Position numbers and translations under genes: made by a program. The notes beneath the pieces are model-generated. The model worked only from the letters and a program-made list of their open reading frames with translations. It made no database searches and was not told the DNA's origin. Shown here in pieces: positions 1-64,000 of a DNA stretch of 64,000 nucleotides. Where the stretch lies: the NCBI GenBank assembly GCA_012845835.1, contig JABAKD010000020.1:17617444-17681443 (forward strand), read 5' to 3'. Numbering within the stretch: the first letter of the stretch is position 1; every line of letters begins with the position of its first letter. This DNA is from Undaria pinnatifida. Lineage: Eukaryota > Sar > Phaeophyceae > Laminariales > Alariaceae.

Positions 1-1850
1 GAAACGGGGGAGCGGAGCAACTTGCGCGGATGTTGTCGCGCATGCCGGACAAGCAATCAGCCAACCTGATTGCCACCGGCTCCATGGTTCAACGGACCTC
101 CTACCTTGAACGCGTGATGGACCCAGAACTATCGCTGGCTGCATGCAAAAAAACCAGATGGCAACGCCTTGTGGATGTTGGAGAAATTGCTCGATCTCCG
201 GGGGCAGCAGAAGAATCATCGTTCTTCGTGGACGGGTGCCCGACAAACATGTTGACCCTGCAACCCCATCAACAGGCGCAGGCGAGCCTGTTCACGGGGG
301 CCGGAGGGTTTGGGCTGTCGTCGGCTGAAGCCCGGAGGATGTCAGCATCCGTTGGGAGCTTGGTGGCGACGGTGCCAGAGGTGCTTGCTGATCTATCCGG
401 CGCAAAAGGGAACAAAGTCCGGAGGGAGCTGCGCGATTCTGACCTCGTGCGACGCATCTGGAACAGCATCAGGGACCTGCGCGATGTGCATGGGGTTTCA
501 GAGGAGGCCATGGCGAACATCGTACCGGAAAGCTGGCGAGACAGAGCATTCCGAGCAGGAGGACAAGGTGCCTCAGGGCAATCAATTACAGACGCGTTGC
601 CTGCACACGACGCCGAAACTATCAGCTCCAGCAAAGCGCAGCATAGACTGGGTAAACTGGTAAACCGAGTACGTTATGAGAGGTACGTCTCTTCGCTGGA
701 CCAGCTCCCCGAGACGAGGCCCCAGCGAGACACAAGCGAATCTCAAGGCGAGAAGGAGACACGAGACTTGGCCAGGGCCCGGCAACGGAGTCAATCGGGA
801 TCAGGGGCTACCGCCTTCCTAAGGGCGAGACCTGTAGACTCAGCTAGAACCATCCCTGCATCAGAGTTCGTGACTGCGGGGAAGAGATTTCTGGGGATAG
901 AAGAATTCCTCGCGGCGAGATGCCCATGCTGCGGTGAAGCGGAGGTTAATACGCGGCATGCGCGATTGTGTCATCGAGCGGGCGCGCAAGTGAACCAGCA
1001 CCAACCCCTCGTGCACGCGCTCTCCCGCACCCTTAAGAGCATGTCCGTCCGCCACCAGGTGGAAAGCGGAGCCCCGTTCCACGCAGACAGGGATTTGCGA
1101 ATGGACATCGTGATTGAGGCAGGTGGACTAAGAGATGCTACGGCACCGGAGTATCGCGACAAGTCGATACTCCTCGACGTGACGTATGCGGACCCACAAG
1201 CAGGGGTCCACATGCGGGCAGGAAGCGCGGATCGAAACGGATCAGCGGCTTCCACTTCCGAGGCGCGCAAGCGCAACCACTACGCTCGTCCGGGACAGGT
1301 GTCCTTCGACGAACGCAGCTACAAACTCGCCACCCTCGCGGTGGAAAGCTTTGGGCGCCTCGGTAAAGAAGGCAGCGACCTGATAGATCAGGTAGCGGCA
1401 AGCATCGTTGGAGGGACGGACGCATCGTCCCTAGCGCGGAAAGGCGTGTGCAAGGAGCGACTATTCCAAATCATCTCTGTGACCACTCAGGTCGCGATTT
1501 CGCGCAGAGTTCATCGATATAGACTATTTCTGAGGGATCGTCAGGCCGCGAGGGGAAGGGAGGAAGAATCGGGAGGACTACGGCCACTGGCCTGGGGTGG
1601 CAATGTTGATGAGGATTAAGGTAGACTCCCAGCTGTTACATACCAGGTATATATAGGGAAAGGGAATAGTAGATAAAAGGAGAAGATGTGGGGAAAGGAA
1701 ATGGGCGAATGGTTGGCGGAAGATACCACTGCATTATGGTGCGATCATTCGACTTCATATTAGGTGCTACTGCTGCTTTATGGAAGGATATTCGATTTAT
1801 ACCGGAAAGGCATCTACGCTACATTGTCGGAGGGCAAAAATAATAATAAA
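1..1850 (+). mobile_element. LINE with restriction-like endonuclease, copy 1 (3' half)
   Basis: This is the 3' part of a non-LTR retrotransposon that runs in from beyond the left edge. It consists of the C-terminal part of the reverse-transcriptase ORF, a 3' UTR of about 220 bases and an AT-rich tail of TAAA/TAAAC units starting after CTACATTGTCGGAGGGCAAA. A second copy about 97% identical by eye lies at 4657-6446, and a diverged 3' UTR copy lies at 43450-43615. The family therefore has several members and has been active repeatedly. The boundary at 1850 is where the first A-rich tail ends. Confidence 0.85.
3..1619 (+). CDS. LINE ORF2 C-terminal region: RT thumb, CCHC finger, restriction-like endonuclease (partial)
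   Basis: The frame is open from the left edge to a TAA at 1617-1619, so the N-terminal RT palm is outside the window. Numbering from the ATG at 30, a thumb-like stretch around residues 85-120 contains TGAGGFGLSSAEA, a pattern typical of LINE RTs. It is followed by a Cys/His cluster (CPCCGEAEVNTRHARLC) and then by DLRMDIVIEAGG and ILLDVTYADP, with a downstream RKRNHY. CCHC followed by D...D(V/I)...K is the layout of the PD-(D/E)xK endonuclease of early-branching LINEs such as the R2-like groups. The protein would nick target DNA for target-primed reverse transcription. The clade cannot be decided without the palm region. Confidence 0.8.
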   Translation, partial: NGGAEQLARMLSRMPDKQSANLIATGSMVQRTSYLERVMDPELSLAACKKTRWQRLVDVGEIARSPGAAEESSFFVDGCPTNMLTLQPHQQAQASLFTGAGGFGLSSAEARRMSASVGSLVATVPEVLADLSGAKGNKVRRELRDSDLVRRIWNSIRDLRDVHGVSEEAMANIVPESWRDRAFRAGGQGASGQSITDALPAHDAETISSSKAQHRLGKLVNRVRYERYVSSLDQLPETRPQRDTSESQGEKETRDLARARQRSQSGSGATAFLRARPVDSARTIPASEFVTAGKRFLGIEEFLAARCPCCGEAEVNTRHARLCHRAGAQVNQHQPLVHALSRTLKSMSVRHQVESGAPFHADRDLRMDIVIEAGGLRDATAPEYRDKSILLDVTYADPQAGVHMRAGSADRNGSAASTSEARKRNHYARPGQVSFDERSYKLATLAVESFGRLGKEGSDLIDQVAASIVGGTDASSLARKGVCKERLFQIISVTTQVAISRRVHRYRLFLRDRQAARGREEESGGLRPLAWGGNVDED

Positions 1851-1884
1851 TAAATAAACGAAAAAATAAATAAATAAATAAATA

Positions 1885-2195
1885 TCTGCATTATGGTGCG
1901 ATCATTCGACTTCATATTAGGTGCTACTGCTGCTTTATGGAGGAATACTCGATTAATATCGGAAAGGCATCTACGCTACGAGTACATTGTCGGAGGGCAA
2001 AAATAATAATAATAAACAAACAAATAAATAAATAAACAAACAAACAAAAAAATAAATAAATAAACAAACAAAAAAATAAACAAAATAAATAAATAAACAA
2101 ATAAATAAATAAATAAATAAATAAATAAACAAATAAATAAACAAATAAATGAACAAATAAATGAATAAATAAATGAATAAACAAATAAACTGCTC
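1885..2195 (+). mobile_element. Severely 5'-truncated copy of the same LINE plus A-rich tail
   Basis: From 1888 the last ~105 bases of the LINE 3' UTR (start CTGCATTATGGTGCGATC, compare 1732) are repeated directly after the A-rich tail of copy 1. This second end carries its own tail of AAATAAAC units at 2003-2192. A very short 5'-truncated insertion into the tail of an existing element is a usual product of target-primed reverse transcription. The A-rich tail produces low-complexity frames on the minus strand that are not genes. Confidence 0.7.
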
Positions 2196-2299
2196 GTTCT
2201 GCTGTTGGTTGTATATAAAAGCGCGACGAGAAAGAGCGGAAAAGATATCACAGGATACGCTACGTACAATCTTGACGTACTTTTTGCTTGTACTCAATC

Positions 2300-2440
2300 A
2301 AGTGTATTTCATAAAAATATACTGGTACCAGGTATATGCCGGTATATTTCAAGGACGTCAGCCGTGAGTTCGACGAATTTCAGGTCAATAGACTACTCAT
2401 CTTTGCAAGCTGCGTTTCAGCTCTGTCTACCTGTACTCTT
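2300..2440 (+). repeat. R2 repeat family fragment
   Basis: It contains the block TTTCAAGGACGTCAGCCGTG, then GAGTTCGACGAATTTC and CATCTTTGCAAGCTGCGTT. The same block recurs at 11310-11800, 58320-58760 and 59660-59890. No coding capacity is seen. Confidence 0.6.
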
Positions 2441-3035
2441 TTAATAGACTTATGTACCTTATAGCAGAAGATACCCACGAGAGATACTGCTGTAGATTGG
2501 CGAGTGTATCGTTTCCGCGATTTAGACTGCTGCTGTCGTAAGACGCGCGAAACAACGAGCGTAAATAACATCGCGCCTTATTTTGGCGGTCTACTAGCCT
2601 AGTAGGTTCTAGATACTGCTGCTTGCTGTGCTGGTGCTGATCGCATTTGTTGTACTGTAAGTACGTCGCGTGAAAAAAGGCAAAACAAAGAGCGTAGTCT
2701 AAACGGTGCTGCACAAATTGCAGCCCAACCAACACAGCTTTAGGAGGGACGCTGTTTGGCGCGGCAATTGCTGGGGTTGGGAGGGGACGCACTACAATAT
2801 TATTGTTGTGTGCCACCATTCCAGTGTTGGCACAACTGTTTTTCGTTCGTTCTTTTATTTATTTATTTTTTTTACTTTTCGTGTGAGTTGGGGACAGACA
2901 GCCCTTGGCTGTAACCTCTATCTTTCTTGCAGTCACTCGTACACTCGTACCCGCGGTTCGAGAGAAGGTCAACGTTCAGTCGCGAGCGAGGTAATTAAAC
3001 TGTAGTAGCCGTAACAATAATATTACAGCGGTCGC
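2441..3035. other. Unassigned interval
   Basis: No convincing gene or repeat member was recognised here. A T-rich run at 2850-2880 precedes the tandem-repeat frame. Confidence 0.5.
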
Positions 3036-4427
3036 ATGCGCCTCCTGCTGTTGTCTAACGTGGTCACATCGTGGATCACAACAAGAGGGGCGACCCGTGT
3101 CGCAAGAGGAGGTTTTGTGCACGGTAGAACCGGAAGGTCGATGAGAGGGGGGGGGGTACTAATGGCAGAGCCACAGAGAGAGCGAGAAGGCGGGGACTCT
3201 TTCCTTGCCACCGCCGATAGCATTGAGCAGCAATACCGCACGGCCTTCTGCGCGTTGAAATATACACGCAGCAGCAGTTACAAATCAGCCATTTATATGG
3301 ATAGCGGGTTGTCGTTCGATGCTTCTTCGGAAGTGTATGGGGGGGAGGACTTGGCCCTTGCGGTCGGAAGTGGCAAGCGTAAGGGTGGGAGATTAGGCAG
3401 TATTTTTGGGGAGGGGGTTAAGAGGGCAGGGTCACACAGAGAGCGAGACGGCGGGAATTCTGTCCCTGCCACGACCGACAGCATCAGCCAGCAACACCGC
3501 ACAGCCTTCTGCGCGTTGAAACATATGCGCAGCAGTTACAAATCAGCCATTTATATGGATAGCGGGTTGTCATTCGATGCCTCTTCGGCAGTGTATGGAG
3601 GGGAGGACTTGGCCCTTGAGGTCGGAAGTGGCAGGGGTAGGGGTGAGAGCAGTAGTGTTTTAGGGGGAGGGGTTAAGAGGGTAGGGCCACAGAGAGAGCG
3701 AGACGGCGGGGACTCTTTCCTTGCCACGGCCGATAGCATTAAGCAGCAATACCGCACGGCCTTCTGCGCGTTGAAATATACACGCAGCAGTTACAAATCA
3801 GCCATTTATATGGATAGCGGGTTGTCGTTCGATGCTTCTTTGAAAGTGTATGGGGGGGAGGACTTGGCCCTTGCGGTTGGAAGTGGCAAGCTCAAGGGTG
3901 GGAGAGGCAGTGTTTTTGGGGAGGGGGTTAAGAGGGCAGGGTCACACAGAGAGCGAGACGGCGGGAATTCTGTCCCTGCCACGACCGACAGCATCAGCCA
4001 GCAACACCGCACAGCCTTCTGCGCGTTGAAACATACACGCAGCAGTTATAAATCAGCCATTTATATGGATAGCGGGCTGTCATTCGATGCCTCTTCGGCA
4101 GTGTATGGAGGGGAGGACTTGGCCCTTGCGGTCGGAAGTGGCAAGGATAGGGGTGGGAGCAGTAGTGTGTTTGGTGGAGGGGTTAAGAGGGTAGGGCCAC
4201 AGAGAGAGCGAGACGGTGGGGACTCTTTCCTTGCCACGGCCGATAGCATTAAGCAGCAATACCGCACGGCCTTCTGCGCGTTGAAACATACACGCAGCAG
4301 TTACAAACTAGCCATTTATATGGATAGCGGGTTGTTGTTCGATGCTTCTTCGGAAGTGTATGGGGGAGAGGACTTGGCCCTTGCGGCTGGAGGGGGCAGG
4401 GCCATGAAAACAGGGAGGTACATCTAG
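3036..4427 (+). CDS. 463-codon frame built on a 255-bp tandem repeat
   Basis: The frame is open because the repeat period is a multiple of three. The marker GAGCGAGA(C/A)GG starts at 3180, 3441, 3696, 3951 and 4206, giving spacings of 261, 255, 255 and 255. Each 85-residue unit contains AIYMDSGLSFDASS, VYGGEDLALAVGSG and RTAFCALKHTRSS. Units 1, 3 and 5 share the GGDSFLATADSI version, while units 2 and 4 share GGNSVPATTDSI, so the array grew as a 510-bp dimer. No family is recognised. The 3' end of the last unit recurs next to a LINE-like tail at 31797-32030, and a diverged single unit lies at 57190-57530. I think it is the body of a mobile repeat rather than a host gene, but a translated product is not excluded. 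Confidence 0.45.
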   Translation: MRLLLLSNVVTSWITTRGATRVARGGFVHGRTGRSMRGGGVLMAEPQREREGGDSFLATADSIEQQYRTAFCALKYTRSSSYKSAIYMDSGLSFDASSEVYGGEDLALAVGSGKRKGGRLGSIFGEGVKRAGSHRERDGGNSVPATTDSISQQHRTAFCALKHMRSSYKSAIYMDSGLSFDASSAVYGGEDLALEVGSGRGRGESSSVLGGGVKRVGPQRERDGGDSFLATADSIKQQYRTAFCALKYTRSSYKSAIYMDSGLSFDASLKVYGGEDLALAVGSGKLKGGRGSVFGEGVKRAGSHRERDGGNSVPATTDSISQQHRTAFCALKHTRSSYKSAIYMDSGLSFDASSAVYGGEDLALAVGSGKDRGGSSSVFGGGVKRVGPQRERDGGDSFLATADSIKQQYRTAFCALKHTRSSYKLAIYMDSGLLFDASSEVYGGEDLALAAGGGRAMKTGRYI

Positions 4428-4656
4428 TATTTTCGTGGTTTTTGGTTGTTGGAAACATCGTTCCACGCTTTCATCTGGATTTTGTGTTCTTTCATCATGT
4501 TTATGGTTTTTGACACTCACGCTACATTGTCAGATGGCAAATAAAATAATAATAAATAAACAAATAAATAAACAAATAAATAAACAAATAAATAAATAAA
4601 CAAATAAATAAACGAATAAATAAATAAATAAATAAATAAATAAACAAACAAATATA
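4428..4656 (+). mobile_element. LINE-like 3' tail attached to the 255-bp repeat
   Basis: About 110 bases of unique sequence end in CGCTACATTGTCAGATGGCA, followed by an A-rich tail of AAATAAAC units at 4540-4655. The RLE-LINE ends in almost the same string (CGCTACATTGTCGGAGGGCA). A second copy of this tail lies at 31880-32030. This suggests the tandem-repeat unit is the body of a non-autonomous element using the LINE machinery. Copy 2 of the LINE is inserted directly after this tail. Confidence 0.6.
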
Positions 4657-6041
4657 CTTGAACGCGTGGTGGACCCAGAACTATCGCTGGCTGCATGCAA
4701 AAAAACAGATGGCAACGCCTTGTGGATGCTGGAGAAATTGCTCGATCTCCGGGGGCAGCAGAAGAATCATCGTTCTTCGCGGACGGGTGCCCGACAAACA
4801 TGTTGACCCTGCAACCCCATCAACAGGCGCAGGCGAGCCTGTTCACGGGGGCCGGAGGGTTTGGGCTGTCGCCGGCTGAAAACCGGAGGGTGTCAGCATC
4901 CGTTGGAAGCTTGGTGGCGACGGTGCCAGAGGTGCTTGCTGATCTATCCGGCGCAAAAGGGAACAAAGTCCGGAGGGAGCTGCCCGATTCTGACCTCGTG
5001 CGGCGCATCTGGAACAGCATCAGGGACCTGCGCGATGTGCATGGGGTTTCAGAGGAGGCCATGGCGAACATCGTGCCGGAAAGCTGGCGAGACATAGCAT
5101 TCCGAGCAGGAGAACGAGGTGCCTCAGGGCAATCAATTGCAGACGTGTTGCCTGCACACGACGCCGAAACTATCAGCTCCAGCAAAGCGCAGCATAGACT
5201 GGGTAAACTGGTAAACCGAGTACGTTATGAGAGGCACGTCTCTTCGCTGGACCAGCTCCCCGAGACGAGGCCCCAGCAAGACACAAGCGAATCTCAAGGC
5301 GAGAAGGAGACACGAGACTTGGCCAGGGCCCGGCAACGGAGTCAATCGGGATCAGGGGCTACCGCCTTCCTAAGGGCGAGGTCTGTAGACTCAGCTAGAA
5401 CCATCCCTGCATCAGAGTTCGTGACTGCGGGGAAGAGATTTCTGGGGATAGAGGAATTCCTCGCGGCGAGATGCCCATGCTGCGGTGAAGCGGAGGTTGA
5501 TACGCGGCGTGCGCGATTGTGTCACCGAGCAGGCGCGCAAATGAACCAGCACCAACCCCTTGTGCACGCGCTCTCCCGCACCCTTAAGAGCATGTCCATC
5601 CGCCACCAGGTGGAAAGCGGAGCCCCGTTCCACGCAGACAGGGATTTGCGAATGGACATCGTGATTGAGGCAGGTGGACTAAGAGATGCTACGGCACCGG
5701 AGTATCGCAACAAGTCGATACTCCTCGACGTGACGTATGCGGACCCACAAGCAGGGGTCCACATGCGGGCAGGAAGCGCGGATCGAAACGGATCAGCGGC
5801 TTCCACTTCCGAGGCGCGCAAGGGCAACCACTACGCTCGTCCGGGACAGGTGTCCTTCGACGAACGCAGCTACAAACTTGCCATCCTCGCGGTGGAAAGC
5901 TTTGGGCGCCTCGGTAAAGAAGGCAGCGACCTGATAGATCAGGTGGCGGCAAGCATCGTTGGAGGGACGGACGCATCGTCCCTACCGCGGAAAGGCGTGT
6001 GCAAGGAGCGACCATTCCAAATCATTTCTGTGACCACTTAG
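4657..6041 (+). pseudogene. LINE ORF2 C-terminal remnant (copy 2)
   Basis: It shares the CCHC cluster, RMDIVIEAGG and LLDVTYADP motifs with copy 1. Relative to copy 1 a C is missing just after the poly-A run near 4705, so the RT frame is open only from about 4695. A CAG-to-TAG change ends the frame at 6039-6041, roughly 80 codons before the stop of copy 1. With the 5' truncation this copy cannot encode a full ORF2. Confidence 0.8.
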
Positions 6042-6446
6042 GTCGCGATTTCGCGCAGAGTTTATCGATATAGACTATCTCTGGGGGATCGTGAGGCCGC
6101 GAGGGGAAGGGAGGAAGAATCGGGAGGACTACGGCCACTGGCCTGGGGTGGCAATGTTGATGAGTAGACTCTCAGCTATAACATACCAGGTATATAGACT
6201 ATAGGGAAAGGAAGTAGTAGATAAAAGGACAAGATGTGGGGAAACGAAATGGGCAAATGGTTGGCGGAAGATACCACTGCATTATGGTGCGATCATTCGA
6301 CTTCATATTAGGTGCTACTGCTGCTTTATGGAAGGATATTCGATTTATATCGGAAATGCATCTACGCTACATTGTCGGAGGGCAAAAATAATAATAATAA
6401 ATAAATTCATAAATAAATAAACCAACATAAACAAACAAACAAACGA
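4657..6446 (+). mobile_element. RLE-LINE copy 2, 5'-truncated, with A-rich tail
   Basis: Homology to copy 1 starts abruptly at 4657 (compare position 107 of copy 1), directly at the end of another element's A-rich tail, and runs through the 3' UTR to an AT-rich tail at about 6387-6446. The abrupt 5' end and the A-rich insertion point fit target-primed reverse transcription. High identity to copy 1 implies a recent common source. Confidence 0.85.
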
Positions 6447-6539
6447 AAACAAAAAAATACGTTGTCACCAAAACAATTAGCATGTAAAAGTCCCACCCTA
6501 ACAAAAGTACCAGGTAAATAAAAAACAACGGGAGTCGTC

Positions 6540-7045
6540 GGTGAGCCTCGAACCGCCAGTACAAGATATCCTTTCGTACTTATTTTGGTATTCTCTCGCG
6601 GACATCCGTGTCATTTTCACGGTTAACCGTATCATGTCACGGATAATTGCTATGGTGCACCGTGGAGAAAAACCGCAGTTTTGTGCGGTTTGCTCGACGG
6701 AGTGCGATAAACCCCTCCGTGAAAAAAGACGCGACGGATATCTGCTCCGCAATAATCCGAGACATTTGTAGCGGCGGATGTCCGCTCCGTGAAAATCCGT
6801 GACTTTCCCCGCAAGCGCATATCCGCTCCGTAACACACTCACGAAAAATCCGCTCCGCCCCGTGACATATTCAAGTACGGATATCCGCTCCGTACTAATC
6901 CGTGAAAGTTGTAGCGGCGAATAATACCCTCTCCGTAATATTCCGTGACTTTGCCACGGGCGGATATCCGCTCCGCGAGATTTTGTTTTTAAACCGCTCC
7001 GCAGGCGCTCCGCGGAGCGGTTCTTACTCCGTACGTACACATCCT
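6540..7045. repeat. GC-rich subterminal repeat cluster (CCGCTCCG / GGATATCC)
   Basis: About ten irregular copies of CCGCTCCG, many in the context GGATATCCGCTCCGT followed by AATCCGTGA, occur in 500 bases. The block ends in a palindromic GCTCCGCGGAGCGG at about 7007-7020. Clustered short palindromic motifs are characteristic of subterminal regions of hAT-type DNA transposons. No transposase is attached and no target duplication was found, so the family is inferred. Confidence 0.45.
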
Positions 7046-7401
7046 GCTAATATCGTGGTCAAACAACCAATTCGCTTCGGCCCACCCTTCCATTCATTGT
7101 CCAATGCTCTTGGAATCGCGTTGACTCAGCGTTGCGCGTCAGCGCAGAAACCTTGTAAAAAAAACGAACCAAAACCAAAGACAGCAGTTAGTTGTTGTTG
7201 TTGTTGATGTCTCACATTAACTCTGTCAAACATCTAGAGTCCGTCAAAGATGTCGGTTGACCGCGAGCTGACGAGCGGTCGAGCTGTCGAGGCTGTCTGT
7301 CAAGGGGATTGGGGCTGTCATGTCAACTCGTCCCCTATTCCCGGGTAGGATAACGCCTCCATATCTCCATGGAAATAGATAGAATAATAGTCTATTAATA
7401 G

Positions 7402-8417
7402 TAGGGGTGGTCCCCGCCTGAAAAATACCCGGGTACCGGGATACGACACCCGGGTATTCCACTGCCCACCGGGTACCCGGTTCCACTTTTCAGCACCCGG
7501 GTATCTAGGATGGGGTACCCCCCTACCTTTCCACTCCTCTGTGAGCTCGCTCGGCGTATCCTGTGCGTCCCGGCGTCGTCGGCGTCATCAGAGCGTCTGT
7601 TCTCCAAGGCAGGGCTCACGTTCACGAAGAAGCGCTCCAAACTCACCGGAGAAAGAGTGGGCCAGCTAGTCACTGTGCGTGGGGCTGTCGCGTCGGGTGT
7701 CCTCGACAACTACTAAATATTGCATCGTTTCTCATGTGGCGTCTTTATTAGCCGCCGACGCGACCAAGCGACAACGGCACAACGGCACAAATCCCGACCC
7801 CCGTCTGTCCAGTTGTCATTTGTAAGGGCTTGGTTTGGGGCTTTGGGACAGAGGGCGGGGGGAGGACGTAGGATAGGAGATAGGAGTAGCAGGCGTAATG
7901 GGCTTCGTGGGGGAGGGGGGGTGTCACCAAGTTGTTGCACTTTTCACGCTCGAGGCAGTCGCAAGCTGTCCCGCGTTCTTCCTGTTTTACTGCTTTTTTT
8001 TTCGTAGTCCGTCTTTTCAACATTTCGTTCTTTCAAAATATATGACAAAAAGCCTAACCCTGGTCACCTACCGTCACGCAGACCGCGTACAAAACAAATA
8101 TGAGCGGTGCGTGGTAGTTAATGGAACAAAGACATTTCTGGGAGTGCCTACGGCTGCGTCGGCCCGTTTTGCCCGAAAGCCGGTCCTTTCAGTTCTTGAG
8201 TAGAAGCCCGAAGCACACCGTCCTATAAATGCCGTGAATAGCAGGTAAGCTGTATGTACCCCGTTCGGCTACTTGCGACGCCGGCAATGGACGCTAATGG
8301 GTACGGGTACCCGGGTACCCGAAATCCGTCCGGGCACCCGTCCGGGTACCCGGGTACAACCACGGAGACCCCAACCGGGTACCCGGTTCCTATTTTTCCA
8401 GGCGGGGGATACCCCTA
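7402..8417 (+). mobile_element. Internally deleted hAT transposon with 8-bp target duplications
   Basis: The termini are inverted: TAGGGGTGGTCCCCGCCTG on the left and the complement of TAGGGGTATCCCCCGCCTGG on the right. The 8-bp direct repeat ATTAATAG flanks it exactly at 7394-7401 and 8418-8425, the length hAT transposases make. Both subterminal regions carry repeated GGGTACCCGG blocks (7428-7525 and 8298-8385), probable transposase binding sites. At 1016 bp it keeps only the last part of a transposase gene, so it is non-autonomous. Confidence 0.9.
7510..7716 (+). pseudogene. hAT transposase C-terminal dimerisation domain remnant
   Basis: The 68-residue frame ends in TAA and reads ELARRILCVPASSASSERLF then SKAGLTFTKKRSKLTGERV. 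This is the hAT C-terminal dimerisation block; the P-A-S-S-A-x-S-E-R-x-F-S core is diagnostic. The BED finger and the RNase-H-like catalytic core are absent. It lies inside the hAT element and reads in the element's orientation. Confidence 0.88.
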
Positions 8418-8425
8418 ATTAATAG

Positions 8426-9340
8426 TGAGTCGACTCAATCAAGTAAGTAGTTGACTGCTGAGGCCTGTAATTAATTTATACTGTACAATTTTGGTATGTT
8501 GCGCGTCCACAAGTGAGTCCACGATGCTTCCTCCTACTGCTGTTACTTCCCATATCTGGTGCTCTACGTGGGCGCTGCGCATATTGGCTCTTTGGATCGG
8601 CATGGTCACACAAAGGAGCTGGAGCCCTAGGAAGATCCGAAAAACCAAATGAAATCAAAATTCGTCCGGGAAATACTAATACGACGCTCTCCCGCCTAAA
8701 AACGCACGCGTCGATACGAAGAAGGCGCACAAGCGAAATGATCCAACGTGCAAACTGAACTCACATGGCCGCGGGTATCTACTCAACTACGGCATTGAGT
8801 TCCCCCGTTCCCACGATTAACCAACTCGCGGCTACAAAAACTACAGCGTTATGTTTGGGCTGCCTGCACCGTACGAAGCGCACGGTAGTTAGTCGTGAGC
8901 ACAGACGAACGCGCCTGCTGTCTGGAGTGCTGTCAGAGTGACTACCCGCGGACATGAAGTGAAAAAAGAGCAATCGGACCAAAAACCACCGAAGCTTACA
9001 AATATCAATGATCGCCCCGTCTTCCCGGGTTATCTGACAGGTTGCAGCGCAGCTACGACACCCGCCCGTGCCTGAAAATTGAAAATTGCGGGGGGTCGTT
9101 TCCCATGAAGGGTATACAACTCATCTACCAACTCTACATACATCAGTAACTAACGTAAGTAAAACGTACGTTGTACTAACTAATAACTGCCTCGTGAAAA
9201 AACCCTGAAAAAAGGCGATCGCTGCTCTTCTCGTGATGATGGTGTGCCTGCGGGTCGTGGGTTTATGCAGTACTGTACCAAGAACCGAGGACTTCCGGCT
9301 GGTGCCAGCTGGTGTGACATTTTTCTCGCCTTTTTTTTTC
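8426..9340. other. Unassigned interval inside the R3 pair
   Basis: No gene, terminal repeat or known family member was recognised. Short frames here have no family motif. Confidence 0.5.
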
Positions 9341-9344
9341 ACAC

Positions 9345-9440
9345 ACTGCTGTACTTTCCAGCTTCTGGACAAGCCGTGCTCACAAGTAATAGTCGCGCAT
9401 AATAGGGTTCAGCAATGCCACTTCTCGCCCATTTTTCAGA
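9345..9440 (-). repeat. SINE-C fragment (3' body)
   Basis: CTTTCCAGCTTCTGGACAAG and the following GGGTTCAGCAATGCC match, in antisense, the 3' body of SINE-C seen on the + strand at 15200-15350. The tRNA-like head is missing. Confidence 0.6.
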
Positions 9441-9676
9441 GAGTACAGGTACCAGGTACGACTTTTTCCCGAAAGATCCATCTCCATCTATCTGTGTCGA
9501 AGTGAGTGTCGAAATAATAATATAGTCTAATAATAAAATTAATAGTAGTGGCGACGAACCAGAACCTTTACAACTACAAGACCTAGGGCTCCAGCACCTT
9601 CTTCGTGTGACCACGGACTCTAGATTGTTTGGCAAGAAGAGTTAATGTGAGACAACAACAACAACTAACTCTGTTG

Positions 9677-10422
9677 TACAACAGCTACAACAGCCTTGCA
9701 GCTTGGAAAAACCTCGTTCGGTACGCAGCAGTTGTACGTATTAGTAAAAAAGTAGCACGCTAGATTCGTGCGTTGCCCCTGCCAGCTTCTCGGCCTTCTG
9801 CACAAGTTTGTGAGGAAACTGCTGTCAAGGACTGACCTTGACTTTCCCTTTCGCCAGCGTCGAAGAACCTCGGTCCTCGGTACTCCTCCTCCTCCTCCTC
9901 CTGCTGTGGGTTAGACTCAGCGGCGGTGAGTCGCTTTATTGCTTGATGAGCACCTGCCTGGCTGTGGCACCGAACAACAGCAAGCAGATGTATTAAAACT
10001 CGCAGGTACGAACACAGCAGCAGCACAACAGCAGCAGCAGAGGGCATGCACGAAGCAAGTACCTGGTAGTAGTTAGTGTAAAACTACTGCTCGTAGTAAA
10101 TTACGGTATATAAATTCCCTGATCGACGGCTTGGAGCTCTATGCGCGGAATTTGTAAGGGCAGCCCGCAAGTTCCCGCCCCTTTGATTGCTATTGCTGTC
10201 CGCACCTGGTACGTACGACGTACTTGCCTTTTGCCGGCTGAGTTACATAGTACCAGTACCTATAAATAGTACAGGGTATTCTGCCGCGTGCTGCCGCCGT
10301 TGCCAAAAGCTAAAACTTACACAAGGAAGATAGATGGAGATTTTTTCAGGAAGATTTATTCGTGATTCCTTGCTCTCTTCGGAGTTGCGACGCTGTTCGT
10401 GTGGCGTGTTCGTCGTGCCCTG
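9677..10422. other. Unassigned interval with short simple repeats
   Basis: It contains a (TCC)n run at about 9885-9905 and CAG-rich stretches at 10010-10040. No gene was recognised. Confidence 0.5.
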
Positions 10423-10890
10423 TTGTACCAAGCTACACTGTTGTAGTTCCAAGAGGAGTCGCCTACCTATAGACACACAACAGCAATGCGCGCGATCGGA
10501 GTATCACACAGCTTTCAAAGATGAGTTTCGACAAAATCTTCGATCTCACAGCTGGATGGAGTGTATTTTATACCAGGTATACAATACACCCCCAGTAATA
10601 TGCGCGATCGGAGTATCACACACAGCTTGCAATGATGAGTTTCGACAAAATCTTCGATCTCACAGCTGGAGTTTATTTTTATTTATAATCCATATCATAC
10701 GTGTAAATGAAACGCAGATTTAATGTACCACACAGCTTGCAAATGTTGAGTTTCAACCATTCAATCGGTCATACTCACAGCTGACGTTTCTCAATTTTCT
10801 TTAGATCGAGACTCATCGTTGCAAGCTGTGTGATACTCCGATCGCGCGTATTACTGGGTGTGTCCTCATGAAGGATATAGGTAGCCTTCG
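10423..10890. repeat. R1 repeat modules, mixed orientation
   Basis: Two + strand 3' modules (GCGCGATCGGAGTATCACAC through CGATCTCACAGCTGG) lie at 10423-10565 and 10596-10680. A minus-strand module at about 10800-10890 gives the same words reversed. The copies are truncated and arranged head to tail and head to head. Confidence 0.65.
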
Positions 10891-10959
10891 ACACACGACG
10901 CGTATGAAGATACTTGGAAGTGTGGTGAGCTAAACCTTTATTTTTCCCCATCCGCCGGA

Positions 10960-11185
10960 GGATGAAGAAAAAAAAAAAGGGAGGCGACTCCACTTACTTG
11001 GAACTACTGCAGCAGTGTAGCTTGTACCAGGGGTCTATATACAACATGTTACACTCGATGAAAAATCGAAGTGGGATTGCTGCACCCTACGTATGCGCGA
11101 TGAAGATTGAAGGCAAGAACCGGGGTGGAGAAGGGACGACACCTCTGACCATGGCTTGTCCAGAAGCTGGAAAGTAGAAGAAGTA
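10960..11185 (+). repeat. SINE-C 3' body
   Basis: The run from ACTCGATGAAAAATCGA through GGCAAGAACCGGGG to TTGTCCAGAAGCTGGAAAG matches the 3' body of SINE-C at 15210-15350. The tRNA-like head is absent. Confidence 0.6.
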
Positions 11186-11309
11186 AGTAAGTGTGCAAAA
11201 AAAACAAAAAACGTCAACTGTGAGTACGACCGATTGAATAGTTGAAACTCAACTTTGCAAAATGCTTCGTGGTACATATACAATGGTACATTATTAGATC
11301 TGTGTTTCA

Positions 11310-11800
11310 TTTTATGAAAATATTTCAAGGACGTCAGCCGTGAGTTCTATTAATACGAATTTCGGGTCATTTTTTTTCTTTTTTTAATCCTCCGGCGGAT
11401 GGGGAAAAATAAAGCTTTAGCTCACCACACTTACACGTATTTTCATACGCGTCGTGTGTCAATAGTCATCTTTGCAAGCTGCGTTGTTTGTACTTGTAAT
11501 ATACTATGTGCGTGAGTTTTGCATGATGGGAGGGGTCATATTGTTTTGTTAAAAAAACAAACACATATAGTCTATATACGAGTATGTACATATTTATTTA
11601 TAAGAATATTTCAAGGACGTCAGCGGTGAGTTCGACTAATTTCTGGTCAATATTTACCTTTGCAAGCTGCGTTGTTGGTACTTGTAATATACTACATGGG
11701 TGACTTTTTATTAGGAGGGGTCCTATTTCTTGTTCACTATAATGGTAGACTAAGTGTTGGTATTTTTACTTTAGGTGGGGAATATATCGTGTGTGTGAAA
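11310..11800 (+). repeat. R2 repeat copies
   Basis: Two partial copies start with ATTTCAAGGACGTCAGC (about 11320 and 11608) and continue to GCAAGCTGCGTTGTT and TACTTGTAATATACTA. The first is interrupted at about 11365-11460 by AT-rich sequence carrying the word TCCTCCGGCGGATGGGG, also seen at 10945 and 58040. Confidence 0.6.
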
Positions 11801-11859
11801 AAAATGAGAAACGTCAACTGTGAGTACGACCGATTGAATGGTTGAAATTCTATAATTTT

Positions 11860-12690
11860 GTCCCCCTCACAAACGGGTTTTATAGTTTCCGCGCACAGAC
11901 TAACTAACATCACCCTGTTGAACCTAATAGCTACACTGTAGTTGCAAGGGGAGTCGCCGACCTATATCCTTCGTCTAATGAGGACACACAACTTATTATA
12001 AAAATTAAAATACACTCCAGCTGTGAGATCGAAGATTTTGTCGAAACTCATATTTGCAAGCTGTGTGTATTTGTTGAGGTATTAGTGGGGTATTAGTCCG
12101 TTTGATCACTCGCCAAAGGTTAACTAATAGCTTACCCAAACGAAGACTTACAGCACTTTTTCCCCCCGGAAACGGCGGGTTAGCAGGTCGGCCGGATACA
12201 CGGCGGGCCTGTCAATATCCAAGCCGTTTCATTTCCTGGACATACCGGGGAGAGTGTTTTTCAAGTTCGACATAGGGAAAATCTGAAAAAAAATTTATTG
12301 TGGATGGTGGGGATCGAACCCATGACCCAAAAACCCATGGTCCTGCCGAGGACGCCATTTGTTAAGGTATTAGTGGGGTATTAGTCTAGTCCGTTTGACC
12401 ACTTGCCAAAGGTTAACCAAAACCTTACCCAAACTAAGCCTTATAACATGATACTCCGATCGCGCGTATTACGGGTTGTGTGTCCTCATCAATGATATAG
12501 GTCGCGACTCCCCTTGGAACTACAGTGTAGCTTATCAGGGTCAACAGGGTGATGTTATTCAGTCTGTGCGCGGAAACTATAAAACCCGTTTTTGAGGGGG
12601 ACAAAATCTGACAGCTGTGGAAGGAAATGCATCAGTTTATCAAGTGTATCCTGTAAGTCGTACGACCGGTGAGGGGAGGGCGGTCATCTC
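11860..12690. repeat. R1 repeats, + and - copies, split by a SINE
   Basis: The + strand 5' module (TTTTGTCCCCCTCACAAACG through GGAGTCGCCGACCTATATCC) is at 11860-12000. A fuller minus-strand copy starts at 12003 and continues at 12450-12690, separated by a SINE-A insertion. Joining the flanks restores the usual CTGTGTGTGATACTCC of other R1 copies, which proves the order of events. Confidence 0.7.
12069..12449 (-). mobile_element. SINE-A, tRNA-derived, inserted in R1
   Basis: On the minus strand the element has an A-box-like TTGGCAAGTGGTCAAACGGA and a B-box-like GGTTCGATCCCCACC. A body of about 150 bases follows, with GTTCGACATAGGG and the stretch that is GCCGTTTCATTTCCTGG on the + strand. 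Long-variable-arm (Leu/Ser type) tRNA ancestry is likely. The insert is bracketed by an ~85-base direct repeat (TTGTTNAGGTATTAGTGGGG through CTTACCCAAAC), so it is either a dimer or a terminal-repeat element. Other copies lie at 16690, 18249 and 19755. Confidence 0.7.
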
Positions 12691-13424
12691 GCTCAAGGAG
12701 GACCTCAATCACAACAGCAACAACAACAGCAACAACCCGCCCGACCTTTTTTATGTCATACCCCATAGCACCCGACCAACAACAGAACACCGGTACGACA
12801 AGGAAGGGACACAGTCCATAGCCAACAAACTACTTCCCCAGTGGGCATTGATGCTGTGTGCTGGTGCCTGAGGCATTGCATATACCAGTTCATCCAACAC
12901 ACCCCCATTCTTGCTGGGGGGACCTCGTGTACTGAGGAGTGTTCTAACTGTTGAACTATGACGGCGCAGTTGGAGAAACTAAAGGAGATGATAAGGCTCG
13001 GAGACAGGGCGAAGAACAGAAGCACTGGGGCAGATGAAAAAAAGTGACACAGGGTGCGAGGACGCGCACAGCTGTACCTGGTAGCTTCGTAGCTCGAGCC
13101 AAGGGCAAGCCACCAGAATATTCCAGGAATCTGCGGTCTGCGGTGGAAGTCTAGAAGGTGAGACAAGGATGAGCCAATCTCCTGAATGTTCCCCAGGAAC
13201 AGCTCCCGGAATGATGATGGGGGGGGGTTCGACAGAGGTTTCGACAGATACAGCGGGCGTGTTGGTACCGGGGATATGGTATCCACATATGCAAGACAAA
13301 TGTCACACCAGCTGGCGCCAGCAGGAAGTCCTTATACAGTAGTCTACTTTCTTTTATTTCTTGCCCTTTTTACGATTATTTTCGGTTTCGAAGCTCAACA
13401 TCAACAACATATATACCTCCCCGC
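12691..13424. other. Unassigned interval
   Basis: It has an (AAC)-rich patch at about 12710-12735. No gene family was recognised in either strand. Confidence 0.45.
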
Positions 13425-14450
13425 CCCCCGCCCCCTCCCAGACCCCTCTTGTTCAAACCCAGGCCCCCACGCCCTTAAAAACTCCGCCCTCCCCTCACCA
13501 GTTATACGACTTACAGGATACACTTGATAAACTGATGCATTTCCTTCCACACACAGCTGTCAGATTTTGTCCCCCTCAAAAACGGGTTTTATAGTTTCCG
13601 CGCACAGACTGACTAACATCACCCTGGTGACCCTGGTACAAGCTAGACTGCTGTAGTTCCAAGGGGAGTCGCCGACCTATATCCTTAATGAGCACACACA
13701 CCCAGTGATACGCGCGATCGGAGTATCACACACAGCTTGCAAATATTAGTTTCGACAACGTCTTCGATCTCACATCTGGAGTGTATTTTTATTTTTATAT
13801 ATGCATATATCGTACTTGTACCAGGTTCTGGTATATATTAGCCGTCACATTTATCCCCTCAAAATAATGTATAGTTTCCACGAACAGATTGAGCTGCCCC
13901 ACACGCCCCACCCCCGCCCCAACCCCCCCCCCCTATGATAAACTGGTGCCTTTAATTTATTTTTTTTACCGTCAGATTTATCCCCTTAAAAGGATTTATA
14001 GCTTCCACGCACAAATTGCCCCCCCCCCCGCCCCCCCCCCCCGCCCCCCAGTCCCCCCCCCCCCCAGTCCCCCCCCCCCCCCCCTTCCCCCCCCCCTCCA
14101 ACCCCGCTCGCTTTTGATCAAAACCAGGCCCCCACGTCCTTCAAATCTCCGCCCCCCCCTCACCGGTTATTCGACTTACAGGATTCACTTGATAAACGGA
14201 TACATTTCCCTCCACAGCTGTCAGATTTTGTCCCCCTCAGAAACGGGTTTTATAGTTTCCGCGCACAGACTGACTAACATCACCCTGCTGACCCTGATAG
14301 CTACACTGTAGTTGTAAGGGGAGTCGCCGACCTATATCCTTAATGAGGACACACAACCCGTAATACGCGCGATCGGAGTATCACACACAGCTTGCAAAGA
14401 TGAGTTTCGACGAAATCTTCGATCTCACAGCTGGAGTGTATTTTCATGTT
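13425..14450 (+). repeat. Three successive R1 copies with C-tracts
   Basis: Full modules lie at 13425-13800 and 14095-14450: a C-rich leader, CACCGGTTAT, ACAGCTGTCAGATTTTGTCC, TTTATAGTTTCCGCGCACAG, GGGGAGTCGCCGACCTATAT, CGCGATCGGAGTATCACAC and CTCACAGCTGGAGTGTATTT. Between them (13838-14094) sit diverged copies of just the GTCAGATTTATCCCC module, followed by long C runs at 14010-14100. R1 is non-coding and its mobilisation mechanism is unknown. Confidence 0.7.
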
Positions 14451-14485
14451 TTATAATACTAGTCACCAACCTGTGAGCTATAGCC

Positions 14486-14905
14486 CGGTCGCCTCGGTGG
14501 CGTATCAGGTTATCGTCGAGCCTGTTGGTTATATAGCACTACCCACTGGCCCACGCAGTCACGTGACTACGTGGGCCAGTGGGCGCTATGTGATTGCGTG
14601 GGCCAGTGGGTAGTGCTATATATAACCAACAGAAGATATGTGTGCGAGTCCGTCATTGACTCTCACCGACTTCGTAACAGGGACCTCCGGGGCTATCCCC
14701 TCGCCACGCACTACCGTAGTACTCAGGAGTAAACTATCATAACCATTCACATCCCCAGCGCGCACGCTCGCTAAGACGTCATTTCCTTTTTTCTGTTGCC
14801 GGAAAATAAAAATATGAAGTCGGTGGGATTCGAACCCACGACATATCTTTCGATCCCGCGACGTATATTTTGTTGGTTATATAGCACTACCCACTGTTGG
14901 GTAGT
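14486..14905. mobile_element. Palindromic element with tRNA-like inverted ends
   Basis: 14523-14632 is an imperfect palindrome starting TGTTGGTTATATAGCACTAC and ending in its complement. The head AGTGGGTAGTGCTATATA then runs into CTCACCGACTTCG at 14660. At 14815-14905 the same head plus T-arm occurs inverted, with GTGGGATTCGAACCCAC. The ~300-base segment 14600-14905 is thus bounded by two inverted tRNA-like sequences. Related pieces are at 29420-29890. The part 14486-14522 resembles a SINE-C head. Confidence 0.55.
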
Positions 14906-15360
14906 GCTAAAATACCAACAGAGCCCGGCATAGGTCAGTTTCGCGAGTTCGAGCCCCCCCGAGTGCATACTCGTATAAATTCGTGGGGATTTTTTCTTGT
15001 GCACAAATTGACTTGCGGAAAGCGCGAGAGCGTGAGTTAGCAAAACTCACATGACTGCGTGGGCCAGTGGGTAGTGCTATATAACCAACAGAGCCTGGTA
15101 TAAGTCAGTTTCGCGAGTTCGAGCCCCCCCGAGTACATACTTGCATAAATTCGTGGGGACTTTTTCTTGTGCACAAATTGACTTGCGGAAAGCGCGAGAG
15201 CTTGAGTTAGCAAAACTCGATGAAAAATCGACGAGCAGTGGGATTGCTGAACCCTATGCGCGATAAACTTGAAGGCAAGAACCGGGGGGGGAGAAGGGGC
15301 GACACCTGTGACCACGGCTTGTCCAGAAGAAGCTGGAAAGTAAAAGTGTGCAAGAAAAAA
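14906..15360 (+). mobile_element. Two SINE-C copies in tandem
   Basis: Both copies have CAGTTTCGCGAGTTCGAGCC (a B-box core) followed by ATTCGTGGGGA and ACAAATTGACTTGCGGAAAG. The first (14920-15047) stops after the GTTAGCAAAACTC block. The second (15086-15360) continues through a 3' body with GGCAAGAACCGGGG and GTCCAGAAG. Upstream of each B box lies the AACCAACAG end of the tRNA-like palindrome, so the promoter head here looks hybrid. A full minus-strand copy is at 30536-30842. Confidence 0.65.
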
Positions 15361-15363
15361 ACT

Positions 15364-15725
15364 TCACGAAGGTTGTTGTTGTTGTTATTGTTGTTGTTCT
15401 CACATAATCAAGTCCGCGGTCGCAGGGCAGGCTCCAGTCACTCTGGAGCTGAGGAATACCCCAGGGAAAAAATACAAACAAACCAAAGGTGGTACACGAA
15501 TATATCACAGCTGACGCAATTCATGCCTCCGCCAGAAGCATACAAAAAGTGAAATCGGAAGTCAGCCTGCCATGTGCCAGGTCCATACTGGTGCATACGT
15601 CTCACTGCTCGCGCCTGGAAAACCGACTATACCGCTTGCCACTCAAGAAAGAGTACCACGTGTATATTACACGTAGTACCTATCACTACGCATACGCACG
15701 TCAGACGCAAGTCGATTGGAATGAA
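15364..15725 (+). repeat. R3 repeat copy
   Basis: It starts with (GTT)n then CTCACATAATCAAGTCCG and continues through GACGCAATTCATGCCTCC, CCATGTGCCAGGTCCATAC and AAAACCGACTATACCGCTTG. A copy about 85-90% identical by eye lies at 61600-61945 on the same strand. No open frame is conserved between them. Confidence 0.7.
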
Positions 15726-15897
15726 GAAACAAAGAAAGAAAAAAGAAACAAATTAAAGAAGAGAAGAGAAAAGGAAGGAAAGAAAATAAAAGAAAGCGAA
15801 AAATTAAAGGAAAAAAGAGAAAAAACAAAGCAAGAAAAGTCCAGACAAGAAGAGGAAGCAAGGAAAGGACAAGGGAAACAAGAAAAAAAAACGTCAT
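15718..15897 (+). repeat. Purine-rich low-complexity tract (GAAA-type)
   Basis: About 180 bases are almost pure A and G on the + strand. The Lys/Glu-rich translation is compositional and not evidence of a gene. Confidence 0.8.
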
Positions 15898-16059
15898 ACT
15901 AGCAGACCCTAGGAACTGACTAAAGACGGCATTGGGCTCATAGAGGGTATCAAGCGCATCAATGGCACTGGGGAGAGAACGCAACAAGGCGAGGAAGTCA
16001 GGGCGCCCTTACGCTAAGTTGTGACGGCGGCCATTGGAAGGCCCACAAATTTCAAGACG

Positions 16060-16535
16060 ATGATGGCCAGACCCAGACTTCAGTCTCTTGGGCAGGACGC
16101 CCCCTCTCCCCCCCCCCCTCCCTTCCCCCTTCCCCCGGCTGTTTAGAAATGCCGACGGTGGATGGCGCTGCCGTGGCCTTTGCGTGTCGCTCTGCAGCTT
16201 TGCGTCTCTCCGTCTCATGCCATTCCGCATAAACAACGTCGGCTCCCTCCTCTACCCGTCGAAACCATGCCGGCCTTTTGTGCAGCCTTTCGCCACCCTT
16301 CGAATTTTATTCCAAAGACCGACATAACCTCCTTCAGATGCACCAACCAGTCCTTCTCTTGCCCCCCTGAGTAGCCCTTACCCCCAACAAGCTCCCCAAA
16401 CATCACCCTCTATGGCAGACGCTCCTCCCCCATACGACGAATCCCGCAAACAATATCCTCCGTTCGCGCGCTATCGCCTCTATGCTCGCGGAATCTGTCT
16501 GGGCAAGCGCGTCGGCGTACGATAGGGTGTGGTAT
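16060..16535 (-). pseudogene. LINE ORF2 C-terminal fragment, second LINE family
   Basis: Read on the minus strand, pieces include ALAQTDSASIEAIARERRIL then FAGFVVWG, followed in another frame by RVMFGELVGGKGYSGGQEKD and GWRKAAQKAG. This order (a short RR-x-L-F-A-G helix, then KR-x-MFGEL, GGQEKDW and GW-x-x-A-x-x-AG) is a block I recognise from the C-terminal part of LINE-type RT ORFs in algae and protists. The frame is broken at least once and no RT core is present. The 3' side (15900-16060) is probably its UTR. Confidence 0.6.
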
Positions 16536-16640
16536 GCACACCCCGTAACACGCGCGATCGAAGTATCACATGCAGCTTGCAAAGCTAAGTTTTGATGTTT
16601 GAAAAAATCCTTCGTGGTCGATCTCACAGCTGAATGAAGT
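16536..16640 (+). repeat. R1 3' module
   Basis: ACGCGCGATCGAAGTATCAC through GATCTCACAGCTGAA matches the R1 3' end. It abuts the LINE fragment. Confidence 0.6.
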
Positions 16641-16689
16641 GTGTTTTTCCTTTCTCTAAATATAGTTATTATACGAGGTATTTTTATTC

Positions 16690-16935
16690 AGGAATTATTA
16701 GAGGGCATATTAGTGGTTCGTTTGACCACCCATTCATTGGTAAATGGTTTGCCCATTGCCCAAGCCTTATAATCATAACACTCCCCCCCCCCTACGAAAG
16801 AGCGGGACAGCAGGTCGGTCGGATATACGGGCGGACGTGTCAATATCCCCAGGCCGTTCCATTCCTGGCGATACCCGGGAGAGTATTTTTTATTTTTCAA
16901 TATCGACACATTATTGGGGAAAGTCGTAAAAAAAG
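16690..16935 (-). mobile_element. SINE-A fragment
   Basis: It contains the body words GGTCGGTCGGATATACGGG and CGGACGTGTCAATATCC and the head words TTAGTGGTTCGTTTGACCAC. Divergence is higher than in the other copies, and the tRNA B-box end is missing. Confidence 0.6.
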
Positions 16936-16939
16936 TATT

Positions 16940-18070
16940 CTCGCGCGGTACGTGAGATCAGAGATCAGAGATCAGGGGTTTTGTTACGGCTGACGGGGCA
17001 GGAGGTCGGCGAGTTGAAAGGAGAAAAATTGAGAGCAATCCCCACCACAACAACAACTGCTTTGACCAGCCAAGGGCACACGAAAAATATTTTCCGAGAC
17101 CCACACACTCCCCTTTTTTCATTTTGGTGGGCCGGTTGAGGTTGGGGAGGGGGGGGGGGTTGGTTGTATACTAATTCCTATTTAAACAACGAGTCAACAG
17201 TAATTCCTCTGCATGAAAAGTTACCTGGCCTAAACTTGGTACGAAACCAAGCCACTTCATCATTGATCATAGTCAGATATAACAGAAACAGCCGAGGGTT
17301 TTGGACCGCTGACGTGTGGAACAGGCGAACAAAATAATCGCCTGTGATTGAACCTGATCCGAAAATCTGGCAGCCTCGGCACCTTAGGTCGGGCAGGTGA
17401 CTCGAGCTCAGTATACAACGAGTCTCTGCTTTGAAAGCCAGAGGAGCTACAAGCTACTCCCACTGCAGACCAGAAGTTAAGCGTAGTTATTATTATTGTT
17501 ACAAGGGTTTTGCGGCTGACGCCGCCCGCTCAATGAAGCGAACCCAAGGTCTTGGCATTGGCCGCCAGTGGCAGTAAACGTGAATTGTCATTGTCCCATA
17601 ATTGTGTGATTATGATTTGATTTGCCTTCCGACAATATGCAGGGCATCCTTCATTCAGAAACAACGCTGTGAAACCTTATTCAAATATCTCGCTCCGTAT
17701 AGCGAAAGCACACACCTCTTATCCTTGTGAAAAAGGCAACGCCACAAAGCCATTGCCACAGCCCATATGCACGTAACAAAGAAACGTTCCCGCCTCGCAC
17801 CAAACAATTGTAACACACCAACACCGGTTAGACGGGAGCCATATAAATAATCGCACCGTTAACCTTTTGAGATGACTTGACGCCTCATCTAAACTAGAAA
17901 AAGGGAGGGCGAGATGAGAGTGGTGTGAGGATAATAAATGGGATGAAGAAAAACAAAAAATGGTCAAACGTTGTGCAGTAGAAGAATAGTTTGCAGTGTT
18001 GTATGCTTTGTATAATACTGTTTGATGAGGCTTATCGGAATATCGGAACTCACTGTTCTATGTACTCCAC
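16940..18070. other. Unassigned interval
   Basis: No gene or shared repeat was recognised. It holds a G run at about 17150 and short frames without motifs. Confidence 0.5.
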
Positions 18071-18084
18071 TTGGTAGTGTATGA

Positions 18085-18255
18085 GGATCAACTGCTGAGA
18101 GCGCCTAGCAGCGTGGGTAGGTACAATTCCACGCGAGTCGACGAGGGAAGAAAATGCCGAGTTATTCTCGCGATAAAAATGAAGGCACGTACCGTAGTGG
18201 GGAGGGGGGAGGAGGGCCCGGTATGTGACCTCGGATATGGGTTACTACTGGGAGG
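18085..18255 (+). mobile_element. SINE-B 3' body fragment
   Basis: The stretch CTGAGAGCGCCTAGCAGCG, GTCGACGAGGGAAGAAAATG, CTCGCGATAAAAATGAAGGC and CCGTAGTGGGGAGGGG is the SINE-B body seen complete at 21530-21840. The tRNA head is absent. Confidence 0.65.
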
Positions 18256-18975
18256 GAGGGTGTTAAGGAATTAGTGGGGCATTAGTCCGTTCGACCACTT
18301 GGAAAATATTAACCAATTGCTTACCCAACTAAAGCCTTATAACACTATCCCTCCCTGAAACGGCGGGATAACAGGTCGGACGGATATACGGGCGCACGTG
18401 TCAATATCCAAGCCGTTTCATTTCCTGGGTATACCGGGGACAGTATTTTTCAAGTTCGGCATGGGGAAAGTCGTAAAAAAAATTCATTGTGGATGGTGGG
18501 ATTCGAACCCATACATTTTCGAAGTGGTCAAACGGACTAATACTCTTCTAATTCCTTAACAAATGGCGTCGTCGACAAACTATGGGTTTTTTGGGTCGTG
18601 GGTTCGAGTCCCACCATCCACTATAATAAACTTTTTCAGGCTTTCCCCATCCATGTCGAACTTGAAAAACACTCTCCCCGGTATCCCTAGTAAATGAAAC
18701 CGCTTGGACATTGATACGTCCGCCCGTATTTCCGGCCGAACTGCTATCCCGCCGTTCCAGGGGGGGAGTGTTATAAGGTTTAGTTTAGGTAAGCAAGTGG
18801 TTAACCTAAGACTTAGTTTAGGTAAGCAAGTGGTTAACCTTTTGCAAGTGGTCAATGAATTGAAAACCCATTGTGATTTCACGCGCCGGTTCACGACGCT
18901 ATTTGCGGAGGAATTATTGGGGTATTAGTCGTTTGACCACTTGCAAAAGGTTAACCAATTGCTTACCCACACTAT
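18249..18975. mobile_element. Two SINE-A copies joined tail to tail, plus a head fragment
   Basis: A minus-strand copy (18249-18512) ends at its B box and meets a + strand copy (18513-18850) that reads GTGGTCAAACGGACTAATAC, then GGGTTCGAGTCCCACCATCC, then the body. A short minus-strand head piece follows at 18915-18975. Inside the + copy, AGTTTAGGTAAGCAAGTGGT is duplicated at 18783 and 18813. The + strand B box is an excellent match to the RNA polymerase III consensus. Confidence 0.7.
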
Positions 18976-19754
18976 ATTAGAGATGCTAGATGTCAGTAAC
19001 AATCATGTCGTTACTTGATAACACCTAAATGTCATCTGGTATACATTGCGAGTTGTTCGTACAAGAGACAGTTACAATAAGTCTGTTAGATGTCGTTTAT
19101 CGATACGGTATTTAGCATGCAGAAGTCTCAGCAGTAATAACTTGGATATATTATGCACAGCAGTTTCATAGTCAATGATATCCATAAGCTGGTACATGTA
19201 GTGCGTACAAGCAATGCGGTGTAACTAATACGAAAAATAGTGCGGCGCAATAACGTACGGTTAGCAACATTCATTAAATATGATTTTAGGTTGACTGTCG
19301 GGACGTTGACGTAGCTAAGCTCCCAGAAGCAAACCTCAGGGAACGTTGCCAAAGATACGGTAGACCACGAGCAAGCCCCAGGAAACGTTGCTGCAGGTAG
19401 ATCAGACAACATCCCGTAGAGTACATCTGTCCGTAGCATAGACATTGTGCCGTCTCTATCAAGTGATGGTCAGACCCACCTCGATCACTCCTTTTTGCTC
19501 ACCATAACTGCTCTCAGCTGCTTAGCAAATTAATCATCAATCAACATATCGGCTTGGGGTGACCGACCAACATCATCATCTTCTATTCTGTATTTGGAGC
19601 TCTGCTCTTACAGGCTCACCTAAGCGTGGCCTTCGTTTGCCTCAAATAATATAGATAGGCTGTGTGTCTTCATCGGGTCATCCGAAAGCGAGCCTACGAG
19701 CGTAAACCAGCCAAGAGCTGATACACGCCACGTGCCATCCCATATATGAGGGTT
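18976..19754. other. Unassigned AT-rich interval
   Basis: A 105-codon minus-strand frame at 19128-19445 has no recognisable family and contains no conserved motif. I do not call it a gene. No repeat sharing was found. Confidence 0.45.
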
Positions 19755-20075
19755 TGACTAACTAAGCCTTGTAACACTCTTCCCCCCTGAAACGGCGGGA
19801 TAGCAGGTCGGCCGGATTTACGGGCGGACCTGTAAATATCCAAACGGTTTCATTTCCTGGGTATACCGGGGAGAGTGTTTTTCATGTTTGACATGTTTTG
19901 CGGAAATTCGTTAAAGTTTATTATTATTGTGGATGGTGGGATTCAAACCCACGACCCAAAAACCCATGATCTGTCGACGACGCCATTTGTTGAGGAACTA
20001 GTGGGGTATTAGTCCGTTTGACCACTTGCAAAAGGATAACCGATTGCTTACCCAAACTAAGCCTCATAACAAGGG
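19755..20075 (-). mobile_element. SINE-A copy
   Basis: It shows the full body (CGGCGGGATAGCAGGTCGGC and ATTTCCTGGGTATACCGGGG), a tRNA-like 3' box (ATGGTGGGATTCAAACCCAC on the + strand) and the head at the right end. The left end repeats only AACTAAGCCTTGTAACACTC of the direct-repeat unit seen around the 12.07-kb copy. Confidence 0.7.
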
Positions 20076-20269
20076 CGACAGAGTAGTGCGAGGATAATAT
20101 TTGGGATGAAGAGGAAAAAAAAGGTTGAATATGGTGCAGTAGAATTAGACTATGCTCCCTCCCAGTATTGTTTGGTTCGTGTGCCGGTAATACTGTTCGG
20201 GGAGAGGCTTATCGAAATATCGGAACCCATCGTTCCACTGCTGCTGATGAAGTACCTGGTTTAGAGATC

Positions 20270-20600
20270 GTATATTGATATTTCGTCGAACTCATCTTTG
20301 CAAGCTGTGTTTGATACTCCGATGGCGCGTATTACTGGGTGTGTGTCTTCATTAGGGATATAGGTTGGCGACTCCCCTTTGAACTAGCTTGTACCAGGGT
20401 CAACAGAGTGATGTTACTCAATCTGTGCACGGAAACTATAAAACTCGTTTTCAAAATATGACGGATGAGTGCATCAGTTTATCGTGTATATCCTGTAAGT
20501 CGTATAACCGGTGAAGGTCGGGGTTTCTAAGGGGGAGGGGGGCGGGGAATTGAAAAGGGTGGAAGGGGGCGAGGGGGATTTCCAACATTTGTAGGTCGCA
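20270..20600 (-). repeat. R1 copy with adjoining G-rich segment
   Basis: ACTCATCTTTGCAAGCTGTG, GATACTCCGATGGCGCG, AGGTTGGCGACTCCCCTTTG and CGGAAACTATAAAACTCG give R1 in reverse. It is followed by GGTGAAGGTCGGGG and a G-rich stretch, the same neighbour as at 48300-48600. Confidence 0.65.
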
Positions 20601-21026
20601 TAAATGTATATGAGTGGAGGATAGGGTTTGTTTTGGTGATATATAACTATGTTTGTTCGTGACCGCAAGGACAAGAGGGGTCGACGGTGAAACCGAGAAA
20701 AAAAAGGGAAATAATGGTCAAAGGGGGGTATACCCCCGGGTTTTTCGGTCATTTGGGGGTGTCGGGAAAACACGCCCGGGTTGGATGGCGTCATCTGTCA
20801 TCTGCTTTGTTGCTATTGAATTAATAGTTGCTGACTGGCTGTTGTGCTTTGTTTTCGTTTTTCTTCTTCTCGTGCCATCATATTTCTCAGCGATTTCCGT
20901 CTTACTATTTCCATTTTTTTTTTTTTGCAAATAGTCTGGTGTGCCGGCTTGCACACGTCTACTTTTTTTGCCCGTGTGTTATCATTGCATGGCCAACTTA
21001 CCTTGCTGCTGTGTGTCTCTGTCTCG
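20601..21026. other. Unassigned interval
   Basis: T-rich tracts and short frames only. No gene was recognised. Confidence 0.45.
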
Positions 21027-21121
21027 TAGTTTGTGACCGTGACCACAGAGCTCGTCTCTCTAGGAGGCATCGTTGCAGACACTCTCCTTGTGCTGGATAT
21101 AGATGGGTGGAAAGATCAGTG
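21027..21121. repeat. Solo arm of the 32-kb foldback element
   Basis: TAGTTTGTGACC through TGCTGGATATAGATGGGTGG matches one arm of the inverted-repeat element at 32070-32330. Only one arm is present here. Confidence 0.6.
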
Positions 21122-21127
21122 TGATAT

Positions 21128-21450
21128 AAAACTGGTGGTCTACTGTAGTGGTTACCTTCGAATGCTACTATTAATAGTAGATTTACTATTAATAGTAGAG
21201 TTGGTTCCGGAGTTCAAGTCTCACGTGGGTCGGACTTTTGGGTTTACGCACAAGAAAAAAAAAACAAGACTCAACTGCTGGAATCTCCTTGCAGCGTGGG
21301 TAGGCGCAATTCGATGCAAATCGACGAGGGAAGAAAGGGCTGAAGTCTTCTCTACCGGTAAAAATGAAGGCACGTGCCGTAGTGGGGAGGGGGAAAAAGA
21401 GCCTTATTATTTGCCCTAGATCTGAGTCACGGCTAGAGAGGGGAGAAAAA
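21128..21450 (+). mobile_element. SINE-B copy
   Basis: The tRNA-like head shows GGTGGTCTACTGTAGTGGTT (A-box region) and TTCAAGTCTCACGTGGGTCG (B-box region). The body contains GCAGCGTGGGTAGGCGCAAT, TCGACGAGGGAAGAAAGG and GTGCCGTAGTGGGGAGGG. A TTAATAGTAGATTTACTATTAATAG duplication sits between the boxes. Confidence 0.7.
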
Positions 21451-21529
21451 TGTGAAGAACACACACTCCGAGTCTCCTGCTGAATACCAGTACTATAAGA
21501 AATTAAATACACTACATACAGCTGTGTAC

Positions 21530-21840
21530 CGGTCGCCCCGGTGGTCCTAGTGGTTACCCTCGAATACTGCTATTAAATTGTAGTAGAATTGGTTCTGGTG
21601 TTCGAATCCCACGTGGGTCGGACTTTTGAGTTTATTTGCAAAAATGAGAAATCAAAGGGATTATCAGCTGCTGAGAGCGCTTAGCAACGTGGGTAAGCGC
21701 ACTTCGATGCTAGCCGGCGAGGGAGAAAATGTCTGGAGTCTTCTCGCGATAAAAAAGAAAGCACGTACTGTAGTGGGGACGGGGGAGAAGAGCCTGCTTA
21801 GTGGCCCCGGATCTGAGTTACGTCTAGGAAGGGAGTAGGA
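21530..21840 (+). mobile_element. SINE-B copy, most complete
   Basis: The head CCGGTCGCCCCGGTGGTCC, TAGTGGTTACCCTCGAATAC and GTGTTCGAATCCCACGTGGG reads as a tRNA 5' half with A box and T arm. A body of about 200 bases follows, ending near ACGTCTAGGAAGGGAGTAGG. Transcription by RNA polymerase III from the internal boxes is expected for tRNA-derived SINEs; activity is not shown. Confidence 0.7.
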
Positions 21841-21894
21841 CAAATAAAAGTGCGAAAATAATAGAAGGGGTGAGCAAAAGAGAAAGAAAAAAGA

Positions 21895-22115
21895 AGCTTT
21901 GAAAACGAAGACTTCGTCGAAACTTATCTTTGCACGCTGTGTGTGATACTCTGATCGCGTGTTGCTGGGTGTGTGTCCTCATAAAGGATATAGATCGACG
22001 ACGCCCCTTAGAACTAGTAGCATGTACCAGGATCAACAAGGTGATGTTAATCAAGCTGTGAACGGAAACTATACAACCCCTTTTTGAGGGGGACAAAATC
22101 TGACGGCTGTGGAAC
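21895..22115 (-). repeat. R1 copy
   Basis: AACTTATCTTTGCACGCTG, GTGTCCTCATAAAGGATATA and TGAGGGGGACAAAATCTGAC are reversed R1 words. Divergence is moderate. Confidence 0.65.
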
Positions 22116-22577
22116 GCACAAGTCCGTTATGTATTTCAGTCGAAGGTTCGTGTCCTGCCGACGATGCCATGCGTCAAGTGGTCCCCGCGGGGGATGCAGG
22201 GTTGTCGATATTTGGAAGGAATCTCCTCATGGTTCCCGTTGTCTCGTTGTCTTAGTCGTGTCTCCTTTGACTGGCTGCTTAGACACAAGAGGCTGACATC
22301 ATGAATACTCTAGACAGCATAGGACAGGCGGTAACAAGGCTGGGGAGTCCTGCCTGGACCTTTACCGTCGCTTACATTCTCGCCCATCTGTGATGGCCTT
22401 GACGTGAATGTGACATCCACTATCACGTGGTTTCACCCCTATCATGACGTGGTTTCACGTCGAACCTATTGACTATCATTTACGGAGGAAACTCCGTAAC
22501 ATAAGCCCACCCTGAATAGCCGCAGATGCAGATCACATGGCGATCAAAGGATGTCAACAAAACATCCAGATATTGTT
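22116..22577. other. Unassigned interval
   Basis: A short tandem pair (ATCACGTGGTTTCAC / ATGACGTGGTTTCAC) lies at 22420-22460. No gene was recognised. Confidence 0.45.
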
Positions 22578-22830
22578 GTCGGACGCACCCACTGGTAGGT
22601 GCCCGGATCAGGATGGGTTCATGTGTGGGTTCTCATGGTGGCAGCACGGGAGGGGTACATGTAGACACGAAGTAGAACATTGAACAATACAGGTATAATA
22701 CCAAGATATGAAGATGCATTAGTGGGGACCTCCTGAGGCTAATATAATGTGCCTCGGGAGAGCATCCCTGTTGTCTCCACGAACTCCTAGACGGTTTCGC
22801 AACCACCTCGTATACCTCGTACCGTCGACA
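22578..22830 (+). repeat. R6 dispersed repeat, copy 1
   Basis: It runs from GTCGGACGCACCCACTGGTA to CTCGTACCGTCGACA and shares about 85% identity by eye with 27129-27389. Interior words common to both are GGTGGCAGCAC, GGGGTACATGTAGACACGAA and ATTAGTGGGGACCTCC. It shows no frame and no tRNA boxes. Confidence 0.7.
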
Positions 22831-23244
22831 GCCTCCCTGCTAGGTGCACGAGATAATACAAACCTCAAAACATACCGGCGATTCGAACCAAGATCACCAA
22901 ACACTCAAATCCATGTCATCATGCTCGAAACCCAAATATCTAAACGAAGTGTCAGATTCGGTACAAATGCGAAATCCAGAATCTTCCGATTCGATGACTT
23001 CAACATCAACCCGGTAATCAGCACTCAGATGCCGTAACTACGGGCGTCTGACCCAGAAATCAAACGGTCATCAGCTGGTGAACAGGGTTGGAACTAGTGT
23101 GTCTAATGCAAAAACAAATTCGAACTCAATCTCAAATTCAATAACATAATTTCAAATCTCGACCTCAATGCAAAGTCTCATGTCTCAACCTCAACACTGT
23201 CTCAAATATCAAAAGACCAGAATCAAGAGTCTTTCAAACTCCGG
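22831..23244. other. Unassigned interval
   Basis: No family was recognised. Short direct repeats based on CTCAA(A/C) occur at 23120-23210. Confidence 0.4.
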
Positions 23245-23395
23245 GGAAGTAGATATACTCACAGATATCGATTTCCGGAGAGGCCCCGAGAGGCCTCCAC
23301 TTTTTTCGCACCCCACACTAACGTTCAGACATTATCCTCTCCGGACGGCTGAGCGGGCTCGGATGCCTGAAACAGCGCTTCTCAGATTATTTTGA
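23245..23395 (+). repeat. R5 dispersed repeat
   Basis: The words ATATCGATTTCCGGAGAGGC, CCTCCACTTTTTTCGC and GGGCTCGGATGCCTGAAA recur at 40875-41030 (+) and 58117-58265 (-). Confidence 0.65.
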
Positions 23396-23689
23396 TATAT
23401 ATATATTTTCAAATTTCAAGTTTAAAGTCCTTTTTTTAAGAAGTTGAAATGTTTGCTTCCCCTAAGCTAAAACTCCTCTTTTTTGGGAATACCACATACA
23501 TACTACCTGGACAACGCATCCTTTCGTTGCTTGCGAAACGGTCCAGCTTTTATTTGATTTCTTCCTTCGCTTTTTTTTGTAGTTGCACGAAGCTTTCACC
23601 ATACCAGAGTTCCCAGCCTGATTATCTCAGCTTGGCTCATCACATCATCAGCTCAGCTCCGCCCCGCAGCGCCCAGCAGCGTTAGATCA

Positions 23690-23820
23690 GCAGGGCAGCG
23701 CCGTGCAGTGCCGTTCCCTGCCGTGCCCTGGCGTGCCTTGCCGTTCGGGTGCGGTACTGGGCGATGCTGTGCGGTGTAGTGCGGTGCTGTGCCGTGCTGT
23801 GCCGTGGTGAGTGCTTTGCT
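23690..23820 (+). repeat. GTGCC/GTGCGGT degenerate minisatellite
   Basis: About 130 bases consist of irregular 5-6 base units GTGCC(G/T), including GTGCTGTGCCGTGCTGTGCC. A related run of GC-rich units lies at 61225-61385. Confidence 0.65.
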
Positions 23821-24094
23821 ATACTTACTCTCATTGTTGAATCACACAAAAAATGCACTCGCTGCTCATCTCAGCCCCCAGCTATATATTGCTCACAGCA
23901 GCGCAGTGCCGTGCGGTATCATGCCTTGCCCTGTGGTGCTGTGCTGCTTCATGCTGTACTGTACTTTGTTTCGAACATGCAGCAGTACCAAGTATATGAT
24001 GCGAAGAACCAGGTACCAGGTATCGGTATACACATGTGTTTGTACTCGTCGTTGAGCTCTCTCCAAAGTTGATTGTCCTCTCTCGGTCCCTATG

Positions 24095-25310
24095 TCCCCC
24101 CCCCGCAAATTATACGTACCTTGGCGTAGAGATCTCAAAGGGCTGCTCTTGGGATGCACACATAGCGACAGTAATAGGAAAGGGTAAACCACAGTAGGCA
24201 AGATGGATGCGATCCTAACAGATCCGCACCTTGACACTAGGATTAAAATATGTATTATGATTAATGTGATTGTACCAAAGATATAGTATGCAAGAGAAGT
24301 ATGGGGAGGGAACGCGGAGTTTGTAAAAACTGGAAACAGTGCAGATGGCAGCAGCTGAAAAGTTACTAGGATGCTCAAGTACCACGAGTAATACAGTATT
24401 AAGAGCAGAACTAGGAATGTACCCACTTAACATAAATAGAGACGTGAGAAAGTTGAAATGGCAATGTAAAGTAAAGAATATGCCAGAAAAAAGGTTGTCA
24501 GCCATAATCATAGTTGATACCAGGTAGGGCTGTATGGGAGAAAACAACAAAAGGGCGAGATGGAATATAATGGGATAACGTAGCCGAGAAAATATCGAAG
24601 GGTTTAGGGGGGACCAAGAAGAGGTACTGTATATAGAGAAGTTTGGCGGGTACAAGACAGAAGTAACAGAAATAATAAAATAAAGTAAAAATCAAGCGCT
24701 AAGAAATAAGGTGAAAGAGGAGAAGCGCTTAGAGATATCAAGGTGAAAGAGGAGAAGCGCTCAAGAGATATACGGGGGGTTGAGGGAAGATATTGGAATG
24801 AAAGCATGTCTGCAGGGCCCAATGGACTACGCGAAAAAGCTAAAACTGCAAATTCGTGTAGGGGACCTGGACCTACCAGAAAGAAGAAAGAGGTATACTA
24901 GTAGTCGGGAGGAGGAGGACGTGGCTACATTATGTGCTCGTGTGGCACAACAATCGAGAGTAGGACTCACATAGTAGGAGAATGTGAAATATATAAGGAG
25001 GAACGGGATGCGTTAAGAGGAAGAGACGAGGAAATTAGACGTATGTGACATGGAAGAGGTTGGTAGACTAATAGAGAGTAGCGAGAAAACGATCGCTATT
25101 CTAGGAGATAGATAGTGGCCGCAGACGGCGAAACAGAACGGGGATAGGATAAGCAAACTGTTTATATTTAGTATATGGAAGAAACGTAATGAGTACCCAA
25201 ATGTTGGAGGTGTCTCTATTAGGACTAGGAACGGTGCTCCGTCTCGAAAGGGATGCGTGGTCAATGGTCAAATCACTAAGGCAAGCAACAAATGAGTACG
25301 CCCCCCCCCA
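24095..25310 (+). pseudogene. LINE ORF2 fragment, third LINE family
   Basis: Successive + strand pieces read VQMAAAEKLLGCSSTTSN then VLRAELGMYPL (24339-24527), RVGDLDLPERRKRYTSSREE (around 24860) and a zinc-cluster-like CSCGTTIESRTHIVGECEIY (about 24930-24995). This order is typical of the region after the RT palm in several LINE clades. The pieces lie in different frames with stops, so the element is degraded. Its 3' end (NAACAAATGAGTACGCCCCC) matches tails at 25795-25935 and 54720-54870. Confidence 0.65.
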
Positions 25311-25317
25311 CCCCCCT

Positions 25318-25440
25318 TAATATATACCTGGTATATATAATAGTTGGCCTCGGTTGGCACCGACGCTGTAAAACATAAACATTGTATGCATGTTGAGGTT
25401 GGCGTTAGTTGGCAACGACGCTGTAAAACATGCCAATCAC
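25318..25440 (+). repeat. Short tandem duplication (CAACGACGCTGTAAAACAT)
   Basis: TTGGCACCGACGCTGTAAAA at about 25352 and TTGGCAACGACGCTGTAAAA at about 25410 define a ~57-base direct duplication. Confidence 0.65.
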
Positions 25441-25729
25441 TGCATGAGCTAGACAACCAGCGTACCGTTTTTTTTTTGGGGGGGCGGTTACCAGGATCGT
25501 TAGCGAGTAGGTCATATTGTGCGGGGAAGAGAACCCTAACTGCGCACAAGGGAAATGATCGCATCACGTAGTGTGAATATGGCAAGGCACCTACAAGACA
25601 GTTACATAGTGATACCCATTGCTGTCCCTGGAGTGACCACACCAGAAAACGAAGTAACTCATTGGCGCTGCCATCCATAAGCAAGAAAGTAGGCACAAGG
25701 TGCCGAAGTCCGTCTTACATGCGGTTCTT

Positions 25730-25935
25730 GGAAGGATGCTGTTGACCCTTCATGCGACTCGCTGAACACCTCACGGCGCTTTGCGCTTGGTGCAAGCAAT
25801 GTTTGCCTGGTTGGTGAAAACCCGACGTGCTCCGTCCCGGCATAGTAGGGATGCGAGGGTCTATGGTCATACGACTACGACCATGCACAAACTGAGTACC
25901 CCCCTCCCCCCCCGCGCCCCCTTCCGCAAATAACA
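25730..25935 (+). repeat. LINE-3 3' end copy
   Basis: GCCTGGTTGGTGAAAACCCG, GACGTGCTCCGTCCCGGCAT and the tail CTGAGTACCCCCCTCCCCC match 54720-54870 and, more weakly, the end of the LINE fragment at 25200-25310. These look like 5'-truncated insertions. Confidence 0.5.
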
Positions 25936-25939
25936 CCCG

Positions 25940-27128
25940 CACTGCCGATTAGAACGTGACATTGCCAACAAGCACACAGCACAGTCCACAGCACAGGGCA
26001 ACTATTAATAGCTCTGCCCAAGTAGCTCTTGGCATTATTAATTGGCTAGTCGCACCAAATCATGGGCTTCTTTCTGCCCCCTTTACATGTTTTAGTTGCA
26101 TTCTCTCTTGCGCGAGCAAAGCGGGAGACGTCAGCCGCCCGCGGAGCGGAGCCCTTGTAGAAAATACCAGTATCATAATCACTTCAAGTATCAAAAGCCA
26201 TAGTCTAATCAAGAGACTATCAAACTCAGGGGCTTACAATACCAAATGCCGGTATCGTAATATACTTGAATACAATACCAGCCTCTCGTTTTCAAGAACT
26301 AAGTACCAATAATACCAGTACTGAGTGCTCGCGTCTAACCAGACTCCAATTCAAGAACCAAGCATCAACGCCCATACTACTCGTGTCATGCCAGACTGTC
26401 ATGCAAAAACCAAGCACCAACAGTAATAGTACCAATAAATAGCCTGCCTATGAGAAACGTCTACGTCTAGTTAACCAGCATTGAGAAACCATAATGAATG
26501 TACGACTCTCAGTTAGTGCGGTCGGTCTGCATATATGATATTTTTCTCAACACACGACTTTCTCCAGAGCCCGTCGGGACAACGTGGATGTTATTTCGTC
26601 ATCTACGAAAAGCCCATGTGCCAGCTCATTCATTGACCCAGCAATAAATGCTACATTATTATTAATAGTGCTCACCGAGTTAAGACCACGACATTCTATT
26701 GATGCCCATTATGGACTTGGCATTTGGATTGAATCTGAGGTTCAACTCTGGTTTGATATTTGGGCTTTGAGTGTAAGGTTAGATTTGAATGCATGATGAT
26801 CTTGGTTTGAATCACCGTGGTATGTTGAGCGATGCTGTGTTATCCCGTTCCCTGCGCAGGGAGCAGAGGGACTGTTGAGGATACTCATAGACTCGGTAAC
26901 GATATACACATGTAACCGTATCTGTGAGGGTTTCCACACATACAATATGGATGTTTCTATATGGATAATTCCTACTCTGTGATGCCTCGTCTGGCACTTG
27001 TTCTACGAGCTCCCACGGGGCGACGATTGTATATATTTCCCTTTCTCTGCTCGTACATCATGAGTGTCCTTCTGTGAGCCTACTCCCGCCCGGGCATCTA
27101 CCGGTGGATGCACTCGACACGCTAGCGT
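25940..27128. other. Unassigned interval
   Basis: It contains scattered ATACCAGTA words and short repeats around 26160-26420. No gene or terminal structure was recognised. Confidence 0.45.
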
Positions 27129-27389
27129 GTCGGACGCACCCACTGGTAGGTGCCCGGTGCCCGGGTTGGGATGGGTTCGTGTTTGGGTGCTCATGGTGGC
27201 AGCACTGGAGGGGTACATGTAGACACGAAGTTGAATATAGAACAACACAAGTATAATACCAAGGTGTGAAGTTGAATTAGTGGGGACCTCCCGAGGTTCA
27301 TATCATGTGCCTCGGGAGAAACATACCTTTTGTCTCCACGAACTCCCAGACGGTTTCATAACCATCTCGTGCGCCTCGTACCGTCGACA
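27129..27389 (+). repeat. R6 dispersed repeat, copy 2
   Basis: This is the partner of 22578-22830 in the same orientation. Similarity stops at CCGTCGACA on the right in both. Confidence 0.7.
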
Positions 27390-27559
27390 ATTGGAAAGGG
27401 AACCGAAGACGCGGCTATTCGAAACAAACGAAAATGAGTATATAGATTCACCCACACCTCGTAATGAGGCTAAGACGCCTCATTGCAAGAGATACGATCC
27501 CCGCGATGGAGCTCACGGCCGTGAGAGCTGGAGGTATGTACCTACGGTATACCAGTAGC

Positions 27560-27810
27560 AATCGGCCTACGAAACGTATCACCGGTGATGGGGGGGCGTT
27601 TTGTTTCTTGGCGGGGGGGGAGTTAATCGTGACTTGAAGACCTATGAATGAATTGGAGCTACTACTGCATGAATGGCTCGAAAGGTACAGGGATAATATC
27701 ACCTGTCGGGTATTATAGTGTTTATAACTAACTCTGGTGAGTTTTGGTTTTTGGTGGGGCGGCGGGAGAGGGAGGGGGTCGGGGGAGGGGGAGGGGGCGG
27801 AGGTGGATAG
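27560..27810 (-). repeat. G-rich R7-like segment
   Basis: The sequence CACCGGTGATGGGGGGG, the GGATAATATCACCTG region and GGTGGGGCGGCGGGAG with GGGGGAGGGGG runs resemble the polyG macrosatellite at 48.6-49.5 kb, but diverged. Confidence 0.45.
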
Positions 27811-28129
27811 GAGCAAAATATTCTACCCGCATCCTAAATACAGATGCCCAGCATTTAAAAAATAAACGATGAGACGGATGAGAGCAATGTATACGTGGTA
27901 TTGTTTTTACAACATTAATGTTAGTGGTTTTCGATTTCCGTATATACAATATGAGTACTGCGAATGATACTTATGGTGTTTCTGTACGTACCCTGGTGCG
28001 AACTAAATGGAGATCGTCTAAATGAATATACGATGGTGTCACCTGAGCTATCGACAACCATTGGAGGTCTTAGCCATTTGGGTGCACCTACCGTGCAATC
28101 AAACATACATGCCTGGTTATCTGTCTTTT

Positions 28130-28340
28130 TTCCATCCCATTCATTGTCCTCGCACTGCGCTCGCGCTCCCTCCCAGTAGTAACTCAGATCCGGGGTCACA
28201 TAGCGGCCGCTTCTCCCCCCTCCACACTACGGTACGTGCCTTCATTTTATCGCAAGAAGAACTCCGCATTTTCTTCCCTCGTCGACTCACGTCGAATAGG
28301 GCCTACCCACGCTGCTAGGCGCTCTCAACAGGTGGTTATG
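28130..28340 (-). mobile_element. SINE-B body fragment
   Basis: CTCCCTCCCAGTAGTAACTC, AGATCCGGGGTCACATAGCG and TTTTCTTCCCTCGTCGACTC are the reverse of the SINE-B body. The tRNA head is missing. Confidence 0.65.
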
Positions 28341-28627
28341 TGTAATCGAGCAAACATGTATGGCTATCTATGTGATAGACAGCTTAAAAGAAGATAACCG
28401 TTCGGAACGGTCATAGTTAGGTACACAGCGTATTACCATACAGAGATAGGGTAGTTGGACATAACCGTATGATACAGCATTCGACATAGCACTACCCAAC
28501 ATTACGACTACAGTATTTGATAGTGGTTTGTGTGGGTGCCGGAATGTCCGCAGAGATCATATTATAAGTCGGACAAACCACTGAGATATAAATATATATA
28601 TAGGATGATTATTTTTCTCAGGGATTC

Positions 28628-29215
28628 GGTCAGGAGTTTTTTGGTGTCTCGGCCTCAGTATGCGATTCGCGGAACTGGAATTCTCGTTCAAATAGCTTCG
28701 TTCGAGCGCCGGCTTCGGGGGGCGGCTCGAACGCCCCTCGCCCTGCCGTGTCCGTTCCGCACCTCGACGTGAACGCGGACAGATGCCGAGCGAGACAAGC
28801 GAGAAGTTGCAAAAACATCGCATGTCGAGGAGGAATTCCGGAGATTTTGGTTGCATCTCCACCTCTGCAGCGCCTGGATGATTTACAAGATTGGCATCAT
28901 TTCCAAACGGTAATTTGTTGCTATTGTAATGTTTTGAATTTTGCGGTGGCATACTCTCGAGCGTTTGTTTTGCTTGACGTCTGCGATTCTCGGAACTGGA
29001 ATTCTCGTCAAACCGTTTGTTTTGCTCGACGTCTGCGATTCGTCGAAAACCGTTTGTTTTGCTCGACGTCTGCGATTCTCGGAACTGGAATTATCGGTCA
29101 ATTAGCTTCGTTCGAGCGCCGTCTTCGGGGGGTGGCTCCAACGCCCCTCGCCCTGCCGTATCCGTTCCGCACCTTGACGTGAACGCGGATAGACGCTATG
29201 CGAGACAAGCGGGAA
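28628..29215 (+). repeat. R4 repeat, one full and one partial copy
   Basis: The full copy (28628-28975) begins GGTCAGGAGTTTTTTGG and contains GCGATTCGCGGAACTGGAAT and GTTCGAGCGCCGGCTTCG. The latter pairs with the following GGCGGCTCGAACGC to form a strong hairpin. The second copy (29070-29215) repeats the hairpin and CCCTCGCCCTGCCGTATCCG. CGTTTGTTTTGCTCGACGTC is repeated three times between them. A minus-strand full copy is at 63370-63668. Confidence 0.7.
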
Positions 29216-29419
29216 GTGCGTTTTTTTCTTGTATTTTGGGCGGTATACGCCCGAGCTATTCTTGGATCTTGGCATATGTAGAGCTTGAACGAATAAATCA
29301 TTTTGGCGTCATTTCCAAATTGGCATCTAAATTTCTTTCCGACGATGCTTTTTTCATGGCCGCCTCCAAGCGCTTACACCCAATCGTAGCTACTACCGCT
29401 GTGTGTCGCTTTCTTTCGG

Positions 29420-29890
29420 CTCAGTGGGTATGGTACTATATAACCAACAAAGGATGTGTCGTGAGTACGATTCTCACCCAGATCATACTGGGTATTCAGG
29501 AGCGTACGCGCTGGAGACGTTATGCATGATTATGATAGTTGTTAGTGTTCTCCTGAGTACTACTAACTGTAGTACGTGAAGAGGGGATAGATCCGGAGAT
29601 CGCTCTTACGAAGTCGGTGATAATTAATTAACGAACTGGAAAACATATTTGGTTGTTTTTTTGCATAACCCACTCACTACTGTGAGTGCTATTCTGAGTC
29701 AAGTGACAGTGGGTAGTGCTATGTGTCGTGAGTTCGATTATCACCGACTTCATATTTGTCTTTTTCAAGCGTGCGCGCTGACGACATTATGAATGGTTAT
29801 TTTGGTAGTTTAACATATATATGTAGTGGCACTACCAACTGAGCTACTGAGTCAAGTGATTAAGTATAGCTCAGTGGGCGGTGCTGTAGC
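29420..29890. repeat. tRNA-like palindrome family, diverged copies
   Basis: The words TATATAACCAACAAAGGATG, GTCGTGAGTACGATTCTCAC, CGAAGTCGGTGATAATTA and AGTGGGTAGTGCTATGTGTC match the element at 14486-14905. Inverted and partial copies are interleaved, again placing tRNA-like heads at both ends of a ~200-base core. Confidence 0.5.
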
Positions 29891-30535
29891 ATTTCTCGGT
29901 CAAATCACTTTGTTCGAAGGCCGCCGTCCAAGCGAGAAGCGCGCAAAAAAATGTACTTTGAACGGTACGCTCCAGTTATTTTTCGAATCTTGATGTTTGG
30001 AGAGGTTGATAAAATAAAACTTGGCCAGATATTCCAAATTGGCGTCATATTTTGTCCCAAAACAAATAAGAATATTACTGTAAAAAATTCCCATGGTGCT
30101 GCGGTAGGGATTATAGTAGTGCGTTTGTTTATTGAATTTCGGTAGGTAAACGTATATACATGGATATACGTAGACGTGGCAAGGACACGCATGGCTAAAT
30201 GAGGAGGAGAGGTAGTAGTGATTACGATAACTGCGCCAGGAAAAGCCACACAGCAGCATTGCGAGTGGCTGCGTCCCCGGGGCCTCGAGGGTTGCATTAT
30301 GCAAGTTCCTCCTGTTGTTAAGCTGTGCCACTCGAAGGTGGTGGTAAGTAGACAGTAGGATGGCGTGCTTTGTTGTTGCTGTGGTCCCTGACTCCGTTGC
30401 TGTGGTCGTTTGCCGGTCAAGTGCAAGCGGTCGTGTGTTGGTACGTAACTGACAAATAAGTTTGTATTGCTTCGTACTTGACGTGCTCCTTATTGCTGCT
30501 GATTGCTGATTGGTCATCTCTTCTAGTAGTGATTT
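29891..30535. other. Unassigned interval
   Basis: A 226-codon minus-strand frame covers much of it but has no recognisable domain, unusual composition and no homologous segment elsewhere in the window. I leave it uncalled. Confidence 0.4.
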
Positions 30536-30842
30536 TTTTTTTCGTGGCACGCTTCTACTTTCCAGCTTCTGGACATACAAGCCGTGGTCACAGGTGTCGT
30601 CCTCCCCTCCCCCCCCCCGGTTATTGCTTTCATATTTTTTGGCGCATAGGGTTCAGCACCCACTGATCGTCAATTTCCATCGAGTGTTGCTAACTCACGC
30701 TCTCGCGCTTTCCGCAAGTCAAATAGTGCACAAGACGAAAAATATATATGAGTACTCACTCGGGGGGATTCGAACTCACGAAGCTGACCTATACCAGGCT
30801 CGAACATGCAACCTGATACGCCACCGGGGCACTGAGTGAGAT
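30536..30842 (-). mobile_element. SINE-C copy, near full length
   Basis: On the minus strand it reads GCCCCGGTGGCGTATCAGGT (A-box part) and GTGAGTTCGAATCCCCCCGA (B box), then the 3' body with GGAAAGCGCGAGAGCGTGAG and CCAGAAGCTGGAAAGTAGAA. This gives the order of modules that the fragments at 9.3, 11.0, 15.0 and 47.7 kb retain in part. Confidence 0.7.
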
Positions 30843-31180
30843 GTAGCCGGTCGCCCCGGTGGTCTATAGTGGGGTTTCACTCGAATACTACTACTATTAA
30901 TACGAGCGCTTGTCCTTGAGTTAAATAACCACCGTTGTGAGCTTTGTTGGCTTTATTTATTTGCAAAAATAAATGGAAAAAAAAGGATCAACTAACGGCT
31001 AAAATCGCCTAGCAGCGTGGGTAGGTACAAATCGACGCGAATCGACGAGGGAAGAAAACGCTGAATTATTCTCGCGATAAAATTAGGGCAGGTGCCGTAG
31101 TGGGGAGGGGGGAGGGGAGCCCGCTATATGACCCCGGATCGAAGTTATACTACTGGGAGGGCGAGAGTAATGCGAGCATC
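30843..31180 (+). mobile_element. SINE-B copy
   Basis: It starts with GCCGGTCGCCCCGGTGGTC directly at the head of the opposing SINE-C, so the two families meet head to head. The body runs through ATCGACGAGGGAAGAAAACG and TGCCGTAGTGGGGAGGG. The B box is degraded. Confidence 0.65.
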
Positions 31181-31554
31181 ACAATAAATGGGATGGGAAA
31201 AAGAAAAGAAGTGAAGTGTATTACTGCTGCATGCTGCTGTAATAATACGATACCCAAGCAAGTTGCACCGATCGACTCGATCCGGATTGCCTGCTGTTGT
31301 ATTATGCAATTGGTCCATGTACAACTTCTCTAATCACACGCAGCGGACATGGTCAGTCACCTTACTGGCCCCGGATGCGTGATTGAGTAAAACTATCATA
31401 AGGAACACACTCGACAGGTTTCGTCGCCAGACTAAAGGGTCAGTTGGCGTGTGCTCGGATTTATGCGATCGAAATCTGATGAATGAAGCTCGGAATCGGA
31501 TTCACTTAAAAAACGGTAGCTATTAATGGTAGTGCATTGTTATGATTGTTAGTC
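31181..31554. other. Unassigned interval
   Basis: No gene or repeat sharing was recognised. Confidence 0.4.
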
Positions 31555-31695
31555 CATATCGAACTCTTGGCATTACCTTACATACTGTACGCGCAGACTA
31601 TGATTATGTGTGGTGACTTGTTTTACTCTGCCAAGTATTGAATCGAACAATTCGAAGTGCTGCCCTGCCCTACCCGAAGCATGGGTGCCGGCGAA
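31555..31695 (-). repeat. R8 repeat, inverted partner of 59895-60040
   Basis: GAACTCTTGGCATTACC and TGCCCTGCCCTACCCGAAGC, then ATGGGTGCCGGCGAAT, are the reverse of the R8 copy at 59.9 kb. The hairpin arm is incomplete here. Confidence 0.65.
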
Positions 31696-31796
31696 TTAAA
31701 AAAAATGAAAAACAAAGCTTGCCAAACAGTGTAGCTACTACCAGGTACTATTAATCTATGAGTATTAATACTGCGTGCCAACTAGGGTATCGTTGT

Positions 31797-32030
31797 CGTT
31801 CGATGCTTCTTCGGAAGTGTATAGGGGGAAGGACTTGGCCCTTGCGGCTGAAGGGGGCAGGGCCAGGAGAACAGGGAGGTGCATCTAGTATTCGTAGTTT
31901 TTGGGCCAAATGGAAACATCGTTTCACGCTTTCATCTGGATGTTGTGTTCTTTCATCATATTTCTGGTTTTTGACACTCACGCTACATTGTCAGATGGCA
32001 AATGAAAAAATAATAACAATAGTATGTCCT
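31797..32030 (+). mobile_element. Truncated copy of the 255-bp-repeat element with LINE-like tail
   Basis: It begins in the middle of a repeat unit (TCGTTCGATGCTTCTTCGG), runs through GGGCAGGGCCA and the same 3' unique region as 4400-4540, and ends CGCTACATTGTCAGATGGCA plus a short A-rich tail. The abrupt 5' start suggests 5'-truncated retrotransposition. Confidence 0.7.
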
Positions 32031-32069
32031 ATTAATACCATGTGTTAAACGTGTGCGTGTTCTTGGATA

Positions 32070-32330
32070 TTAAGCTGATGTTTCCACCCATCTACATCCA
32101 GCACAAGCAGTGTCAGTGTCGATGCCTCGTAGAGCGACAAGCTGTGAGGTCACAAACTATTAGACAGGGTGGTGTTATATATCATATGATAGAGCTCACT
32201 AACCCCAATCCTATTTGAAGCAATCTGTATGACTGTCTCGTAGTTTATGACCACAGAGCTCGTTTCTCTATGAGGCATCAGCACGGACACTGGTTGTGCT
32301 GGACGTACATGGGTGGAAATATCAAGTTAA
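32070..32330. mobile_element. Foldback/MITE-like element with 90-bp inverted arms
   Basis: Arm 1 (32070-32159) contains TTTCCACCCATCTACATCCA and GATGCCTCGTAGAG. Arm 2 (32241-32330) carries their complements, about 85% matching. Only ~80 bases separate the arms. A solo arm is at 21027-21121. No target duplication is evident. Confidence 0.65.
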
Positions 32331-32989
32331 TGTGAAGAGAACACACAGCAGTACACACAGCAGCAACACCTGTACAACAGCTGTACGGACAGGGAAATAC
32401 AGCCAGCTTTATTCAGCAGCAGAAGATTTAGATCTACCAAGGTACTACTGCTGACATTTCCCGCTGATATTTCAATAGCTTGCCATGCCTCGCTACACGT
32501 CCCCTGCTGGCGAGTCCGCGTAACTTATTACGTACGTAATATCTTCCTTGCTTCCTTTCTATTTATCTCGTTTGTTGTTCCAGTCCTTGAAATGATACTA
32601 CATGCTCTGCTGCTGTTATCGCGATGTGGTGGAATAGAAATGATACACGTGCTGTCATGTTGTCACGGTCTACGAGCATCCTAGCGTTACGAGCACGAGT
32701 TCGAGTAGCTATTTCGGTTTGTACAGTATTTGGTTTCCTTGGTACGGTGTAGTAGTTAGTTTTAGATGCGAGTCTTGAAACGTATGTGCCAGTATGGGCC
32801 TGATACGCATGTACGCTGACTTCGAATTTTACTTTTTTATTTCTTGGTGGGTGTACGACTTGCTTCAGCTACGATATGCGACGTAGCTTTCATTCATCCC
32901 CCCTCCCCCTCTCCAACGCCCCCTCCTTCCCCACACCCCGCACGATCGCCTAGACCCAGCACCGCGCGTATAGCAAGCCCCTACATATA
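32331..32989. other. Unassigned interval
   Basis: CAG-rich words occur at 32345-32400 and a C-rich run at 32900-32940. No gene was recognised. Confidence 0.45.
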
Positions 32990-33835
32990 TGATTAATACG
33001 CGCGATCGGAGGATCACACACAATATTGCGAAGACCAGTGTAGATTAAATCCTTTATCTCATAGCTGGAGTGTATTTTAATATTATATGTGACCTGAACC
33101 TTTTGAAAACCCTTCCCCCCCCCCCCCCCCCTTTTTTTTTTTTTCCTCGCTTTCTCTTGCTCAAACGCCTCACCTAATATCAAAATCCGCCAGAGTAATA
33201 AACACTTCCACGCCCTGGATATCGCCTCGTTATAGTTTTAGAGCCGTCCATGCCGCTGCTGCATTTCGCACCCACCCCCGCCCCCAACGCCGTCTCCTTC
33301 CCCACCACCCGCACCATCGCCTAGACCTAGCACCACGCGTATAGCAAACCCCTACATCTATGCGACCTAAAGCCCTCCCCCCCCCGCCCCCCGCCTCCCC
33401 CGCCACATCCCCCCCCCCCTCCCCCACAAGAAGGATTTATAGTTTCCACGCACAAATTGACCTCCCCTCCCCCCCCTCCCCCCCTCACGCCCCTCTTTTG
33501 ATCAAAATCAGGCCCCCACGTCCTTAAAAACTCCGCCCTTCCCTCACCGGTTATTCGACTTACAGCATTCACTTGATAAAGTGATGCATTCCCTTCCACA
33601 GGTGTCAGATTTTGTCCCCCTCCGAAACGGGTCTTATAGTTTCCGCTCACAGACTGCCTAGCATCACCCTGTTGACCCTGATAGCTACACTGTAGTTGCA
33701 AGGGGAGTCGCCGACCTATATCCTTAATGAGGACACACAACTCGTAAAACGCGCGATCAGAGTATCACACACAGCTTGCAAAGATGAGTTTCGACAAAAT
33801 ATAAGATCTCACAGCTGGAGTGTATTTTATTTTTT
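32990..33835. repeat. R1 copies and C-tract (inverted R7) block
   Basis: R1 3' words lie at 32995-33080 and a full R1 copy lies at 33430-33835. Between them, GCAAACGCCTCACC-type words, AAACACTTCCACGC and GATCGCCTAGACCCAGCACC are the reverse complement of the R7 macrosatellite at 48.8-49.4 kb, with long C tracts at 33113-33135 and 33375-33480. Confidence 0.65.
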
Positions 33836-33950
33836 ATAGTACACGCGTCTCACTTTTGGTTTGCTTTATTTTTTCCCTGAGGTACAGATTGACTGGAGCC
33901 TCTCCTGTGACCACCGATTTAATTTGTTTGCAATTTATTAATGTAAGAAC

Positions 33951-34104
<154 letters not shown>

Positions 34105-34215
34105 ATAAACAAACCCCTTTCTTTTAGGTCGCCGCGTTTGCCATACCACCGTCATACCAGGTAAACTGCTGTCATTGATTCTTGCTTTTCTTGCGGTACA
34201 GCTTGTTGCACCACA

Positions 34216-34217
<2 letters not shown>

Positions 34218-34289
<72 letters not shown>

Positions 34290-34370
34290 ATAGTAGTAGT
34301 ACTTCGAAGTATTATAGTGGTAGTAGTAACTAGTAGCAGTAGCAGTAGCAGTAGTAGTAGTAGTAGTAGT
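34218..34370 (+). repeat. (TAG)n microsatellite
   Basis: About 150 bases of TAG/GTA units, interrupted near 34300-34320 and followed by CAG-containing variants. It lies 115 bases from the (CAA)n tract. Confidence 0.95.
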
Positions 34371-35058
34371 CGCGTGTACATATATTTTTAAGTTCCGCGC
34401 TGGCAATACCGCCGCAGGCCGCTGATAACGAACCCATGCCATATGTAGCAAATGCTACTCTGTTCTTCTTGCTTCTGGCATTACAGCAGCTTGTTGCATT
34501 ACGGTCGCGTTTACGTCGGCCTCCATGCTTTCGTCATTGGCGCATATCGTTCTGCGACCACGCTGAATGGTGCAAGCAAAGCGTTATGATCAATAACACG
34601 CTCGTCCCAGCCGCCACTGTCCAGGGAAACCAAAAGGGTCGGGATTTAGATCGAAGCTGGGACTACCCCAGGCGATTTTATATACTATGCTACCCCGAAT
34701 AGTGTATATAACTCCAGCATCCTCGTCTTGATAAGAGTGCCCCCGACCACTCTACACACCAGATACTCGGTACATGGTTTGCCTTATATCGCCGTGGTGC
34801 TCAAGAAGGTTTGTTTACGTGGAATCAGAACAAACGAAAGACACTTTTTTCTATTACTAGAAATGTTGTGCACCGTGTCAAATGCGAGCATACATAAAAC
34901 CCTACTGTGTTCGGGCGAAGGAGGAACACAACCGTTTCCATGCTCGCACGCTCGACCCAATCGGAACAGCTGCTTTCAATTGTTCGCCGCGCAGATACAA
35001 GCTGGCTGGGGTCTGTTGGTTCGTCCGTCTGCCGCGTCGTTCCTGAAGGGGTGGTGAG
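34371..35058. other. 5' flank of the four-exon gene
   Basis: No upstream exon could be supported: frames here have no recognisable domain, and one ends just before the ATG at 35059. Promoter elements are not obvious, so the transcription start is unknown. Confidence 0.4.
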
Positions 35059-38000
35059 ATGGCCACAGAGGTACTGCTAGAGACCCTGGCGGGATGCGAA
35101 GATCTCCCGTATGTCGGTACGGCGTGCAAGGCCGTCAACGCAGTGGTTGGCATGGTGCAAAATTCCGAGAGCGTTCGAGCAGCGTGCACGGAAGAGTTCC
35201 CGGAAGAACTGCAAAGATTGCAGGTAATACTATATTTACATGGGATTTCGATCATTGACACAAAAGATCTGGACCATAATGTTATTGGTACAATGTGACG
35301 ACTGACCGATGACGGTCTTCAGAGGCTAACACAGAGTCGTGACGAGACCAGCTCGAGCCTGACTGATGATGGTTTAGACGATGGTGGGTCACTTGAAATG
35401 GGCTCTTGTTGGGCCAACAAAAACTTATAAAAACTGTCCAAACTTCAGATGCAGGTGTGAAGAGTGAACCTGATGTGCAAGCATTCCTGTTCTGTTTTCC
35501 TTCTTACGGCAACTAGTTACCTCGTACGGCAATATCCACTACATACGACACCCAGGTCAGTCTTACGCACGTGACCTAGTCAACACTTCGATCTTACGCA
35601 CGTGACCTCAGTCAACACGTTACTTGGTGGAATGTCGTGCACAATATGGGTCCTCTTCGATACCCAAAGCAAACAACGTAACCCATGGTTGGAATGTCGT
35701 GCAAAATATGGGTCCTCTTTGATACCCAAAGCAAACAACGTCTAACCCCCTAACCCATGGTTGGACAGCTTACCCACTCTGCACTCACTTATTTGACAAT
35801 GCAATGAACGTTTACCTTTGACGGGTGGGTCTCTTGTGGATCCTACTTTTCAACACTCCTCCTTACATGAAATTATCGTACCAAATGTGCTCAGCCTTAA
35901 TTCCCACTCCACTTGCCTGGTCTAAAGCATTATTTTCAGAAAAAGTATCTTGTCAGAGCGTATCATCCTTTTCCGCTCAGCTTTACTCTAGTTTCCTGGT
36001 CTGAAGCGTTAGTTGCAGAAAAATATCGTTTCAGAGTGTTGTTCTTTCTGCCCAGCTTTCGTATGCTATACTCAGGCCTTCCGAAGACCCTTTCACCGCG
36101 GTCCCTCCGTTGGCCGATAGGTTTTCTCCAATGATGTTGTAAATGTCTGACGTTACGCGGCACGGTGGACGTTATAATTCCAATAGTGTCTTCAGCGAGG
36201 TGAGCAATCGCCTCCGTCACTTCCGACGAAGCCTGCCTTATTTCTGCTCTAATATTATCCATCGCTTCTGACTGTTGTTCGTGTGTTTAAGTTCCGCAAC
36301 ACATGTTTCGTTCTCTCTCTAGTCTAGCCTTCGTACGACTAAGGTTGTGCCTGCATTCGTCTTCCTGCTCGTTGAGCTTCTTTACATATATTCTCTTCCA
36401 CGCCCCCCGTTCGCAGTCAACTCCTGTAGCCTGCACGTTGCTATCGATTTTTTTCGACCTGAGATGATCTGATCTAAACTACAGTAGGCTAGCAACTTTG
36501 GTCCATGCGTTGGTGACAAACCAAAAAAGCGCTGTGGCTCCACCAAGTCCTCATATCCCGCACTTTCTACCACGTTCCACACAAACGATCCAAAGGATTT
36601 ATCGGAGTAGTCTTCGACGTCTTGCTTGCTAGCCCAGTTGGTGATCGCCGCTGCCTTCTCAGTGTATTGCTCGTGTACATGCCCTGATCTCGAGAGTCGA
36701 TCGATGTACAAGTTTCTCATCATTGACTGAATGTCGTCGATGCCAAAGTTTGGGCTGTGAAAGCTCGTCACCTTTACGAACTCGTAGTCCTCAGTCAGGC
36801 CTTGCACTAAGATGTCTTCAAACCTCTCGTCCAAGATATTATCTTCCATTTCATGCAGTCACCCTCGAACCTCCAGTAGCTTGAAGGTGCAGTCATCGAG
36901 ATCTTGCCCTTGCTCCATCCGGAAGTTCACTAGCTTCTTGTAGCAGGCCTGCCGTGCTTCCTTGCTGTTGTTGTACTTAGTACAAAGCGTTCCACGCCTT
37001 CTGTCCGTGTCCCAGACCTTCCGCCGAAGTCCTGTTTTCATGTTGTTGACTGTAGCTGCGGGGCCGCTAGTGGCGAGGTAGAGGTATGGAGACGAGGGTC
37101 TCGCACGCTCGCTTCCAGCGTTGAACTTCCACTAGATTTGTTGGGGCGTCCGGGGAATCACTGTCAGTGATAATCGGTACCGGTTCAATCTTAACATCAA
37201 GCACGTCTTTGTTTGACATGGACAAAACTACGCAGGTCTTCGAGCTCCATTTGCGATAGTTCTTCGGTTTGGTCCCATCGAATCTGGGAATATTCCTCAT
37301 GGTTGATGTCACGACGTTTCCGGCCTCCTCCATGATTACTCTGAATACGTTGCTTGTGCTGACCTGTGCCGTCAGGTTTCTCTCGTTTAGCTCGATCCTA
37401 TCCGTGAAGCGCCTGAAGCGTGCCGACTTGTTCGCCGGGCTTCCTTTTTGTTTCGTTCAGTTCGATCTTACCCGCGGCTCGCCCGAAGCGTGCAGGGCTG
37501 TCCACCGGGCTTCCTTTGCTCGTTTAGCTCGCGCTTGTACGCAGACCATCTGAAGCGTGCTAGTCTCCCCGCCGGTCTTCCTTGTCTCGTTCAGCTCGAT
37601 CTTGTACGCAGATCGCCTGAAGAGTGCCGGTGTGTTCGCTGGGCTTCCTTTTCGCGTTCGGCTCGATCTTGTACGCAGATCGCCTGAAGAGTGCCAGTCT
37701 GTCCCGCCGGACTTCCTTTCTCGTTCAGCTCGATCTTGTACGTAAATGCTGTGAAGCGTGCCGGTCTGTCCACTGGGCTCAATTTTCTTCGTGCGCGTTG
37801 TTCCAGTGACGTTCGACTCGATTCACGTTTGACTCCAAGTTTATTTCGTTGTGTTCCAGGAAAATCACCAGTCTTGTGCTCCACCGCAGGGGATGTTCAT
37901 ACGCTGTGTGCTGCACGCTAACGGGGCTCAAAACCTGTTATGATGTGGTGGCTGACCGGTGACAGTCTTCAGAGGCCAACACAGAGTCGTGGCGAGACGA

Positions 38001-41000
38001 GCTCGAGCCTGACTGATGATGGTTTAGACGACGGTGGGACTTGAAAAGGCTCTTCGTGGGCCAACAAAAACTTTTGTCACGAAAACTGTCCAAATTTCAG
38101 ATGCAGGTGTGAAGAGTGAACCTGATGTGCAAGTACTCCTGTTCAGCTTTTGTTCCTTCTTACGGCAACTAATTACCGCGTACGGTAATATCCACTACAT
38201 ACGACACCCAGGTCAATCTTACGCACGTGACCTCAGTGAACATGTTCCTTTGTGGAATGTCGTGCAAAACATGTGTCTTATTCCATACTCGAAGCAAACA
38301 ACGGCTAACCCATCGTCCGACAGCTTACCCAGAAATCTGCATTACACTTATTTGACTGTGTAATGAGCATCTACCTTTGACGGGTGGATCTCTCGAGGAT
38401 TCTACTCTTTATCAATGATATATAATGAAGCTCCAATGCAGTTATATGATCTTCAAGTTCCACCCCCCCCCCCGCCGCCCCCGCCATTGCCTATACCTAG
38501 CACCACGCGTGCAGTAAGCTCATATTCATTTATGCGGCGTAAAAAAAGTTAGAAAGCCCCCCCCCCCCCCCCCTTCACCCGCCCCTCCCCACGAATGGAT
38601 TGGCCAATGGAAAATGGCAACATGTGCTACAAAAGAACGCAGTCGAACGACAATGTCTCAGCAAATTGACCTTCCAGCATAGTCTAATGTTAATGTTCCA
38701 CCTTTAATACTAAAATCACGCTGCACATGTACCCACGCACCACGCATCTAGACCCCGTCGACACGACGACCAACCAATCGCGATATTTTGTACGCAGGTG
38801 ATAGTTCATTGTTTCATTTTTTCAATTCGTGCTGAACCCCACATAAGAGAAGGAGATACGTTGTTTTCGCCAGCACATCTGCCGTACACCTAGCCAATGT
38901 CCCATGAATTCCATGACCCAATCAATGTCCCACGCACTCCACGAGCGCTCCCGCCCCGCAGTTTTAGCCTTTCCACCCAAAAACAAAAAGAGACGTCTGC
39001 AAACAATTCATAATTCGTAATTCGGCATCCGCGCCTGTTCATTGTTGTTTTGCTGCGGCAAGCCGAATGCGGAATTTTCGAAATTTCCTTTGTTCACGAG
39101 TAGGAGCGCACTGGGGACTGAGATGTGGACCGTTTCTGTTTGCTAGAAATGTCGCAACCTACATGAAAATATCATTAACAATTTCCGGACTCCGAAAAAC
39201 ACGCTGCTTTTGAAACGACTCCCAGGCCTGTCGGCCATTCTCATCGAAACGCTTTTTGTCCTAAATTTCCCGGTTTTCCTGTTTTACTTGCATGTTTTCC
39301 GTGTTTTTTTGCACTCATTTTTCCTCAACTAGGAATGCGAAGCGTCCCTGGGTTTTTCTCTCTGCTAATTTTCATGACCTACGATTTTTTCCCGGTGGTG
39401 TTTCCTGTTTTTGTCAAGAAAAAAGAGAGGAAAATCAAGCTAAAATATCTTCGATAGGAATTGCCCTTTATGAGAACGGCAGCATCTACTACCAGAAGCG
39501 TTATATGTAGGTAGAGGAAACGTCATTATCGTGTGCATGATGAGGTGACCAGCTGCGTCGTGTATAAAGCCTATTTGCGATGCTTGCTATTTTTGCACTG
39601 ATAAGCTGATATACAAACCAATCGCATAAGAACGTTGCACGTGGAGCCAGTGGCGAAGCAGAGACTGACAGCTTGTAAGCGCACGCATTATTCGAGCTGA
39701 TTATCGCGTTTAAGTCTGACTTGATGCGTGCCGACCTCTCAATCCAAAATGAACAACCCTTACCCCTGCCTCAGATAATTCTGAGCCTGTTGCCCGAGAG
39801 GATCGGCGTCGTGGATGGTAGTGAAAAAACGCTATGCGACGGTACCTTGGCCCGGCTGACCCGCCATGTCGAGGCTATGGAGGAGACCGTGGATACCTTT
39901 AACAGAGAGAAGACAAATTGCTGCTGGAGTTTGTTAACAGCAAAGTCTAACAAGTCGCGGATCGACAGTCTGAATACATCGCTCGCAAAGATCAAGCAGG
40001 TGAAGCCCGGCGATCGATGGCAACGGTTGTACCCGCAGGTTTGATGTTTCGGCACGCGGTACAGTCAGATGTGTTCCTACCCGCACACACTTGTTACTGA
40101 CCCTGGGTCGTGCTCTCGATTTCACTTGTTTTGATCGGAGCTATCTATAACCTACTGTAGTACCGATTTTTACCGCCACCACTTGCCGGGTGGGTTTATC
40201 GGAACACTGCGGTGACTTTTTGGTCTCCCTACAGTATTCCCAAACTCACACGCCCCCATATTCAACGGAAACTCGCTGTGTTTTTCGGCAGCAGAGTAGC
40301 AGAGAACACACATTTGACATAAAAATATTCGCGGTCATCACCGGTATGTACTGGGAAAAGCTGGTTCAGGGTTACAACCGGTAGGTACCGACCTCCGCAC
40401 CACTTGCATCCTGATTTAATATTGCAATGGTGCGCTGATCTTGGGCATGGCGAGGAGTGTCTGAGCTCACCTGCGACTTGCTGAAAAAAATCCTGCTTTT
40501 CTGCGTCATCTTAAGTGTGTGTTGCGCATCCGAACGTGCCAAACGAACAGGATCTGAGTCTTCTTCTCGGCATCTTCAATGGTGACAACCGAGACGCTGG
40601 CCGACGCCGTGGCGATGCCTACTCATTCAGTCAATTGCTGGCGCAAGCTAGGGAAGTAGATCGCGAAGCCGAGAAGTCGCGCCGCAAGGTGGAGCATATG
40701 AACAGACTGGAGGGACTATACGAGCAGAACGCGAGACCTTGTATGGATATGCTGCGATACCTCAAGAACCGCATGGGCAGCCGATACCCTGTGGCGGCGA
40801 TCATACCACCCGTTCTTGTGACAGACGAAGAGCGCAACGCCATGTTTGCCAGTATGAGGGTGAGCACTTTACGAAATAACTACTTACAAATATCGATTTC
40901 CTGAGGGGCCCTAATAGGCCTCCATTTTTTTCGCTTCCCACACTAATTTTGATACTTTTTTCTTTCCGGACGGCGGGGCGGGCTCGGATGCCTGAAATAG

Positions 41001-42311
41001 CGCTTCTCAGCGCTTCTCACCGTTTCCTTTTCTTATGAGTATAGACTATTATCAATGCCTTTTTTAATTAGTATCGTTTTTTTTTTTACGAACGACGGTT
41101 TGTTCATCGCGCACTGTCAAACGCCCAGGTCGCCAGCACCAGGTGGTGACGTGGAACACCACGCGTGATCTATCGCCATCTATAGTCATGGTACTTACGC
41201 GGATGTTTTGGCGGCTTTCCCACCCTGTAGCTGCTGATTGCTGCACGAATTTCGTAGTCATTGCGGTCTACACTGCGTACGCATCCATTGACGCTTTATT
41301 CCACCATCACGATTAAAGCTGTGCCGACCACTGCTAACTCGAAGGCGGCACCTACCTGGTGACGGAAATATTGCTTTTACCAATACACGTTTTTGATTAC
41401 TAATGGTTACTGGCTCCTCTCAAAGAGGTGCGAGTTCGTTCACCCCAAATACCCCGTACAGTACTGTATTTTGTGCAGACGCTTATCGACTCACATGTTT
41501 CCAGTCACGCGGCGGAAGGGGGCGCTTTGATGTTTTTGAACCGCATTGATCAGCAAAAGGCCGAGCATCGTTTACAAGTTTTGTGTTGAGTTTATTAGTG
41601 TGTGCTTTCCGTGTCGTACTTGACTCTAAGCCTTGCTCTTCTTTCGCTGCAATCCTCGACAAGTGGGAGAAATCGGCTAGTGGTCTTATTGAGTTTTTCA
41701 TGTTTTGGTGTTTTCGAGTTGTTGAAGTTTTCCTTGCGCTGGAGCGTGCTTTTTTTCTGCGCCATCGAGAAAACGTAAGTAGCTAAAACGGTGTCGCACT
41801 CTTCACCTCTTGCGCCTGCCGCTGTAATGTCGATCTTTCACGACGGTATATCTCATCGTGCGCTACATGTCTGTCAAGTATATCAGAAACTAAACCAATG
41901 CCTCTACGTATGCGCTGCGATGTGTACTGTACGTACATACAGACTCTGTGTACGTTCTGGAGGGACATCCAGGCGCTCTACAAAGATAAGACGAACATAT
42001 TTGAAGGGAGCAAAAGCTGGGCGGGCCGCGGCAAGGAGTATCGTATGCTTTGTGAGCCGATCGATATTTTGAACTGGTACTACGGCGATAAAAACCTGCA
42101 GGATGGACACTACATTGATGGTATCTCGGAGAACGATGAGCTCGTTGACAACCATAAGCGTCCGGGGCGGTATAAGTTGCTACAGGAGATGGAAATCGAA
42201 GTGTTAGAAAGAACACCAGAATCGTCCCTGGGAACTGCAAGAGAGTTGAAGGAGCTTTTGAACGACCAGTCATGGAAAACGCTCGCAAATGCTGACGGGC
42301 CCTATGCGTAG
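35059..42311 (+). CDS. Four-helix-bundle (MLKL/HeLo-like) plus EP-domain-like protein, 4 exons
   Basis: Model: exons 35059-35223, 39775-40038, 40551-40859 and 41943-42311, giving 368 residues and a TAG stop. Every intron is GT-AG and phase 0. Residues 1-130 (LAGCEDLPYVGTACKAVNAV, then ELQRLQ joined to IILSLLPERIG, then LARLTRHVEAMEETVDTF) look like the N-terminal four-helix bundle of MLKL/HeLo-type cell-death proteins. Residues 144-246 are helical and charged. Residues 247-325 contain FWRDI, EYRMLCEPIDILNWYY and KRPGRYKLL, in the order and spacing of the EP domain of plant EDS1, PAD4 and SAG101. No lipase-like or kinase domain is seen. The joined function (immune or death signalling) is inference. 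The model rests on splice sites and frame, and the first exon could be a separate gene. Confidence 0.55.
35280..38414 (-). mobile_element. Old, broken Ty1/copia-like LTR retrotransposon in intron 1
   Basis: Two direct repeats start TGTTAT and end in CA: 35280-35855 (576 bp, with an internal duplication) and 37936-38414 (479 bp). By eye they differ by 15-20%, so the insertion is old. The coding strand is minus: 5' LTR on the right, then a leader with about six 67-bp tandem units (37390-37790), a gag-like region, and a purine-rich AAGGAGGAG next to the left LTR. No protease, integrase or RT domain remains. It is a fossil with a large internal loss and a few breaks in gag. A clear target duplication was not found. 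Confidence 0.75.
36380..37333 (-). pseudogene. Copia-type gag remnant (UBN2-like)
   Basis: On the minus strand the region shows RFDGTKPKNYRKWSSK near its start, then CYKKLVNFRMEQGQDLDD and ILVQGLTEDYEFVKVTSF. This matches the gag polyprotein of Ty1/copia elements (start-site W, a central helix, L-x-x-L-P/T-x-x-Y). It belongs to the LTR element and is broken in about two or three places. Nucleocapsid-type CCHC knuckles were not seen. Confidence 0.7.
38415..39774. other. Rest of intron 1
   Basis: It holds C tracts with R7-like words at 38460-38580 (CCTATACCTAGCACCACGCG) and otherwise unique sequence. The acceptor at 39774 is preceded by CTTACCCCTGCCTCAG. Confidence 0.5.
40875..41030 (+). repeat. 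R5 dispersed repeat in intron 3
   Basis: It carries AATATCGATTTCCTGAGGGG and CGGGCTCGGATGCCTGAAAT and starts only ~15 bases after the exon 3 donor. Confidence 0.65.
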
Positions 42312-43449
42312 TGATCCGACCGACGGGCTCTAGATTTGTTTGTGGAAGGGTATCACACATTATTCGTTTTGTTGGGCAAACTTTTCGCTGGTGCTCCGCC
42401 AAAACTCTTCCTCGTTTGATGGCGTGCGATACGAAATCACGGTTGGTAGCTCTAATAGCGTTTCGAATTATTTAAATGCCAACGGTTCAGCAGAATAGAA
42501 TAACCCTTGTCCGCCCGGACTTGGCGTAGGCATCGCTCTGTAATGACAGTAGTAGCATTTGCAAGTCTCCCATCACTACATAGGGGATTCAGACCAGCAC
42601 ATAACTATCCTCTAGACAAAGGTGTGGCAGTCGTCGAAAGACCGAACGGACCACCCGATGGGAGTGGCAGTATCGGTAGGCCTTGCTATCCGGTAGAGCC
42701 GATCTTAAGCGTAGTTTGTTTCCTCTCTGATTGGCCGAGGACAACTTTGCGGTCCACAAATCGGAATATAAAAAAATCGCAAAGCGGCGCAGCCGCGTTT
42801 CTCCCCCGTTTCTGGTCAGTTTTGGGTCTGGATTGGGATCAGGGTTATGGTTATGGTAAGGGGTTGGGTTGGGTTGGGTCTACGGCGGTGCCTTGGTCCC
42901 GCCAGGAAGCGCTTCCTAGCTCGCATAGTTCGTTGTATTCGGCGTGCATGACAGGTCATGCTTGGAGGCATCCCACGGTAAAGGTTGCACTTTTTGATCC
43001 CAAAGTGTTTGTCCGGTTGAGCTCCTCAAATGAGTAGCTACTGGTCAGTCTGAACTTTTACGGGTACAATGGTTGTTTTAGGACCAGCGCACAAAAAGGT
43101 TGGTCGGGTTGCGCGATTGAACGCCTTCCAAGTCATGCTTCGCGTGAGATGTTAAGCGAGCTCCTCGTGGTAGGAGCTCAGATACTTCTTGAAGTCATCT
43201 TCACCCCTGCCGTGGGATGACTGTGAGGTCCTGCTTTTTCCGAACCGCCGCAATAGCATGCATACCTGGTATATAGTACCAGGTGTCCAATGTATGGTTT
43301 TATACACGCTAACGTTTGTTTTGTATGCGTTTCTGCCTGAATTCACCCAGCCAAAAGATCTTGTTGGCAAGAGGGTGATTGTGAATAGCATATTTTATGT
43401 TTTTTTATCCCTCTCATAGTGCCGGAGCCACACGCTGGTCAATTGCGAA
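42312..43449. other. Intergenic interval
   Basis: A GGGTT-rich stretch lies at 42830-42890 and a frame of 176 codons at 42507-43037 has no recognisable domain. No gene was called. Confidence 0.45.
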
Positions 43450-43615
43450 ATGACAGTATACTGGTAGCTAAAACGTAGAGAATTGGGGAAGGGAAAGTGG
43501 AAACTGGTTGGCAGAGGGTCATAGGAGAGATACTAATAATTTATTGAAGGACATCCGATTTATATCGGGACCGCATCTACGCTATATTGTCGGAGGGTTA
43601 AAATAATATAATATT
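43450..43615 (+). mobile_element. Diverged RLE-LINE 3' end
   Basis: GAGAATTGGGGAAGGGAAAG, TGAAGGACATCCGATTTATA and CTATATTGTCGGAGGGTTAA match the LINE 3' UTR at 1660-1836. The A-rich tail is short and eroded. Confidence 0.7.
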
Positions 43616-43899
43616 AGTGGGAATGTGAGGAAAGAGACTTCTGTATGAAGACCGCGAGGGTGTACATGCTAGCAAGCATGTGAGGGAGTGTCCACGTAAT
43701 GGGCTACGAATTGTTGGACGAATTGATGAACAAGTATGTCGATGTTGACCATCAGGCAGACGCATACGGACGTTTTCTGGGCAGTTATCTGCAGGATTTG
43801 GATTGTGTATTTCTTTCTTGCAAGCAAGTATTGCAGATATTGATGGCAGTAGCGAGCTTGTTTTAGGTGCCTGGCGGCGCTTTAACACCTTTTTTCGTG

Positions 43900-44105
43900 A
43901 GGCGAAGAGATTGTTTGGCGGTCGATTGTTTGCGTGGAGATGTCGTGGAATGCTATTCGACATGTTGAGTAGCTGCGGACTACCTGGTATACGTCACAGT
44001 TGACTTACGTATGCCGTAGAATGCGTCACATCACGCGTCTGATCAGGCGGTACGCACACCGGGGACACTGCCGGGAGGGGATGATCGAGGTGGTCGTTTC
44101 TACCC
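43900..44105 (+). repeat. Repeat partner of 47140-47310
   Basis: The words GTCGTGGAATGCTATTC, GAGTAGCTGCGG, CGTCACATCACGCGTCTGAT and GGGGATGATCGAGGTGGTCG correspond in order to words at 47140-47310. Divergence is high, perhaps 30%. Confidence 0.45.
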
Positions 44106-44329
44106 TTGCTGTCTTCTTGTGTTTGAGCTACGAGCCAATGAAGGTATAGTGAGATACCATGCACCTAAGAAGGGTGACTACCCAGGCCCGAATACCCTGC
44201 GTCTCCTCAGAGACTTCTTCACAGCTGACGTCGGCTCCAGGTGCCCTACGCCCATGGTGGAAAGATTGATACTTCCGGCGTTGTGTTTGCGCGCGATGCA
44301 CGAGTTTGTTCTTCTTGTTGGCCCCACAC

Positions 44330-45130
44330 ACTTTTTGGCGTACTTAGTTTTCAACGATGGGCCCCCCTGCGCATCAGCCTCAGCAAAGGATATTTTCAAG
44401 CTGTCAACAACGAATCACGGGGCCCCACGTCGTCGACCACTGGCTTCCCGTCGATCGCCCTCATATGTTCCGCTTTCTCGACCACGTTCTGCATTTCCAG
44501 GCCACCGGTCGGGTCATCTTGACCGTCCCTTTCTTCTTGCTTCGGGGTACCTGCCCCTAAGGGTCTTACGTAATCGACCCCCGTTTTGGCCTTGCAGCCC
44601 ACCGGTCGTTTCATCCTGGCTCATTTGTTCGATTTTTCCAGCAGTACCTACTCTGAGGGTCCCAAGTTCTCGACCCCCGTTTTGACATTCCGGCGAACAT
44701 ATCCTCTCTTCTTGGCCCCTCTTTACAATGATCTTTTGGCTTACCTGCCCCCAAGGGTCCCACGTTTTCAACTCCCGTGTTGACTTCGAAGCCCACAGGT
44801 CGTTTCTCTTGACCGGTCTTTCTTGTTTTTTACGGCATTTTTGCCCTCAAGGGTCCAGCGTCATCAACCCCGTTTTGGCTTCGTAGGTTGACCCCCCTTC
44901 ATGTTTTTTGGCGAAGCCGCCTTAGAACCAGTTACTTCGCTACGTACCGAGCGTTGCGAGCAGTTCTTTTTAATCTAGCCCCTCAGGGTTCCCCGCTGTC
45001 GACCTCCCGGTTTGGACTGTCCTAAATCTGTGGCTTGCTTACTTTTTCTATTTACTTCATTTTCGCGTTAGCCTCTCAGGGTAGCTCAACGATATCGACC
45101 CTACGTTTCCAGTTATCGTCCCCACCTACG
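44330..45130 (+). repeat. Degenerate ~100-bp tandem array (GGGTCCCACGT core)
   Basis: Irregular units contain CTCAAGGGTCC(C/A)(A/C)(C/A)GT, then TCGACCCCCGTTTTG and GCCCACCGGTCGTTTC, at roughly 44400, 44560, 44650, 44750, 44845 and 44985. Isolated later copies of CTCTCAGGTCCCACGT appear at 45775, 46400 and 46495. Frames through the array are artefacts of the repeat. Confidence 0.55.
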
Positions 45131-45493
45131 GCTTCTCCTTTGTTTTCTCTCTGTCCTCCCTGTTTTCTAGAATTGTAGATAAATCCTGCCTTGCTTCGAC
45201 CTGCACAGAATTTTTTCAAGATACCACCATTAGGCATACTTGTTGTTGGTTGAATGACTTCGACACGTAAACGCTTGTGCCGGTCTCATTCATTCCTGCT
45301 ATACGGTACGATGGCCTCTCAGTTTATCGCGTTGTTGACCCTCCGTTCGGCTTCCCATCGTGTGTTCCGTCCTCTGTATCGTATTTTCGGTTTCGTCTCG
45401 ATTCGCGTACTTGCTTTTAACTAATCGACTCCGCTACTCAATTAAGCTTTCGCCGCCATCTCTGCTAAGCTAGCTAGTCAGGGTGCCGCCTTA

Positions 45494-45861
45494 TTGAAAC
45501 CGTCTCTGGTTTCTGACTGTCGTCGCCTTAGTTTCGTGTTTCCTGACGCATTGCTTTGGTCGAGTGACTTCACTGGGCATTTTTTTCTTGGAAACGTTCT
45601 CAGATCGCCCCTCAGGGTTTCCCGTTCTTTGACGCTCGCTTCAGCTTTCCGGCGTACCTTACGTTTTCCGTACCACCGTTCCGATGTTGTCTTTCCCCAC
45701 GTTCTTGCGACTTTTTTCGGTATCCCCGGCTCTCCGTTTTCACGATTCGACGGAAGGGTCTATACTGGCCTCTCAGGTCCCACGTGACGGCCCCTGCTTC
45801 CATGTTGTATGTGTTTTTTTTTGTTTTTCCATTTTGACCAAGGCTACGGTTAGGGGGCGAG
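45494..45861. other. Unassigned interval between array remnants
   Basis: It contains one stray array core at about 45775. No gene was recognised. Confidence 0.4.
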
Positions 45862-46105
45862 GCGTGCTACGATAGAGGCAGCAGTTTTCGTCCGAAATAG
45901 TTTCTGAATGACGGGGCTCCTTAACCCAAAGTCGTCGGAAATAGGCCATTTTTTGGCATGAATCTCGTCGTGTACCTCGGCCATGGAATTTCTCATCCGG
46001 TAGCAGTTTTGGTTCTCTCCAAATCAGCTTTTGGGAGAGGTCTTAACCTCCTAAAGTGAGGGGTAGTATTAAGAAAAAAAGTGGTGCACCTCTATCGTAG
46101 CACGC
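45862..46105. mobile_element. Small MITE-like element, 17-bp perfect inverted ends
   Basis: GCGTGCTACGATAGAGG at 45862-45878 is repeated as its exact complement at 46089-46105, enclosing 210 bases without coding capacity. Size and structure suit a MITE. No target duplication is obvious. Confidence 0.6.
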
Positions 46106-46680
46106 GTCGGTTGTACTTTTGGTTTACATATTTGCAGTGGATTGGCGTCACTTGCGCGAGTGACCACCCTGTTCCTTTGCGGTCTAAGCTTTCATTATTT
46201 TTAAGTTAGCACTATGAGTCCGCAGCGGAAGGGTAAATAAACTACGCTGCGCAAAAAAAAATAGCCCAAAGAATTTTTGTCAGTGAGGTAGAAGTCACGC
46301 GTGCGAGTGGCTCAAACCCGGTACCAGCAGTGAAAATGGAGGTACCCCCCCCCCCCTACCGTCGCCTTGGCCCGTTCAACCAATGGCCCCACGCCAGCCT
46401 CTCAGGTCCCACGTTACGGAACGAGCTTATACTTTCTGCAGCATGCCTTGCCTTACATCTTGCCTTTCTGCCAATGGCCCCAAGCTCGCCTCTCCCAGAT
46501 CCCACGTTACAGAACCCGAATGTGTTTTTGATTCGCAGCGTGATTTGTCTCTAATTGCCGTTTCCGCATCTATCCCTTGCGTTTGTTACCTTTGCATTGT
46601 TGCGCTCAGTTGCCTTGGTCTTGAGTCTTTTGCGTAGCTCAATCGCTGCTATCGTATTGCGATTACATACCGTACATAAC

Positions 46681-46985
46681 CGAACTCGAGCCCCCACTAG
46701 CATGAGCCGTGTTTTACGTATCGCAAGAGGCGTCTAAGTCTCGCTACGAGGTATGGGTAGATACACACTTTGTTTACAGAATAAAACAATGAATCACTCA
46801 GTCAGCACCGAACTTTAGCCCCCACTAGCGTGAGCCCCGTCACGGGTTTTTACGTATCGCAAGAGGCGTCTAAGTCTCGTTGCGAGGTATGGGTAGATAC
46901 ACACTTTCTTTAGAAAGAATATACCACTGAACCACTTAGATAGTGCTGACTCTGTGGTTCAATGTTTTATTCTTTGTAAACAAAC
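46681..46985 (+). repeat. 128-bp tandem duplication with inverted third arm
   Basis: Units start at 46681 and 46809 (CGAACT(C/T)) and share TACGTATCGCAAGAGGCGTC and GAGGTATGGGTAGATACACA. The end of unit 1 (TTTGTTTACAGAATAAAAC) reappears inverted at 46963-46984. The block is thus two direct units closed by an inverted arm. Confidence 0.7.
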
Positions 46986-47139
46986 ATACTTAGTCTATAG
47001 CTTCATTTTCCCCCTGTTTTCGTTTTTCGAATAGCCGCATTTTTGGCCCGCTGCCCGATTTCTAGATGTTATTGCTTCCATCTTTTGATCGTGGTGTGAC
47101 CCAGCATTTGCGACTAATGCTCTGTCTGGGTGGGCTAAT

Positions 47140-47310
47140 GTCATGGAATGGCATACAACATGGTGAATGAGTAGCTGTAGGCTTATAAAGGTGAAACGGA
47201 GGTGCCTCGCGTATTTCGTAGCATACGTGACGTCACGCTTCCTAAAACAAGCGATACGCATTACACCGGAAATACAGGGGATGACCGAGGAGGTCGATCA
47301 ACCTACTTAC
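47140..47310 (+). repeat. Repeat partner of 43900-44105
   Basis: It contains GTCATGGAATGGCATACAAC, TGAGTAGCTGTAGG, ACGTGACGTCACGCTTCC and GGGGATGACCGAGGAGGTCG, matching the 43.9-kb copy in order. Confidence 0.45.
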
Positions 47311-47654
47311 TTTCTCAGAGCACGATATATATTCTGAGATTTTTGCCCCAGGGTCAAGCCTGCGCACTTACTTGCATTGCACCAGCCAACATTGACTACA
47401 AGCCACTAAACCTAAACCACCAGCGCGTCGGCTTCGTGGCCGATATTATACACTTTTTTACCGTATACAAGTACAGCAACACCCCCCTGCAGTCCCGCCG
47501 GGGGGGCTGCTGCCAAGCTCAAAATCAAGCAACGTCCATACTACTACCCATCTTTAACCCATCTTACTTTAGACTATCTTTTTTCCTTATTTTTCAAGTA
47601 TCGCTTTTGCCTCCTCCCAGCTCAACACGTAATCAGAGGTTGTACCCTCAGCGA

Positions 47655-47790
47655 CCTTCTGGACAAGCCGTGTGGCCACAGGCATTTTCCCTTCTCCGGG
47701 CCCGCCCGGTGCTTGCTTCATTTTGATCGCGCACAGGGCTCAGCATTCCCACTTTTTAGCTTTTATATGCTCACTGCTCGTCGATTTATT
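47655..47790 (-). repeat. SINE-C 3' body fragment
   Basis: CTTCTGGACAAGCCGTGTGG, GATCGCGCACAGGGCTCAGC and ATTCCCACTTTTTAGC are reversed SINE-C body words. Confidence 0.55.
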
Positions 47791-48054
47791 CGCATCAAAG
47801 TTCCTTCGTATATTATGAGGAGCGTGGGCTGAATGTCCGCTCTTTGCGCGATGCGCACGTTTCGTTGGTCGTGCCGCTTGAGAAAAGAATCGTCCCGCCT
47901 TTGTCGAGCCCATTTTTTCCTCGCTACTCGCAAGTCGCGCAAAGCTACGCATCTTCTTTCGTTTTTCTTCTCGGCGTTTCAGCCACCACGTCGCTGCGTG
48001 GTTTATCAAAACTCAGACAAAGTAAGACAGAACAAAATCGCTGCTTGCTTGATA

Positions 48055-48600
48055 TTATAAAAATTAAAATACACTCCAGCTGTGAGATCGAAGATTTCGT
48101 CGAAACTCATCTTTGCAAGCTGTGTGTGATACTCCGATCGCGCGCATTACGAGTTGTGTGTCCTCATTAAGGATATAGGTCGGCGACTCCCCTTACAACT
48201 ACAGTGTAGCTATCAGGGTCAACAGGATGATTTTAGTCAGTCTGTGCGCGGAAACTATAAAACCCGTTTCTGAGGGGGACAAAATCTGACAGCTGTGAAG
48301 GGAAAGGGGGGCCTGGTTTTGATCAAAAGCGAGCGGGTTTGGAGGGGGGCGGGGGGGGGGGGGGGAAAGGGGCAATTTGTGCATGTAAGCTATAAATCCT
48401 TTCGAGGGGATACATCTGACGGTTTTGGCACCAGTATATTATTGGGGGCGGGAGGGGGGGGGGGGGGGGGGGCAGCTCAATATGTGCCTGGAAACTATAC
48501 ATTATTTTGAGGGGATAAATGTGACATTTTTGGAAATAATACATCAGTTTATCATGTATATCCTGGGGTAATTCGTACAATCAGTGAGTAAAGAGAGGGT
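48055..48600 (-). repeat. R1 copy plus repeated leader modules and G-tracts
   Basis: The R1 core in reverse (ACTCATCTTTGCAAGCTGTG through GAGGGGGACAAAATCTGACA) is at 48055-48300. Two further copies of only the AAACTATA...GAGGGGATAAATCTGAC module follow, separated by G runs of 15-25 bases. This mirrors the 13.84-14.1 kb block. Confidence 0.65.
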
Positions 48601-49480
48601 GGAGTGTTCGAGGGGGTGGGGTTGGGATGGGTTGGGGGGGGAGGGTGGGAGGTGGGGGCGGGGGGGGGGGGGGCGGGGGGGGGGGGGGGGGGCGGCTTTA
48701 GGTGAGGGGTTTGTTTTACGTGTGGTGCTAGGTCTAGGCGAAGGTGCGGGTGATGGGGAAGAAGGGGGCGTTCGAGGCGGGGGGGGGGGGGGGGACACAG
48801 CGGCATGGATGGCTCTTGAAAGATAATGAGGTGATATCCTGTGCGTGAAGTGTTTATTAATGTGGTGGATTTCGATATTTGGTGGGGCGTTTGAGTAAGG
48901 GAGAGCAAGAGGGGGGGGGGAGGGGGGGGGGGGGATTTTCAGGAGGTTTAGGTCACAAATAATATTCAAATACACTTCGGCTGTGAGATCAAAGATATGT
49001 ATCAGCTTGTTATACGCGTGGTGCAAGGTCTAGACGATCGTGCAGGTGGTCGAGAAAGAGGGGGCGTTGGAGCGGGGGGGGGGGGGGGGGGGGGGGAAGG
49101 GGGGGGGGGGGGGGGGGGGGAAACACAGCGGCATGGGTGGCTCTCAAAAGATAATGAGGTGATATCTTGTGCGTGAAGTGTTTATTAATGTGGCGGATTT
49201 CGATATTTGGTGGGGCGTTTGAGTAAGGGAGAGCAAGAGGGGGGGGGGGGGATTTTTAGGAGGTTTAGGTCACAAATAATATTCAAATACACTTCGGCTG
49301 TGAGATCAATGATATGTAGCAGCTTGTTATGCGCGTGGTGCTAGGTCTAGGCGATCGTGTAGGTGGTCGGAAAAGAGGGGGCGTTGGAAGGGGGGGGGGG
49401 GGGGGATATAATTGAAAACTACGTCATGGATGGTCAGAAAGATAATGACGTGATATCAACTGCGTATAGGTGTTTATTAC
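48601..49480 (+). repeat. R7 macrosatellite, ~310-bp units with long G-tracts
   Basis: Units at about 48795, 49125 and 49410 share GGCATGGATGGCTCT, GATAATGAGGTGATATC, GTGCGTGAAGTGTTTATTA, TTTGGTGGGGCGTTTGAGTA and GCGTGGTGCTAGGTCTAGGC. Each unit holds two or more G runs of 10-30 bases. Antisense relatives lie at 32.9-33.4 and 38.5 kb. Confidence 0.75.
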
Positions 49481-49984
49481 TCAGGCCGATATTACCACCG
49501 GTATGACTTCGAACCCAGGTTCGTATGATTTTTTTCGTTTACTCTTCTCTGTGTGTTTGTTCATCATGCGGGCCTCTATCATGCCACCAGCGAGCAGATA
49601 CAGCAGGCTTCAGCCCTTGGCCAGAATCAGACCAGGATCCTCAATCCCCACACCCTCCCGTGGTACCTCGCTTGCTTGCTGCTGTTCACTTCGCCCTAAA
49701 ATAATCCAATCTTCCTATAGTATTATGTTGTTCGCGAGAGGCACGAGAGCTTCCGAAGTTGGAGTTTTCCACGGTATTGCAACGTTGTTCCAGTATTTTG
49801 TATACAATACCTCTACGTACGTACGTGAGTATGGCAGAGTGGGGGTTTGAGTCCAAAATTCAGAATGCGGCGAGATTACGGCGGCTACGATACAGCAGCG
49901 GCACACCCGCACGGCAACACGCGACACGCTTCCAGCCCAAGTACTGTGCTGAAGACCTTGCACGCGAACCTAGGAAGGAGACTG

Positions 49985-52900
49985 ATGGTGACTCCCTTTA
50001 TGTTGCGGCGAATCTCCCCACGTATGCCTGTAGCAATGCATCGCATGCTGTCCTCAAAAGCCGACCTGAGTGATACCAGCTACGAGCAGTTCAAAACCCT
50101 TGCTGTCACCAAGCCGGCAAGCGCTGTGTTCCAGGTAAGCCGAGGCATTGGCTCGGAGAGCAACAACATAGCAATCGTCAATCGTTAGTACACGTGTGTG
50201 CAGCTCTTCATATGGCGGGGGTGGTAAGCACTTGGAGATGTAGCGGTCATCATTGATATGTTTTGCGGGGAGCTCAATTTTTCGCGTCCGTTTCAGCGTT
50301 TCTTCAAGAATGATCGCATTCTAATTCCAAGTGTTTTGTGCCACAAAACGTGCGTGCAGCAGCAGTGGCACTGGTCAGCAGTAGAGCGTACAGCAGCTAC
50401 TACTCCTGCTGTACATGTGTACTCTAATAATACTGCTTGGAGTGGCCGAAACTGCAACCTGTACAGGCGTGTGTAATGCTCTTGCGAGAGCGCGAGCTCC
50501 TTCAACATCCGTTGGCGTTGCTTTGAGTCTTTGGGACCCATGTTGACACATACAGACATTCCATATCACAAGAGATCAAAGCACGACGAGTTCGACCTTG
50601 TCAAGCGTCTATTAATAGGCAGGTCGTGCTGCGCCAGTGATCGTACAGCTGCTTACATTGCGATTCGGATGCATTCCCTGCACCAGCAGCCCGGGCTCCA
50701 TCGTGTGTCCGGCACTACAGAAAGCAGCAATATTGTTAATGGCTACGTACGATATGCGTGTTTATGGCTATCGCCCAATGTTTGCGATGATTTTCCTCTC
50801 CGAAGTCCCGAAACGACTTATATACTACACGAAAGGCACTAACAACGTCATCAATCAGGGTGATAGGGTATAGCTTGTGGCTTGGGGCGTTGCAACGCTA
50901 AGCTCTACGACTGATCTTGTAGAGCTTTCTTGCTTTATTTTGCGGGAGTAGATGGAAGCTTCCATAGCGTATGGAAACGAACGTACGTTTTTACCCCCAA
51001 AAAACGTCCATCCATGTGGAAGTAAAGTTACTCCCATGAAGGAAATACAATTTACTCACGTGGAAGAACTGGAAGCTTTCATCGAAGTGGAAGCTTCCGA
51101 TTCTTCCGAGGAGCTGTATATCTGTATATAAAATTCCACGCGTACCGGTATGACTGCTGTATACTACTGCTGTACCAGCACTTGCCATCAGACCTGACCA
51201 GTACGGAGGCGTTGTTTCCAGGCCGGTTTCTTACTTGGAATCTCGATCCTCTTACAACATGGAAGGTGGAGATCAACCGTCCTGACAAGGCGAATTCAAT
51301 GAGTGCCGCCTTCTTCGCTGAGCTGAGGCAATGCTTCGACAGCCTGGCCGTCGATCCAGCCTGTCGGGCAGTCGTCATCTGCGGGTCAGGTACAAGTTGG
51401 GTGTGAATAGCGTAACTTCCATGGAGAAACGCGACGAAAGCCATCCATCATGCCATGCTTCGGCAAAATGCACGTGATTCTGTTTCGGTCCGAGCAGAAA
51501 AGAGAAACGGAATATTACAATCGTGCACGAAACTTATTATATTACAATGTTCAGATGCCGGCGGGCACCAGAATACACAAGGAAATGATAGCAAGGGACG
51601 GGTTCGTTTGTAGCCTTGAAAAAGTAGCAGTGTTAGTTGCTTCAGTTTATTGTCGGTTGCGGTGCGACACACCCTACGCGCGCGCTGAATGACGTGTGCG
51701 CGGTCTTCATGAGTGTGAGAATGGCGACTTGTTTGTGCTCCATGAGGTTCGTCGCTCCCCTGCTCGGCGGGTGCATAAGCCGTGACGAGGTGATAGCTGA
51801 GGCAACAAGATGGCAATTACATCTCCGCGCGTTTTCAGTGTGGCAATGTTTTGCTCCAGCGTAGACAGGCATGGGATGCGACGGGGACAGGCGTGGTGCG
51901 TTTGTTGCTGTTACCCCGGCCGGCTAGGTTTGTGCGCTGCCCGTGGGATAAGATTTAAGGACGGTGCCGTCCTTCGACGTCAACATGTGCACTGCGTCGC
52001 TAGGTGTCATTGTCTTTTTTCTCGGCCTTGGGTGCTACGCTGCCCTTGGTTTCACGGCCTCGACAAGGAGAAGCCACACGCCTTTACTCCACACGTTATT
52101 TATCCTCAGGAAAGTTGTTTTGTTCGGGTCTCGACCTGGAGGAGCACGCACCGGCGTTTCGAGAAATGACGTCATCGTCCGGAGACGGAAGCAGCGACCC
52201 TGCGCGGAAGTCGTTCGGGATTGCACGATTCGTTTCCGGGATGCAGGAAAGCTTGGCAGCCCTTGACAGGTACGGGAGTGCACGAGCGCGCGCGTTTTGC
52301 AGGGCACGCTGCTTGTAACAGCGTATTTTCCGCGGCGCAAACCATAAAAATCGCCGGGGTGGGTAGACTTTGGCGGTTTAAGGGGCATGCCTCACGCCGT
52401 TCTTCGCATGCCTTAGCTCGGTTTCAAGGGTGTTACGTGGTGCTGCAATACTTGGCTGTTTTGACCACTGGCAAGCATCATGTAGCAGGCGCGACAATTT
52501 CTTTCCCGTGAACTCCACATCTATCCTCCCGGCCTCTCGCCGTGCAGCTTTCTGTTTGCCGACGTACATTTTCACCGTTGCACGACGTATATCTTCACTT
52601 CGTCTCCGACACGTGCCTGCCTGTGCCAGATGCCCAAAACCCGTGATATCTGCGGTGCACTCAGCGTGTGTAGGAGGTGGAGTCGACCTTGTGTGCGCGA
52701 CAGACATCCGTCTGGCCTCATCGGACGCGTGGTTTTCCATCAAAGAGGCGAGTTGTGTATCGGAGGTGAACGCTTGAAATCGATATCTGAGCACCGATGA
52801 CGCAAGGCCCAGTCCCTTACTTTGCCCGTGCTGTTGCCACCATCATGTTGCGCGTACCTGGTGTATGTGTGTAAGAGGTATGCTGACCATGCATCGGCCT

Positions 52901-55085
52901 CGCTCGGCTCTGATGAAATATTTGTAATTTTGGTGGAGATAATTTTGTTCATTTCCCCTTGCCATGTGTTGCCTAGGGATACTTCAATAGCCCGAACTTT
53001 TCTCGCTTCTACAGCTGTGCTACCTTTTCTGCTTCACACGATGGCACCTGAAGCACTGCGTCCGTTCGCCCACCAATACCAGTATCCTCTGTTCGTGCTG
53101 TTGAAGATCGTCCCCTTTCACGCTCAACCGTTGCCGTTTGCAAACGACTCAGTCCGACGATCAAATTGTTACGCGCGTCGTTTGCCCGTATCCAACGCGT
53201 AGACTTTTGAATCCCTATCTAAGCCATATGGATCGCCTCGATTTCGTCGTGATGCGACCAGGTTGATATCGGACTATGCGCCGACCTCGGCACCTTGCAG
53301 CGCTTGCCCAAGCTCATCGGGAGCGACTCCCTCGCGAGGGAACTGGTTTTCTCGGCTAGGAAGTGAGTAGCATTTTCCTCATTGTCATTGTAGAATTCCC
53401 CTCCTGTCTATGTACTGGTAATAGCTTGATTGCCAACCAATAAGGCAGAAACTTCCTGAGACCAGGGCTACTGGGGGGGGTCATCCGTAACGCTTTTGTT
53501 TTGCAGCGACTCTGAGCCGCTCGTGTGAGTAGCTTCCGTTTTCGCGATTTAAAGATTCACGATAAAAAGCGCACGTCGTTTTTTTTTGTTATGCTGCGCC
53601 AACTGAAAACATGCTGTTGTGTATTTTCATGCCCGTTTATGCCCGTTTTTGAGTGACTTACCTGTGGTTGTGTAGACGGGGGTACAACACTACAGACTAG
53701 TAACGTAGCCTCGTTCCTGGCATTTTGAGAAGTCCCGGGCTTGATTTCCTATGCGTTGACAGCGCGCAATTTATAAGGCGAACGGCGCATTTTTTTCCAC
53801 CAACACCGCGAATGGGGTCGTGGCTGACGATACCATGGGTTTCTAGAAGTCGCCAGCGCGTTTCCCTCCCTATGTTTTCGTCTTGCTACTTTGCGTCGGC
53901 CGAAATATTGTGACTTTCCGTTGACACTTGATTACCGTTTTTTTTTTGCATGAACTGGCGTTGCTTCCGTTTTGTCTGTACAAACCCGTTTTGTGTGTAG
54001 AAACGCCGATATACAGGTAACGTGTAGTGCATATTTCCTTCTTCTCACCCAACACGATTGTGCCAGGTTTCCAGCTGCAGAGGCTTTGAAGACCGGGTTT
54101 CTCAGCACCGTCCTTGAAAACAAGTGAGTCACAGCAACAAACCTTGGGACATTTATTCCGCGTCGCAGTGGGTTTTTCGCTTGTTGCCAATCAGCGAGCG
54201 AGGTATCCGTCAATTGCCGCACTGCTCAACACCGCTCTGAGGAAGCGTATATGGTGAAGAGGGATCTTCTGCGAAAACGTAGATGCATACTGCAAGCGCC
54301 TCATGAGTTATTGGTAGACGATGCCTCGTGCTCCCATCACACGCCTCCATTAGATCACACCCCGTATCACGCGCGCTCGAAGTACACCATGCAGCTTACA
54401 AATAGGAGTTTCCTCTAATTTCTCGATCCCACAGCGGAGGTGTAATGTTAACATTTAAACCAACTCTGTGGGCGTGTTCCAGGCAAGAGCTCCTGGATCA
54501 CGCGATCCGGCTCGCGTCTCAGATAGCTGCACGCAGCCCAGTGGCCATGCAAGGAAGCAAGGTCAATCTTAACTACGGCCGGGATCATACCCTCGCTCAG
54601 GCGCTGCAGTACCAGGTGAGCGCGTAAGCACGCCTTGAGATCGCCTCATGCCCAAAGGGGGATGCGAAGCAGTGACGTTGGTTGTGGTTGGTGCCCACCG
54701 TCCCTTCAACACCCCCCCCCTCCTTTTTGGTGCAGGCAATGTCTGCCTGGTCGGTGAAAACTCGACGTGCTCCGTTCCGGTATTGTAGGGATGCGCGGGT
54801 CTATGTCTTAAGACTACGGCCTTGAATGACGATGAGTACCCACCCTCTCCCCTCCTATAATGCTTCATGTATCAGCACGGCGCACAATGTCCATCTCATC
54901 GCCCTCACTCCCCACCTCCTCTGGCGATAACTTCGGTTGCCTCTCGTTTGAAAAAATGCGACGGCTTGCCTTGCTCACGTCTCAAGGCACTGTGGAGCTC
55001 GGCAATGCTTCAGACCGGGGACATCCCAGCAATCATGGCTGCAGCGGCCAAGCGCGAGTCACCACCCGCGCTTCCCCCACTTTGA
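49985..55085 (+). CDS. ECH1: Delta3,5-delta2,4-dienoyl-CoA isomerase, 8 exons
   Basis: Exons: 49985-50134, 51266-51389, 52110-52269, 52630-52747, 53262-53362, 54067-54123, 54483-54615 and 54987-55085, giving 942 bases, 313 residues and a TGA stop; phases close exactly. The enzyme moves double bonds in 3,5-dienoyl-CoA during beta-oxidation of unsaturated fatty acids. Recognised blocks: EINRPDKANSMS (51-62), KLFCSGLDLEEH (93-104), CPKPVISAVHSACVGGGVDL (146-165), SIKEVDIGLCADLGTLQRLP, SPVAMQGSKVNLNYGRDHT. Asp164, Glu184 and Asp192 have the spacing of rat Asp176/Glu196/Asp204. The N-terminus (MLRRISPRMPVAMHRMLSS) looks mitochondrial. In-frame starts at 49865 and 50000 are possible. The end (PPL) is not a peroxisomal SKL-type signal. 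The length is near the 328 residues of human ECH1. Confidence 0.92.
52748..53261 (+). other. GC-AG intron in ECH1
   Basis: Exon 4 must end after AAAGAG, because the next conserved residues (KE|VDIG) start at 53262 in phase 0. The intron begins GCGAGT and ends GACCAG. Apart from GC in place of GT, the donor matches the consensus, as in known GC-AG introns. The nearest GT would break the frame. Confidence 0.8.
54350..54445 (+). repeat. R1 3' module in ECH1 intron 6
   Basis: ATCACGCGCGCTCGAAGTAC, GCAGCTTACAAATAGGAG and CTCGATCCCACAGCGGAGG are a diverged R1 3' end, close to the 3' acceptor. Confidence 0.55.
54700..54870 (+). repeat. LINE-3 3' end copy in ECH1 intron 7
   Basis: CTGCCTGGTCGGTGAAAACT, CGACGTGCTCCGTTCCGGTA and ATGAGTACCCACCCTCTCCC match 25790-25935. 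Confidence 0.55.
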
Positions 55086-56074
55086 GAATGAACTTCGATG
55101 TGTGTATTTGCTTGCGTGCATTGTGCCGTATCGCCGTGCGTTATGCGTTCAGGAGGAGGGACACTCCAATCGCTTTTGTTGAAATATAGGGGAATGGTGT
55201 GGTGGTGCTCATATTTTTTGCGGTACCGGGCAGAGAGAAGAAGGGTGAAGGGGTGTGTCGGTGTTCAGTAGTTTGCGGCACCGGAGCACAGGCCTGTTAA
55301 GTCGCGGTCTGGAGAATATAATGGCGCTTCGTCTTGCGTGCATTGTTTGCCTTTCTTGGGGATGTGAAAAACGGCACCGAAGATGTCTTGTTCTAGACTG
55401 AGTTGCGGTGTTCTGTCGGCGTCGTAGGTATCATCGAGTTCCGCTGTATAAACATATGAAAGCCCAGATATCGTTGAGTTGTTGCTACGCACTGACTTTG
55501 CCTATTAGTGCCGTGCGTGATGTCTTTGACGATGCTGATCCCCAAGTCAAGCCGGTAGGCATGTGATGCCTGCCGTCGCAGATTCAAACCACATCATACC
55601 TCAGGAAACACGAAAAAACGCGATGCGGGGGGGGGGGGGGGGGCGATGAGGGTTGACAGGGGAATCTGCTTAATTTTGAGTTGGCCAACATGTGGATAGC
55701 GGAACGTAGAGAAAGCAATGGACGTGGCAACAAAACAAAACACAAGAAAGAAAAAGCACACGCTTTGCCAACAAGAAGCGCGGGGAGTATCCTGCGACAC
55801 ATTTTTTTTTTTAAATCAAATTCCCGTCACTTAAAGCGCGCTATTACTGCCGAGAACTATCTTTCGAGTACACAGCTGCTCCAACCCACCAGCGGACCAA
55901 GCAAGCCGAATAGTATGCGAGAGTAAAACAGGTTCGTGCTGCTAGACACAGTACGCAGGTGGGGAGAGGGCGGGGCAGACAGATCTGGGCGTCTGGTCTC
56001 GTGGTTTTTGTGCGCTGCGAGCTATCTGGACAGAGTCGCACATTATTCGACTTTATATGGATACTTTGGGGGCG
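55086..56074. other. ECH1 3' flank
   Basis: It contains a G run of 18-20 bases near 55627-55643. No gene or polyadenylation site could be fixed. Confidence 0.45.
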
Positions 56075-56710
56075 CTGTTCATGGGCGCTTCATGGGTGTC
56101 CCATGAAAGGCCCATGGAAGACCCACGGGATACTCACGGCAGACCCATGAAAGACCAATGGGAGACCCATGGGTGACCCGTGGGCCCATGGGCTGGTGGC
56201 AGGTGCTTATGGCTGACCTATCGGCCAGTACTGGAAACCCATGTGAGACCCGCGGGCGACCCGTGGGAAAGCCATGGATGACCTATGGGCAAACCATGGG
56301 GCGGCACTAAAAGCACATAAGAAACCCGTCGCCGACCTATAGGAAAGATGTTCAACGCATGGGTGACCCATGGGAGGTCCAAAGAGCAGTCCAACTTATG
56401 GGTGACCAATACAGTATACCAGGTACGAGCACAAGAAACCCGAGGGTTGCTCTTGGGAGACCCGTGGGCGACCCATGGGCCAGTACTCCGAAACCGTGCG
56501 TGGTCTATTGCAGACCCATAGCGACCCATGGGCCAGTACACTATAAACCCATGGGTGACTCCTAGGTGACCCATGGGCAACCAATGGGCCAGTACTGGGC
56601 GACCCATGCGCCAGCACTCTGAATTTAGGCCTAAGTATATTTAATACTTAATAGTAGGTGATCCATAGGTGGCCCATGGGCGACCCATTGGCCAGTACTG
56701 GGCGACCCAT
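56075..56710. repeat. CCATGG-rich degenerate minisatellite
   Basis: About 630 bases consist of variants of GACCCATGGG, with higher-order words such as GACCCATGGGCCAGTACT at 56474, 56534 and 56680. Palindromic CCATGG, GGCC and AGTACT dominate. Frames on both strands are repeat artefacts. Confidence 0.8.
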
Positions 56711-57189
56711 GCGGCAATCTAGGCCTAGCTAAATCTTGCATGCTACAAAAATCGGTAATCAATCGATAATCTTCACCCTTTTTATGCCACATGTTTGTGA
56801 ATTATGCTACTAATAGCAAAATGCCAAGTTGTGCTTGCAATTACGCTACTACTGTAGTTGTATTTTATGCTCGTTGCTTAAAGGACGTTCTCAGCTAAAA
56901 ACGGTGTATCACACCAAGTTATACTTTTGAGCGGCTGGCTAGGAAGCGTTGTAGGTTACTTTTGGGTGGTTTTTATGCTCGCCATAATACTTCGTGGCGG
57001 TTCCAAGCGGCGAAAAAAAAGAGAATTGTCATGGTAAAAAATGTGACGTATTGATACGCAGTTTTCCCTTTTGTTTTGGTCTATATCACAGCAAGGATGT
57101 TAGCTGAGGGGGCACTAAAAAGTCCGGAAACGATTCTAATGCTACCGAATTATGCGCCTTTCCGAAATTATGCTATGTATAGCCTAACC
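56711..57189. other. Unassigned interval
   Basis: AT-rich unique sequence. TTGTG(C/A)TTGCAATTATGCTACTA-like words recur weakly near 56800-56870. No gene was recognised. Confidence 0.4.
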
Positions 57190-57530
57190 AGGCGTTTATT
57201 TGGAAACTGGTTTGTCGTTTGATACTTATTCTTCGGAAGTGCATGGTCTGCGGGGGGGGGAAGGGTTTGGATCTTCTTGCGTTTGGAGATGGCATGGTTA
57301 GGGGTGGGAGCGGTCGTGTTTGGGGACGGAGGCAGAGCTACAGAAAGAGCGAGACGGTGGGGGCTCTCTCCTTGCTGCGGCCGACAGCAGCAATATGCAG
57401 CAATACCGCACAACTTTCTGCGCGTCGAAACATACGCACAGCAGTTATGAACCAGCCATTTATTTGGACAGCGAATTACCGTTTGGATGCTTCTTCGGAA
57501 GCGCATCGGCTAGGGCACTTGGCTGTCCGC
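57190..57530 (+). repeat. Diverged single unit of the 255-bp repeat
   Basis: It retains TTGTCGTTTGATACTTATTC, GAGCGAGACGGTGGGGGCTC, CAGCAATACCGCACAACTTT, GCGCGTCGAAACATACGCAC and CCAGCCATTTATTTGGACAG in the unit's order. The reading frame is only partly kept. Confidence 0.7.
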
Positions 57531-57610
57531 TTCTGAGCCTCATGTCCGCTCCTGAGCCTCATGTGCGTGGGTTCGAATCGCGGTGTCATCGGGAAAACAA
57601 AAAATGATAC
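57505..57610 (+). repeat. tRNA-like segment
   Basis: TAGGGCACTTGGCTGTCCGC and GCGTGGGTTCGAATCGCGG resemble an anticodon stem and a T arm (perfect B box GGTTCGAATC). CCTGAGCCTCATGT is duplicated in between. It is probably a SINE head or tRNA relic rather than a functional tRNA, since no matching 5' acceptor strand is seen. Confidence 0.4.
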
Positions 57611-58116
57611 TCATAAAATCCGATGACGAACGCCCAAATGGGTAAGGTGGACCGTAACTGGACCAAGTCCGGCGGAAGGCTGTTTTCTCATAGCCGGGGG
57701 TTTTGTTAGTGGGTGAGCTTGCGCAAGTCCCACACTACCCGGCATGATGCCGTTCCGGGTGGCTATCTCCACATCCCCACCGCACCTGATCCCCGGGGGC
57801 CAGGTCGGGTTGACATACTCACGCATCCGTATACACGGCAACTTACGCTGCTAGAGTAGCAACGGGGACCGCCGGTAGAAGCAACTATTCGCTCGCGCTA
57901 TCGCTATCGCGGGAACTGAAGGGCATTCCAGAAAACCAGCTGGATTGCGAATGCAATTGATTTAAACTGACACACGGCAGAGATGTAAGGAAATACGTGG
58001 AAGTGCGAGCTGGGAGATGTGGTGCTTTATTTTTCCCCATCCGCCGGAGGATAAAAAAAGGGGAAAGAATACAAGGATTGATACTAATAAAAAAAGGAAA
58101 CAACAGTGGGAACGGT
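57611..58116. other. Unassigned interval
   Basis: It includes the word CCATCCGCCGGAGGAT at 58037, shared with 10945 and 11390. No gene was recognised. Confidence 0.4.
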
Positions 58117-58265
58117 TTGAGGAGCGCTGTTTGTTGTTGTTTCAGGCACCCGAGCCCGCTCAGCCGTCCGGAGAGGAGAATGTCTTGAAAGTTAGTGTGG
58201 GAAAAGCGAAAAAATGTAATCCGCTCAGGAATCGATATTTTCTTGTAAATAATTCTATATATTAT
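58117..58265 (-). repeat. R5 dispersed repeat
   Basis: TCAGGCACCCGAGCCCGCTC, CCGTCCGGAGAGG and GGAATCGATATTTTC are reversed R5 words. Confidence 0.65.
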
Positions 58266-58319
58266 TGTTGAATCACAAAGAAAAATGCACTCCTAGTTCA
58301 GCACGACTCAGCTATTTTA

Positions 58320-58760
58320 TTTTATAAAAATATTTCAAGGACGTCAGCCGTGAGTTCGACGAATTTCGGGTCAATACTCATCTTTGCAAGCTGCGTTGTT
58401 GGTACTTGTAATATACTATGTGGGCGAGTTTTTTCATAATGGGAGGGGTCATATTGTTCTGTTAAACAACGAAAAACATAGACTACTTCGTATATACGAG
58501 TATATACATACTTTATAAGAAACTTTTCAAGGACGTCAGCCGTGAGTTCGACGAATTTCAGGTCAATATTCATATTTGCAAGCTGCGTTGTTGGTACTTG
58601 TAACATACTATATGAGTGAGTTTATATTAGGAGGGGTCCTATTTCTTGTTCACTATAATGGTAAGTGTCGGTATTTCTACTTTAGGTGGGGAATTCTGAG
58701 CTAGATCTAACACCACATCTATTTTATAAATTTATTACTGTAGTTTCCAGTATACTTCTC
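58320..58760 (+). repeat. Two tandem R2 copies
   Basis: Both copies start with TTTCAAGGACGTCAGCCGTG (58333 and 58527) and continue to AAGCTGCGTTGTTGGTACTT and GGGAGGGGTC. Copy spacing is about 194 bases. Confidence 0.75.
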
Positions 58761-58770
58761 TATCATATGT

Positions 58771-59249
58771 GTTAAGATACGGCCTCGAAAGGCCTGTAGG
58801 TATCCGATTTTAAGATCATTTGGATGGGTTTCGTATGCCTCGCCATAGTACCTTTTCTGTGGCTGGTTTACCGTAGAGCTTTTCCTGCCCCCCCCGCCAC
58901 ACAGGCGGCATGCGGCAGGTTCTAGAGCCTTTTCTGCCCCCCCCGCCACACCGGCGGCATACGGCAGGTTTTTGATGGGTGACTATTGCCTTGCTGTAGG
59001 GTCTGCTTTTCTTTCTACTGCTTTTCTTCGCGAGTTCCTGGCTCCATAGCCAGACGGTTAGAGGTGTGGGAGTGGGGTTTGAGGAGCCGCATCTTCGACT
59101 CATGGTCTAGTTCGTAGAACCGGAGTTTCCCCGAATCTCCCATATTTCTGCATATATATGCGACTCATCAGGGTGGGCTAGTGTTAAGATACGGCCTCGA
59201 AAGGCCTGTAGGTATCCGATTTTAAGATCATTTGGATGGGTTTCGTATG
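58771..59249 (+). repeat. Identical 67-bp direct repeats flanking 345 bp
   Basis: 58771-58837 and 59183-59249 are identical over 67 bases (GTTAAGATACGGCCTCGAAA ... GGGTTTCGTATG). Between them, a 50-base GC-rich block with CCCCCCCGCCACAC is itself duplicated (58877-58975). A tRNA-like stretch (TAGCCAGACGGTTAGAGGTG, CATCTTCGACTC) lies at 59045-59105. Confidence 0.8.
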
Positions 59250-59289
59250 ATAAGGTTGGCGGTTTATATTCGGGGAAGTTAGGAATTAG

Positions 59290-59315
59290 ATCGGAGGCAC
59301 GCGCCTCCGATCTCA
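59290..59315. repeat. 11-bp perfect hairpin
   Basis: AGATCGGAGGC and its exact complement enclose ACGC. No gene end is nearby to make it a terminator. Confidence 0.6.
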
Positions 59316-59659
59316 GAAGCTATCCCGGGCTCTGGTGGAAACGAATAAAGCTACATCTCTACGAAGGAACGAAAGTGAGTACTCTCCGAGGACCTGCTCA
59401 ATTGGCAGACCTGCAGGGGGCACTCTGTGTCCCCCACCTTTAATTTCACATATGTATGGTAGGCGGTTTATTTTGTTTTTTCTTCCCCCCGGCTTCAAGA
59501 TCGGGAGTACAAATACAGAATATTATTAGTTATCTTATTATATGTTACAGCATTCGAGAATGAAAGTCGGCTACTCCCCCCCCCAAAATATGTATATAAA
59601 ATAATAATAAGATTAAAAACTCTGTGGGACACCAAATTGATACGCTGTTACTCGGACAT

Positions 59660-59890
59660 TTTATCAGGTGTGAGTTCGACGAATTTCGGGTCAATACTCA
59701 TATTTTGAAGCTGCTTGCTGGTACTTGTACTATACTATGTGTGTGTGGGTGAAAAAAATTAATGGGAGGGGCCCTATTCTTTTATAAACAAATGTTTTTT
59801 TCTCCACTACAATGATTGGTGTTAGTATTTTTACTTTAGGTGGGGAATTTTGAAGTAATTTTCGTAACATCATATCTATTTTATAAATTT
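59660..59890 (+). repeat. R2 copy
   Basis: GTGAGTTCGACGAATTTCGG, AAGCTGCTTGCTGGTACTTG and TTTTACTTTAGGTGGGGAAT match the R2 copies at 11.6 and 58.5 kb. Confidence 0.65.
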
Positions 59891-59894
59891 ACAA

Positions 59895-60040
59895 AGGCTC
59901 CGCATGGGCGCCGGCATTCGCCGGCGCCCATGCTTCGGGTAGGGCAGGGGAGCACTTCGACAACTTAAGTTGTAGCTGTCCGATTTGGCATGCATTGAAC
60001 TTGAAAGTAATGCCAAGAGTTTAATACGAACATGGGATTA
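59895..60040 (+). repeat. R8 repeat with 14-bp perfect hairpin
   Basis: GCATGGGCGCCGGC (59902-59915) pairs exactly with 59920-59933 around the loop ATTC. The following TTCGGGTAGGGCAGGGGAGC through AATGCCAAGAGTTTAATACG is found inverted at 31555-31695. Confidence 0.7.
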
Positions 60041-60734
60041 TGAAAGTCATGATTTGACAGAAAAAAAACGTAATATTATACAACAAAGAAGGCAAGGATA
60101 GACAAAACACACTATGTTAAATAAGCCGTCAAGTAAAATTTGGCGTCTATCAAACAAAAATACCGAAAATAGTATTATTGAGAACCTGCGTCACCTCTAG
60201 GCGAAACGAAAGAGGCCTTGGCATTAATGAAGAGACTGCACTGCTGTCCCCGTGGCAATGGAGGTTCGAAGTCGACAGGATGCAAAGTCGGTTTGCATCA
60301 AACGTCGACATGGGGCCATGTCAGCCGGCGAGGTTTTGGAAGAAGATTGCTTTGTTTGTTACGTGAAGGCTGTCGCATTGATTGGTCTGCGTGGTTGCGG
60401 GCGAGGAGAAAAACGAAGAAGAGGAGGGCGATCTCTCGTTGAGGCGGCGTTGTCTAAGATAGGTGCGGGGGTGGCTTTGCTCGTACGGGAGGTTGGCGTA
60501 GCGCTTCTTCTCTGTTTTTTCTCGAGAAGGCGGGATATGTGTGTCTGCTATCTTTGCTTCGTCGGGTGCTTTCACGTTGTCGAAATCGGACGCGTCCCCT
60601 CAATACATAATATCCGGAGTGTCTACCATGACGACTGCTGATGGTGCCGTGCGTATTTCCCAGAGACTGACATATTATTTACTGGTAGAAATAATCATAT
60701 ACCTTTCTTTGCAACATTTTTTTTTCTTCATCCC
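60041..60734. other. Unassigned interval
   Basis: A frame of 129 codons at 60252-60641 has no recognisable family and I do not call it. No repeat sharing was found. Confidence 0.4.
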
Positions 60735-61052
60735 ATTTATCATCCCCGCACCATTCTCGCGCTCCCTCCCAGTAGTAACTCAGATCCGGGGTCACATAGC
60801 GGGCCCTCCTCCTCCCTCCCCACTTCGGCACGTGCCTTCATTTTTACCGCGAGGAGAATCGAGCATTTTCTTCCCTCGTCGACTCGCGTCAAATTGTACC
60901 TAGCAGGCGCTCTCAGCAGTTGATCTCTTTTTTTGATTGCATTTTTGCAAATTAAGTCATATTTCATCGTGGTGGGTGTCGAACTCAAGGACAACCAAAC
61001 GTTGGAGGTATTCGAGGGTAAAACCACTAGACCACCGGGGCGGCCGGCTGAC
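60735..61052 (-). mobile_element. SINE-B copy, near full length
   Basis: Body words in reverse (AGTAGTAACTCAGATCCGGG, TTTTCTTCCCTCGTCGACTC) are followed by the head (TCGAACTCAAGGACAACC, then CCACTAGACCACCGGGGCGG). Its A-box region is well preserved and its B box is diverged. Confidence 0.7.
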
Positions 61053-61224
61053 AATTGATTAAAACAAAACAGGATCTTTGCATAGATAGAGATTACATTC
61101 CTTCCCTCATATATTGTATGATATTACGATGGTTGACGCGATATAGAATAAAGCGCCGAATACCTAAATATCAGCCTACGCGGAGTTTTAGATATCATGA
61201 ACAACGAACGATCGCGACGGCAGA

Positions 61225-61385
61225 GCACGGCAAAGCATAGCGCTTCGCTCTGCTGAGCTAGCGCTGCGCTGCGGTGCGCTGCTGAGCTGAGCCGCAGGGC
61301 ACTGCACGGCGCTTCGTTGCTTTGAGCTATAGCGCTGCGATGGGGTGCTGGGCGGTGTGGAGCTGGTGAGCCAAGCCCAGATCTC
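61225..61385. repeat. GC-rich degenerate short repeats
   Basis: Irregular GCGCTGCG, GCTGAGC and GGTGCTGGGCGG units, similar in style to 23690-23820. Confidence 0.5.
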
Positions 61386-61599
61386 AGCCGATGAAGCTTC
61401 GCCAACTACAAAACAAATGGTGGTAATCAAAGAAAAGCTAAAGCTGGACCGTTCCGCAACTAATGCACAGGCGGCAAATTAGCGGCAAATCAACTTACTA
61501 GACAAAAAAAAAGAAAAAATCGCGAAAAGGTTCAAAATCGTGTTGGCAGAAAAAACAAATTTGCAGGAAGCAGCTGAAAGGTCAAGAAACAGGCAATAT

Positions 61600-61945
61600 T
61601 TCAGTTGTTGTTGTTCTCACATTTACTCGAACAATCCAGTCCGTGGTCACAGGACTGGTTCCAGTCACTCTGGAGCAGAGGAATACTCTAGGGAAAAACA
61701 CAAACAACCCAAGGTGGTACACGCATAAATCACAGCTGACGCAATTCATGCCTCCACCAGAAACATATAAAAGTGAGATCGGGAGTCAGTATACCATGTG
61801 CCAGGTCCATACCGGTGCATACGTCTCATTACTCGCGCCTGGGAAAACCGACTATACCGCTTGCCACCCAAGAAAGACTACCACGTATATATCACACGTA
61901 GTATCTATCACTACGCATACGCACAACAGACGTAAGTCAATTGGA
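61600..61945 (+). repeat. R3 repeat copy
   Basis: (GTT)n then CTCACATTTACTCGAAC, GACGCAATTCATGCCTCCAC, TGCCAGGTCCATACCGGTGC and AAAACCGACTATACCGCTTG match 15364-15725. The left end also matches the inverted pair at 7.18 and 9.67 kb. Confidence 0.7.
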
Positions 61946-62231
61946 AAAAAGAAACAAAGAACAAAGAAAAGAAAGGAAAGGAAATGGGTGCATGGGGCCA
62001 AGAAAAAGAAAAGAAAAATAAATTTTGGGGGGTCTACTGGCGAGGCTGCCACCAGAACGGGATGTCACATGTCACGTGGTCTTTCGACGGTCTACAGCAG
62101 TAGTACTACGAACGACTTCCGATACACTCACCGAAGCACGGACTACCGGCCAATTACGCGATCGACAGCTGGCCGTGGTTGTCACGTGTCTCTGTGTTGG
62201 GGGGCCCTGCCCTGCCTCTTGTTGGCTCTTG

Positions 62232-63146
62232 AGAGTGATGCGTGTACGACTAAACTTGCCAACGGCACTCGCACTGCACTTTGAGCTATCTGCTGTAGTT
62301 CTGGTTGCTACTTGTTGCTGCATTATGCTAGACGTTTCGCCCTTCGGCTACTGCTGCTACACCTGATGTTGTGTGTTTGCCAATGTCGTCAGTTGGCGTT
62401 CATGCTCGTCGTACATACTGCTGTTCTCACCGAGTACGTGCGGGTTTCCTCGTACCTCAACCGTACGACGACGAGCTCAAAACAGGACAGGAGGTGACAT
62501 GAAATGGCATGGACAATGGCCACATAGAAGCGAGCACAGCGGGATAGTTCGCTGCGAATCAGCCGCATTCGTTCATGCCTACAGCAGAGGCTGCCTGGAG
62601 TGTCAGCGGCCGTGCTAAGGCCAGGGCCAAAGGCCGAAGAGATGGCTCTTCTACCTGCTAGGTTTTGTCTCGAGATTCTGTTATATATTTTGGACAGAGT
62701 GATGCGTGTACGACTAAACTTGCCAACGGCACTCGCACTGCACTTTGAGCTATCTGCTGTAGTTCTGGTTGCTACTTGTTGCTGCATTATGTGCTAGACG
62801 TTTCGCCCTTCGGCTACTGCTGCTACACCTGCTGTTTTGTGTTTGCCAATGTCGTCAATTGGCGTTCATGCTCGTCGTACATACTGCTGTTCTCACCGAG
62901 TACGTACGGGTTTCCTCGTACCTCAACCGTACGACGACGAGCTCAAAACAGAAGGAAGGTGACATGAAATGGCATGGACAATGGCCACATAGAAGCGAGC
63001 ACAGCGGGATAGTTCGCTGCGAATCAACCGCATTCGTTCATGCCTACAGCAGAGGCTGGCTGGAGTGTCAGCGGCCGTGCTAAAGCCAGGGCCAAAGGCC
63101 GAAGAGACGGCTCTACCTGCTAGGTTTTGTCTCGAAATTCTGTTAC
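62232..63146 (+). repeat. 464-bp tandem duplication
   Basis: Unit 1 (62232-62695) and unit 2 (62696-63146) both start AGAGTGATGCGTGTACGACT and end near GGTTTTGTCTCGA(G/A)ATTCTG, about 96% identical by eye. Each contains the palindromic GCCAGGGCCAAAGGC. Frames are not maintained equally, so this is probably non-coding. Confidence 0.85.
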
Positions 63147-63369
63147 GTGAAAGTATCATGATTTGGGAGTTATTTTGTCACGAAACGTCTTGCCGTCGGT
63201 AATTTGTGTCACGAAGTTGTTGGATATCGTCGGTAACTTGGGTCACGTTTTAGGTGAACCCACACTAAAAGATTGAATTTCCAGCTGGCAAAACGAGCAG
63301 AAACAAAAGCAATAAAATGCCGAGCGAGAAACCAAACGAACTAGTACAAAAGTACAGCAAAGAAACTAA

Positions 63370-63668
63370 CGCTCGAGAGTATGCCACCGCAAAATTCCAA
63401 ACATTATCACGTACCGTTTGGAAATGATGCCAATTTTGTAAATCATTCAGGCGTTGCAGCCATTAAGATTCAACCAATTTTCCAAAATTCCCCCTCGACA
63501 CTCGCTCGTCTCGCTCGGCACCCGTCCGCGTTCACGTCGATGTGCGGAACGGACACGGCAGGGCGAGGGGCGTTGGAGCCGCCCCCCGAAGGCGGCGCTC
63601 GAACCAAGCCATGTTCGACCGAGAATTCCAGTTCCGCGAATCGCATACTTAGGCCGAGACAAAAAACT
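63370..63668 (-). repeat. R4 repeat, minus-strand copy
   Basis: CCGAAGGCGGCGCTCGAACC, GAGAATTCCAGTTCCGCGAA and AAAAAACTCCTGACC are the reverse of 28628-28760. It includes the hairpin and continues to CGCTCGAGAGTATGCCACCG, the reverse of the region ending at 28975. The full repeat is therefore about 300-345 bases. Confidence 0.7.
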
Positions 63669-64000
63669 CCTGACCAAAGTCCATGACACCAAGGAATGAC
63701 TCGATATTCAAGGGATGATTTTATATATATTTATTTCTGTAATTTCCACTACTATTATATTGCTCTACCATATGTATGGTAGATGGTTTGCGGATGGATG
63801 GATGGCTTGGTCAGGGTTGTTGGTACTTGTGGTTAGGGCCCGTATTAACGAGGAACTTGCAAAATCGAATTTCGATTTTTTTTTATAGAATTTAATTTAA
63901 TTTGCATCTGATTCGTCAAGAAATGAATCACCAAGCAGGCATTCTCAGAATTATTACGAAAAATCAAATTCAACAAAGAAGTAAAAAAAGACTTTCTCGG
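63669..64000. other. AT-rich end of window
   Basis: A + strand frame of 26 codons from ATGAATCACCAAGCAGGCAT runs off the right edge. It is AT-rich, unlike the two genes here, so an organelle-derived insert is conceivable, but too little is visible to call it. Confidence 0.25.

What the first reader, a model, noticed from the sequence alone, without database searches (positions are those of the whole stretch)
35059..42311. A single protein that seems to join a cell-death four-helix bundle to an EDS1/PAD4-type EP domain
Seen: four exons in phase 0 with good GT-AG sites give one 368-residue frame. The C-terminal exon has FW..I, then YR.L.EPIDI..YY, then RP.RYK at the spacing found in plant EP domains; the N-terminal half has the MLKL/HeLo-like pattern. 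Known: in plants, EDS1-family EP domains bind helper NLRs (ADR1, NRG1) whose N-terminal RPW8-type CC is also an MLKL-like four-helix bundle, and EP domains follow a lipase-like domain. Inference: this gene may be a one-chain version of that sensor-executor pair with no lipase domain.
Basis: partly seen in the sequence, partly recalled or inferred. Interest (0 to 1): 0.88.

Follow-up and report, generated by a model that had tools for sequence, protein, structure and literature searches.

The report
Algal EDS1-type EP protein lacking lipase
A probable brown seaweed carries a gene with the signalling (EP) half of the plant immunity protein EDS1, without its lipase half and apparently fused to a different front end, which may give a new starting point for asking how this plant immune switch evolved.

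Summary
Four phase-0 GT-AG exons read as one 368-residue frame. The C-terminal exon is EDS1/PAD4-type EP: Pfam EDS1_EP 23.7 bits, cut-off 23.1. A 62%-identical relative from another source scores 35.2 bits, E 1.3e-8; best PDB hits are EDS1 and PAD4. No lipase domain was found in the model or in 10 upstream frames scanned. The arginine corresponding to EDS1 R493 / PAD4 R420 is kept. The gene appears single-copy in its 511-Mb genome, which also holds a TIR-NB-ARC-TPR locus, a possible upstream enzyme.

The "cell-death four-helix bundle" is not established: MLKL_N reaches only E 0.02-0.13, far below cut-off and level with an unrelated viral family; structure predictions of EP pieces failed and the N-terminal part was not folded. 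Exon 2-3 is the weakest junction; a better in-frame donor would give 355 residues.

EDS1-like genes in brown algae were already reported in 2025 (PMC12089773), but the passages I read do not describe this architecture. Verdict: real EP protein, probably outside seed plants; one-chain sensor-executor possible but unproven.

The parts
35059..35223 (+). Exon 1 (residues 1-55), start ATG; donor CAG|GTAATA (98th percentile of window GTs)
   Evidence: listed as P0005 in the protein collection, marked as the window's own
35286..38414 (.). Repeat-flanked insertion in intron 1: direct repeats about 2.65 kb apart (35286-35855 and 37936-38414, main pieces 81-95% alike), probably an LTR element
   Evidence: two minus-strand frames inside have no Pfam match
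39775..40038 (+). Exon 2 (residues 56-143); alternative, better-scoring in-frame donor ends it at 39999
   Evidence: listed as P0004, marked as the window's own
40551..40859 (+). Exon 3 (residues 144-246), probably linker plus first EP helices (inferred)
   Evidence: listed as P0002, marked as the window's own; best Pfam family of its own E 5.1
41943..42311 (+). Exon 4 (residues 247-368 and stop), EP core
   Evidence: Pfam EDS1_EP
41946..42155 (+). Stretch of exon 4 matched by Pfam EDS1_EP (exon residues 2-71, profile 39-108 of 211)
42168..42170 (+). Codon of R322 in RPGRY, aligned to PAD4 R420 (counterpart of EDS1 R493)

Best explanation
The gene encodes a lipase-less EP-domain protein of a probable brown alga. 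The EP domain (exons 3-4) is homologous to that of seed-plant EDS1 and PAD4 (shown for about 70 residues of its core). Most likely it works, like the plant EP domains, as a helical receptor/adaptor surface whose conserved positive pocket (R322 here) binds a small nucleotide-like signal made by TIR proteins, of which this genome has at least one on an NB-ARC-TPR locus (the TIR locus is shown; the link to EP is inferred). The 130-143-residue N-terminal part (exons 1-2) replaces the lipase-like domain as the dimerising or output module; a membrane-acting four-helix bundle is one candidate for it (inferred, weakly supported).
For: EDS1_EP over cut-off for the model, for exons 3+4 (24.7 bits), for exon 4 alone (23.8) and strongly for the relative P0003 (35.2 bits, E 1.3e-8); PDB hits to EDS1 and PAD4, weakly to SAG101 with P0003 (E 0.023); EP motifs conserved at 62% identity between the window and P0003; R493/R420 counterpart conserved; P0003 reads HQ|TL at the exon 4 boundary, consistent with the same phase-0 acceptor (its DNA not seen); no lipase in the model or in 10 upstream frames; a TIR-NB-ARC-TPR locus in the same genome. 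In plants, TIR products bind the pocket between EP domains (passages of PMC12856790).
Against: The profile match covers only positions 34-107 of 211, and the model alone barely exceeds the cut-off. With the window's own sequence, an unrelated ETS factor (E 0.15 and 0.051) scores above Arabidopsis EDS1 chains (0.21 and 0.13); with P0003 or the two-sequence profile no unrelated chain ranks above the EDS1 chains or the better PAD4 chains. Plant EP domains signal as heterodimers with lipase-like domains; only one EP gene and no lipase in it were found, so a dimer would need another partner or homodimerisation. No ligand, partner or expression data. Structure predictions were uninformative (pLDDT 37-38). 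The only functionally known residue mapped is R322; the Lys just before PAD4's Trp is Ser here, while the Lys before that is kept.
Confidence: 0.5

Rival explanations
1. Two genes, or a different splice form: exons 3-4 make a stand-alone EP protein (or take another first exon), while exons 1-2 belong to another short product that stops right after exon 2 (YPQV-stop).
For: Exon 2 donor is mediocre and exon 3 acceptor poor; reading through exon 2 meets a stop at the second codon; the first ATG in the exon 3 frame (MNRLEG) would still leave the EP region; no spliced product among the protein hits.
Against: All four exons share phase 0, strand and coding-like composition; a strong alternative donor at 39999 also keeps frame.
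Confidence: 0.3
2. True EP homologue but not an immune receptor: a helical scaffold in stress or hormone signalling (for example the salicylic-acid response proposed for Sargassum), with no nucleotide ligand and no cell-death output.
For: The Sargassum paper links EDS1-named genes to desiccation and salicylic acid (PMC12089773 passages); no executioner domain is established here.
Against: The functional arginine is conserved, and a TIR-NB-ARC-TPR locus is present in the genome.
Confidence: 0.2
3. One-chain sensor-executor: N-terminal MLKL/HeLo/RPW8-like four-helix bundle fused to EP; ligand-bound EP releases or clusters the bundle, which opens membranes.
For: MLKL_N is one of only two families that exons 1-2 touch (E 0.13 in the full model, 0.028 for residues 1-143, 0.021 for exon 2); the size of 130-143 aa fits a four-helix bundle; the LP.VG..CKA motif near the N-terminus resembles MLKL_NTD-type sequences (recalled).
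Against: 12.2-14.8 bits against cut-off 27, and Birna_RdRp_C has higher bit scores; only PDB hit is a ribosomal protein at E 0.7; no amphipathic signal above shuffles (222 of 500 reach it at 100 degrees); no paralogue found to build a profile.
Confidence: 0.2
4. Chance similarity or decaying pseudogene.
For: Score only just over cut-off; an LTR-like element sits in intron 1.
Against: P0003 at 62% identity keeps the EP motifs and scores E 1.3e-8; the four exons are open in frame; reversed control has no hit.
Confidence: 0.03

Closest known systems
Seed-plant EDS1 / PAD4 / SAG101 (lipase-like + EP domain)
   Same: EP core: FW, W......Y..L.EP[LI]DI.N, G.Y, RPxRY with the R493/R420 arginine
   Different: No lipase-like domain found; 11-residue insertion before RPGRY; different N-terminal part; single gene found; host is not a seed plant (inferred)
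'EDS1' genes reported in Sargassum and kelps (PMC12089773; passages read)
   Same: Brown-algal genes called EDS1 by domain content; one copy reported in Undaria pinnatifida and three in Saccharina japonica; one copy found in this genome
   Different: The words lipase and EP domain do not occur in its main text, the domain tables are in supplements I could not open, and most Sargassum copies (13-19 per genome) overlap TEs; whether they share this architecture is unknown
Helper NLRs ADR1/NRG1 (RPW8-type CC), MLKL, fungal HeLo/HELL
   Same: Suggested four-helix N-terminal executor fold (weak MLKL_N match)
   Different: No NB-ARC, LRR or kinase domain in the model (E <= 1); membership not supported
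Brown-algal NB-ARC-TPR receptors (mentioned in PMC10197012, passage)
   Same: Same genome has a TIR-NB-ARC-TPR locus
   Different: A separate locus on another contig (C31 versus C27)

Membership tests
EDS1 family (EP domain) | Match to Pfam EDS1_EP above its cut-off | tested here: met
   23.7 vs 23.1 bits; relative P0003 35.2 bits; also precomputed for P0001 and P0003
EDS1 family (EP domain) | Conserved EP-cavity arginine (EDS1 R493, PAD4 R420) | tested here: met
   R322 aligned to PAD4 R420 by MAFFT; HMMER's local alignment to PAD4 does not bridge the insertion and places PAD4's RPKRY elsewhere
EDS1 family (EP domain) | N-terminal lipase-like domain | tested here: not met
   No lipase in the 368-aa model nor in 10 of 22 listed upstream frames
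EDS1 family (EP domain) | EP fold over full length (about 211 positions) | tested here: inconclusive
   Only profile 34-107 matched; structure predictions pLDDT 37-38
EDS1 family (EP domain) | Binding of TIR-derived nucleotides by a heterodimer | not testable with these tools
   Needs protein and ligand
MLKL / HeLo / RPW8 four-helix bundle | Significant profile match | tested here: not met
   MLKL_N E 0.021-0.13, 12.2-14.8 bits against cut-off 27; no other such family listed
MLKL / HeLo / RPW8 four-helix bundle | Four-helix fold with membrane-active N-terminal helix | not tested
   The spliced protein was not sent to structure prediction (tool rule on letter-for-letter sequences); amphipathicity test negative

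The most novel reading that the evidence does not exclude
A single-chain immune switch in a brown alga: an EDS1-type EP domain that senses a TIR-made nucleotide and is covalently joined to its own MLKL/HeLo-like executioner bundle, collapsing the plant EDS1-PAD4-ADR1 relay into one 368-residue protein without lipase or NLR.
Probability: 0.18. Interest if true: 0.92.

Novelty: new variant of a known kind. Interest (0 to 1): 0.7.

Why it matters
The EP domain is described as uniquely defining the plant EDS1 family, with EP proteins present only in seed plants (PMC9806590 and PMC10834447 passages). A lipase-less EP protein in another eukaryotic lineage would show that the EP module is older or more mobile than the EDS1 family and can exist without its lipase partner domain. 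It would make it testable whether TIR-to-EP signalling exists outside plants, in a genome that also has a TIR-NB-ARC-TPR locus.

Tried and rejected
Structure of exon 4 alone (pLDDT 37.3) and of P0003 with two aligned rows (pLDDT 38.3): useless, so no fold search was run. Amphipathicity of residues 1-143: at 100 degrees 222 of 500 shuffles reach the observed value, at 120 degrees 25, at 160 degrees 280, at 60 degrees 494. Full-length protein search: 3939 candidates, none at E <= 1. Scan of bacterial/archaeal genome contigs with an EP motif: 37 stretches, 1 locus, which on reading is a chance match (an acidic low-complexity part of a CobT-like protein, identity recalled; the motif itself lies in a dehydrogenase-like frame). 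Viral contigs: 2 stretches, none confirmed; 14 stretches, none confirmed. Family PF18117 against the own genome at E <= 0.001: 0 matches from 2 candidates, although the gene is there, and no control genome rang, so that is no evidence of absence. NCBIfam: none at E <= 1. Rejected: pseudogene or chance (P0003 conservation).
Full report
What is there. Four exons on the + strand, 35059-35223, 39775-40038, 40551-40859 and 41943-42311, join in phase 0 into a 368-residue frame. GC is lowest at codon position 2 in all four, and base skew separates exons (A and G rich) from introns (T rich). The exons are also listed as separate single-exon frames in a protein collection (P0001, P0002, P0004, P0005; 6, 4, 3 and 1 member sequences). 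Those four carry the mark of proteins the window itself encodes, so they are not independent, and all four run into intron sequence, so they are genomic and say nothing on splicing. A search with the full 368 residues found nothing at E <= 1 among 3939 candidates.

Splicing. A generic donor matrix (recalled values) places the exon 1 and 3 donors at the 98th and 99th percentile of all GTs in the window. The exon 2 donor as given is at the 89th (score 0.0). A better donor, CAG|GTGAAG after 39999, also keeps phase 0 and scores 3.72; it would remove 13 residues (355-aa protein). The exon 3 acceptor has a weak pyrimidine tract (36th percentile). The exon 2-3 junction, which joins the two halves, is therefore the least secure. 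Intron 1 is long (4551 bases) because it holds direct repeats 2.65 kb apart (35286-35855 / 37936-38414, main pieces 81-95% alike), probably an LTR element. The two minus-strand frames tested inside it have no Pfam match.

The EP domain. Pfam EDS1_EP matches residues 243-316 (profile 34-107 of 211) with 23.7 bits against a cut-off of 23.1, E 4.3e-5. Exons 3+4 give 24.7, exon 4 alone 23.8, and its reverse nothing. With the window's own sequence the PDB search gives EDS1 8zf0 at 4.8e-4 and PAD4 at 0.005, but an unrelated ETS factor (0.15) then ranks above Arabidopsis EDS1 (0.21). The decisive evidence is P0003, a 62%-identical relative from another source (label lgn, species unnamed): EDS1_EP 35.2 bits, E 1.3e-8, and PDB hits to EDS1 (1.9e-6), PAD4 (4e-4) and, weakly, SAG101 (0.023), with no unrelated chain in the list. 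A two-sequence profile gives 7.7e-7 for EDS1, with one unrelated chain at 0.19. P0003 also reads HQ|TL at the exon 4 boundary, consistent with the same phase-0 acceptor (its DNA was not seen).

Functional residue. PMC6377607 (passages) reports that a positive charge at EDS1 R493, lining the EP cavity, is essential for TIR-NLR immunity, and that PAD4 R420 lies in a very similar sequence and structural environment. By the chain numbering, PAD4 R420 is the second Arg of RPKRY (my count). MAFFT aligns it with R322 in RPGRY, across an 11-residue insertion shared with P0003. HMMER's local alignments do not bridge that insertion and pair PAD4's RPKRY with other residues, so this correspondence rests on the multiple alignment. 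The Lys just before PAD4's Trp is Ser here; the Lys before that is kept.

No lipase. The model has none at E <= 1. Of 22 upstream + strand frames of at least 70 aa starting at 24000-35000 (low-complexity frames dropped first), I scanned 10 with Pfam: no family at E 0.1.

The N-terminal half. MLKL_N (cut-off 27) reaches E 0.13 in the full model (12.2 bits), 0.028 with residues 1-143 (14.4) and 0.021 with exon 2 (14.8), but Birna_RdRp_C has higher bit scores each time (13.3, 14.8, 16). One ribosomal protein at E 0.7 is the only PDB hit. Helical moment does not stand out (222 of 500 shuffles reach it at 100 degrees; 25 of 500 at 120 degrees). I found no paralogue (2 matches from 3 candidates, both this gene's own exons). 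The four-helix idea remains a lead from size, a weak profile match and a recalled motif.

Genome context. The window lies in a 511,146,479-base, 68-contig genome. Only this gene's exons match the protein (4 matches from 4 candidates; the exon 1 row runs on into the intron and so contains one TGA), and only its exon 4 matches P0003 (1 from 1), so EP is single-copy at that sensitivity. Pfam TIR found one place, C31:7911137 (E 0.035, 21.9 bits, cut-off 21.3); its frame has TIR_2 at 7e-14. Of five further frames that I chose downstream on the same strand, one has NB-ARC (8.8e-8), one a weak winged-helix match (0.022), one TPR over the cut-off (4.9e-9) and two sub-threshold TPR: a TIR-NB-ARC-TPR locus (exon joining not tested). 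TIR_2 over the genome could not be counted. The species is not identified by any search. Size and gene types suggest a kelp (inference); the Undaria pinnatifida assembly is 511.28 Mb in 114 scaffolds (PMC7058681 passages), close but not the same.

Literature. EP proteins are stated to occur only in gymnosperms and angiosperms (PMC10834447, passages), and the EP domain to define the EDS1 family uniquely (PMC9806590, passages). However, PMC12089773 (passages) reports EDS1 genes, called by InterPro domain content, in Sargassum (13-19 copies, mostly TE-linked), Saccharina japonica (3) and Undaria pinnatifida (1), and none in Ectocarpales. The gene here may be one of those. Its main text contains neither 'lipase' nor 'EP domain', and its supplements could not be opened. 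My paper searches listed no paper whose title or abstract start describes a lipase-less EP protein or an EP fused to a four-helix bundle. They cover only the held open-access library, several lists were capped (20 of 47, 20 of 44, 20 of 258, 15 of 856), and I read only passages of a few papers.

Mechanism. In plants TIR products bind a pocket formed by two EP domains and recruit helper NLRs (PMC12856790 passages; PMC10442000 passage). With the EP core, the key arginine and a TIR locus in the same genome, a TIR-to-EP signal is the most economical reading (inferred).

Verdict. My estimates: EP homology 0.95; same transcript as exons 1-2 0.65; N-terminus an MLKL/HeLo-type bundle 0.3; full one-chain sensor-executor 0.18. 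New variant of a known kind; interest 0.7.

Noticed in passing
G000:C31:7907000-7926999 (L006, L007): TIR (TIR_2 E 7e-14), NB-ARC (8.8e-8), weak winged-helix and TPR frames in order on one strand: a TIR-NB-ARC-TPR receptor locus in the same genome.
   Followed up: partly
window 35286-38414: LTR-like direct repeats about 2.65 kb apart inside intron 1, with minus-strand frames without Pfam match; looks like a short Copia-type element (recalled).
   Followed up: partly
window 3-1616 and 4662-6038: Two long, closely similar frames a few kilobases apart without Pfam match at E 0.01, resembling a retrotransposon tail (recalled).
   Followed up: partly
window 3021-4424: 468-residue frame built of internal repeats between the two similar frames; only sub-threshold Pfam hits.
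   Followed up: partly
window 51026-51403 and 52382-52774: Probable exons of an enoyl-CoA hydratase/isomerase gene on the + strand (ECH_1 E 3.7e-6, just under its cut-off, and 4.9e-8, over it).
   Followed up: no
window 34000-34388: Dense trinucleotide repeats (CAA and AGT) shortly upstream of exon 1.
   Followed up: no
   Followed up: partly
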